Assembly (NCBI GenBank): GCA_025458525.1
Contig: JALOSF010000018.1
Span: 1-38,889 of the forward strand
DNA: 38,889 nt
Source: Cypionkella sp.
GTDB lineage: Bacteria; Pseudomonadota; Alphaproteobacteria; Rhodobacterales; Rhodobacteraceae
Direction of reading: 5' to 3'
The notes below the pieces were generated by a model that searched no databases, was not told the origin of the DNA, and saw only the letters and a program-made list of their open reading frames with translations. Made by a program: the position numbers and the translations under genes. Below, one piece after another: positions 1-38,889 of the stretch; the stretch's first letter is position 1; each line of letters starts with the position of its first letter.

Positions 1-918
1 ACTGGCCCCCAGCAGCGCGGCATTGGGCAGAAGAAACCGGTGGTCCGGCCCGGTCGCAAGGCGCAGCAGATGCGGCACGACAATCCCGATGAAGCCGATG
101 CCCCCGGCCACCGCCACCGCAGCCCCAGCCGCTGCCGCCACGCCAAGGATGGCAAAACGCTTGAGTCGCTCCACCTCGAACCCCAGATGCTGGGCCTGCG
201 CCTCGCCCAGGGCCAGCGCGTTCAGCCCGCGCGCAAGCAGCGGCGACAGCAGCAGCACCGGCAGGATCAGGGGCAGGGCGGCCCCCAGCTTGGCCCAGCT
301 TGCCCCCGCAACCGACCCCATGCCCCAGAAGGTCAGATCGCGCAATTGCCGGTCATCGGCCATATAGATCAACACGCCCGTCACCGCGCCCGCCAGCGCG
401 CCAAGCGCGATCCCGGCCAGCAGCATGGTCGCAACCGACGTGCGCCCCGCGCGCGTGGACAGCCGATACAGCAGCAGCGTCGCCCCCCAGCCGCCAAGGA
501 AGGCCGCCAGCGGCACGACCTGCGCGCCAGCCTTGGCCGCAAGCCCCGCCGGCAAGAGCCCGCCCAGAACGATGGCCAGCACCGCCCCGAGGCCCGCGCC
601 CGCGCTGACGCCCACGATGCCGGGGTCGGCCAGCGGGTTGCGGAACAGCCCCTGCATCAGCGCGCCCGACACGGCCAGCGCCGCCCCGATCAGCGCCGCC
701 ATGGCAAGGCGCGGAAGGCGGATGTCGCGCAGGATCACCACATCGCGCGGGCTGAACCCCTCGGTCACGCCGCGCGCCAGATCGGCAAGCGACAGCCCCG
801 CCGCCCCGGTGCCCAAGGACAGCACCGACACCGCGACAAGCAGCAGCACCAGCACCGGCATCGCGCCTGCCGCCCGCTCGGCCCGGGGCGCGGCCCCGCT
901 GTTGGTCCAGGCCACCAT
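1..918 (-). CDS. hmuU: haem ABC transporter permease HmuU, 3' end cut by window edge
   Basis: This is an inner-membrane permease of the FecCD/BtuC family, expected to move haem from the periplasmic binding protein into the cytoplasm. The 306 visible codons start at ATG 918-916, one base after the hmuT stop, and stay open to base 1. About 40-50 C-terminal residues should lie outside, since the family is near 350 aa. Visible family marks are a hydrophobic N-terminal segment (about residues 20-40), RLPRLAMAALIGAALA followed by ALMQGLFRNPLADPGIVGVSAGA (split here as two pieces of one block), and GFIGIVVPHLLRLATGPDHR near the cut. The haem assignment comes from hmuS and hmuT upstream; the permease alone could not be told from a siderophore or cobalamin one. 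An ATPase (hmuV) would be expected next, beyond the window. Confidence 0.88.
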   Translation of the reverse strand, partial: MVAWTNSGAAPRAERAAGAMPVLVLLLVAVSVLSLGTGAAGLSLADLARGVTEGFSPRDVVILRDIRLPRLAMAALIGAALAVSGALMQGLFRNPLADPGIVGVSAGAGLGAVLAIVLGGLLPAGLAAKAGAQVVPLAAFLGGWGATLLLYRLSTRAGRTSVATMLLAGIALGALAGAVTGVLIYMADDRQLRDLTFWGMGSVAGASWAKLGAALPLILPVLLLSPLLARGLNALALGEAQAQHLGFEVERLKRFAILGVAAAAGAAVAVAGGIGFIGIVVPHLLRLATGPDHRFLLPNAALLGAS

Positions 919-919
919 G

Positions 920-1756
920 TCAGCCGCGCCCCGGATAAAGCCGTGCAAAAAGCTGATCGGCCGCCGCGGGCGTGCGCGGGCCAAAGCCAAGCAGCAACAG
1001 CCCGTCCATCCGCAGGATCGCCCCCGCCGCCGCCGCCGGCGTCTGGGCCAGCGCGGGATGGGCCAGCACCTCGGCATCCGCGATGGCCAGATCGCCCTCG
1101 CGGTCCATCATCAGGATCACATCGGGCGCGGCTTGCAGCACCGCCTCGTCGGTCATCTGCTTGTAGCCTTCGAACCCGGTCGCGGCATTCACCCCGCCGG
1201 CAAGCGCGATGATCCCTTCGGCCGAAGATCCGGCCCCGCCCGCCAGCACCCGGCCGCCTTGCAGCGACAGGATGAACAGCACCCGCTTGCGCGTGTCCAG
1301 CCCGGCGGCCCGCTCGCGCGCCGCGACAAGCCCGGCCGCCACGCTGTCGCGCAAGGGCGCGCCATCCACCCCAAGATGCGCCGCCACCGCGTCGATCTTG
1401 GCCAGCACGCCTTCGGGCGTCGGATCGTTGGGGATGGTCAGGAAGGGCACGCCCGCTGCGCGCAAGACCTCGACCGCCTCGACCGGCCCGGCCCCCGCTT
1501 CGGCCAGGATCATGTCGGGCGAGACCGACAGAACGCCCTCGGGCGACAGGGCGCGGATATAGCCCACATCGGGCAGATCGGTGATCGTGTCCGGATAGGT
1601 CGAGGTGCTGTCGCGCGCGACAAGCCTGCCCTCGGCGCCAAGCGCCACGGCGATTTCGGTGACGGACCCGCCCAACGTGACCAGCCGCGCCTCTGCCCCG
1701 GCCACCGCCGGGCCCAGAAGCGCGATCATGCCCAGTCCCAAGGCCAGCGCCCTCAT
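920..1756 (-). CDS. hmuT: periplasmic haem-binding protein HmuT
   Basis: This is the class III substrate-binding protein (BtuF/FhuD fold) that picks up haem in the periplasm for HmuU. The start at 1756 gives 278 aa beginning with a 20-residue Sec signal peptide (MRALALGLGMIALLGPAVAG). It also makes an ATGA overlap with the hmuS stop. A longer reading from 1804 would put the signal peptide inside the protein, so I reject it. After the signal come LVTLGGSVTEIAVALG and VGYIRALSPEGVLS. Tyr66 in the second motif sits where ShuT/HmuT proteins have their haem-ligand tyrosine. The C-terminal lobe has the usual alternation of hydrophobic strands. Its place between hmuS and hmuU supports the haem role. 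Confidence 0.88.
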   Translation of the reverse strand: MRALALGLGMIALLGPAVAGAEARLVTLGGSVTEIAVALGAEGRLVARDSTSTYPDTITDLPDVGYIRALSPEGVLSVSPDMILAEAGAGPVEAVEVLRAAGVPFLTIPNDPTPEGVLAKIDAVAAHLGVDGAPLRDSVAAGLVAARERAAGLDTRKRVLFILSLQGGRVLAGGAGSSAEGIIALAGGVNAATGFEGYKQMTDEAVLQAAPDVILMMDREGDLAIADAEVLAHPALAQTPAAAAGAILRMDGLLLLGFGPRTPAAADQLFARLYPGRG

Positions 1757-2793
1757 GCCATCACCTCGTCCAGCCGAGGCAAGGCCGCGGTCATGGCGTC
1801 CCAAGCCTCGGGCGGGGTGTCCTTGCGATACCCAAAGATTTGCAGGATCAGGCCGCCTGCTTTGTCAAAGGCCTCGATGCTGATGGCGTCGCCCGTCTTG
1901 GTCGGTTTGACCACGCGCCAGACCTCGGCGATATGGTCGGCGCGCAGATGCAGGTTGAACCGCGGGTCCATCACGTTGATCCACGGCCCCATCGGCACCA
2001 CTTTCTCGATCGGGCCGCCGTGAATCTGGATGCAGCCCGCATTGCCGACGAAGATCATCACCGGGATCTTCTGGTCCGCGCATCGGTGCAGCACCTCGGT
2101 CACGCTGTCGGGGCGCAGGGGGGCCGCGAAGGGCGCGCCGACGATGCGGTTCGCGCCCAGCCGGTTCATCTTCAGCCGCCGCACCAGCGTCAGGAATTGA
2201 TGGGTGTCGGTCATCTGCGCCCAGTCGGCCCGCAAGGCATCGGCGCGCGCGGGGTCGGCCTTGGCAGGCTCGGTCGCCGTGCGTGCAAGCAGGCTTAGCC
2301 GCTGGCCTTGCTCGGCCAGCGCAAGCGTCGCGACCAGCGCGTCGAAAGCCGCGACATCCGACTGCGGCCCAAAGTAGATCTTGTGCACCGCATCGCCTGC
2401 CGCATCAAAGACTTGCAGGCTGCGTCTTGGACCTTCGGCCCCGGGTTCGACCAGCGCAAAGGCATGGACCCAATGCGCGGGGAACACCCGCAGATCGATC
2501 TCTGGCCCAAGCACCATGCCCGCATGCGCGCCGATGCGCACATCGCGATAGACCCCGCGCCGTTCATGCACGGCCGACTCGTTGCGCGTCAGCGCCATCA
2601 CATCGCCCAAGCCTTCGATCCGCGGCACCAGCGTGGCCGGATCGGCCGCAATGGCGGTGACGCCATGGCCAACATGGGCAGCCACCAGATCGGCCTCGGT
2701 GATCCCGAGGCTGGCTGCAAAGTCACGGGCGCGCGACTTGGGCGATTCCATGCGCAGCGCGCGGATTTCGGCGGGAGAGGGGAGAGCGGCCAT
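1753..2793 (-). CDS. hmuS: haem-handling/degrading protein HmuS (HemS/ChuS family)
   Basis: This cytoplasmic protein of 346 aa receives imported haem. Family members traffic haem or break it open to release iron. It has the two-repeat HemS/ChuS layout: an N-terminal repeat with SLGITEADLVAAHVG, and a C-terminal repeat with HGGPIEKVVPMGPWINVMDP followed by FNLHLR, a characteristic family block. The motif MTDTHQF holds His198, which by position should match the axial haem ligand of HemS/ChuS. I start at ATG 2793 because AAGGA lies seven bases upstream; an in-frame ATG at 2838 would add 15 residues unlike the family. It is the first gene of hmuSTU and its stop overlaps the hmuT start. No TonB-dependent receptor is in the window. 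Confidence 0.9.
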   Translation of the reverse strand: MAALPSPAEIRALRMESPKSRARDFAASLGITEADLVAAHVGHGVTAIAADPATLVPRIEGLGDVMALTRNESAVHERRGVYRDVRIGAHAGMVLGPEIDLRVFPAHWVHAFALVEPGAEGPRRSLQVFDAAGDAVHKIYFGPQSDVAAFDALVATLALAEQGQRLSLLARTATEPAKADPARADALRADWAQMTDTHQFLTLVRRLKMNRLGANRIVGAPFAAPLRPDSVTEVLHRCADQKIPVMIFVGNAGCIQIHGGPIEKVVPMGPWINVMDPRFNLHLRADHIAEVWRVVKPTKTGDAISIEAFDKAGGLILQIFGYRKDTPPEAWDAMTAALPRLDEVMA

Positions 2794-2912
2794 ACCAGCA
2801 TCCTTTTCATTCGGGAAGGCGCGGATCTGGCGGGCCAAGCGGCCTGGCTGGAGCGCGAAATCACCGCGCAGACGGCGCAGGTGACGGGCAAGGCTGTGCT
2901 AGCTGCGTTTTC

Positions 2913-2929
2913 CTGACTAATCAAGTCGG
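2913..2929. promoter_or_regulatory. inverted repeat overlapping a candidate -35 upstream of hmuS
   Basis: The sequence CTGACT-AATCA-AGTCGG is a 17-bp imperfect inverted repeat with arms matching at five of six bases. Read on the minus strand, its centre contains TTGATT. A further 17 bases on is TAGCAC, giving a weak -35/-10 pair directed at hmuS. An operator over a -35 suggests repression, and iron is the expected signal for a haem operon. It resembles the palindromes described for iron-controlled genes in Rhodobacterales (iron-Rhodo box), but I cannot check that consensus here. It also lies just past the NRPS stop (2945), so read-through from upstream remains possible. The rest of 2794-2944 shows nothing else I can name. 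Confidence 0.45.
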
Positions 2930-2944
2930 AAATACGATCTCGGG

Positions 2945-5900
2945 TCAGTCTTCCGGCAATTCCGCCATCAGACGGCGCAGATGATGGGCAAGGATCGTGA
3001 CATTCGGCGGTTGCAGGATCGACAGGTGGTCGCCTGGCACATCGATCACCTCAAATCCCGAGGCGGCCACCGACCCCCAGCCCAAGCCGTCGCGCGCACT
3101 TTCCGGGCTGTCAAAGATGTTTTCCTCGGCGCGAAAGATCGTCAGCGGCCGGTGGATCGGGCGCGCCTCATAGGCTTCGACCGCAAGTTCGGCCGCGACC
3201 ATGAAACTTTCCACCGTCATCTCGGCCGTCTTGCCGCGCTGCGCGAGCAGCTGCAGCCGCAGCTTGCGCGCGCGATAGATCACATCCTGCCAGCGGTTTG
3301 CCACGATGCCCATCAGATGCGACGGCCCGCGGCGGCGCAGCTGGCGCAGGTGCATGCCAAGGCGCGCCCGCCCCGACAGGCGCGACCGCCCGCCCGGTCC
3401 GGCGCTGTCGAACATCGCGATCACCCGCACCTCGCGCCCGTCGCGCAGCAATTGCTGGGCCAGTTCATAGGCCACATAGCTGGCCAGCGACACGGCGGCG
3501 AGTGAGATCGGTCCTTGCGGGAAATGCCGCTGGATTTCCGCGGCATAGGCGCGGGCGGTTTCGCGCACGCCAATCGGCGTGTCCTGCGCCAACAGCCCGA
3601 CGGTCAACCCGAACACCGGCTGATCGGTGCCAAGGGCCGCGGCCAGCGGGCGGAAATGTTCCTCGTTGCGGCCCAGGACATGGACCCCGAACAGCGGCGG
3701 GCGACTGCCCAGCGGCTGGATCGGCAGGATATAGCGCGGCCCCGCCTGCGCCGCGCGCAGCGCACGGGCCAGCGCGCGCGGCGTCGGGCGGCGGTGCAGA
3801 TCGGCCACCCCGAGGCGGTGGCCCAGATCGGCCTCGATCCGCCCGATCAGCTGCACCGCCAAAAGCGAGTGGCCGCCCAGATCGTGGAAATCATCCTCGT
3901 CGCCGACATGGGCAAGGCCGAGCGTTTCGGCCATCAGCGCCGCGATGCGCCGCGTTGCCGGATCATGGCTGGGCGCCGCGGGACCGGTCAGGGTGCCCGG
4001 ATCTGGCAGCGGCAGCGCGGCCATATCGATCTTGCCCCCCGGCGTGCGCACGAAATCCGACACCGCCACCAGCCCGGGCAGCATATGGGGCGGCAACTGA
4101 TCGACAAGCACCGCGCGCAAGGCCTCGAGGTCGGGCATCGGCTGGCCATCGGCCCCCGTCACCCAGGCGACCAGCCGCGCCTGCGGTGTTCCCGCCGCCA
4201 CTACATGCGCCAGCGCCCGGCCGACCGCCGCCTCGCGCTCCAGCACCCTTTCGACATGGCGCAGGTCGATGCGAAAGCCGCGCAGCTTGACCTGCCGGTC
4301 CTGACGCCCCAGGAAGGCAAGCGTGCCATCGGGCCGCCAGCGCGCCCGGTCGCCGGTGCGATAGATCTGGCCCTCGCCGTGAAAGCGGTCGGGGCGGAAT
4401 GCCTCGACGGTCTGCGCGTCATGGCCGATGTAGCCATCGCTGACCGCAAGTCCGCCGATCCACAATTCCCCCACCGCGCCCGGCGGCGCGAGCGAGCCAT
4501 CGGGCGCCAGAACATAGGCGCGGGCATGGCCGATCGGGCGGCCGATCGGAATATCCTCGCCCGCGGTCACGGGTCCGGCCTCGTGCAGGGTGCAGGTGAT
4601 CGTCGTCTCGGTCGGTCCATAGCCATTGAGCCAGCGCGGGCGTGGCGCGATACGTTGCCAGGTGGCCAGAACCCGCGGGCTGATCTGCTCGCCCCCCACC
4701 ACCACCAGCCGCACCGCAGGCGGCAGGGTCAGGCTGCTGCGCGCCATTTCATCGACCAGCACATGCCAGAAGGCCGTGGGCAGGTTCAGCACCGTGATCG
4801 AGTGTTGCGCGACCTGTTCCAGGAACACCCGCACCGATGTGGCCATTTCGGCATTGCGCAGGATCAGCTTGGCCCCGGCCAGAAGTGTCGGGATCACTTC
4901 CTCGATCGACACGTCGAAGGACAGGCTGGCAAATTGCAGCACATGGTCCGACGGGGTCAGGCCGAATTCGGCGATGATCGCGCTGGCATGGGCGCTGAGC
5001 GCCCGCATCGGCACCTTTACCCCCTTTGGCACCCCGGTGGAGCCGGAGGTGTAGATCACATAGGCAAGCCGGTCGGGATCGGGCGGCAGGATATCGGGTA
5101 TCTGGTCCGGCGCGACCGGCATGGCGGCCGTTGGCGCGATGACCCGCACATCCTCGGGCAGGTCAAGACCGCCCAGGTTCAGATCGGGTTGGGCCACGAT
5201 CAGCCGGGTGCCGCTGTCGATCAGCATGTGGCGTAGCACCGCCTCGGGGTAGGTCGGATCGAGCGGCAGAAAGGCCGCCCCCGCCCGCAGCACGGCAAGC
5301 ATGGCAAGGATGAACTCGGGGCTGCGCGGCAGGCAGATCGCCACGATGCGGCCCGGCCCGGCCCCGGCCTGCACCAGTCGGGCGCACAGGGCCGCCGCGC
5401 GGTCCTCGACTTCGGCGTAATCCAGGATCTCGCTTCGCCCCACCATGCTCAGCGCGCCGGCGCCGGCCCGGGTGTCGGTCACATCGGCCAGCCGCAGCGT
5501 GACGCAGGGGTCGGCGGGGGGAAGTCGGCGGTCGGGTCGGCCAAGCGCCAGCAGCGCCGCCTCCTCGGACCGGGGCAGCATCGTCAGATGGGTCAGCGGC
5601 GTGGTGGTGCCCGACTTGGCCAGCGCGGCCAGCATCTCGGCCATATGGGTCAGCATCATGCGCGCCCGTTCGGCGCTGACAGCCACCGGGTCATGTTCCA
5701 GAACCAGCAGCAGTTCCGCATCGCCATAGGCGGCAAGCGTCAGCGGCAGCGCGCCTTCCTCATGCAGGGCCACCCGGCGGCTGGCCCAGTCGCGGCCAAG
5801 GCTGCGCAGGCCCTCGTGCAGCGAGGCGCGCTCGAACATCACCATCGAATCGAACAGGGAAACGGTTCCGGGCAGGCCGCACCAATGCCGGATATCGGTC

Positions 5901-6913
5901 AGCGCCGCATGTTCATGCGCCCGAAGCTGCAACGCATCGCGCCGCAGCGCGCCAATGAAATCGTCCGCCTGCCGTGGCGGGCTGATCTGCACCGACATCG
6001 GCAGGGTGTTGATCAGGCAGCCGACGGTGCGTTCGGTGCCGGGCACGATGTGCCGCCCCGCGCGGGTGGTGCCGAACACCGCCGTGCGCCGCCCGGTCCA
6101 GCGCGCGACCACCAGCCCCCAGGCCGCCTGCACCATGGTGGCGAGTGTGGCCCCCGCCGCCTCGGCCCGTTCGACCAGCGCCTCGGTCAGCGCGGCGCTC
6201 AGGCGATGGTCCATCTGCGCCTTGCGCGCATGCGTCGTGTCTGCGCCGTCCTCGGTCAGCGGATTGGGCTGGTCGAACCCGTCCAGATAGCGGCGAAAGA
6301 ACGCCTGCGCCTCGGCGGTGTCCTTTGCCGCCAGACCCTTGGCATAGGCCAGAAATCCGGTCCGGGGCGGCGCGGGCAGGGGCTGGCCGTGCAGGGCGGC
6401 GAACACTTCCTCCAGCACGATTGCCATGCTGCGCCCGTCCACCATGGCGTGATGCACCGTCCAGACCATCACCGACCGCCGCGGCCCCAGATGCGCCAGA
6501 AGCACGCGCCAGGCCGGTCCTGCCTCCAGATCGACGCCCTGTTCGCGGTCGGCCTTGAGATAGGTGTCCAGCATCCCGTCAACCCGGCGCGGCGGCAGGG
6601 CCGACCAATCCTCGACCGCGACCTGCACCTCGACCCGGTCGCGCAGCACCTGCACCGGGGTGACACGGCGCCGCCACAGGATCGACAGCCGCAGCGCCTC
6701 GTGCCGCGCCGCCACCCTAGCCCAGGCCGCGCTCAGCGCCTCGGGCTCGACCACCTCGTCGTCCAGATGGACCACCACCTGTTCAAGGTTGACCCAAGGC
6801 CGCCCCGCCAGCGTGCTTTCATAGACCATGCCAAGCTGCAACGGCGTCAGCGGATGTTCGGTCAGGCCGGGGGCACCGGGGGGCAGGGGGGGGCTGTGCT
6901 GCGTCTCGCTCAT
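2945..6913 (-). CDS. single-module nonribosomal peptide synthetase (C-A-T-TE)
   Basis: This 1322-aa enzyme should activate one amino acid, condense it with an acyl donor, and release the product. Condensation domain: about residues 20-450, with LTPLQLGM and HHAMVDG (154-160). Adenylation domain: about 480-960, with YTSGSTGVPKG (from about 620), NGYGPTETT (about 761), YRTGDRARW, and GGKID with the late lysine. Carrier domain: DLGGHSLL with phosphopantetheine Ser1016. Thioesterase: about 1060-1320 with Ser1142, Asp1169 and His1296 as a plausible triad. The nucleophile elbow reads AVSLA, not GxSxG. By alignment to GrsA the specificity residues read D-V-E-N-V-G-G-I-T-(K). This faintly recalls N-hydroxyornithine codes, so substrate stays unassigned. 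The start overlaps the flippase stop (ATGA). No ornithine hydroxylase or phosphopantetheinyl transferase is visible. Confidence 0.92.
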   Translation of the reverse strand: MSETQHSPPLPPGAPGLTEHPLTPLQLGMVYESTLAGRPWVNLEQVVVHLDDEVVEPEALSAAWARVAARHEALRLSILWRRRVTPVQVLRDRVEVQVAVEDWSALPPRRVDGMLDTYLKADREQGVDLEAGPAWRVLLAHLGPRRSVMVWTVHHAMVDGRSMAIVLEEVFAALHGQPLPAPPRTGFLAYAKGLAAKDTAEAQAFFRRYLDGFDQPNPLTEDGADTTHARKAQMDHRLSAALTEALVERAEAAGATLATMVQAAWGLVVARWTGRRTAVFGTTRAGRHIVPGTERTVGCLINTLPMSVQISPPRQADDFIGALRRDALQLRAHEHAALTDIRHWCGLPGTVSLFDSMVMFERASLHEGLRSLGRDWASRRVALHEEGALPLTLAAYGDAELLLVLEHDPVAVSAERARMMLTHMAEMLAALAKSGTTTPLTHLTMLPRSEEAALLALGRPDRRLPPADPCVTLRLADVTDTRAGAGALSMVGRSEILDYAEVEDRAAALCARLVQAGAGPGRIVAICLPRSPEFILAMLAVLRAGAAFLPLDPTYPEAVLRHMLIDSGTRLIVAQPDLNLGGLDLPEDVRVIAPTAAMPVAPDQIPDILPPDPDRLAYVIYTSGSTGVPKGVKVPMRALSAHASAIIAEFGLTPSDHVLQFASLSFDVSIEEVIPTLLAGAKLILRNAEMATSVRVFLEQVAQHSITVLNLPTAFWHVLVDEMARSSLTLPPAVRLVVVGGEQISPRVLATWQRIAPRPRWLNGYGPTETTITCTLHEAGPVTAGEDIPIGRPIGHARAYVLAPDGSLAPPGAVGELWIGGLAVSDGYIGHDAQTVEAFRPDRFHGEGQIYRTGDRARWRPDGTLAFLGRQDRQVKLRGFRIDLRHVERVLEREAAVGRALAHVVAAGTPQARLVAWVTGADGQPMPDLEALRAVLVDQLPPHMLPGLVAVSDFVRTPGGKIDMAALPLPDPGTLTGPAAPSHDPATRRIAALMAETLGLAHVGDEDDFHDLGGHSLLAVQLIGRIEADLGHRLGVADLHRRPTPRALARALRAAQAGPRYILPIQPLGSRPPLFGVHVLGRNEEHFRPLAAALGTDQPVFGLTVGLLAQDTPIGVRETARAYAAEIQRHFPQGPISLAAVSLASYVAYELAQQLLRDGREVRVIAMFDSAGPGGRSRLSGRARLGMHLRQLRRRGPSHLMGIVANRWQDVIYRARKLRLQLLAQRGKTAEMTVESFMVAAELAVEAYEARPIHRPLTIFRAEENIFDSPESARDGLGWGSVAASGFEVIDVPGDHLSILQPPNVTILAHHLRRLMAELPED

Positions 6914-8283
6914 CCTGCGCCCCCGAATAGCGTCAAGAGATCGAGGATCGCCGATCGGTCGATGAACAGCGCCAGTGCCGCAATGCCAAGGCCAAGTGCG
7001 GCAAACACCGCATCATGCAGCGCATCCCAGGCCCCGTGCCGCCGCGCAAGCCAGATCAGCATCGGATAGATTGCGATCCCCGCCAGCGCCTGCCCCGCCA
7101 GCGCGCCGACAAGCCCCATCCATTCCGCCCCAAGGATCAGACCGGCGACAAGGCACAGCGCCCGCGCCGCCGTCAGGCCAAAGTAGTTGCGGCTGTCGCC
7201 GGCGGCCAGCGCCGACTGGTCATAGGTCATCCCGATCACGACCGGAATCTGCGCGGCCGCGATCAGGACCAGAATGGCCCCCGCCGCCGAATAGCGCGGA
7301 TCATAAAGCAGATCGACCAAGGCTTCGCCCGCAAAGATCATCACGGACAGAAGCGCGAACACAGCCCCCGTCAGGGCAAAGCGCATCCGGCGGATCTTGG
7401 CGAAATTCTCGGCCGAGGCCGCGGGCGGGCGTTCGCGATAGAGCGGGATCAGGATCTTGCTGCCGATGGTCTGACCCAGAAGCAGCGGAAAGGACGCAAG
7501 GAAAAAGCCGATGTTGTAAAGGCCCAGCTGTTCCAGCGTCAGGTATTTGCCCAAGATCGCCTTGTCGCCCTGCGCCACCAGAAAGCCGCAGGCGGTGGAC
7601 AGGAACAGCCAGAACCCGAAATGCATCAGATCGCGCCCCGCCTGATGTTCCCAGCGCATCCGGCTTTTCGGGCCGGGCAGGAACACGGTCACCAGCACCA
7701 GCCGCACCAGCGCCGACACGATCCAGCCCGCGACCAGCGCCCAGACCGATTCGGTGGCCCAGGCCAGCACCACCATGGTGACGATCCCCGTCGCCTGCGA
7801 GATCAGGTCCAGCGCCGTCAGCCGCCCCAGCCGCAGGTGCCGCGCGGCCGTGTCCACCTTTGTCGGCTCCAGCCCGTGCAACAACAGCGACAGGCCGGCC
7901 ACCGGCAGCAGCCACATCAACTCGGGCTGGCCATAGAACAGCGCCGCCGGATAGGCGATGGCCGCCGAGGCAAGCCACAGCACCACCCCGCGCAGCACCT
8001 GGATCGTATAGGCCGTGTCCAGAAAGGCCGGATCATCCCCCCGCGGATGGCGCAGGATCGACGGGTGGGTGCCCATGTCGGAAAACATCGTCAGTCCGAC
8101 GATGAACACCGTGACAAGGGCCATCAGCCCGAAGGCCTCGGGAAACAGAAGCCGCGTCAGGATCAGGTTCGAGGCCAGCCGCATCGCCTGTGACGCGCCA
8201 TAGCCAAGCGCGGTCCAGGCCGAGCCACGCATGACGCGGGCCAAAAGCCCGTCGCCGCGCAATCCTGTGATGACTGGGCTCAT
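6910..8283 (-). CDS. MOP-superfamily flippase (Wzx/polysaccharide transporter type)
   Basis: A 457-aa integral membrane protein with about 12-14 hydrophobic segments. The N-terminus (GSAWTALGYGASQAMRLASN, then LILTRLLFPEAFGLMALV) is typical of oligosaccharide flippases that turn undecaprenyl-linked sugars across the inner membrane. Also typical are GDKAILGKYLTLEQLGLYNI in mid-protein and the C-terminal MIWLARRHG. The stop codon lies inside an ATGA with the NRPS start, so the two are probably translated together. No glycosyltransferase or polymerase is nearby, so the cargo is open: it could be a lipid-linked glycan carrying the NRPS-derived residue, or the NRPS product itself. Start 8283 has only a close AAGG (2 bases away); a start at internal Met19 is possible. 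Confidence 0.85.
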   Translation of the reverse strand: MSPVITGLRGDGLLARVMRGSAWTALGYGASQAMRLASNLILTRLLFPEAFGLMALVTVFIVGLTMFSDMGTHPSILRHPRGDDPAFLDTAYTIQVLRGVVLWLASAAIAYPAALFYGQPELMWLLPVAGLSLLLHGLEPTKVDTAARHLRLGRLTALDLISQATGIVTMVVLAWATESVWALVAGWIVSALVRLVLVTVFLPGPKSRMRWEHQAGRDLMHFGFWLFLSTACGFLVAQGDKAILGKYLTLEQLGLYNIGFFLASFPLLLGQTIGSKILIPLYRERPPAASAENFAKIRRMRFALTGAVFALLSVMIFAGEALVDLLYDPRYSAAGAILVLIAAAQIPVVIGMTYDQSALAAGDSRNYFGLTAARALCLVAGLILGAEWMGLVGALAGQALAGIAIYPMLIWLARRHGAWDALHDAVFAALGLGIAALALFIDRSAILDLLTLFGGAG

Positions 8284-8503
8284 AGCCTTGGCAAACCTGT
8301 GAAAAACCCATCGCAGACCCGTGCAGCTTTCGGGCCCCTCGCGCGATCCGGGTTAGCCTGCCCCAAAGGCCCCCCATGGTTCAAGCCCCGGATTTGGCAA
8401 CGGTCTGGTGCCGGTCCGGTCTGCATTGAGGCCACAGGCTGCACGGGTGGCATTCCGCTCGCGCAAGGGTTGCTGAAGGCGGGGGTTTTGCTGCGAAATC
8501 CCA

Positions 8504-8532
8504 TTGGCGTGCTGACCGGGCGGTGGCATCAT
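8504..8532 (+). promoter_or_regulatory. candidate sigma70-type promoter for the CHAT gene
   Basis: In the divergent gap 8284-8565 between the flippase and the CHAT gene, TTGGCG (8504-8509) and CATCAT (8527-8532) are 17 bases apart. Each matches the consensus at four of six positions. The CHAT start codon is 33 bases past the -10-like hexamer. In GC-rich DNA such matches are common by chance, so this is only a suggestion. I found no convincing promoter or operator for the flippase side of the gap. Confidence 0.28.
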
Positions 8533-8565
8533 CGGCCAACAGCACTGTGAAAACAAAGGCACAAG

Positions 8566-10305
8566 ATGCGGGCGATCTGGCGGGGACTCGGGTTGGCGGT
8601 GCTGTCGCTCTGGACGGCAGGCCCGATCTGCGCCGGCGATCTGCCGCAGGTGCTGACGCCCGAACATATTCTGGAACGGGTGTTTGTCAGCGCGCAGCGT
8701 GCCCAGGCCTCGGGTGCGGGGCAGGCGCTGACCGAGGCGGGGGCACGGCTTGCCGCGGGCAGCGGACCGCTGGCCAGCCGCCTGCGCGAACGGCAGGACC
8801 AGACGGCGGCGATCGAAGCGCTGCAAGATCGGCTTGCCGGGGCCACCAGCGAAAGCGGCATCGCCGCCGAGACGGCCGCGCGCAGCCTTCAGGCCGAATT
8901 GGACGAGGCGCTGGCCCGCCTGTCCCGGCTGGATGCCGAAATCGACCGCGATTTCCCCGATTACCGCAGCCTGACCGACCCCGCCCCCCTGACCATCGCA
9001 GAGCTTCAGGCGCTGCTTGATCCCGCCGAAGCCCTGGTGATGATCCTGGGCGATGAGACGCAAAGCTATGTCTGGGCGGTGTCGCCGACCGGGGCCGATT
9101 GGGCCACCGTGCCTTTGGGAACCGAGGCGCTGGCGCAGGCGGTGGCGCATCTGCGCGCCGAACTGGGCTATGGGGCCGAGGCGCCGCTGCGCGGCGCCGC
9201 GCCGCTTGACGGGGGTGCCGCGCCAAAGGGGCGCAGCTTTGACCGGCAGGCCGCGTATCGGCTTTATGCCGATCTGCTGGGTCCGCTTGACCGGCTGATC
9301 GCGGGGGCGGACCACCTGCTTGTGGTGGCCGATGGCCCGTTGACCAGCCTGCCGTTCAGCCTGCTTGTGACCGCGCCGCCGCAGGGGGCCGATGACGACC
9401 CCGCCGCCTTGCGCGCAACCCCCTGGCTCATCCGGCGGCAGGCGATCACCACCTTGCCGACCGTGGCGGCGCTGCGCAGCTTGCGGCGGCCCGTGGCGCG
9501 CGATCCGCAAGAGGCGCCGCGCCTTGTCGGTTTTGGCGACCCGCTGTTGGGCTATCGCGCCCCCACGGGTGAACCGGCCCATCCGGCCGAGGATGAGCGG
9601 CTGGCCGCCGCGGTGCTTGCGCCCTCGGGGCAAGACACCATCGTCACCCGCGGCGTTTATGACGACATCCGCCGCGTCGCCGATCTTGCGCCCCTGCCGG
9701 GGACGGCGCGCGAATTGCGCGCCCTTGCCGCCACCATCGGCGCCGACCGCTCGACCCTGTTCCTTGGCGCGGCCGCGACCGAGGCGCAGGTGCGCGCCGC
9801 CGATCTGAGCCAGGCCTCGGTGCTGGCCTTTGCCACCCATGGGTTGCTGACGGGCGGGTTGCCGGGGCTGGATGAACCCGCGCTGGTCTTTACGCCGCCT
9901 TCGGTGCCCAGCAAGGCCGATGATGCGCTGTTGACCGCGTCCGAGGCGGCACAGTTGAACCTTGCCGCCGATCTGATCATCCTGTCGGCCTGTGACACCG
10001 CCGGCAGCGACGGGCGGCCGGGGGCCGAGGGGCTTTCGGGCCTTGCGCGCGCCTTCATCTATGCCGGGGCGCGGGCTATCCTGGTGTCGCACTGGCCGGT
10101 CGATGATGATGCGGCGTCGCAGCTGACCGTGCGGATGATCGAGGCGATGTATGGCCCCGAGCGGCAGACACGGGCCGGGGCGCTGCGCCAGTCGATGCTG
10201 GCCCTGATGCAGGACGGGCCGGACCGTTTTGCCCATCCCGCGCTTTGGGCGCCTTTCGTGGTGGTGGGCGAAGGCGGCGCCGACCGGATCGCCGCGGTGC
10301 CCTGA
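8566..10305 (+). CDS. secreted CHAT-domain (caspase-like) protein
   Basis: A 579-aa protein whose C-terminal half (about residues 240-570) is a CHAT domain, a caspase-clan cysteine peptidase fold. The expected dyad is present: His425 in LAFATHGLL and Cys476 in LIILSACDTAGSDG. Family blocks LLVVADGPLTSLPFSLL, LPGTARELRAL, GLSGLARAFIYAGAR and LVSHWPVDDDA are also there. Residues 1-24 form a Sec signal peptide ending near PICAG, which puts the enzyme in the periplasm. Residues about 35-140 are Ala/Arg/Glu-rich helix, possibly coiled coil. CHAT proteins usually carry TPR repeats on the same chain; here a TPR-like protein is encoded convergently, 29 bases downstream. Substrate and role are unknown. 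Confidence 0.88.
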   Translation: MRAIWRGLGLAVLSLWTAGPICAGDLPQVLTPEHILERVFVSAQRAQASGAGQALTEAGARLAAGSGPLASRLRERQDQTAAIEALQDRLAGATSESGIAAETAARSLQAELDEALARLSRLDAEIDRDFPDYRSLTDPAPLTIAELQALLDPAEALVMILGDETQSYVWAVSPTGADWATVPLGTEALAQAVAHLRAELGYGAEAPLRGAAPLDGGAAPKGRSFDRQAAYRLYADLLGPLDRLIAGADHLLVVADGPLTSLPFSLLVTAPPQGADDDPAALRATPWLIRRQAITTLPTVAALRSLRRPVARDPQEAPRLVGFGDPLLGYRAPTGEPAHPAEDERLAAAVLAPSGQDTIVTRGVYDDIRRVADLAPLPGTARELRALAATIGADRSTLFLGAAATEAQVRAADLSQASVLAFATHGLLTGGLPGLDEPALVFTPPSVPSKADDALLTASEAAQLNLAADLIILSACDTAGSDGRPGAEGLSGLARAFIYAGARAILVSHWPVDDDAASQLTVRMIEAMYGPERQTRAGALRQSMLALMQDGPDRFAHPALWAPFVVVGEGGADRIAAVP

Positions 10306-10334
10306 CCCCCGCGCCCGACACGCCACCCGCGCGC

Positions 10335-13007
10335 CTATCGGCCCGGTCTTTGCCGCATCTCGCGCAGCAGATCCCAGCCCAGTTGCGCCTCGGCCCGCGC
10401 GCGCATCGCATCCTCGCTGCGCATCGCGGCCCGGCCCGAGGCAGAGCTGCGCGCGACGTCCTGCCGCGCCGCCGTATAGCGGTCATTGGCCGAAACGATG
10501 GCCCGGAACGCCGCGTCATGCCGCCCGGCATAGACATGGTTGACCCCCTGTTCCCACAGCACGGCGCCAGAGGCATGCAACGGCAGATCGGGATGGGCCG
10601 CCGCCAGAGCCTGCGCTTCGGCCAACAGCGCATCGCTGCGCGCCAGATCGCCCGCGTCGCGGTGCAGGGCGGCGCGGGTGCGCAAGGCGTCAAGCTGGTT
10701 CAGGGGAACAAGCTGCTCGATCAGCGCAGGGTTCGCCAATTCCTGTTCGGCCAGCGCCAGCGCCTCTGGCGCGCGGCCCTGTGTGACCAGTTCGCGCGTC
10801 AGCACCGCCACGATGGTCAGCCGGTAATCGGACCGCGCCTGCGGGGTCAGCCCCGCATAGGCGGCGCGTGCCAGCGTAAGCGCCAGATCGGCGCGCCCCA
10901 GCCGTGTCAGCATCTGGGCCTGCATCGCCTGCATGAAGGCCAGCACATCGGCCCGGTGCCCCGGATTGGCGCGGTATTCATCCGCCGCGCGCGCCATCAT
11001 CGCCTGTGCCTCGTCGATGCGGTCGCGCGCGGCCAGCGCATTGGCCAAGCCATAGCGCGTGGTGGCGCGCAGCACATGGCCTTCGGGCAATTGCGCCGAC
11101 ACCCGCTGCACAAGGGCGGCCAATTCCACCAGCCCCTGATCGGTTTCCATGTCGCCCACCGCATTCATCAGCCGCACCAGCAGCAGATAATCGCGCGCCA
11201 GCACCGCCCCCGGAAAGGCCCGGGCCTCGGCCATCGTGTCGGTCAGCACCCGGTCGGCCAGATCGCGCGGCACATAGATATAGGCCAGTTCGGTCGCGAT
11301 CATGCCAGCGGTCAGATCCCAGACATCGCGCCGATGCGTCGCCGCCGCGCGCGCATCGATCCAGTCGCGCAAGGCCGCGACCGCCGCCGGACCACGCCCG
11401 GAAAAATTGAGCGCCGCCACCCGCAGGATGCGCACAAGCGATTGCTGGCCCGGCGGCAGTCGCGGCTCCAGCGCATCGAGGGCGGCAAAGATCTCTGGCG
11501 CGTCCTCGACCCTTTGTCCGGTCAGCCAGAACTCTCCCAGCGCCTGATAGAGCAGGGCGGCATCGGCCACCGCATCGCCCGCGGCGACATGCGGGGCAAG
11601 CGGGCCGCGGCGCAGGCGGTCCACCTCGGCCCGCATCGGCCCGTTGCGCCCCGACAGGCCCAGATGCAGCACCCGGTTCAGACCAAGGGCCAACGGGTCG
11701 CCTGCCGCCGCCTCTGGCTCTGCCGGGTCATCGCCCGGCCCCGGCTCGGCCATCAGCACCTGCTGGTTCAGCGCGTAAAGCCCCGACAGGAAGCGCAGCA
11801 GCACCTCCTCGGGCGGGCCAAAGGGCGAGACCGATCCCGCATCGGTCAGTTCGGCGGCAAAGGCGAAATCGGCAAAGCCCGGATCGCTGCGATCGATCAG
11901 CGTGGCGGTTTCAAGCGCCTGCGGCTCGTGCGCGGCCTGCACCTGCCGCAACAGCGCATAGCTTTCGCGATAGGCCGCCTGCGCCTCGGCCGATGCGCCC
12001 TGATATTCCAGCGCATAGCCGCGCACCGTGCCCAGATAGGCCAGCGTTGCGGGGTTGGCATCGGGGGCGGCGTCGCGGCGCAGATCGCTCAGAAGCGCAA
12101 TCCCGTCGTCGATCCGGCCCAGTTCGAACCACAGCAGCGCCAGCCGCAACCCCACTTGCAGGAACATGCGGCTGCCCTTGCGCCTTTCGGTCAGGCTGGC
12201 CAGCTCTGTCTCCATCAGCGCGGCGGCCTCGTTGACATGGCCAAGGTCCGACAGGACCTGTGCATGAAACTCCAGATAGGCGGCGCGGTCGATGTCGAGC
12301 ACATCCTCGGCGCGCGCCGAGTCGGCCAGCAGCGTGGTGATGTCGAGCAGGCGCTGATTTGCGCCCTCGGCGCTTCGCATCAGCCGCCCCACGTCATAGA
12401 CCAGCGACAGGAACTCTGGCCCCGACACCAGCCGGGGCCGATCCGGCGCGCCCAGCACCCGTTGGGAGACGGCCATCCAGTCCTCGCCCTCGATCCGCGC
12501 CAAGGTGGCGGCCAGCCAGAAATCGACAAGCCGCGCTTCCTCGCTTTGCGGGCCGCCCGCCGCCATCACCTCCTCCGCGATGGGGCGCAGGATCGCTGCC
12601 GCCTCGGCCTCGCGCCCCAGCCGGTTCAGCGCATGGCCCAGACGGCCCGCAGCCTCCAGCCGCGTCGGATGCAAGGCATAGTTCGGCGCATCGAGCGCCC
12701 GCAGGGCCGAGGCGGCATAGCGTTCGACTTCGGCCCAGTCAAAACGCAGCCGGTAGGCCCGCGCCGCGGCAAGGTTGGGCAGAAAGCGCACCAGCGGGTC
12801 CATGTCGTGCTGATCGATGCCCAGATCATTGGCGCGAAAGATGATCTGAAGCGCCTCATCCGTCTGCCCTTGGGCCAACAGCGCATCGGCCTCGGCAATC
12901 GCGTCAAGGATCACCGCTTCCAATGGGTCGGGCCGGGCCGGGCCGTCCTGCGCCAGAACGGGCAGCGGCGACAGCAGCACCAACAACAGCAAGACCATGC
13001 GGATCAT
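10335..13007 (-). CDS. secreted TPR-like helical-repeat protein, partner candidate for CHAT protein
   Basis: An 890-aa protein made almost wholly of Ala/Leu-rich helix pairs like tetratricopeptide repeats, for example AEADALLAQGQTDEALQIIF, ALNRLGREAEAAAIL and RDRIDEAQAMMARAADEY. Such arrays usually bind other proteins. The start at 13007 (MIRMVLLLLVLLSPLPVLAQ) gives a clean Sec signal peptide of 19-20 residues. The open frame runs up to 13109 but the extra 34 residues would hide the signal. It shares strand with tauABC (tauC stop 13102, 94 bases upstream) and could be read through from it. It converges on the CHAT gene, 29 bases between the stops, with no clear terminator. I see no catalytic motif in it. 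Pairing with the CHAT protein is inference from location and from the usual TPR-CHAT fusion. Confidence 0.78.
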   Translation of the reverse strand: MIRMVLLLLVLLSPLPVLAQDGPARPDPLEAVILDAIAEADALLAQGQTDEALQIIFRANDLGIDQHDMDPLVRFLPNLAAARAYRLRFDWAEVERYAASALRALDAPNYALHPTRLEAAGRLGHALNRLGREAEAAAILRPIAEEVMAAGGPQSEEARLVDFWLAATLARIEGEDWMAVSQRVLGAPDRPRLVSGPEFLSLVYDVGRLMRSAEGANQRLLDITTLLADSARAEDVLDIDRAAYLEFHAQVLSDLGHVNEAAALMETELASLTERRKGSRMFLQVGLRLALLWFELGRIDDGIALLSDLRRDAAPDANPATLAYLGTVRGYALEYQGASAEAQAAYRESYALLRQVQAAHEPQALETATLIDRSDPGFADFAFAAELTDAGSVSPFGPPEEVLLRFLSGLYALNQQVLMAEPGPGDDPAEPEAAAGDPLALGLNRVLHLGLSGRNGPMRAEVDRLRRGPLAPHVAAGDAVADAALLYQALGEFWLTGQRVEDAPEIFAALDALEPRLPPGQQSLVRILRVAALNFSGRGPAAVAALRDWIDARAAATHRRDVWDLTAGMIATELAYIYVPRDLADRVLTDTMAEARAFPGAVLARDYLLLVRLMNAVGDMETDQGLVELAALVQRVSAQLPEGHVLRATTRYGLANALAARDRIDEAQAMMARAADEYRANPGHRADVLAFMQAMQAQMLTRLGRADLALTLARAAYAGLTPQARSDYRLTIVAVLTRELVTQGRAPEALALAEQELANPALIEQLVPLNQLDALRTRAALHRDAGDLARSDALLAEAQALAAAHPDLPLHASGAVLWEQGVNHVYAGRHDAAFRAIVSANDRYTAARQDVARSSASGRAAMRSEDAMRARAEAQLGWDLLREMRQRPGR

Positions 13008-13101
13008 GGCGCGATGCTGGCACCAAAGCCGGGGATAGGGCAATCCCCTGTTCAGGTGCTGCCCTGCGGCGCGCTTGCGGGGTTCCGGCGGGATGGGGCT
13101 G

Positions 13102-14355
13102 CTAGCCACGGCCCTTCCATGGCACGAGTTTCCGTTCGGCGATCCGCATCAGGATATCGATGCCATAGCCGACGATCCCGATCAGGATGATCCCCATCAC
13201 CACGATATCGGTCAGCTGGAATTTCGACGCCGCGATGATCATCATGCCGGCGCCCTTTTGCGCGGCCACCAGTTCGGCCGCCACCACCGTGCCCCAGCAG
13301 ACGCCCATCGCCACGCGGGCGCCGGTAAACAGGTCGGGCAGGCTGTTGGGGATGATGACATGGCGCAGGATCTGCGTCCGTGTCGCGCCCAGCGAATAGG
13401 CCGCATGGATCTTGGACAGCTTGACCCCCGACACGCCCGACCGCGCGGCGATGACCATGATCCACAGCGCGGCCAGAAACAGCAGCACCACCTTGCCGGT
13501 TTCCCAGATGCCGAACCAGATGATGACCAGCGGGATCAGTGCCAAGGGCGGCACAGGCCGCATGAATTCGACGATCGGATCGAACCAGCCGCGGAACCAG
13601 CCCGACAGGCCCATGGCATAGCCCAGCGGAATGCCGACCAGCGACCCCAGCGCAAACCCCGCCAGCACCCGCGCAAGCGAGGCGCCCAGATGGCCCCAGA
13701 GCGAGGTGTTCTGATAGCCGTTGGTCGCGATTTCGATGAATCGGGCCACCACCGCCTCGGGCGAGGGCAGCCAGATCGGTTCCATCTGCATCCCCTTGGC
13801 CGCCTCGAAGTTGAGCGACCCTCGGGGGGTCAGCGTGACCGTGCCGCCTGCAACCGTCACCCGCTGATCGACCGCGACGGGTTGGCCGTCGATGGCGATG
13901 ACCGTGGCGCCGTCGCCGTCATTTTCGCTGACCCGCAGCAGGACCGACCGCCAGGCCTGCACCACGGCGGCGTCGGGCTGGGCAAAGCCGGGCGCCGGGG
14001 TCATTTGCGGCGGCGGCGGGGCGGGGGCGGCCGGATCATGCACGGCGATGCGCACCCCGGCCTCGGCCTCGGCGCCATCGCTGGCGCGCGCGGTGTAGGT
14101 GAATGCCGCCTCGCCCACGAAGGGCCCCGGGACATGCAGGGGCACGAGGCCGGAGCCGGTAAAGGCGCCCCAGATCAGGAACACCGACAGGACAGAGATC
14201 ACGCTGGCCACCCGATCCGGCTGGATGGCGGATTCGTCGCCGAAGGTCACGGTTTTCAGCGAGGTGAAATCGTGCCGCGCCCGGTGCCGCCGGACCCGGC
14301 CCCAGATCAGCATCGAGATCACGAAGATCGCGACATAAAAGGCCAGAACCATCAT
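13102..14355 (-). CDS. tauC: taurine ABC transporter permease TauC with an unusual extracytoplasmic insertion
   Basis: Inner-membrane permease for taurine, 417 aa. Typical TauC/SsuC proteins are near 250-280 aa. The C-terminal part (residues about 195-417) is a standard binding-protein-dependent permease: WLPSPEAVVARFIEIA, then transmembrane segments, and the ATPase-contact loop AAYSLGATRTQILRHVIIP. The N-terminal part is odd. There is a transmembrane segment at 4-20, another at about 48-66, then about 120 residues (72-193) inserted before the core. This insert has AAFTYTARASDGAEAEAGV, a proline run (APPPP), and GGTVTLTPRGSLNFEAA, both like pieces of cadherin/Ig-like surface repeats. ATG 14355 overlaps the tauB stop (ATGA). 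An upstream extension to 14616 is only the shadow of tauB. Confidence 0.85.
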   Translation of the reverse strand: MMVLAFYVAIFVISMLIWGRVRRHRARHDFTSLKTVTFGDESAIQPDRVASVISVLSVFLIWGAFTGSGLVPLHVPGPFVGEAAFTYTARASDGAEAEAGVRIAVHDPAAPAPPPPQMTPAPGFAQPDAAVVQAWRSVLLRVSENDGDGATVIAIDGQPVAVDQRVTVAGGTVTLTPRGSLNFEAAKGMQMEPIWLPSPEAVVARFIEIATNGYQNTSLWGHLGASLARVLAGFALGSLVGIPLGYAMGLSGWFRGWFDPIVEFMRPVPPLALIPLVIIWFGIWETGKVVLLFLAALWIMVIAARSGVSGVKLSKIHAAYSLGATRTQILRHVIIPNSLPDLFTGARVAMGVCWGTVVAAELVAAQKGAGMMIIAASKFQLTDIVVMGIILIGIVGYGIDILMRIAERKLVPWKGRG

Positions 14356-15158
14356 GCGGCGCTGTCCCTTTTGCCCATGATCTCCTCCTCCATGCCCCAG
14401 ATCATCGACAGGATTTCCTCGCGCGTTTCGGCGAAGCCTTCGGATTTCTTGACCTGACGCAGGTCCATCCTGACCCCGCGCTCGGCAAAGGGCAGACGGT
14501 ATTCGCGAAAGATCCGGCCCGGTCGCGGCGCCATGACGACCAGACGTTCGCCCAGAAGCAGCGCCTCCTCGACCGAATGGGTGATCAGGATCACGGTCTT
14601 GCCGGTCTCCTTCCACAGCTTCAGCACAAGGCCTTGCATCTTTTCGCGCGTCAGCGCGTCCAGCGCGCCAAGCGGTTCGTCCATCAGGATGACATCGGGG
14701 TCATTGGCCAGACAGCGCGCCAGCGCCACGCGCTGCTGCATCCCGCCCGACAGTTCATAGACCGCCTTGTCGCCGAAATCGCGCAAGCCCACAGTTTCCA
14801 GCAGATGGTCGGTGATGCGGTCGCGGTCGGGCTTTGCCATGCCCTTCATGCGCGGGCCGAAGTCGATGTTGCGGCGCACGTTCATCCATTCGAACAGGGC
14901 GCCTTGCTGGAACACCATCCCGCGTTCCGGGCCGGGGCCTGTGACACGCGCGTCGCCCAGCCGGATCTGCCCTTCGGTCGGGGCCAGAAAGCCCGCAAGG
15001 ATGTTGAGCAGCGTGGTCTTGCCACAGCCCGACGGGCCAAGCACGGACAAAAGCTCGCCCTGGCGCAGGTCGAGCGAGACATCCTTCAAGGCTTGCACCG
15101 CCCTGCCGCCCGGCAGATCAAAGCGCATCGAGATCTTGTCGATGATAAGGCCGGACAT
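14352..15158 (-). CDS. tauB: taurine ABC transporter ATPase TauB
   Basis: Cytoplasmic ATP-hydrolysing subunit of the taurine importer, 268 aa, normal family length. Walker A GPSGCGKTT, Q-loop VFQQGALFEW, signature LSGGMQQRVALARCL, Walker B VILMDEPLGALD and the switch His in LITHSVEEA are all present. A C-terminal extension after residue 230 holds AERGVRMDLRQ and KSEGFAETREEIL, usual for nitrate/sulfonate/taurine ATPases. A strong GGAGGGG ribosome site precedes ATG 15158. It follows tauA after 67 bases that hold a possible hairpin, and overlaps tauC by ATGA, so tauABC is one operon in the order binding protein, ATPase, permease. Confidence 0.92.
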   Translation of the reverse strand: MSGLIIDKISMRFDLPGGRAVQALKDVSLDLRQGELLSVLGPSGCGKTTLLNILAGFLAPTEGQIRLGDARVTGPGPERGMVFQQGALFEWMNVRRNIDFGPRMKGMAKPDRDRITDHLLETVGLRDFGDKAVYELSGGMQQRVALARCLANDPDVILMDEPLGALDALTREKMQGLVLKLWKETGKTVILITHSVEEALLLGERLVVMAPRPGRIFREYRLPFAERGVRMDLRQVKKSEGFAETREEILSMIWGMEEEIMGKRDSAA

Positions 15159-15190
15159 GTCCCCTCCGGTGGATCAGGAAGGACGGCACA

Positions 15191-15226
15191 GGCCTGCGCC
15201 GCCCTTTGGTCGCGGTCGCGGCGGCC
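15191..15226 (-). other. possible stem-loop between tauA and tauB
   Basis: GCCGCC at 15198-15203 can pair with GGCGGC at 15220-15225, and flanking GGCC copies (15191-15194 and 15223-15226) offer an alternative pairing. It starts at the tauA stop codon. Hairpins at this spot often shield the message of the abundant binding protein from 3' decay. There is no T-run, so it does not look like a full terminator. Confidence 0.3.
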
Positions 15227-16227
15227 TACATGCCCTGTGCCGCGGCAAGCGGCGCGCTGTTCACGGTCGCCGCATAGTCGGGCAGCGCGGCCGGGATCGA
15301 CCCCGAGGTGACGAATACCTCGGCCACGCCCTTCATGAAGTCTTGCGCGCCCCCGCCAAGCCATTTGGCCGAGAGCTGATCCTCGACCGAGGGAAAGACG
15401 AAGGTCGCCATGTCACGCTCGGTCGCGGCCTCGTCCATCCCGGCGTCCTTGGCGATGACCGGCAGCATCTCGGCCTTGGCGCTGCCCTCGTTCCACATCG
15501 CATTCGCATCGGCCGTGACCTTCAGGAACTTGGCGACCAGATCCGGGTTTTCGGCGACAAAACCGGCGGGCGCCGAGGTGACGTCGAACACCAGGATGCC
15601 AAGCTCCTCCTTTTCGGCGCCGGTCAGCAGCACATTGCCATGTTCCTTCATCCGGTTCAGCCCGCCGCCATAGCCGCAGGCCATGTCAACCGACCCTTGG
15701 GCAATGGCCGCCGCGCCATCGGGGGGGGCCATGTCCACCACCTCGAGGCTGGCCAGATCGATGCCGAAATGCGCCATCTGTTTCAAAAAGCCATAATGCG
15801 CCGCGGTGCCAAGCGGCACGGCCACCTTCTTGCCCGCCAGATCGGCCGCATTGTCCTTCGTGATCTCCAGATCGCTGCGCACCACGCAATTGTCATTGTC
15901 GGAATAGGACACGGCCACATCGATGATTTGCAGATCCTGCCCGGCGCTGGTGGCGACGACAAAGGGCGGCACGCCCTGGCTTACGGCAAAATGCACATCG
16001 CCCGCCGCCATCGCCGCCGACATGGCGGTGCCGGTGTCGAAGGCGACCCAGTTCACCTTGACCCCCAGTTCGGTGTCATAGGTGCCCTTGGCCTTTGCGT
16101 ATTGAAACGGCATCGGCCATTCCATGAAATAGGCGACCGTCACCTCGTCGAGCGCCATGGCGCTTGTGGTGCCACAAAGCAGAGCCGTGGTGGCGACCGC
16201 GCTTGTCAGTGTCTTGCGAAATGTCAT
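15226..16227 (-). CDS. tauA: periplasmic taurine-binding protein TauA
   Basis: Substrate-binding protein for the taurine ABC importer, 333 aa. The start at 16227 gives the signal peptide MTFRKTLTSAVATTALLCGT ending near SAMA, and has GGAG eight bases upstream. The reading from 16389 would add 54 residues ahead of the signal, so I reject it. The mature protein follows the SsuA/NrtA-like fold: EVTVAYFMEWPMPFQ, GTAMSAAMAAGDVHFA, DLAGKKVAVPLGTAAHYGFL, and NPDLVAKFLKVTADANAMW. The taurine assignment rests on its divergent position next to tpa with a TauR-type operator between them. It is the promoter-proximal gene of tauABC. Confidence 0.92.
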   Translation of the reverse strand: MTFRKTLTSAVATTALLCGTTSAMALDEVTVAYFMEWPMPFQYAKAKGTYDTELGVKVNWVAFDTGTAMSAAMAAGDVHFAVSQGVPPFVVATSAGQDLQIIDVAVSYSDNDNCVVRSDLEITKDNAADLAGKKVAVPLGTAAHYGFLKQMAHFGIDLASLEVVDMAPPDGAAAIAQGSVDMACGYGGGLNRMKEHGNVLLTGAEKEELGILVFDVTSAPAGFVAENPDLVAKFLKVTADANAMWNEGSAKAEMLPVIAKDAGMDEAATERDMATFVFPSVEDQLSAKWLGGGAQDFMKGVAEVFVTSGSIPAALPDYAATVNSAPLAAAQGM

Positions 16228-16402
16228 CCTTGGTTCTCCGTGTTGGGTTGGCCTTGCCCTCATTGGTCGGGGCGGGTTTGGATCTGTCCAGCGGCGTGAC
16301 CGCGTGTTTGGAAAAAAGCGGAACGGGCCGCTTCCACAGGCTGTCAGGCCGTCGTGACCCGATCTTTGCCCCGCTTTGCCCGTCGGCAAAACGAATTTCG
16401 AT

Positions 16403-16461
16403 CTGGCCTTAACGGGGCGGGACGTCTGGCCCTACGAATGCCTGTGGCGAAGGCAGATGCT
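16403..16461 (+). promoter_or_regulatory. TauR-type direct-repeat operator and -10 of the tpa promoter
   Basis: Two direct repeats, CTGGCCTTAA (16403-16412) and CTGGCCCTAC (16426-16435), start 23 bases apart. The -10-like hexamer GATGCT (16456-16461) begins 30 bases after the start of the second repeat, and the tpa ATG is 30 bases beyond that hexamer. The downstream repeat thus touches the -35 zone, as expected for an activator site. TauR of Rhodobacter capsulatus is reported, as I recall, to bind direct repeats of CTGGACYTAA at tpa. The xsc promoter in this window has the same arrangement. The remaining gap 16228-16402 toward tauA holds no second clear copy. Confidence 0.78.
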
Positions 16462-16491
16462 GCGCAGGCAAGCACAACGGGAGCCAAGGCG

Positions 16492-17868
16492 ATGGACGGC
16501 TACAGCAGCAATGATATTTCGGCGGTGGTCGAGGCCGACCGCGCCCATGTCTGGCATCACCTGAGCCAGCACAAGCCCTATGAGACGATTGATCCGCGGG
16601 TGATCATCGAAGGCAAGGGGATGCGGGTCTGGGACGCGCGCGGCAAGGAACATCTGGATGCGGTGTCGGGCGGCGTCTGGACGGTGAATGTGGGCTATGG
16701 GCGCGAAAGCATCGCCAATGCGGTGCGCGACCAGTTGATCCGGATGAACTATTTCGCGGGCGCCGCCGGGTCGGTGCCGGGCGCGCGCTTTGCCCAACGG
16801 CTGATCGAGAAGATGCCGGGGTTGAGCCGGGTCTATTACGCGAACTCGGGGTCCGAGGCGAATGAGAAGGTCTACAAGATGGTGCGCCAGATCGCGCACA
16901 AGCACCATGGCGGGCGCAAGTGGAAGATCCTTTATCGCGAGCGTGATTATCACGGCACCACCATCGGCACGCTGGCAACCAGCGGTCAGGCGCAGCGCGC
17001 GGCGCAATATGGGCCCTATCCCGATGGGTTCGTGATGGTGCCCCATTGCCTTGAATACCGCGCGCAATGGGATGGCGCAGATTACGGTCGGCGCGCGGCC
17101 GATGCGATCGAGGAGGTGATCCTGCGCGAAGGCCCCGATACCGTGGGCTGTCTGGTGCTGGAGCCGATCACGGCGGGCGGCGGGGTCATCGTGCCGCCCG
17201 CCGGCTACTGGGAACGGGTGCAGGAGATTTGCCGCAAGCATGACATCCTGCTGCACATCGACGAGGTGGTCTGCGGTGTGGGCCGGACCGGCACCTGGTT
17301 CGGCTATCAGCACTATGGCATCCAGCCCGATTTCGTGACCATGGCCAAGGGGGTCGCCTCTGGCTATGCCGCGATTTCCTGCACCGTGACGACCGAGGCG
17401 GTGTTTGACCTGTTCAAGGACGATCCCACCGACACGATGAGCTATTTCCGCGACATCTCGACCTTTGGCGGTTGCACGGCGGGCCCGGCGGCGGCGCTGG
17501 AAAACATGCGGATCATCGAGGACGAGGATCTGCTGAACAACACCGTCGCCATGGGCGAGCGGTGCCTGAACAACCTGCGCGCCCTGATGGACAAGCACAA
17601 GGTCATTGGCGATGTGCGCGGCAAGGGGTTGTTCCTTGGCGCCGAACTGGTGTCGGACCGCGCGAGCAAGGAGGCGCTGGACGAAAAGAAGGTGCAGGCG
17701 GTGGTGGCCGATTGCATGGCGCAAGGCGTGATCATCGGGGCGACAAACCGCAGCCTGCCGGGGCTGAACAACACGCTGTGCCTGAGCCCCGCCCTGATCG
17801 CCGCGCCCGATGACATCGACCAGATCACCGATGCCATCGATCAGGCCCTGACGCGCGTCTGCGGCTGA
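16492..17868 (+). CDS. tpa: taurine-pyruvate aminotransferase
   Basis: Cytoplasmic PLP enzyme, 458 aa, class III aminotransferase. It transfers the amino group of taurine to pyruvate, giving sulfoacetaldehyde and alanine. Visible marks are SGSEANEKVYKMVRQI (PLP phosphate site), YHGTTIGTLATSGQ, the cofactor Asp in HIDEVVCGVGRTG, and PLP Lys286 in MAKGVASGYAA. Tpa is distinguished from other omega-aminotransferases mainly by context: tauA divergent, tauR and xsc downstream. I chose ATG 16492 because GGGAG lies eight bases upstream and the -10-like GATGCT lies 30 bases before; a longer reading from 16354 would start upstream of the promoter. A strong hairpin follows the stop. Confidence 0.93.
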   Translation: MDGYSSNDISAVVEADRAHVWHHLSQHKPYETIDPRVIIEGKGMRVWDARGKEHLDAVSGGVWTVNVGYGRESIANAVRDQLIRMNYFAGAAGSVPGARFAQRLIEKMPGLSRVYYANSGSEANEKVYKMVRQIAHKHHGGRKWKILYRERDYHGTTIGTLATSGQAQRAAQYGPYPDGFVMVPHCLEYRAQWDGADYGRRAADAIEEVILREGPDTVGCLVLEPITAGGGVIVPPAGYWERVQEICRKHDILLHIDEVVCGVGRTGTWFGYQHYGIQPDFVTMAKGVASGYAAISCTVTTEAVFDLFKDDPTDTMSYFRDISTFGGCTAGPAAALENMRIIEDEDLLNNTVAMGERCLNNLRALMDKHKVIGDVRGKGLFLGAELVSDRASKEALDEKKVQAVVADCMAQGVIIGATNRSLPGLNNTLCLSPALIAAPDDIDQITDAIDQALTRVCG

Positions 17869-17886
17869 CCGGCCTGATCCGGCGGA

Positions 17887-17915
17887 CTCCTCTGCCCGAA
17901 AGGCGGGCAGAGGAG
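17887..17915 (+). terminator. hairpin after tpa, possible terminator
   Basis: CTCCTCTGCCCG (17887-17898) and CGGGCAGAGGAG (17904-17915) are perfect 12-base inverted arms around the loop AAAGG. It starts 18 bases after the tpa stop. No T-run follows, so it may be a Rho-assisted stop or an mRNA-protecting stem, not a classic intrinsic terminator. It separates tpa from the tauR promoter region. Confidence 0.55.
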
Positions 17916-17986
17916 GCTCTGCTGTCTCGTCGCCGCGTGCCGCGTCTCCTCGGGTTTGCTTGACGGCGCGGCACGATTCGCGTTGT

Positions 17987-18011
17987 CTGGTCTTATCGCT
18001 GATAAGGCCAG
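17987..18011 (+). promoter_or_regulatory. inverted-repeat operator overlapping the tauR ribosome site
   Basis: CTGGTCTTATC (17987-17997), spacer GCT, then GATAAGGCCAG (18001-18011): arms match at 10 of 11 bases. The arm contains the same CTGGNCTTA core as the direct repeats before tpa and xsc, but here head to head. The right arm includes AAGG, the only ribosome-site-like sequence seven bases before the tauR ATG at 18015. TTGACG at 17960-17965 could serve as a -35. A protein on this palindrome would cover the start of the transcript, so negative autoregulation by TauR is the simple reading. Confidence 0.6.
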
Positions 18012-18014
18012 ATC

Positions 18015-19490
18015 ATGCCCATCCCCGCCGAAGCCTTTTTCCTGCCGCCGGGGGCGGCCGGCACCTTGCAAAGCCGCATCCGCGCCATGGTGGTGCAGGG
18101 CGTTCTGGCGGGCCGCCTGCGTCCGGGGGACAAGATGCCATCCTCGCGCGGGTTGGCCGAGCATCTGGGCATCAGCCGGATCACGGTGACACTGGCCTAT
18201 GCGGATCTCGTGTCGTCGGATTACCTCTCGGCCAGGGGGCGGTCGGGCTATTTCGTGTCGGACACCGCGCCGCGGGCGCCCGAGTTTCCCAAGGCGCCGC
18301 AGCGTGACGACGGGCTTGATTTCACCGCCCTGACCGGCGCGCGGTTTTCGCGGGTGGCGCGCCTGGCCAAGCCCGAGGATTGGGAGCGTTTCGCCTATCC
18401 GTTCATCTATGGTCAGGCGGATGCGGCCTTGTTTGACCATCAGAACTGGCGCGCTTGTGCCTTGCGGGCGCTGGGGCGGCGCGATTTCGCGGCGCTGACC
18501 TCGGATTACTATGAACGCGACGATCCGGTGCTGATCGAGCATGTCTTGCGCAGCATCTTGCCGCGGCGGGGCATCGCGGCCCGGGCGGATGAGGTGCTGC
18601 TGACGCTTGGCGCGCAAAACGCGCTGTGGATCGCGGCGCAGGTTCTGCTGGGGCCGGGCAAGCGGGCCGTGGTGGAAAACCCCGGCTACCCCGGCTTGCG
18701 GGCGATACTGGAACCCTCGGGGACCGAGGTTCTGGCGGTCGATGTCGATGAGGGCGGGTTGCCGCCCGATGCCCTGCCCGGCGGGGTGGATGCGGTGTTC
18801 ACCACCGCGTCGCACCAATGCCCGACCAATGCCACCATGCCGGTCGCGCGCCGGGTGGCGTTGCTCGACGCTGCCGCGCGCAAGGGGTTCGTGGTGATCG
18901 AGGACGATTATGAATTCGAGATGTCCTTTCTGAAACCCGTGGCCCCGGCGCTCAAATCGCTCGACCGCGAGGGGCGGGTGGTTTACGCGGGCTCGTTTTC
19001 CAAATCGATCTTTCCGGGGTTGCGCCTTGGCTATCTGGTCGCCTCGCCCAGTTTCATCGCCGAGGCGCGGGCGCTGCGCTCTTTGGTCTTGCGCCATCCC
19101 CCCGGCCATATCCAGCGCACGGTCGCCTATTTCCTGGCCGACGGGCATTATGACGCGCTGATCAACCGCATGCGGGTGGCGTTCCGGCGGCGGCGGCAGG
19201 CGATGGAGGATGCGATCGCCGAGCAGGGCCTGACGGTGGCGGGGCAGGGCGGCTTTGGCGGGTCCAGCATCTGGATGCGCGCACCCGAGGGGGTGGATAC
19301 CGAGGCGCTGGCAGCGCATCTGCGCGGCGCAGGCGTGCTGATCGAGCCGGGGCGGGCGTTTTTCGACCCCGCACGCCAAAGCCGCAGCCATTACCGGCTC
19401 GCCTATTCCTCGATCGCGCCGTCGCGCATCCCCGAAGGCATCGCGCGCATTGCCGCGGCCTTGCGCAAGGGGGGTGCCAACTGGACCTAA
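18015..19490 (+). CDS. tauR: MocR-family (GntR-aminotransferase) regulator TauR
   Basis: A 491-aa transcription factor, expected to activate taurine genes when taurine is present. Residues about 15-85 are a GntR-type winged helix, with GDKMPSSRGLAEHLGISR then ITVTLAYADL, and GRSGYFVS closing the wing. Residues about 110-485 are a fold-type I aminotransferase domain used as effector sensor. PLP Lys330 is present in AGSFSKSIFPGLRLGYL, with VVENPGYPGLRAIL, TTASHQCPTNATMP and EDDYEFEMSF upstream of it. The protein therefore should bind PLP. ATG 18015 directly follows the palindrome at 17987-18011. Its last codons and stop lie inside the first repeat of the xsc operator. The symbol rests on position between tpa and xsc. 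Confidence 0.92.
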   Translation: MPIPAEAFFLPPGAAGTLQSRIRAMVVQGVLAGRLRPGDKMPSSRGLAEHLGISRITVTLAYADLVSSDYLSARGRSGYFVSDTAPRAPEFPKAPQRDDGLDFTALTGARFSRVARLAKPEDWERFAYPFIYGQADAALFDHQNWRACALRALGRRDFAALTSDYYERDDPVLIEHVLRSILPRRGIAARADEVLLTLGAQNALWIAAQVLLGPGKRAVVENPGYPGLRAILEPSGTEVLAVDVDEGGLPPDALPGGVDAVFTTASHQCPTNATMPVARRVALLDAAARKGFVVIEDDYEFEMSFLKPVAPALKSLDREGRVVYAGSFSKSIFPGLRLGYLVASPSFIAEARALRSLVLRHPPGHIQRTVAYFLADGHYDALINRMRVAFRRRRQAMEDAIAEQGLTVAGQGGFGGSSIWMRAPEGVDTEALAAHLRGAGVLIEPGRAFFDPARQSRSHYRLAYSSIAPSRIPEGIARIAAALRKGGANWT

Positions 19491-19539
19491 ATCTGCGCGG
19501 ACTCTGGCCCTAAGGGTGCCTTTGGCGGCCCGCTATGCT
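19481..19539 (+). promoter_or_regulatory. TauR-type direct-repeat operator and -10 of the xsc promoter
   Basis: CTGGACCTAA (19481-19490) and CTGGCCCTAA (19504-19513) start 23 bases apart. The hexamer TATGCT (19534-19539) begins 30 bases after the start of the second repeat, and the xsc ATG is 31 bases past it. The geometry equals that of the tpa promoter to the base. Between the repeat and the -10 both promoters also share TGCCT-N-TGGCG. The first repeat overlaps the last three codons of tauR, including its TAA stop. Confidence 0.8.
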
Positions 19540-19570
19540 TGGCCCACACTGACAGGACGGAGCACGACCC

Positions 19571-21343
19571 ATGCGGATGACCACCGAAGAAGCCTTTGTA
19601 AAAGTCTTGCAGATGCACGGGATCGAGCATGCCTTTGGCATCATCGGATCGGCCTTCATGCCGATTTCCGACCTGTTCCCGCGCGCGGGCATCACCTTCT
19701 GGGATTGCGCGCACGAAGGGTCGGGCGGGATGATGGCCGACGGTTACACCCGCGCCTCGGGCAAGATGTGCATGATGATTGCGCAAAACGGGCCGGGCAT
19801 TACCAATTTCGTCACCGCGGTAAAGACCGCCTATTGGAACCATACCCCGCTTTTGCTGGTGACGCCGCAGGCCGCGAACAAGACGATCGGCATGGGCGGC
19901 TTTCAGGAAGTCGAACAGATGGCGCTGTTCGCCGACATGGTCTGCTATCAGGAGGAGGTACGCGACCCCACCCGCGTGGCCGAGGTGCTGAACCGCTGCA
20001 TCCTTCAGGCCAGGCGGCAATCGGCCCCGGCGCAGATCAACATGCCGCGCGACTTCTGGACCCAGGTGATCGACATCGACCTGCCCGCGGTGGTGGAGTT
20101 CGAGCGCCCCGCGGGCGGGGAGGCGGCGATCCAGGCGGCGGCCGATCTGCTGTCGGAGGCACGGTTTCCGGTGATCCTGAACGGCGCGGGCGTGGTGCTG
20201 TCGGGGGCCATCCCGACCAGCATGGCGCTGGCGGAGCGGCTGGATGCGCCGGTCTGTGTGGGCTATCAGCACAATGATGCGTTCCCGGGCAGCCACCCGC
20301 TGTTTGCCGGGCCCCTGGGGTATAACGGCAGCAAGGCCGCGATGGAGTTGATTTCGCGCGCCGATGTGGTATTCTGTTTGGGTACCCGGTTGAACCCGTT
20401 TTCAACACTTCCCGGATACGCGCTGGACTACTGGCCCAAGGCGGCCAAAATCATCCAAGTCGATATCAACCCGGATCGGATCGGGCTGACGAAGAAGGTG
20501 ACAGTCGGTATTGTCGGCGACGCGAAAAAGGTCGCCGAGGCGGTTTTGGCGCGGCTTGCCATCTCCGCCGGTGACCATGGGCGCACCGAACGCAAGGCCC
20601 TGATCGCGCAGACAAAATCCGCATGGGCGCAGGCCTTGTCATCGATGGATCACGAGGAGGATGACCCAGGCACCAGCTGGAATCAGCGCGCGCGTGCGGC
20701 AAAACCCGACTGGATGAGCCCGCGCATGGCCTGGCGCGCGATCCAGTCGGCGCTGCCGCGCGAGGCGATCATTTCCAGTGACATCGGCAACAATTGTGCC
20801 ATCGGCAATGCCTATCCGACCTTCGAGGCGGGGCGCAAATACCTTGCGCCGGGGCTGTTTGGTCCCTGTGGCTATGGTCTGCCCTCGATCATAGGGGCCA
20901 AGATCGCCTGTCCCGATGTGCCGGTGGTGGGCTTTGCCGGGGACGGCGCCTTTGGCATCGCGGTCACGGAACTGACCGCGATCGGCCGCCCGGAATGGCC
21001 CGCGATCACCATGGTGGTGTTCCGCAACTACCAGTGGGGCGCGGAAAAGCGCAATTCCACGCTTTGGTATGACGACAACTTTGTCGGGACCGAGCTGGAT
21101 GAGGGCGTCAGTTACGCCGCAATCGCGCGCGCCTGCGGGTTGCAAGGCGTGCAGGCCCGTACGATGGACGATCTGCGCGCGGCATTGACCCAGGCGCTGG
21201 CAGATCAGAAGGCGGGCAAGACCACCTTGATCGAGGCGCTGATCAATCAGGAACTGGGCGAGCCGTTCCGCCGCGATGCGATGAAAAAGCCCGTCGAGGT
21301 GGCCGGAATCTCCAAGGCGGACATGCGCCCGCAGCGGGTATGA
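19571..21343 (+). CDS. xsc: sulfoacetaldehyde acetyltransferase Xsc
   Basis: Cytoplasmic thiamine-diphosphate enzyme, 590 aa, the usual length. It converts sulfoacetaldehyde and phosphate to acetyl phosphate and sulfite, the C-S bond-breaking step of taurine breakdown. Glu49 in CAHEGSGGMMADGYTR is the cofactor-activating Glu. GDGAFGIAVTELTAIGR (from residue 457) with the Asn in FRNYQWGAEKRN forms the ThDP/Mg site. SWNQRARAAKPDWMSPRMAW is typical of Xsc and absent from acetolactate synthase. GGAG lies eight bases before ATG 19571, which follows a TauR-type promoter. The stop overlaps the next start (ATGA), beginning a six-gene chain that ends in soeC. Confidence 0.95.
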   Translation: MRMTTEEAFVKVLQMHGIEHAFGIIGSAFMPISDLFPRAGITFWDCAHEGSGGMMADGYTRASGKMCMMIAQNGPGITNFVTAVKTAYWNHTPLLLVTPQAANKTIGMGGFQEVEQMALFADMVCYQEEVRDPTRVAEVLNRCILQARRQSAPAQINMPRDFWTQVIDIDLPAVVEFERPAGGEAAIQAAADLLSEARFPVILNGAGVVLSGAIPTSMALAERLDAPVCVGYQHNDAFPGSHPLFAGPLGYNGSKAAMELISRADVVFCLGTRLNPFSTLPGYALDYWPKAAKIIQVDINPDRIGLTKKVTVGIVGDAKKVAEAVLARLAISAGDHGRTERKALIAQTKSAWAQALSSMDHEEDDPGTSWNQRARAAKPDWMSPRMAWRAIQSALPREAIISSDIGNNCAIGNAYPTFEAGRKYLAPGLFGPCGYGLPSIIGAKIACPDVPVVGFAGDGAFGIAVTELTAIGRPEWPAITMVVFRNYQWGAEKRNSTLWYDDNFVGTELDEGVSYAAIARACGLQGVQARTMDDLRAALTQALADQKAGKTTLIEALINQELGEPFRRDAMKKPVEVAGISKADMRPQRV

Positions 21344-22080
21344 TCCCGTTCGGCCTGACCGGGCCCGAGGCCGCGCTGGTGGCCTTGGGGATGCTGGTCG
21401 CAGGCTATGTGCGCGGCTATTGCGGTTTTGGCTTTGCCGCGCTGGTCATGATCTGCGCCGCGCTGGTGACAGACCCGTTTCCCTTTGTGCCCGTGGTCAT
21501 TCTGGCCGACATCGTCATGACGCTGGGTCAGGCGCGGGCGATCTGGGCGCATATCGACTGGCGGCGCGTGGCGGGGCTGTTCGCGGGCTGTCTTGTGGGC
21601 GTGCCGCTGGGGGTGGCGGCCATCGTCTGGGCGGGGCCCGATCTGGGGCGGGCGGTGCTGTCGGTCTTTGTGCTGGCGATGTGCGGGCTCTTGCTGGCGG
21701 GCTGGCAGATCGCGCCCCAAGGGGCGGCCGCCCATGCGGCGGTGGGCGCGGTGTCGGGGCTGGCCAACGGCATGGCGGTCGGGGGGCTGCCGGTGGCGGT
21801 GTTCTTTACCGCCCAAAGGGTTGCGCCAGTGGTCTTTCGGGCGACGGTGATTGCCTATTTCACCGCGCTGGACCTGTGGTCCTTGCCCGTTCTCTGGCAG
21901 GCCGGTCAGATCACCCGCGACAGTTTCGTGGCGACTGCCCTCGGCTTGCCCTACATGCTGATCGGGCTGTGGTTCGGGGGCCGCCGCTTTGCCGGCACAT
22001 CGGCGCAGGACTTCAGACGCTTTGCCATTCTGCTGCTGACCTGTCTATCCTTGGCCGGTCTGGTCAAATCGGTGACATGA
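21340..22080 (+). CDS. tauE: TauE/SafE-family sulfite exporter
   Basis: A 246-aa membrane protein with about eight hydrophobic segments and the TauE/SafE layout of two related halves: GYVRGYCGFGFAALVMICAALV in the first (shown here as one block of the opening helix region) and GAVSGLANGMAVGGLPVAVF in the second. Relatives export sulfite or sulfoacetate. Next to xsc it would relieve sulfite stress when cleavage outruns oxidation by SoeABC. Its ATG overlaps the xsc stop, and its stop overlaps the ackA start, so the genes are translationally coupled. Some roseobacter and Paracoccus taurine clusters carry TauZ instead; I cannot rule out that this protein fills that role. Confidence 0.85.
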   Translation: MIPFGLTGPEAALVALGMLVAGYVRGYCGFGFAALVMICAALVTDPFPFVPVVILADIVMTLGQARAIWAHIDWRRVAGLFAGCLVGVPLGVAAIVWAGPDLGRAVLSVFVLAMCGLLLAGWQIAPQGAAAHAAVGAVSGLANGMAVGGLPVAVFFTAQRVAPVVFRATVIAYFTALDLWSLPVLWQAGQITRDSFVATALGLPYMLIGLWFGGRRFAGTSAQDFRRFAILLLTCLSLAGLVKSVT

Positions 22081-23165
22081 TGCTGCTTGTGGTCAATTCC
22101 GGCTCGTCCTCGGTCAAACTGGCGCTGTTCGAGGCGGCAGAGCAGCGGGCCGAGGCGCGGGTGGAGGAGATCGCGCCCGGCGGCCATGCGGCTGCGCTGG
22201 CCCGGGGCCTTGCGCAGATGGGGGTGCGGCCCGATCTCTTGGGGGCTGCGGCGCATCGTGTGGTGCATGGCGGTGCTTCGTTGACGCAGACCTGCCGGAT
22301 CACCCCGGCCGTGCTGGCCAGCATCGAAGCCTGTGCCGATCTGGCCCCGTTGCACAACCCGCCGGCCCTTGCCGGGATCGCGGCGGTGACGGACCTGTGC
22401 CCCGACCTGCCGCAATACGCAGCCTTTGACACCGCCTTTCACGCGACCAATCCCGCTGTGGCGACCACCTATGCCCTTCCGCTGGCAGACCGTCGGCGCG
22501 GCCTGCGCCGCTATGGGTTTCACGGGCTGTCCTACGCCGCGGTCGTGCGGCGCATGACGGATCTTGCAGGCGCCTTGCCCCGGCGGATGCTGTCCTTTCA
22601 CCTTGGCAACGGTGCCTCGGCCTGTGCCATCCTGGACGGATGCTCTGTCGCCTCCAGCATGGGGTTTTCGCCGCTGGACGGGTTGACGATGGGCACACGC
22701 GCGGGGGCGCTCGATCCGGCGGTCGTGCTTGACCTTGCGGCGCGCCACGGGGTGGCGGGTGCGGCCGAGATATTGAACCGCGGCTCGGGCCTGCGCGGGC
22801 TGGCCGGCACCAACGATATGCGTGTCTTGCGCGCGGCCGGCACGGCCGAGGCGGCATTTGCCATCGATCACTTCTGCTACTGGGCGGCGCGGCACGGCGC
22901 CTCGCTTTGTGCCGCGATGGGGGGCGTCGATGCCATCACCTTTACCGGCGGGATCGGTGAAAATGACGCCGAGGTGCGGGCCCGGATCGTGAACAGCCTT
23001 GCTTTTCTGGGGGCGGTCATGGACGCTGAGGCGAATGGCCGGGGAGAGCGGGCCGTGCACAAGGCGACATCATCGGTCGCGATCTGGACAGTTCCGGCGG
23101 ATGAGGAACGCCAGATTGCACTGGAGACCAAGGCCGCCATCGCGCGCAAGGAGGCGCAGACGTGA
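22077..23165 (+). CDS. ackA: acetate kinase (short form)
   Basis: A 362-aa acetate kinase, shorter than the usual 395-400 aa. In this cluster it can turn Xsc-derived acetyl phosphate into acetate and ATP. Conserved sites are VVNSGSSSVKLALF at the start, HRVVHGG, FDTAFH (catalytic Asp), RRYGFHGLSY (His), SFHLGNGASACAILDG, MGTRAGALDP and FTGGIGEND. One change stands out: the usual D-T-SMG motif reads ASSMG (Ala192). The last Glu pair is in PADEERQIAL. Two adjacent ATGs (22077, 22080) are possible; the first makes an ATGA overlap with tauE. The stop overlaps the GTG start of soeA. A phosphate acetyltransferase, common in such clusters, is not in the window. Confidence 0.88.
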   Translation: MMLLVVNSGSSSVKLALFEAAEQRAEARVEEIAPGGHAAALARGLAQMGVRPDLLGAAAHRVVHGGASLTQTCRITPAVLASIEACADLAPLHNPPALAGIAAVTDLCPDLPQYAAFDTAFHATNPAVATTYALPLADRRRGLRRYGFHGLSYAAVVRRMTDLAGALPRRMLSFHLGNGASACAILDGCSVASSMGFSPLDGLTMGTRAGALDPAVVLDLAARHGVAGAAEILNRGSGLRGLAGTNDMRVLRAAGTAEAAFAIDHFCYWAARHGASLCAAMGGVDAITFTGGIGENDAEVRARIVNSLAFLGAVMDAEANGRGERAVHKATSSVAIWTVPADEERQIALETKAAIARKEAQT

Positions 23166-25945
23166 ACCAGCCGCGCGTGAACACATCGCCACAAGTCTCT
23201 GACGATATTCGCAAAACCACCTGTTACATGTGCGCCTGCCGCTGCGGCATCAATGTGCATCTGAAAGAGGGCCGCGTCACCTATATCGAAGGCAACCGCG
23301 ACCATCCGATCAACAAGGGCGTGCTTTGCGCCAAGGGCGCGTCGGGCATCATGCAGGTCACGGCGCCGAGCCGCCTGCGCACCCCGCTGCGCCGGGTCGG
23401 GCCGCGCGGATCGGGCGCCTTCGAGCCGATTTCCTGGGAGGAGGCGCTGCAAACGGCGGTCGATTGGCTGCGCCCCTTGCGCGACACCGCCCCGGAAAAG
23501 CTCGCGTTTTTCACCGGGCGCGACCAGTCGCAAAGTTTCACCGGCTGGTGGGCGCAGGCCTTTGGCACGCCGAATTATGCCGCGCATGGCGGGTTTTGTT
23601 CGGTGAACATGGCGGCGGCGGGGATTTACACCCTTGGCGGCGCGTTCTGGGAATTTGGCGCCCCCGATTGGGAACGCAGCAAGCTGTTCGTGCTGTTCGG
23701 CGTGGCCGAAGATCATGACAGCAACCCGATCAAGATCGGCATCGGCAAGATGAAGGCGCGCGGCGCGCGGATCATCGGGATCAACCCGATCCGCACCGGC
23801 TATAATGCGGTGGCCGATGACTGGATCGGCATCACGCCGGGCACCGATGGCTTGCTGATCCTGTCGCTGATCCATTGTCTGCTGGAAGCGGGCAAGATCG
23901 ATGTGGACTATCTGGCGCGCTACACCAATGCCGCCTTTTTGCTGAATGACAGCGAGGGGCCGGAAAAGGGGCTGTTCGTGCGCAATGCCGAAGCGCAGCC
24001 TTTCGTGATCGACCGCCGCACCGGGGCACCTGCGCCTTGGGAGGCAAAGGGCGTGCAGCCCGATCTGGGCGCGGTCTGGCAGGGCCACCGGACGGTGTTT
24101 CAGCACATGGCCGAGCGTTACCTTGCCCCCGGTTATGCGCCAGAGGCGGTGGCGGCGCGCTGCGGGGTTCCGGCCTTGCGCATCCGTCAGCTTGCGGCGG
24201 AACTGGCCGAGGTGGCGTTCAACCAAGCCATTGAAATCGCGCAACCTTGGGTCGATTTTCGCGGTGACGCGCATGCCAGCATGATCGGCCGGCCCGTGTC
24301 TTTCCATGCGATGCGCGGGATTTCGGCCCATTCCAATGGGTTTCAGACCGCCCGCGCGCTGCATCTGCTCCAGATCCTGCTGGGCGCGGTGGAAACGCCG
24401 GGCAGCTGGCGGATGAAGCCGCCCTATCCCAAACCGCTGGAGGCGCATCCGACCCCGCATTTCGTGACCGTGCCGGGCAAGCCGCTGACCGGGCCGCACT
24501 TGGGCTATGTGCGCGCGCCAGACCAGCTTGCGCTGAAGCCCGATGGCAGCCCGGCCCGGATCGACAAGGCGTTTTCCTGGGAAAACCCGTTTTCCGCCCA
24601 TGGGCTGATGCATATGGTCATCCCCAATGCCGTGGCGGGCGATCCCTACCGCATCGACACGCTGTTTCTTTACATGGCGAACATGGCGTGGAATTCGTCG
24701 ATGAACACTGCGCAGGTGATGGAGATGCTGACCGCGACCGAGGCGGATGGCAGCTATACCATTCCGCGCATCATCTATTCCGATGCTTATGCCAGCGAAA
24801 TGGTGGCCTATGCCGATCTGATCCTGCCCGACACCACCTATCTGGAACGGCACGACTGCATCAGTATGCTGGACCGCCCGGTCAGCGAACCCGATGCCGC
24901 GGGCGACGCGATCCGCTGGCCCGTGGTGGCGCCGGACCGCGATGTGCGCGGGTTTCAATCGGTTCTGCTTGACCTTGGGGCGCGGCTTGGCCTGCCGGGG
25001 ATGGTGGCCGAGGAGGGCAGCCCAAAGTTCAAGGATTACGCCGATTACATCGCCAACCACCAGCGCCGCCCCGGCGTTGGGCCGCTGATGGGATTTCGTG
25101 GCAATGGCGACGGCGAGGGGCGGGGCGCGCCGAACCCCGATCAACTGGCGCGCTATATCGAAAATGGCGGCTTTTATCAGGCACATGTGCCGGATGAGGC
25201 GCTGTTTTTCAAACCCTGGAACGCGGCCTATCAGGATTGGGCGGTGAAGGTGGGGCTGTTTGACAGTCCGCAGCCCTATCTGTTCAACATCTGGTCCGAA
25301 CCGATGCGCCGCTTTCAGCTTGCCGCCGAAGGCCATGGCGCGGTGCAACCGCCCGACCATCTGCGCGCGCGGCTGCGGCTGGCGATGGACCCGTTGCCGA
25401 TCTGGTATGCGCCCTTTGGCGATGAGGCAGAGCCCTTTGGCTTTACCGTCCACGCCCTGACGCAGCGCCCGATGGACATGTATCATTCCTGGGGCAGCCA
25501 GAACGCCTGGCTGCGGCAGATCCGCGGGCATAACCCGTTGTTCGTGCCGACGAAACTCTGGCTCAGGCACGGGTTTCAGGATGGCGATTGGGCGCGCGTC
25601 ACCTCTCCCTCGGGGCAGATCACGGTGCCGGTCGTGCATATGGCGGCGCTGAATGAAAACACGGTCTGGACGTGGAACGCGATTGGCAAGCGCAAGGGGG
25701 CCTGGGCCTTGAGCGAGGGGGCAAGCGAGGCGGGCAAGGGGTTCTTGTTGAACCATCTGATTTCCGAGCTTTTGCCCGCCAAGGGGGACGGGATGCGCTA
25801 TTCCAACTCTGACCCGATCACCGGGCAGGCCGCGTGGTTCGACCTGCGGGTGCGGATCGAACGCGCAGAGCCGCCACCGGGGGGCGAAAGCCTGCCCGCT
25901 TTTGGCCCGATCCCGCGTGTGGTGCCAGAGGGGGGCATGCGATGA
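23162..25945 (+). CDS. soeA: SoeA-like sulfite dehydrogenase, molybdopterin catalytic subunit
   Basis: A 927-aa Mo-bisMGD oxidoreductase of the DMSO reductase family. In this setting it should oxidise sulfite to sulfate. A [4Fe-4S] site is formed by Cys21, Cys24, Cys28 and Cys56 (TTCYMCACRCG and KGVLCAKGASG). Cys146 in AAHGGFCSVNMAAAG is the likely Mo ligand. The N-terminus has no twin-arginine signal, so the enzyme should stay on the cytoplasmic side, as described for SoeABC of Allochromatium and unlike exported DmsA or PsrA. The GTG start (23162) overlaps the ackA stop and the stop overlaps soeB (ATGA). A dimethyl sulfoxide or polysulfide enzyme is possible on sequence class alone; coupling to xsc makes sulfite by far the best substrate. 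Confidence 0.88.
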   Translation: MNQPRVNTSPQVSDDIRKTTCYMCACRCGINVHLKEGRVTYIEGNRDHPINKGVLCAKGASGIMQVTAPSRLRTPLRRVGPRGSGAFEPISWEEALQTAVDWLRPLRDTAPEKLAFFTGRDQSQSFTGWWAQAFGTPNYAAHGGFCSVNMAAAGIYTLGGAFWEFGAPDWERSKLFVLFGVAEDHDSNPIKIGIGKMKARGARIIGINPIRTGYNAVADDWIGITPGTDGLLILSLIHCLLEAGKIDVDYLARYTNAAFLLNDSEGPEKGLFVRNAEAQPFVIDRRTGAPAPWEAKGVQPDLGAVWQGHRTVFQHMAERYLAPGYAPEAVAARCGVPALRIRQLAAELAEVAFNQAIEIAQPWVDFRGDAHASMIGRPVSFHAMRGISAHSNGFQTARALHLLQILLGAVETPGSWRMKPPYPKPLEAHPTPHFVTVPGKPLTGPHLGYVRAPDQLALKPDGSPARIDKAFSWENPFSAHGLMHMVIPNAVAGDPYRIDTLFLYMANMAWNSSMNTAQVMEMLTATEADGSYTIPRIIYSDAYASEMVAYADLILPDTTYLERHDCISMLDRPVSEPDAAGDAIRWPVVAPDRDVRGFQSVLLDLGARLGLPGMVAEEGSPKFKDYADYIANHQRRPGVGPLMGFRGNGDGEGRGAPNPDQLARYIENGGFYQAHVPDEALFFKPWNAAYQDWAVKVGLFDSPQPYLFNIWSEPMRRFQLAAEGHGAVQPPDHLRARLRLAMDPLPIWYAPFGDEAEPFGFTVHALTQRPMDMYHSWGSQNAWLRQIRGHNPLFVPTKLWLRHGFQDGDWARVTSPSGQITVPVVHMAALNENTVWTWNAIGKRKGAWALSEGASEAGKGFLLNHLISELLPAKGDGMRYSNSDPITGQAAWFDLRVRIERAEPPPGGESLPAFGPIPRVVPEGGMR

Positions 25946-26676
25946 CCTGTCTGCCGGGAAAGACTGACAAGGCCCTGGGCCTTGTGATCGACCTTGACAC
26001 CTGCGTGGGCTGTCAGGCCTGCGTGACCGCCTGCAAGGGCTGGAACGATCAGGGATACGGCGTGCCGCTTTCGGACCAAAACCCTTATGGATCAAAGCCT
26101 TCGGGCACCTTCCTCAACCGGGTTCACAGCTATCAGGTGCAGGCAGAGCCAGCGCCGATGATCGTGAACTTTCCCCGGTCCTGCCTGCATTGCGCGGATG
26201 CGCCTTGCGTCACCGTTTGCCCCACCGGGGCCAGTTACAAGCGGGCCGAGGATGGCATCGTGCTGGTGAACGAGGAGGCTTGCATCGGCTGCGGCCTGTG
26301 CGCCTGGGCCTGCCCTTATGGCGCGCGCGAGCTGGATGCTGATGCGGGTGTGATGAAGAAATGCACGCTCTGCGTGGACCGGATCTACAACGAAAACCTG
26401 CCCGAGGAGGACCGCGAACCGGCCTGCGTGCGCACCTGCCCGACCGGCGCGCGGCATTTCGGCGATCTGGCGGACCCGACCAGCGCGGTCAGCCAATTGG
26501 TCGCGGCGCGCGGCGGCTATGATCTGATGCCGGAACAGGGCACCCGTCCCACCAACAAATACCTGCCGCCGCGCAAGAAGGATCGCCCGGATCAGGCCAG
26601 CCTGCTTGCGCCCCTGCTGGATATCCAGGCGACCGGGTTTGCCGGATGGCTGGACCGGATTCTTGGGAAAATCTGA
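25942..26676 (+). CDS. soeB: SoeB-like four-cluster ferredoxin subunit
   Basis: A 244-aa iron-sulfur protein of the DmsB/NrfC type that carries electrons from the Mo subunit to the membrane subunit. Four Cys groups are visible: CVGCQACVTAC (Cys21-31), CLHCADAPCVTVCPTGA, CIGCGLCAWACPYGAR, and the CTLC plus CVRTCPTGAR group. That is enough for four [4Fe-4S] clusters. There is no signal peptide, in line with a cytoplasmic complex. ATG 25942 makes an ATGA overlap with soeA; a longer reading from 25834 would add an arginine-rich shadow of soeA. The stop is immediately followed by the soeC ATG with no spacer. Confidence 0.9.
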   Translation: MTCLPGKTDKALGLVIDLDTCVGCQACVTACKGWNDQGYGVPLSDQNPYGSKPSGTFLNRVHSYQVQAEPAPMIVNFPRSCLHCADAPCVTVCPTGASYKRAEDGIVLVNEEACIGCGLCAWACPYGARELDADAGVMKKCTLCVDRIYNENLPEEDREPACVRTCPTGARHFGDLADPTSAVSQLVAARGGYDLMPEQGTRPTNKYLPPRKKDRPDQASLLAPLLDIQATGFAGWLDRILGKI

Positions 26677-27552
26677 ATGAATCCGGCACCTTCTGTCATT
26701 ATCTTCACGGTTCTGTCGGGCATGGGTCTTGGCTATCTGGCCCTGCTTGCCACCGCGCATGATTACAGCGGCATGGCCGCCTTCTGGCATTGGGCCTTTG
26801 GCTATGCGCTGGCCACCATCGGCCTGATGGCTTCGGCCTTTCACCTTGGCAATCCGCAGCGCGCCCTGTTGGCCTTTACCCAATGGCGCACAAGCTGGCT
26901 CAGCCGCGAGGCCTGGGGCGCGGTCCTGACGCTGTTGGCCTTTGCGCCGCTGGCGCTGTCGGATTGGCTGGGGCTTGGCCTGCCGCGCGGCTTTGGCTGG
27001 CTGGGGGCAGGGCTGGCGCTGGCAACGGTGCTGGCGACCGGGATGATCTATGCCCAGATCCGCGCCGTGCCGCGCTGGCATCATTGGACCGTGCCCTTGC
27101 TCTTTCTTGGCTTCGCTGTGGCGGGCGGCTGCCTGCTGGCGGGGTTTCGCTGGCCTGCGCTGGCGGCGCTTGTGGTCTTGGGCGGCGCGATGGTTCTGCA
27201 CTGGCGGATCGGTGACGGTGCCTTTGCCCGCGCCGGCAGCACGATGGCAAGCGCGACCGGGCTGGGCAGGCCGGGGGCGGTGACGGTGTTTGAACCAGCC
27301 CATACCGCCGGCAATTACCTGCTGCGCGAGATGATCCATGTCGTGGGGCGTCGCCATGCGGCAAAGCTGCGCGCGATTGCGCTTGGCCTTGGGGCGGTGC
27401 TGCCGGCGCTGGCCTTGCTGGTCCTGCCCGGCGTTGCGGCCTTTGGCGTGGCGCTGGTGTTGCATCTGCTGGGCGCACTGGCGCAGCGCTGGTTGTTCTT
27501 TGCCGAGGCCGAACATGTGGTTGGCCTTTATTACGGCGCGCGCGGGGCCTGA
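26677..27552 (+). CDS. soeC: SoeC-like membrane anchor / quinone-reducing subunit (DmsC family)
   Basis: A 291-aa integral membrane protein with about eight hydrophobic helices, of the DmsC family. It anchors the SoeAB dimer and should pass electrons to the quinone pool. The block SAFHLGNPQRALLAFTQWR followed by TSWLSREAWGA is a hallmark of the family. Later features are GMIYAQIRAVPRWHHW, TAGNYLLREMI and the C-terminal QRWLFFAEAEHVVGLYYG. It ends the overlapping chain xsc-tauE-ackA-soeABC. The next gene (a hybrid kinase) starts within about 30 to 90 bases, with no terminator between. Confidence 0.88.
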   Translation: MNPAPSVIIFTVLSGMGLGYLALLATAHDYSGMAAFWHWAFGYALATIGLMASAFHLGNPQRALLAFTQWRTSWLSREAWGAVLTLLAFAPLALSDWLGLGLPRGFGWLGAGLALATVLATGMIYAQIRAVPRWHHWTVPLLFLGFAVAGGCLLAGFRWPALAALVVLGGAMVLHWRIGDGAFARAGSTMASATGLGRPGAVTVFEPAHTAGNYLLREMIHVVGRRHAAKLRAIALGLGAVLPALALLVLPGVAAFGVALVLHLLGALAQRWLFFAEAEHVVGLYYGARGA

Positions 27553-27582
27553 CAGGCTTGCGCGCCAGGGCGGGCGCGGTCA

Positions 27583-30500
27583 TTGTGCATTCGGGGGTTG
27601 CAAAACGACGGGGGCTGCGCGCTGAACGCGATCGATGACCAGATGTTTCGCGGCTCCGATGCCGAACAGGCGCTGCTGGCCTTTGTCGCGGCGGTTGCCG
27701 CGCTCGCGGGGGCAGAGGGTGCGGTGCAGCGCGGGCTGGACCGTCTGGCCGAGGGGCTGGGCGTGCCCCTGTCGCTTGCCATCGGGCCCGAGGTCTGGAC
27801 GGCGGGGCAGGTGCTGCCCGGCGCCGATGGCCCGGCGCTGACGGTTGCGGGGGCGCGGCTGGACGGGGTGCCCGCTGCGGCCAGCGCCGGCTGCGCACGG
27901 GCGGCCGACCTGTTCCTGCGGGCCGCCCAAGAGGCGCGGGCGCGCGAACAGGTGGCGCAGGCGCGGGCCGCGGCGTCGGGCGAGGTGCTGTTCGAGGTGA
28001 CAGGCGAGGGCGCAGACGGGCCTTGGCGCTCGCCCGCGGCGGCGGCGCTGTGGGCCGATCGTCCGCAGGTTCGGCAAGCCCTGGCCCCCGCGATCAGGCA
28101 GGCGCTTGGCGCGCCAGACGGTGCCGAGGTGCGTGCCGTGGTGTCGAAGGCGGGGCCGGCGCAGGTGTTTGGCGTGGCGGCCTTTCCCGCGGGGCGCCCC
28201 GGCCTGTGGCTGATCCGGCTGATCGATCGCAGCGAGGCCGAGGCGGCGGCCGCGCGGATCGACCGGCGCGATCTGCTGCTGCGCCGCCTGTTCGACCTGT
28301 CGCCTGTCGGGGTGGTGATGATCGATTACGACACCGGGCATATCATCGAGGCGAACTGTGCCTTTCTGGCCTTTGGCGACTGGTCGCGCGACGATCTGAT
28401 CGGGGCTCCGTTGCAAGGCGTTCTGGCCCATGGTCAAGCGTCCACCGTGCGCGCCTGCCTGGCCGAATTGCGCCGCACCGGGCGCTTTGGCCCGCTGGAG
28501 CAAACCCTGCTGCGGCCCGATGGGTCCAGTTTCCCCGCCGTGGTGCGCGGTCTTGTGCTGGCGGGGGGCCTTGGGCATCAGATCATCTGGCTGTTGATCG
28601 AGGATGTCAGCCATCAGCGCGCCGCCCTGTCCGAAGTGGCGGCCGTGCGCGACGAGGCCTTGCGCGCGCGCACCGAATTGCACACGGCGGTGCAGGCCCT
28701 GCCGCATGGCTTCATGCTGCTGGATGAGGATGACCGCATCGTTCTGGTGAACGACCAGATGGCCACGGTCTATCCCGAGCTTGCCCCCGCGATGCGACCG
28801 GGCCGCCGCTATGAGGATGTGCTGCGTGACGGCGTGGCGCGGGGCGTCTTTCCCGAGGCCGAGGGCCGGGAGGAGGAGTTCATCCAGACGATCCTGCAAG
28901 GCCGGCGCGATCCGATGTTCGAACGCCTCACCGATCTGCGCGGCGGGCGGGTGATGCGGGTGATCGAACGGGTGACACCGACCGGCGGGCGGGTGGGGCT
29001 GCGCATCGATGTGACCGCCGAGCGCGAAAGTGCGCGCCGCATCTTCGATGTGATCGAAGGATCGCGCGCCGGCACCTGGGAATGCGATTTCGTGACCGGA
29101 CAGAACTGGGTCAACGACCGTTGGGCCGAGATGATCGGCTGGACGCGGGCCGAGCTGGAGCCGATCACGCTGCACAGTTGGCAGGCGCTGTTGCATCCCG
29201 ATGACCGCGAGATGACCGAACGCACCATGGCGCGCGTGATGCGCGGCGAAACCGATCAGAGCGATTATGTGTTTCGGCTTCGGCATCGGGACGGGCATTG
29301 GGTCTGGGTGCAGTCGCGCGGCCATGTCTCGCGCCGTGACGCGGCGGGCAACCCGACCCGCATGTCGGGCGTGCATGTGGATATTTCTGACCTCAAGGCC
29401 ACCGAGCAGCGGCTGGAGCATATCATCGAGGGGGCCGAGGCGGGCACCTGGCATCATGACATGCGGGCTGGCCTGTGCCATGTGAACGAGCTTTGGGTCG
29501 AGATGCTTGGCCATGATCTCGACTCGCTTGGCCCGATCACGGACGAAGTCTGGTGCGACATGATGCATCCCGATGACTGGGAGATGCTGAACCGCAACAT
29601 GCAGGAGCGTTTCGCCAGCCGCACCTGGCAATTCGAGGACGAACTGCGTCTGCGTCACAGGGACGGGCACTGGGTCTGGGTTCTGTCGCGCGGGCGCGTC
29701 ACCATCTGGGATGCGGCGGGCCAGCCCATCGCCACGTCGGGCGTGCATCTGGACATCAGCGCCCGCAAGCAGCTGGAGCTGGAGCTGGAGCGCGAACGCG
29801 ATTTTCTGGCCACGCTGATGGAGACTTCGGTTTCGGGGATCATGGCGGTGGACAGCGAGGCGCGCATCGTCTTTGTCAACCGCGCGGTGCAGGGCATTCT
29901 TGAAGTCCCGGCCGAGGCCTTGCTGGGGCAGGTCTGCGACCCGGGCGCGCTTGGGCTTTACACACTCGACCACGAGCCTTTGCCCTTTGCAGCCCTTCCC
30001 TGCCGCCTCGCGCAGGCGACGGGGCAGGTGATCCGCGATCAGCGGCTGCGGCAGAAGCTGCCCGACGGGCGCATCAAGGTTCTGTCGGTGAATGCGGCCA
30101 CCCTGCCCGAGGCGGGGCTGGCGGCGCGGGTGGTCTGCACCATCACTGATGTGACGGCGGCGGCGCAGGCCGAGGATGCGCTGCGGGCGGCGATGGACCG
30201 GGCCGAGACGGCCAACCGCGCGAAATCGCAGTTCCTCGCCAATATGAGCCATGAATTGCGCACGCCGTTGAACGGTGTTCTGGGCATGACCGAATTGCTG
30301 GCAGGCACGGTCGATGACCCGGAAAAGCGCGCGATGCTGGAGACGATCCGCGAATCCGGCGTGCATCTGCTGTCGATCGTGAATGACCTGCTCGATCTGG
30401 CCAAGATCGAAAGCGGCAAGCTGACGCTGGATGTGGCGCCGCTGCGCCTGACCGATCTTGCGGCACGGGTGGAGGTGATGCACGGGCTTGCCGCGCGCAG

Positions 30501-31344
30501 CAAGGGGGTTGCCCTGACGGTGGAGTGCGGGCCGGGCGCCGAGCGGTTGCGCCGCGCCGATGGCAAGCGGCTGTTGCAGGTGCTGCACAATCTGGTGGGC
30601 AATGCGGTGAAGTTCACCGAAAGCGGCTTTGTCGCCATCCACATCGCGGAAGACGCCGCAGACCCGGATCGGGTGATGATCTGTGTGGCCGATACCGGCA
30701 TCGGGATGAGCGATGACCAGGCCGCCCAGGTGTTCGAGGAGTTTACCCAGGCCGACGGGTCGATCACCCGTCGTTTTGGCGGCACCGGGCTGGGCCTGCC
30801 CATCGTGCGGCGGCTGGTCGGCCTGATGGCGGGCGAGGTCACGCTGTCGAGCGCCGAGGGGCAGGGCACGACGGTCGCGATTGTCCTGCCCATGCCGCGC
30901 TGCGAGGCGGTGCGCGACGCAGGCCCCGGCCCGATGCCGCCGGTGCTGCGGCCTGGCCTGCGCGCGCTTTTGGCCGAGGACAACCCGACCAACCGTCTGA
31001 TCATGCGCGCCCTGCTGACCCGACTGGGCGCCGAGGTGACGCTGGCCTGCGACGGGGACGAGGCCGTGGACCAGTGGCAGCCCGGGGCCTTTGATCTGGT
31101 CTTGCTGGATATTTCCATGCCGCGCAAGGATGGGCTGACCGCCTTGCGCGAGTTGCGGCAAAAGGCGGGCGGGCTCGACTTGCCGCCGGTTCTGGCGGTC
31201 ACGGCCAATGCGATGTCGGCTGACCACCGGCTGTATCGCGAGGCGGGCTTTGCCGATGTGGTGACAAAGCCCGTCACCGCCGAGGCGATGCGCGCCGCGA
31301 TTGCCCGGGTGCAACTGACCATTGATCCGCTGCCTGTTCGCTAG
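27583..31344 (+). CDS. cytosolic hybrid sensor histidine kinase with five PAS domains
   Basis: A protein of up to 1253 aa. No transmembrane segment is visible, so it probably senses an internal signal. Residues about 30-200 are a GAF-like or degenerate N-terminal region. PAS-like domains lie at about 227-345, 365-480, 487-605, 611-730 and 741-865. The third and fourth are close copies, both with LRHRDGHWVWV and SGVHxDIS. The HisKA box FLANMSHELRTPLNG holds His890. The ATPase has NAVKFTESG, VADTGIGMS and FGGTGLGLPIV. A receiver domain (about 1126-1240) has acceptor Asp1176 in VLLDISMPRKDG. No HPt domain follows, so another protein must take the phosphate. The start is unsure: TTG 27583 is the longest, ATG 27643 the first ATG; neither has a good ribosome site. 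Confidence 0.85.
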   Translation: MCIRGLQNDGGCALNAIDDQMFRGSDAEQALLAFVAAVAALAGAEGAVQRGLDRLAEGLGVPLSLAIGPEVWTAGQVLPGADGPALTVAGARLDGVPAAASAGCARAADLFLRAAQEARAREQVAQARAAASGEVLFEVTGEGADGPWRSPAAAALWADRPQVRQALAPAIRQALGAPDGAEVRAVVSKAGPAQVFGVAAFPAGRPGLWLIRLIDRSEAEAAAARIDRRDLLLRRLFDLSPVGVVMIDYDTGHIIEANCAFLAFGDWSRDDLIGAPLQGVLAHGQASTVRACLAELRRTGRFGPLEQTLLRPDGSSFPAVVRGLVLAGGLGHQIIWLLIEDVSHQRAALSEVAAVRDEALRARTELHTAVQALPHGFMLLDEDDRIVLVNDQMATVYPELAPAMRPGRRYEDVLRDGVARGVFPEAEGREEEFIQTILQGRRDPMFERLTDLRGGRVMRVIERVTPTGGRVGLRIDVTAERESARRIFDVIEGSRAGTWECDFVTGQNWVNDRWAEMIGWTRAELEPITLHSWQALLHPDDREMTERTMARVMRGETDQSDYVFRLRHRDGHWVWVQSRGHVSRRDAAGNPTRMSGVHVDISDLKATEQRLEHIIEGAEAGTWHHDMRAGLCHVNELWVEMLGHDLDSLGPITDEVWCDMMHPDDWEMLNRNMQERFASRTWQFEDELRLRHRDGHWVWVLSRGRVTIWDAAGQPIATSGVHLDISARKQLELELERERDFLATLMETSVSGIMAVDSEARIVFVNRAVQGILEVPAEALLGQVCDPGALGLYTLDHEPLPFAALPCRLAQATGQVIRDQRLRQKLPDGRIKVLSVNAATLPEAGLAARVVCTITDVTAAAQAEDALRAAMDRAETANRAKSQFLANMSHELRTPLNGVLGMTELLAGTVDDPEKRAMLETIRESGVHLLSIVNDLLDLAKIESGKLTLDVAPLRLTDLAARVEVMHGLAARSKGVALTVECGPGAERLRRADGKRLLQVLHNLVGNAVKFTESGFVAIHIAEDAADPDRVMICVADTGIGMSDDQAAQVFEEFTQADGSITRRFGGTGLGLPIVRRLVGLMAGEVTLSSAEGQGTTVAIVLPMPRCEAVRDAGPGPMPPVLRPGLRALLAEDNPTNRLIMRALLTRLGAEVTLACDGDEAVDQWQPGAFDLVLLDISMPRKDGLTALRELRQKAGGLDLPPVLAVTANAMSADHRLYREAGFADVVTKPVTAEAMRAAIARVQLTIDPLPVR

Positions 31345-31348
31345 GCAC

Positions 31349-31369
31349 AGCGGCCAGAGGGCTGCCGCT
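31349..31369 (+). terminator. weak hairpin after the hybrid kinase
   Basis: AGCGGC (31349-31354) pairs with GCCGCT (31364-31369), and an inner CAG/CTG can extend the stem around AGGG with a bulged C. It begins five bases after the kinase stop. No T-run follows, so it is only a possible terminator. Confidence 0.35.
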
Positions 31370-31443
31370 TCATGCTCAATTCCGATGCGCGGCGGCGGCG
31401 TGAAGGGATTGCTTGTGGCGAATCGAGCTTCGGTTTTACCGTA

Positions 31444-31462
31444 TGGTCAAAGGACAAGACCA
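31444..31462 (+). promoter_or_regulatory. inverted repeat before the BMP transporter operon, possible operator
   Basis: TGGTC (31444-31448) and GACCA (31458-31462) are perfect five-base inverted arms nine bases apart, ending 17 bases before the start codon at 31480. The position, just ahead of the ribosome site of a five-gene operon, fits a repressor site. Arms this short occur often by chance. The rest of 31345-31479 holds the hairpin listed above and no promoter I can defend. Confidence 0.28.
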
Positions 31463-31479
31463 AACAGGGGGTGACAGAC

Positions 31480-32499
31480 ATGATCGGACGCAAACACGCG
31501 GTATCGCGGCGGGGGATGATCCTTGGCGGCGGTGCGCTGGGCTTGGGGGCGGCGTTCCTGCCGCGGGCGGTTCTGGCGCAAGACGCGCTCAAGGTCGCGG
31601 GCATTTACACCGTGCCGGTGGAACAGCAATGGGCGGGCCGCATCCATCAGGCGGCGGAGGCGGCAAAGGCGGCGGGGGCGGTCGATTACGTCTTTACCGA
31701 GAATGTCGCCAATACCGATTATCCGCGCGTGATGCGTGAATACGCCGAAAGCGGCGTCAAGCTGATCGTGGGCGAGATTTTCGGGGTCGAGGCAGAGGCG
31801 CGCGAAGTGGCCGCCGAATACCCGGAAGTGGCCTTCCTGATGGGGTCGAGCTTCATGCCCGATGCCGCCGCCAATCCCAATCTGGCGGTGTTCGACAATT
31901 ACATTCAGGATGCCAGCTATCTGACCGGGATCATCGCGGGCGCGATGACCAAGACCGGCAATATCGGCATGGTCGGCGGCTTTCCGATCCCCGAGGTGAA
32001 CCGCCTGATGCATGCCTTCATGGCGGGCGTGCGCGAAACCCGGCCCGACGCCACCTTTCAGGTCACGTTCATCGGGTCGTGGTTCGACCCGCCAAAGGCC
32101 AAGGAAACCGCTTTTGCGATGATCGAGGCGGGGGCTGACATGCTTTATGCCGAGCGTTTCGGCGTGGCAGATGCCGCCAAGGAAAAGGGCGTTCTGGCGA
32201 TTGGCAACGTGATCGACACGCAGGCCGATTATCCCGAAACGGTTGTCGCCTCGGCGCTGTGGCATTTCGAGCCAACCTTCGAGGCGGCGGTCGCGGCCGT
32301 CAAGGCCGGCACCTTTGCCGCCGAGAACTATGGTGTCTATAGCTATATGAAGGCGGGCGGGTGCTCGCTTGCGCCGCTGGGCACGTTTGAGGGCAAGGTG
32401 CCTGCGGCGGCGATGGAACTGGTCGCGGCGCGGCAGGCCGCGATCATGGACGGCAGCTTTACCGTGGCCATCGACGACAGCGAGCCGAAATCGTCGTGA
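31480..32499 (+). CDS. BMP-family (PnrA-like) substrate-binding protein
   Basis: A 339-aa periplasmic binding protein of the basic membrane protein family, whose characterised members bind purine and other nucleosides. The start at 31480 follows AGGGGGTGA. The N-terminus has twin arginines (SRRGMILGGGALGLGAAFLP, then AVLAQ), so export by Tat is possible. There is no lipobox Cys, unlike PnrA of spirochaetes. Fold blocks are KVAGIYTVPVEQQWAGRIHQ, IVGEIFGVEAEAREVA, DASYLTGIIAGAMTKTGNIG and GVLAIGNVIDTQ. The stop overlaps the GTG of the ATPase gene. With a deaminase at the end of the operon, a nucleobase or nucleoside is the likely ligand. Confidence 0.87.
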   Translation: MIGRKHAVSRRGMILGGGALGLGAAFLPRAVLAQDALKVAGIYTVPVEQQWAGRIHQAAEAAKAAGAVDYVFTENVANTDYPRVMREYAESGVKLIVGEIFGVEAEAREVAAEYPEVAFLMGSSFMPDAAANPNLAVFDNYIQDASYLTGIIAGAMTKTGNIGMVGGFPIPEVNRLMHAFMAGVRETRPDATFQVTFIGSWFDPPKAKETAFAMIEAGADMLYAERFGVADAAKEKGVLAIGNVIDTQADYPETVVASALWHFEPTFEAAVAAVKAGTFAAENYGVYSYMKAGGCSLAPLGTFEGKVPAAAMELVAARQAAIMDGSFTVAIDDSEPKSS

Positions 32500-34025
32500 G
32501 CTTTGGACAAGACGGGGCGGAGGGTGTCCTCCGCCTCGAGGGCATCACAAAACGCTTTGGCGCGCTTGTCGCCAATGACGGCATCAGCCTGACGCTGCAC
32601 CGGGGCGAGGTTCTGGCGTTGCTTGGCGAAAACGGCGCGGGCAAGACGACGCTGATGAACATCCTGTTCGGTCATTATGTGGCCGATCAGGGCAGCGTTT
32701 CGGTCTTTGGCCAGCCCTTGCCCCCCGGTCAGCCAAAGGCTGCGCTGGCGGCGGGCGTTGGCATGGTGCATCAGCATTTCACCTTGGCCGAGCAGATGAG
32801 CGTGCTCGACAACATCACGCTTGGCACGCAAAGCCTGTGGCGGCTTGGCCTTGGCCAGGGGGCGGCGCGGGCCCGGGTGGCACAGCTTTCGCGCGATTTC
32901 GGGCTGGCGGTTGACCCTATGGCGCGGGTGGCCGATCTGTCGGTGGGCGAACGCCAGCGGGTTGAAATCCTCAAGGCGTTGTATCGCGATGCGCGCATCC
33001 TGATCCTGGATGAGCCGACCGCCGTGCTGACGCCGCAAGAGGCGGAGGCGCTGTTCCAGACCCTGCGGCTTGCCACCGCGCGCGGGCTGTCGGTGATCTT
33101 CATCAGCCACAAGCTGCACGAGGTGATGGGCCATTCCGACACCTGCGTGGTGCTGCGCCACGGCCGGGTGGTAGGGCAGGTCGCCACGCGCGACACCGAC
33201 CGCGCGCGTCTGGCCGCGATGATGGTGGGCGGCGATCTGGCCGAGGCGAGTGTCGCCCCCGGCGTGGCGGGGCCTGTGCGCTTGTCGCTGCGCGGGGTGC
33301 AGGCCGGGCCATTGCGGGATGTGACGCTGGATTTGCGCGGCGGCCAGATCACCGGGCTTGCGGGCGTGTCGGGCAACGGGCAGGCGGCGCTGGCCGATCT
33401 GATCGGCGGGATGCGGGCGCCAGAGCGCGGCGAGATGCGCATCGAAGGTCAGGCCGTCACCGCCTGGACCCCGCGCGCGGCGCTGGCCGCCGGGGTGGGC
33501 CGTATCCCCGAGGATCGGCACAAGACCGGAACCGTGGGCGATTTCAGCCTTGCCGAAAACGCGGTGCTGGAAACCTATGCCAGCCGCTTTGCGCGCGGCG
33601 GCTTCGTCGATTGGGCCGCCGTGCGTCGCCATACCGAGGCGCTGATTTCGGGGTATGACGTGCGCTGTCCGGGGCCAGAGGCGCGCATCCGGCTGCTGTC
33701 GGGCGGGAACATGCAAAAGCTGATCCTTGGCCGGGTGCTGGAGGAGGCGCCGGGCATCCTGATCGCCAATCAGCCGGTGCGCGGGCTGGATGTCGGGGCG
33801 ATTGCCTATGTGCACGCACAGTTGGTTGCGGCGCGCGATGCGGGGGCGGCGGTTCTGTTGATTTCGGAAGATCTGGACGAGGTGATGGGTCTGTCGGATG
33901 AGATCCATGTGATCAGCGAGGGCCGGCTGTCGCCCGGCTTTGCCCGTGGCAGTCTTGGGCCGGCGCAGATCGGGCTGTGGATGGCAGGGCAGGGGTTTTC
34001 GGACGGGGGCGCCGATGCGGCTTGA
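32496..34025 (+). CDS. double-domain ABC ATPase of the nucleoside/BMP importer
   Basis: A 509-aa protein with two ABC domains, as in sugar and nucleoside importers (RbsA/NupO type). The first has Walker A GENGAGKTT, signature LSVGERQRVEI and Walker B ILDEPTAVLTP. The second is degenerate, as is normal for the class: GVSGNGQAAL for Walker A, signature LSGGNMQKLILGR, and ANQPVRGLDVGAI for Walker B. It should power uptake through the two permeases that follow. The GTG start at 32496 overlaps the binding-protein stop (GTGA), and its 3' end overlaps the next gene by 11 bases. Confidence 0.9.
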   Translation: MSFGQDGAEGVLRLEGITKRFGALVANDGISLTLHRGEVLALLGENGAGKTTLMNILFGHYVADQGSVSVFGQPLPPGQPKAALAAGVGMVHQHFTLAEQMSVLDNITLGTQSLWRLGLGQGAARARVAQLSRDFGLAVDPMARVADLSVGERQRVEILKALYRDARILILDEPTAVLTPQEAEALFQTLRLATARGLSVIFISHKLHEVMGHSDTCVVLRHGRVVGQVATRDTDRARLAAMMVGGDLAEASVAPGVAGPVRLSLRGVQAGPLRDVTLDLRGGQITGLAGVSGNGQAALADLIGGMRAPERGEMRIEGQAVTAWTPRAALAAGVGRIPEDRHKTGTVGDFSLAENAVLETYASRFARGGFVDWAAVRRHTEALISGYDVRCPGPEARIRLLSGGNMQKLILGRVLEEAPGILIANQPVRGLDVGAIAYVHAQLVAARDAGAAVLLISEDLDEVMGLSDEIHVISEGRLSPGFARGSLGPAQIGLWMAGQGFSDGGADAA

Positions 34026-35058
34026 ACCTGTGGCGCAGCCGGGGCTGGCCCGGCAGATCGGCTTTCCGGCGCTGGCGCTGCTGGCCACGCTGGGGGTGGG
34101 CATGATCTTGGCCGCGATCGCGGGCGCCGATCCCTTTGCCGTTCTGGGGCAGATCGTGATCGGCGCCGTCGGATCGCGGCTGGCGCTGCTGGAAACGCTG
34201 AACCGCGCGACGCCGCTGATCTTTACCGGGCTGGCCATCGCGGTGGCCTTTCGCGCCAAGCTGTGGAACATCGGGGCCGAGGCGCAGCTTTACGCAGGCG
34301 CCATCGTGACGGTCGCGCTTGGCACCGGGGTGCTGGGCGGGCCGGTGGTTTTGCCGATCTCGGCGCTGGCGGCGATGCTGGCCGGGGCCTTGGTCTTGCT
34401 GGGGCCTGTGCTTCTCAAGGTTCGGCTGGGCGTGGACGAGGTGGTGACGACGCTGCTGTTCAACTTCATCATGGCGCTGTTTGTCAGCTATCTGCTGGAA
34501 GGCCCGATGAAGGACCCGATGGGCATGGGCTGGCCAAAGTCGCCCGCCCTGATCCCCGAGGCGCGCTTGCCGCGGATGGCCGAAGGCCTGCGGCTGCATT
34601 GGGGCTTTGGTCTTGCGCTGATCTCGGCGGTGGGGGTCTGGGTGATCCAGACCCGCACCACGCTGGGGTTCGAGATGCGGGCGGTGGGCGCGAACCTGCG
34701 CGCGGCCCGCTTTGCGGGGATGCCGGTGACATCGGTGCTGATCAAGACCGCGCTGCTTTCGGGCGGGCTGGCCGCACTGGCGGGCTGGGCGCAGGTGGCG
34801 GGGGTCAAGGGGCATCTGTCGGCCGATCTGTCGCCCGGATTTGGCTATACCGGGATCATCGTGGCGATGCTGGCGCTGCTGCATCCGCTGGGCGTGGTGG
34901 TCAGCGCGCTGTTCGTGGCGGGGGTGTTTGTCGGCGCCGATGCGATGAGCCGGGCCGCGGGCGTGCCGACCTATATCGCCGACATGCTGTTGGCGGCGGC
35001 GCTGTTGTTCATGGTTTTGGCGCTTGCGCTGACACGGGTGCGGGTGGTGCGCGGATGA
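34015..35058 (+). CDS. nucleoside-type ABC permease, first subunit
   Basis: A 347-aa inner-membrane permease of the BPD_transp_2 (RbsC/YufP) family with about eight to nine hydrophobic segments. Family marks are LNRATPLIFTGLAIAVAFRA, KLWNIGAEAQLYAGAIV and LGVDEVVTTLLFNFIMAL, as well as MRAVGANLRAARFAGMPV near residue 220. I start at ATG 34015 (MRLEPVAQPG), which has a GGGGGC stretch upstream and overlaps the ATPase stop by 11 bases; the frame is open to 33940 but that part reads as ATPase shadow. It pairs with the permease at 35114. Confidence 0.9.
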   Translation: MRLEPVAQPGLARQIGFPALALLATLGVGMILAAIAGADPFAVLGQIVIGAVGSRLALLETLNRATPLIFTGLAIAVAFRAKLWNIGAEAQLYAGAIVTVALGTGVLGGPVVLPISALAAMLAGALVLLGPVLLKVRLGVDEVVTTLLFNFIMALFVSYLLEGPMKDPMGMGWPKSPALIPEARLPRMAEGLRLHWGFGLALISAVGVWVIQTRTTLGFEMRAVGANLRAARFAGMPVTSVLIKTALLSGGLAALAGWAQVAGVKGHLSADLSPGFGYTGIIVAMLALLHPLGVVVSALFVAGVFVGADAMSRAAGVPTYIADMLLAAALLFMVLALALTRVRVVRG

Positions 35059-35113
35059 CGGGGGCTGCACGGGACCGCACGCCTGTCGCAGGCCAGAGTG
35101 GGAGAGGGGCGCC

Positions 35114-36052
35114 ATGATCGAGATACTTCTGTCGGCCAGTTTCTGGGCCGCGGTGCTGCGGATCGCGTCACCCCTGATCTTTGCCACGATGGGCGCGCTG
35201 ATCTGCGAGCGGGCCGGTGTGTTGAACCTTGGCATCGAAGGGATCATGGTGATCGGCGCCTTTGTCGGGTGGATGGCGGTCTATCTTGGCCTGCCGCTTT
35301 GGGGCGGGGTGGCGGTGGCCTTTGCCGCGGGGGCAGCCATTGGCCTGTTGCATGGCATTCTGGTGGTGCCCTTCGGGCTGAGCCAGCATGTGGTGGGGCT
35401 GGGGATCACGCTTCTGGCCACCGCGACCGCCTATTTCGCCTATCGCCTGGCCCTGCCGCAGGTGACGACCCCGCCCAAGATCGAGCCGTTCCAGCCTTGG
35501 GAGGTGCCGCTGCTGTCGGATTTGCCCTTGGTCGGGCAGGCGCTGTTCGCCCAGACGCCGCTCACCTATGCCGCCTTTGCCTGCGCGGGGCTGGTGGCCT
35601 TTGTGCTTTATCGCACGCCGCTTGGGTTGGCGTTGCGGGCGGTGGGGGAAAACCCCGCGGCGGTCGAGGCGCAGGGGGTTTCGGTGACGGGCCTGCGGCT
35701 GGGGGCGGTGATGGTGGGATCGGGGCTGATGGCGGTGGGGGGCAGTTTCCTGACGCTGTCGGCTTTTTCGTCGTTCTTTTTCGAAATGGTGAACGGGCGC
35801 GGCTGGGTCTGTATCGCGCTGGTGGTGTTCGGGGCCTGGCGCCCGGGCAAGGCGGTGCTGGGCGCGCTGCTGTTTGCCGGGTTTGACGCGCTGCAAATCC
35901 GGTTGCAGCAGACGCCGGTCGGGGCGGTGGTCCCCTATCAGCTGTTCCTGATGCTGCCTTATGTCTTGTCCATCCTTGCGCTTGTGGTCATGTCGCGGCG
36001 CGCACAGGTTCCGGCGGCGCTTATGGTGCCCTATGCAAAGGGAGAGCGGTGA
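35114..36052 (+). CDS. nucleoside-type ABC permease, second subunit
   Basis: A 312-aa permease of the same family (YufQ/NupQ-like), partner of the 34015 gene. Marks are ASPLIFATMGALICERAGV, NLGIEGIMVIGAFVGWMAV, LSQHVVGLGITLLATA, ALRAVGENPAAVEAQGVSV and GWVCIALVVFGAWRPGKA. GGGAGAGGGG upstream of ATG 35114 is a good ribosome site. The 55 bases between the permeases hold only this site. The TGA stop shares one base with the ATG of the deaminase gene (TGATG). Confidence 0.9.
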   Translation: MIEILLSASFWAAVLRIASPLIFATMGALICERAGVLNLGIEGIMVIGAFVGWMAVYLGLPLWGGVAVAFAAGAAIGLLHGILVVPFGLSQHVVGLGITLLATATAYFAYRLALPQVTTPPKIEPFQPWEVPLLSDLPLVGQALFAQTPLTYAAFACAGLVAFVLYRTPLGLALRAVGENPAAVEAQGVSVTGLRLGAVMVGSGLMAVGGSFLTLSAFSSFFFEMVNGRGWVCIALVVFGAWRPGKAVLGALLFAGFDALQIRLQQTPVGAVVPYQLFLMLPYVLSILALVVMSRRAQVPAALMVPYAKGER

Positions 36053-37317
36053 TGTTCGATCTGATCGTCAAGGGCGGCACCCTGCCCGATGGCCGGGTGG
36101 CCGATATCGGGATTCGTGGCGACAGGATCGTCGAGGTCGGTCGGATCGACGCGCAGGCGGGATTTGAGATCGATGCCACGGGCGATCTGGTCTGCCCGCC
36201 CTTTGTCGATCCGCATTTCCATATGGATGCGGTGCTGTCTTACGGCCTGCCGCGGGTCAATGCCTCTGGCACGCTGTTGGAAGGCATCAGCCTGTGGGGC
36301 GAATTGCGCGAGATTGCAACGGTGGAGGAGATGGTCGCGCGGGCCTTGCGCTATTGCGACTGGGCGGTCAGCAGGGGGTTGCTTGCCATCCGCACCCATG
36401 TGGACACCACGCCCGACCATCTGCGCGGTGTGGAGGCGATGCTGGAGGTGAAGCGGCAGGTTGCCCCTTACCTTGATCTGCAACTGGTGGCCTTTCCGCA
36501 GGACGGGCTCTATCGCAGCCCGACGGGGCGGCAGAACGTTCTGCGCGCGCTCGACATGGGGGTCGATGTGGTGGGCGGCATCCCGCATTTCGAGCGCACG
36601 ATGGACGAAGGGGCGGAGTCCTTGCGCGATCTGGGCCGCATCGCCGCCGAACGCGGGCTGATGTGGGATGTGCATTGCGACGAGACCGATGACCCGATGA
36701 GCCGCCATGTCGAAACGCTGGCGCGCGAGGTGACGCGGCATGGCTTGGGCGGGCGGGCGGCGGGCAGCCATCTGACATCCATGCATTCGATGGACAATTA
36801 TTATGTGTCGAAACTGATCCCGCTGATCGCGGAATCGGGGATGTGCGCGATCCCCAACCCGTTGATCAACATCACGCTTCAGGGACGGCACGACACCTAT
36901 CCCAAACGCCGGGGTCTGACACGGGTCAAGGAATTGCAGGCCGCCGGTGTCACGGTGGGGTGGGGGCAGGATTGCGTGCTGGACCCCTGGTATAGCCTGG
37001 GGACCGCCGACATGCTGGACGTGGCCTTCATGGGCCTGCATGTGGCGCAGATGACCCATCCGGCCGAGATGGCCCGGTGTTTCGACATGGTCACGACCGA
37101 AAACGCCCGCATCATGGGGCTGGATCAGCTGTGCCTGCGCCCGGGGGCGCTTGCGTCGCTGGTGGTGCTCGATGCGGGCAACCCGGTCGAGGCGCTGCGC
37201 CTGCGGCCCGACCGGCTGGCCGTGATCTCGAAGGGCCGCATCGTGGCCCGTCAGGCGCGCAACGATGCCCGGCTGACCCTGCCCGGGCGTCCCGCCGCCG
37301 TGCGTCGCCGCCACTGA
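36052..37317 (+). CDS. CodA-like deaminase, probable 5-methylcytosine deaminase
   Basis: A 421-aa metal-dependent amidohydrolase. Numbered from ATG 36052, all E. coli CodA active-site residues are found with a constant offset of six: His55 and His57 (PHFHMD), Gln150 (FPQDG), His208 and Glu211 (VHCDET), His240 (GSHLTSMHS) and Asp307 (GQDCVLDPWY). The exception is Asp314 of CodA, which is Cys308 here. Loss of that Asp was used by Hitchcock and colleagues (2014) to find 5-methylcytosine deaminases, including one from Rhodobacter sphaeroides. The likely reaction is 5-methylcytosine to thymine and ammonia, with cytosine as possible alternative. GGGAG seven bases upstream favours ATG 36052 over GTG 36049. 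It is the last gene of the BMP transporter operon. Confidence 0.82.
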   Translation: MFDLIVKGGTLPDGRVADIGIRGDRIVEVGRIDAQAGFEIDATGDLVCPPFVDPHFHMDAVLSYGLPRVNASGTLLEGISLWGELREIATVEEMVARALRYCDWAVSRGLLAIRTHVDTTPDHLRGVEAMLEVKRQVAPYLDLQLVAFPQDGLYRSPTGRQNVLRALDMGVDVVGGIPHFERTMDEGAESLRDLGRIAAERGLMWDVHCDETDDPMSRHVETLAREVTRHGLGGRAAGSHLTSMHSMDNYYVSKLIPLIAESGMCAIPNPLINITLQGRHDTYPKRRGLTRVKELQAAGVTVGWGQDCVLDPWYSLGTADMLDVAFMGLHVAQMTHPAEMARCFDMVTTENARIMGLDQLCLRPGALASLVVLDAGNPVEALRLRPDRLAVISKGRIVARQARNDARLTLPGRPAAVRRRH

Positions 37318-37334
37318 TCCGCCCGGCGCCTGTG

Positions 37335-37363
37335 CCCGAGGCATTTCAAATGCTTCGGGTTTT
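37335..37363 (+). terminator. intrinsic terminator after the deaminase operon
   Basis: CCCGAGGCATTT (37335-37346) and AAATGCTTCGGG (37348-37359) pair over 12 positions, one of them a G-T wobble, with a tight loop in which the innermost pairs probably open. TTTT (37360-37363) follows directly. It starts 18 bases past the deaminase stop and closes the BMP-transporter/deaminase operon. Confidence 0.85.
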
Positions 37364-37373
37364 CTGACGTCGC

Positions 37374-37388
37374 TAAACCATTCCTTCA
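37374..37388 (+). promoter_or_regulatory. CtrA-box-like motif before the chemotaxis operon
   Basis: TAAA, seven bases (CCATTCC), then TTCA: six of eight matches to the TTAA-N7-TTAA CtrA box of alphaproteobacteria, with the exact spacing. It lies between the terminator and the STAS gene, 68 bases before the start codon. CtrA controls motility genes in many Rhodobacterales. Two mismatches make this weak. The rest of 37318-37455 shows no clear -35/-10 pair. Confidence 0.28.
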
Positions 37389-37455
37389 GCCTTTGGACGT
37401 TACCCCTGTGCAGGCAGAGGGTCGCAACCGCCCCTCTAACGCGGGTCGGAGGGTC

Positions 37456-37749
37456 ATGGGAACGATGCGGACGATCGAACTTGTTGCAAGGGTCACACCG
37501 GATTCGGCGCAAGCCTTGTGGTATGAACTGGAAAACGGGCTGGAATCGGCGGGCGGCAAGGGCGCCATCAGCCTGAATGCCGCGGCGGTCCGACATCTGA
37601 GCGCGGCCGCGTTGCAGGTGCTGCTGGTCGCGTCCAGACGGGCCGAACGCGATGGAACACGGTTGAAAATCGTCAGCCCGTCCCCGGAATTCGTGGAAAG
37701 CCTGCGCCTGATGGGGGCAAGCGCGCTGGTTGCGGAGGGCCGGTCATGA
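37456..37749 (+). CDS. STAS-domain protein of the chemotaxis operon
   Basis: A 97-aa protein that is essentially one STAS domain (anti-sigma-factor-antagonist fold): GGKGAISLNAAAVRHLSAAA followed by LQVLLVASRRAERDGTRLKI. The Ser in RHLSAAAL is where such proteins are phosphorylated, so a switch role is possible. Small STAS proteins at the head of che operons are known in alphaproteobacteria (CheS-type partners of CheA), but this assignment is by context. I start at ATG 37456 because GGAGG lies five bases upstream; an in-frame ATG at 37393 would add 21 residues unlike the domain. The stop overlaps the cheY start (ATGA). Confidence 0.8.
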   Translation: MGTMRTIELVARVTPDSAQALWYELENGLESAGGKGAISLNAAAVRHLSAAALQVLLVASRRAERDGTRLKIVSPSPEFVESLRLMGASALVAEGRS

Positions 37750-38114
37750 GCTTGCGCATCCTTGCGGTGGATGATTCCCTGACCATGCGGGAAATGTTGC
37801 GCCAGACCCTGACCGAGGCGGGGTTCGATGTCGTGCTGGCCGAAGACGGGCTTGACGCGCTGGACCGGCTGCCCGCCGCAGACCCCGACCTGATCCTGAC
37901 CGATCTGAACATGCCAAAGATGGATGGCTTTGGCCTGATCGATGCCGTGCGCAAGGGGGCGGTGTCGGCGCGCGTGCCGATCCTTGTGCTGACCACCGAA
38001 AGTGCGGCGACATTGAAGGATCGGGCACGCTCTGCCGGGGCAACGGGATGGATCACCAAGCCGTTCGACGAACAATCCCTCGTTTCAACCATTCGCCGCG
38101 TCGCGGCGCTGTGA
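37746..38114 (+). CDS. cheY: single-domain response regulator CheY
   Basis: A 122-aa receiver domain, the size of a flagellar-motor CheY. The acidic pair Asp9-Asp10 (LAVDDSLTMRE), acceptor Asp53 (LILTDLNMPKMDG), the Thr in LVLTTESA and the Lys in WITKPFDE are all in place. It should be phosphorylated by the CheA encoded next and act on the flagellar motor or as a phosphate sink. Its ATG overlaps the STAS stop (ATGA), and cheA begins seven bases after its stop. Confidence 0.92.
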   Translation: MSLRILAVDDSLTMREMLRQTLTEAGFDVVLAEDGLDALDRLPAADPDLILTDLNMPKMDGFGLIDAVRKGAVSARVPILVLTTESAATLKDRARSAGATGWITKPFDEQSLVSTIRRVAAL

Positions 38115-38121
38115 GGGTGAC

Positions 38122-38889
38122 ATGGCAGGGCCGATAGACCTCAAGGATATCTTTTTCGTCGAGGCGGATGAGCTTTTGTCCGCACTCGAAGAAGGGTTGC
38201 GTGCCATTCAGACCGGGGTGCAAGAGGCGGATACGGTCAATGCCGTGTTTCGCGCCGTGCATTCCATCAAAGGTGGGGCAGGGGCCTTTGACATGAAGGC
38301 GCTGGTGGGCTTTGCCCATCGGTTCGAAACCGTGCTGGACGCCTTGCGCGCGGGCCGCTTGCAACCCGAACCTGCCTTGCTTGGCGCGCTGCTGCATGCA
38401 AGCGACCATCTGGCCGACATGATTGCAGCCTCACGTCAGGGCAAGGACACCGATCCCGAAATGGATGAGCGGGTGATCGCGGCGCTGGAAGCGCAGGCGG
38501 GCGGCGATGCCATGGCCGAAGAAACCTTTACCTTCGAGCCGCTTTCGCTCGATGGCAGCTTCGGGCTTGATTTCACGCCGGTGTCCCTTGCCTCGGGCCA
38601 TCGGACGGTTAGCGTCGTGTTCCGGCCGCATGCCGGAACCTTTGCCTCCGGCCATGACCCGGCGCTCCTCTTGCGTGATCTGTGCGCGCTGGACGAGGTG
38701 GAGGTCGCACTGGACGCCTCGGCCTTGCCCGATCCCTCCACATTCGATCCGGGTCAATCCTATCTTGGCTGGACCGTCACGCTGCGGACCGAGCGCAGCG
38801 AGAGCGATCTTCTGGCGGTTTTCGAGTTCATCGATGGCAGCTGCGAGTTGAGCATCACCACCGAGGCGCCGGAACCGCCGCCCCCCCAA
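38122..38889 (+). CDS. cheA: chemotaxis histidine kinase CheA, 5' part
   Basis: The first 256 codons of CheA; the window ends before the dimerisation, kinase and CheW-like domains. Residues about 1-110 are the P1 (HPt) domain with phospho-acceptor His47 in FRAVHSIKGGAGAFDM. Residues about 150-245 (TVSVVFRPHAGTFASGHDPA followed by LLLRDLCALDEVEVALD) form an alpha/beta domain, seen between P1 and the kinase core in many CheA proteins. A GAGGGTG site precedes ATG 38122. The reading frame is open to the last base, ending in a proline run (APEPPPP), which looks like a linker. Confidence 0.93.
   Translation, partial: MAGPIDLKDIFFVEADELLSALEEGLRAIQTGVQEADTVNAVFRAVHSIKGGAGAFDMKALVGFAHRFETVLDALRAGRLQPEPALLGALLHASDHLADMIAASRQGKDTDPEMDERVIAALEAQAGGDAMAEETFTFEPLSLDGSFGLDFTPVSLASGHRTVSVVFRPHAGTFASGHDPALLLRDLCALDEVEVALDASALPDPSTFDPGQSYLGWTVTLRTERSESDLLAVFEFIDGSCELSITTEAPEPPPPQ

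Follow-up and report, generated by a model that had tools for sequence, protein, structure and literature searches.

What does an ABC importer bring into the cell when its genes run directly into that of a CodA-like deaminase, and what does the deaminase then make of it? The question is raised by a window of 38,889 nucleotides from Cypionkella sp. (the whole stretch of DNA that we analysed), in which a five-gene unit at 31480-37317, tightly packed and with a hairpin at its end, combines a BMP-type importer with a CodA-family deaminase. Our answer, to which we would give a probability of roughly 0.6, is that the unit serves the salvage of a cytosine-type base and that the enzyme, in which a cysteine takes the place of CodA Asp314, most likely takes both cytosine and 5-methylcytosine as substrates.

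The unit, all on the + strand, opens with a BMP-type (PnrA-like) substrate-binding protein (SBP; 31480..32499, 339 aa; Pfam Bmp, 111.9 bits), whose gene overlaps by 4 nt that of an ABC ATPase with two nucleotide-binding domains (32496..34025, 509 aa; two stretches of Pfam ABC_tran). Permease 1 (34015..35058; Pfam BPD_transp_2, 132.8 bits) has its ATG 11 nt within the ATPase gene, and after a gap of 55 nt comes permease 2 (35114..36052, 312 aa; BPD_transp_2, 122.1 bits), which by Pfam completes a BMP/PnrA-type importer set. The last junction is a TGATG overlap with the deaminase (36052..37317, 421 aa; Pfam Amidohydro_3), which we start at ATG 36052; the listing of open reading frames has it one codon upstream, at GTG 36049. 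An earlier note on this DNA had proposed exactly such a five-gene unit, with the deaminase coupled by TGATG to a BMP-type importer, and the junctions and Pfam matches agree with it. The intrinsic terminator that it placed after the unit is likely: a 12-bp hairpin followed by TTTCTG (37334..37360, +) lies in a region, 37318-37372, that folds at -23.8 kcal/mol (z -3.1), a value matched by 0 of 200 shuffles. A pattern scan for terminators (7 sites, 5.5 expected) did not list this hairpin, and we therefore describe it as a strong hairpin with a short T-run. Rfam gave no match at the gathering threshold in 31300-37500, and a promoter scan was uninformative (1 found, 1.2 expected). The best NCBIfam match of the ATPase is ABC_ATP_B6, below its cut-off; a vitamin B6 importer was considered and rejected, all four of its families (NF047927-30) scoring far under their cut-offs (94.4/400, 417.4/670, 167.2/400 and 194.5/465 bits, the second being that of the ATPase).

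The deaminase itself belongs by its NCBIfam match to PRK07572, 'cytosine deaminase' (NF005748; 735.6 bits, cut-off 438), and its structural model superposes on E. coli CodA with a TM of 0.92 at 40% identity. Because the alignment to CodA runs without gaps over query residues 39-385, the offset between the two is six throughout, and H55, H57, Q150, H208, E211, H240, D307 and W313 fall on CodA H61, H63, Q156, H214, E217, H246, D313 and W319, which we take to be the active-site residues of CodA. Asp314 is not conserved: the same alignment puts Cys308 there (codon 36973..36975, +), adjoining Asp307 (36970-36972). The kept active-site residues, the constant offset of six and Cys308 were claimed by the earlier note and are borne out by the alignment. 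Its further claim, that loss of this aspartate marks 5-methylcytosine deaminases, is strengthened by a solved Klebsiella enzyme that likewise lacks the Asp and has Ser; the structure, 4r7w, is titled '5-methylcytosine deaminase'.

Is the cysteine a peculiarity of one gene? It is not: Cys occupies position 308 in 19 of 19 sequences with the window deaminase included, in all 80 named relatives among the matches listed, and in 42 of 42 additional distinct genes from a phylum sample (45 loci, of which L214-L216 duplicate L177, L165 and L167). In our tree the Cys carriers form a single clade (support 100/100), apart from the Asp enzymes and from a separate Ser clade (99/97); both outgroup rows sit on very long branches (6.8 and 10), the join of Asp with Ser types has weak support (90/72), and one Asp row, L200, lies outside the rest. 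Cys308 is the character of a clade, and Asp has been lost in two clades, the loss being fixed in what was sampled of each. The window deaminase does not fall within the Ser-type clade of the solved 5-methylcytosine deaminase, an enzyme that is placed in the tree through its best match, the Ser-type row L182.

These genomes also raise the possibility, which we take seriously at somewhat less than even odds, that the system is an ordinary one, importing cytosine and deaminating it to uracil, and that 5-methylcytosine is a side substrate at most. Of the sampled genomes, 101 had a match, and every one of these carried exactly one CodA-type enzyme (E <= 1e-60, at most 4 candidates scored in each). 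The Cys type may thus be nothing more than the cytosine deaminase of these bacteria; indeed, no classical CodA was found in 61 genomes, where no match scored between 149 and 450 bits, and the Cys type seems to occupy the CodA slot. Set against this are the loss of the Asp in two clades, fixed in what was sampled of each, with the solved Ser enzyme being a 5-methylcytosine deaminase, and a difference in neighbourhood: a cytosine/purine symporter cluster lies near 15 of 24 Asp- and Ser-type loci (10 of the 14 Ser-type loci have a symporter gene nearby) but near 0 of 16 Cys-type loci.

Both Cys308 and the linkage to the importer recur across relatives, and both exceed chance. Among 292 genomes of the order, the deaminase is found in 93 and the SBP in 89, with both in 87, the deaminase without the SBP in 6 and the SBP without the deaminase in 2 (Fisher p 3e-64, related genomes being non-independent). 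In 86 of the 87 the two genes are adjacent, in one of two gene orders, with the SBP either ~4.5 kb upstream (61) or just downstream (25), which upholds the tie that the earlier note had drawn between a deaminase lacking Asp314 and a BMP-type importer. Among the matches listed, a full importer stands upstream at 56 of the 80 named loci, Rhizobiales and Caldimonas included, and an adjoining importer is missing at 17 of the 80 despite sufficient upstream DNA; 13 of those 17 genomes have a related SBP elsewhere, mostly at 47-50%. In the phylum sample, no BMP importer was seen within ~7 kb at 8 of 16 Cys-type loci. On the supporting side, in two of the six deaminase-only genomes (L140 and L141) the deaminase comes directly after genes for an unrelated, spermidine/putrescine-like ABC importer. 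An amidase gene lies within the unit at both of the arrangement-B loci scanned and on two rhizobial plasmids, and salvage of a cytosine base leaves it unexplained. We observed, in addition, that the Mesorhizobium relatives of the SBP at 47-48% sit apart from the deaminase, that of L145, the one whose neighbour was scanned, beside a 3-oxoadipyl-CoA thiolase gene, and these are therefore uninformative on the cargo.

What, then, does the SBP hold? The protein begins with a twin-arginine-like signal (SRRGM), and alignment assigns W51, I100, F101, E172, W201, Y223 and E225 to its pocket, the last two with uncertainty. Its best solved relative is AtzT, and its model comes closest to AtzT, Lbp with guanosine, BmpD with adenosine, and PnrA. 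Compared with the guanine site of AtzT, the window SBP keeps Glu165 and Trp194 and has Ser97 and probably Asn220 replaced, the 218-220 mapping being uncertain, since it spans a two-residue gap and a second alignment places that stretch differently. The 57 arrangement-A SBPs keep Glu165, Trp194 and Phe98 and have Asn220, Asn218 and Ser97 replaced; in four arrangement-B SBPs Ser97 is kept, position 218 is Phe and position 194 is either Trp or Phe; and Glu at 220 occurs also in two Mesorhizobium SBPs that do not adjoin a Cys-type deaminase. The pocket appears to be partly altered from that of AtzT and non-uniform among relatives, and since its kin are binders of bases and nucleosides, guanine in the case of AtzT, the cargo is likely to be a cytosine-like base. 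A bolder idea, which we think unlikely, is that a purine site has been reshaped into a pocket for methylated cytosine, in co-evolution with the deaminase of the Cys clade, and that this system is widespread among alpha- and betaproteobacteria.

The same kinship could of course be taken at face value, with a purine or triazine as cargo, as for AtzT, and an enzyme acting on isoguanine or an aminotriazine. AtzT binds guanine at 110 nM and 2-hydroxyatrazine at 2.2 uM (PMC6834077), its importer genes also precede a CodA-family amidohydrolase, AtzC is a structural relative of our deaminase, and Ser97 persists in arrangement B. However, the three replacements throughout arrangement A and a deaminase much nearer to CodA than to AtzC make this improbable.

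The creatinine deaminase (codA) of C. glutamicum reportedly deaminated 5-methylcytosine in vitro, and one might suppose that the Cypionkella enzyme is itself a creatinine deaminase whose importer carries creatinine. The C. glutamicum codA is called creatinine deaminase in PMC1578569, hydantoinase B adjoins the unit at L043, the genome under study has hydantoinase B genes, and sarcosine/dimethylglycine-oxidase-like genes lie near the deaminase at many Mesorhizobium loci. But hydantoinase B is absent from the window unit by Pfam and present at just 1 of 140 loci (24 Asp/Ser-type loci and 7 without a deaminase included), and a creatinine degradation cluster was rejected; the Mesorhizobium-type neighbours are present both with and without the importer and therefore look like plain synteny; and the best solved kin of the SBP bind bases and nucleosides. 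We consider creatinine salvage very improbable.

Salvage of a cytosine-type base would then work as follows. The free base would be captured in the periplasm by the SBP, itself probably exported by the twin-arginine route, and imported by the ATPase and the two permeases; the deaminase, as a metal-dependent CodA-family hydrolase, would strip the 4-amino group as ammonia to leave a uracil-type base, or thymine if the imported base is 5-methylcytosine. The parts, their coupling and the Cys clade are there to be seen in the DNA; from them we infer what is carried and in which direction, which substrates the enzyme takes and what the cysteine does. A preference for 5-methylcytosine is plausible, and plain cytosine as substrate fits about as well. 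As for the product, PreA adjoins a PreT-like gene in this genome, a pair that may provide its route; PreA was found at 0 of the same 140 loci.

How far can one go towards the earlier note's full proposal of dedicated uptake and deamination of 5-methylcytosine? A CodA relative without Asp314, a loss shared with 4r7w, and an SBP near nucleobase and nucleoside binders both stand in its favour, as does the precedent of Rsp0341 from Rhodobacter sphaeroides, which Hitchcock et al. reportedly described in 2014 as a 5-methylcytosine deaminase and which presumably belongs to the Cys clade. In addition, the cytosine permease CodB does not bind methylcytosine (PMC9379551), so that another uptake route would be needed, and a review (PMC13054789) groups the solved 5-methylcytosine deaminase with enzymes that prefer the alkylated base. 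But the Cys and Ser types belong to distinct clades, the sequence does not distinguish a C5-methyl from a C5-H cargo, and a single CodA-type enzyme per sampled genome suggests a general cytosine slot, and we regard such dedication as doubtful.

We know of no settled bacterial uptake route for methylated cytosine, and the unit is a concrete and widespread candidate for one, built around a clade of CodA relatives that carry a cysteine where known 5-methylcytosine deaminases are marked by loss of the aspartate, and with an ABC importer replacing the symporter. The parts are of known kinds, and the tightly conserved pairing looks undescribed: a literature search, covering few subscription journals, found no description of a BMP importer with a CodA-type deaminase, and 'cytosine deaminase' with 'BMP family' returned unrelated work only. 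The novelty is smaller than the earlier note thought, given the activity reported for Rsp0341. If confirmed, our reading could give names to many proteins now annotated 'amidohydrolase family protein' or 'BMP family protein', and a dedicated 5-methylcytosine system, if true, would furnish bacteria with nitrogen and thymine from environmental methylated DNA.

Among known systems, Rsp0341 comes from a related bacterium, is reported to be a 5-methylcytosine deaminase and probably shares the clade; R. sphaeroides does not appear among the 80 relative loci listed. The nucleoside-binding proteins PnrA, BmpD and Lbp share the fold of the SBP (TM 0.72-0.77) at 15-24% identity, and their titled complexes hold nucleosides rather than free bases. 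The AtzT importer of plasmid pADP-1 is of the BMP type, its four genes stand in the order seen here, and an amidohydrolase of the CodA family likewise comes after them; Glu165, Trp194 and Phe98 are common to AtzT and the window SBP, whereas Asn218, Asn220 and Ser97 differ, subject to the uncertain alignment at 218-220, and the pADP-1 amidohydrolase, which resembles PRK07583 (293.5 bits, cut-off 403), is a distant relative of ours. The Klebsiella pneumoniae 5-methylcytosine deaminase (PDB 4r7w/4r85/4r88) has the CodA fold (TM ~0.90) and has likewise lost Asp314, but to Ser rather than Cys, and in a separate clade. Finally, E. coli CodBA shares with our unit the cytosine-deaminase fold, the active-site residues and the pairing of transporter with deaminase; the difference is that CodBA has Asp314 and an NCS1 symporter where the Cypionkella unit has a cysteine and an ABC importer with its SBP.

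The unit is a real, strongly conserved pairing of an importer with a deaminase, and its cargo and substrate are most likely a cytosine-like base. By Pfam, its five plus-strand genes encode a BMP-type binding protein (31480-32499), a double ABC ATPase (32496-34025), two permeases (34015-35058 and 35114-36052, with 55 nt between them) and a CodA-family deaminase (36052-37317); genes overlap at three of the four junctions, the last of which is TGATG. The earlier note's five-gene, TGATG-coupled unit is thus confirmed; the likely intrinsic terminator that closes it is, by RNA folding, a 12-bp plus-strand hairpin at 37334-37360 whose T-run is short and which a pattern scan for terminators missed. 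An Rfam search of 31300-37500 returned no family at threshold. The flanking genes encode, by Pfam, a large PAS-rich hybrid histidine kinase (27583-31344) and STAS and CheY-like proteins (37456-38114). A GntR- or IclR-type regulator, which adjoins the unit in some relatives, was not observed among these. Elsewhere in the window, a single-module nonribosomal peptide synthetase gene (condensation, AMP-binding, carrier and thioesterase; 2945-6913, minus strand) has on its upstream side a polysaccharide-type membrane protein gene (6910-8283, same strand).

Among 292 genomes of the order, including the window's own, the deaminase (E <= 1e-90) was found in 93, the binding protein (E <= 1e-60) in 89 and both in 87, and in 86 of these 87 the two genes are adjacent on the same strand, which supports the proposed tie to a BMP-type importer. 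The binding-protein gene lies 4.5-6.1 kb upstream in 61 of the 86 pairs (arrangement A) and directly downstream in 25 (arrangement B); that there are two gene orders argues that selection maintains the pairing and that it was not simply inherited in a single arrangement. Of 80 named loci among the matches listed, 56 have a complete importer upstream, one a partial importer and 17 none, while six are cut by contig ends; a search of the 17 importer-less and two of the cut genomes found a related binding protein elsewhere in 14 of 19, mostly at 47-50% identity. In two of the six deaminase-only genomes (L140:7317-12329 and L141:3976-9190), an unrelated spermidine/putrescine-like ABC importer directly precedes the Cys-type deaminase gene, an apparent switch of this enzyme from one class of importer to another; L144, a third such genome, has a distant BMP-type importer close by. 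One relative (L068:3360-4355) carries an in-frame stop near the 3' end of its binding-protein gene, either a sequencing error or a decayed copy.

The deaminase scores 735.6 bits against the NCBIfam 'cytosine deaminase' model PRK07572 (cut-off 438), and its alignment with E. coli CodA is free of gaps over residues 39-385, so the offset is six throughout. As the earlier note had read it, the CodA active-site residues are all retained except Asp314, whose place is taken by Cys308. An AlphaFold model with a mean pLDDT of 87.2 (below 50 at 276-288 and 310-316) superposes on CodA at a TM of 0.92; against the Klebsiella 5-methylcytosine deaminase the value is about 0.90. Cys is found in 19 of 19 homologs of at least 53% identity (the window counted in), in 80 of 80 named loci among the matches listed, and in all 42 distinct genes examined (45 loci, three being duplicates) from the phylum sample's high-identity group, which has 53 members including the window. 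Among 24 lower-identity CodA-like matches examined out of 48, 14 have Ser, as does the solved Klebsiella enzyme, and 10 Asp. In a 59-row tree the 33 Cys types form a single clade (support 100/100) and the 14 Ser types a separate one (99/97), so Asp appears to have been lost in two lineages, and the window deaminase is placed outside that nearest to the solved enzyme. A cytosine/purine symporter cluster (PF02133 in all three members scanned) lies near 15 of 24 Asp and Ser types versus none of 16 Cys types of the phylum sample, of which eight have a BMP importer within about 7 kb.

For deamination of 5-methylcytosine, the nearest experimental precedent would be Rsp0341 of R. sphaeroides, reportedly assayed for this activity by Hitchcock et al. 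(2014). 5-Methylcytosine is likely to be among the substrates, and it is possible that the unit is dedicated to it: Asp314 is absent here as in the solved enzyme, which PMC13054789 classes with enzymes preferring the alkylated base, and CodB does not bind methylcytosine (PMC9379551), so a different uptake route would be needed. Such uptake is already known in yeast, being lost in fcy2 mutants (PMC12299217). However, a match was obtained in 101 genomes of the phylum sample, and every one of them has a single CodA-type enzyme (at most four candidates scored per genome), so the Cys type may merely occupy the CodA slot and act on plain cytosine. Creatinine, suggested by PMC1578569, in which C. glutamicum codA is named creatinine deaminase, is improbable, hydantoinase B occurring in just one of 140 loci searched. 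In that one genome its gene (L043:1569-3245) lies directly upstream of the unit.

A cytosine-like base also fits the binding protein, whose nearest solved relatives (AtzT, Lbp, entry 3s99, BmpD and PnrA) bind bases or nucleosides, the riboflavin binder RfuA ranking lower. At its N-terminus it has a twin-arginine-like signal with SRRGM; PMC6834077 reports a signal of this type for AtzT, together with affinities of about 110 nM for guanine, 2.5 uM for adenine and 620 uM or weaker for other nucleobases. In all 57 arrangement-A proteins compared (the window's and 56 named), AtzT Glu165, Trp194 and Phe98 are conserved, whereas Ser97 has given way to Val, Ile or Ala; Glu stands opposite Asn220 and Tyr opposite Asn218 in 57 of 57, with a two-residue gap at 218-220, a stretch that a second alignment pairs with other residues. 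Four arrangement-B proteins retain Ser97 and have Phe at 218, and two Mesorhizobium proteins whose genes are not beside this deaminase likewise have Glu at 220. From these residues we infer a pocket that would hold a flat heterocycle between aromatic side chains, and not guanine; such a site suits a cytosine, without proving it to be the cargo.

The deaminase product could feed general pyrimidine breakdown: the window's own genome (87% complete) encodes PreA above cut-off, adjoining a PreT-like gene below cut-offs (NCBIfam), and one NCS1-type permease away from the unit. Since PreA is linked at none of 140 loci searched, we only infer this route. Some relatives carry an amidase-signature gene between those for the binding protein and the ATPase (L130:5080-6393, L134:9377-10735 and L117:5054-6466 by PF01425; L226:2010-3458 by annotation); a possible substrate of this amidase is an N-acylated base, for example N4-acetylcytosine, or else a later product. 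Finally, the AtzT importer genes of plasmid pADP-1 (L178:10491-16738) stand in the same order as those of our unit and are followed by a distant CodA-family amidohydrolase, PRK07583-like at 293.5 bits (below the cut-off of 403), so the combination of a BMP importer with a CodA-family enzyme extends beyond the case described here.
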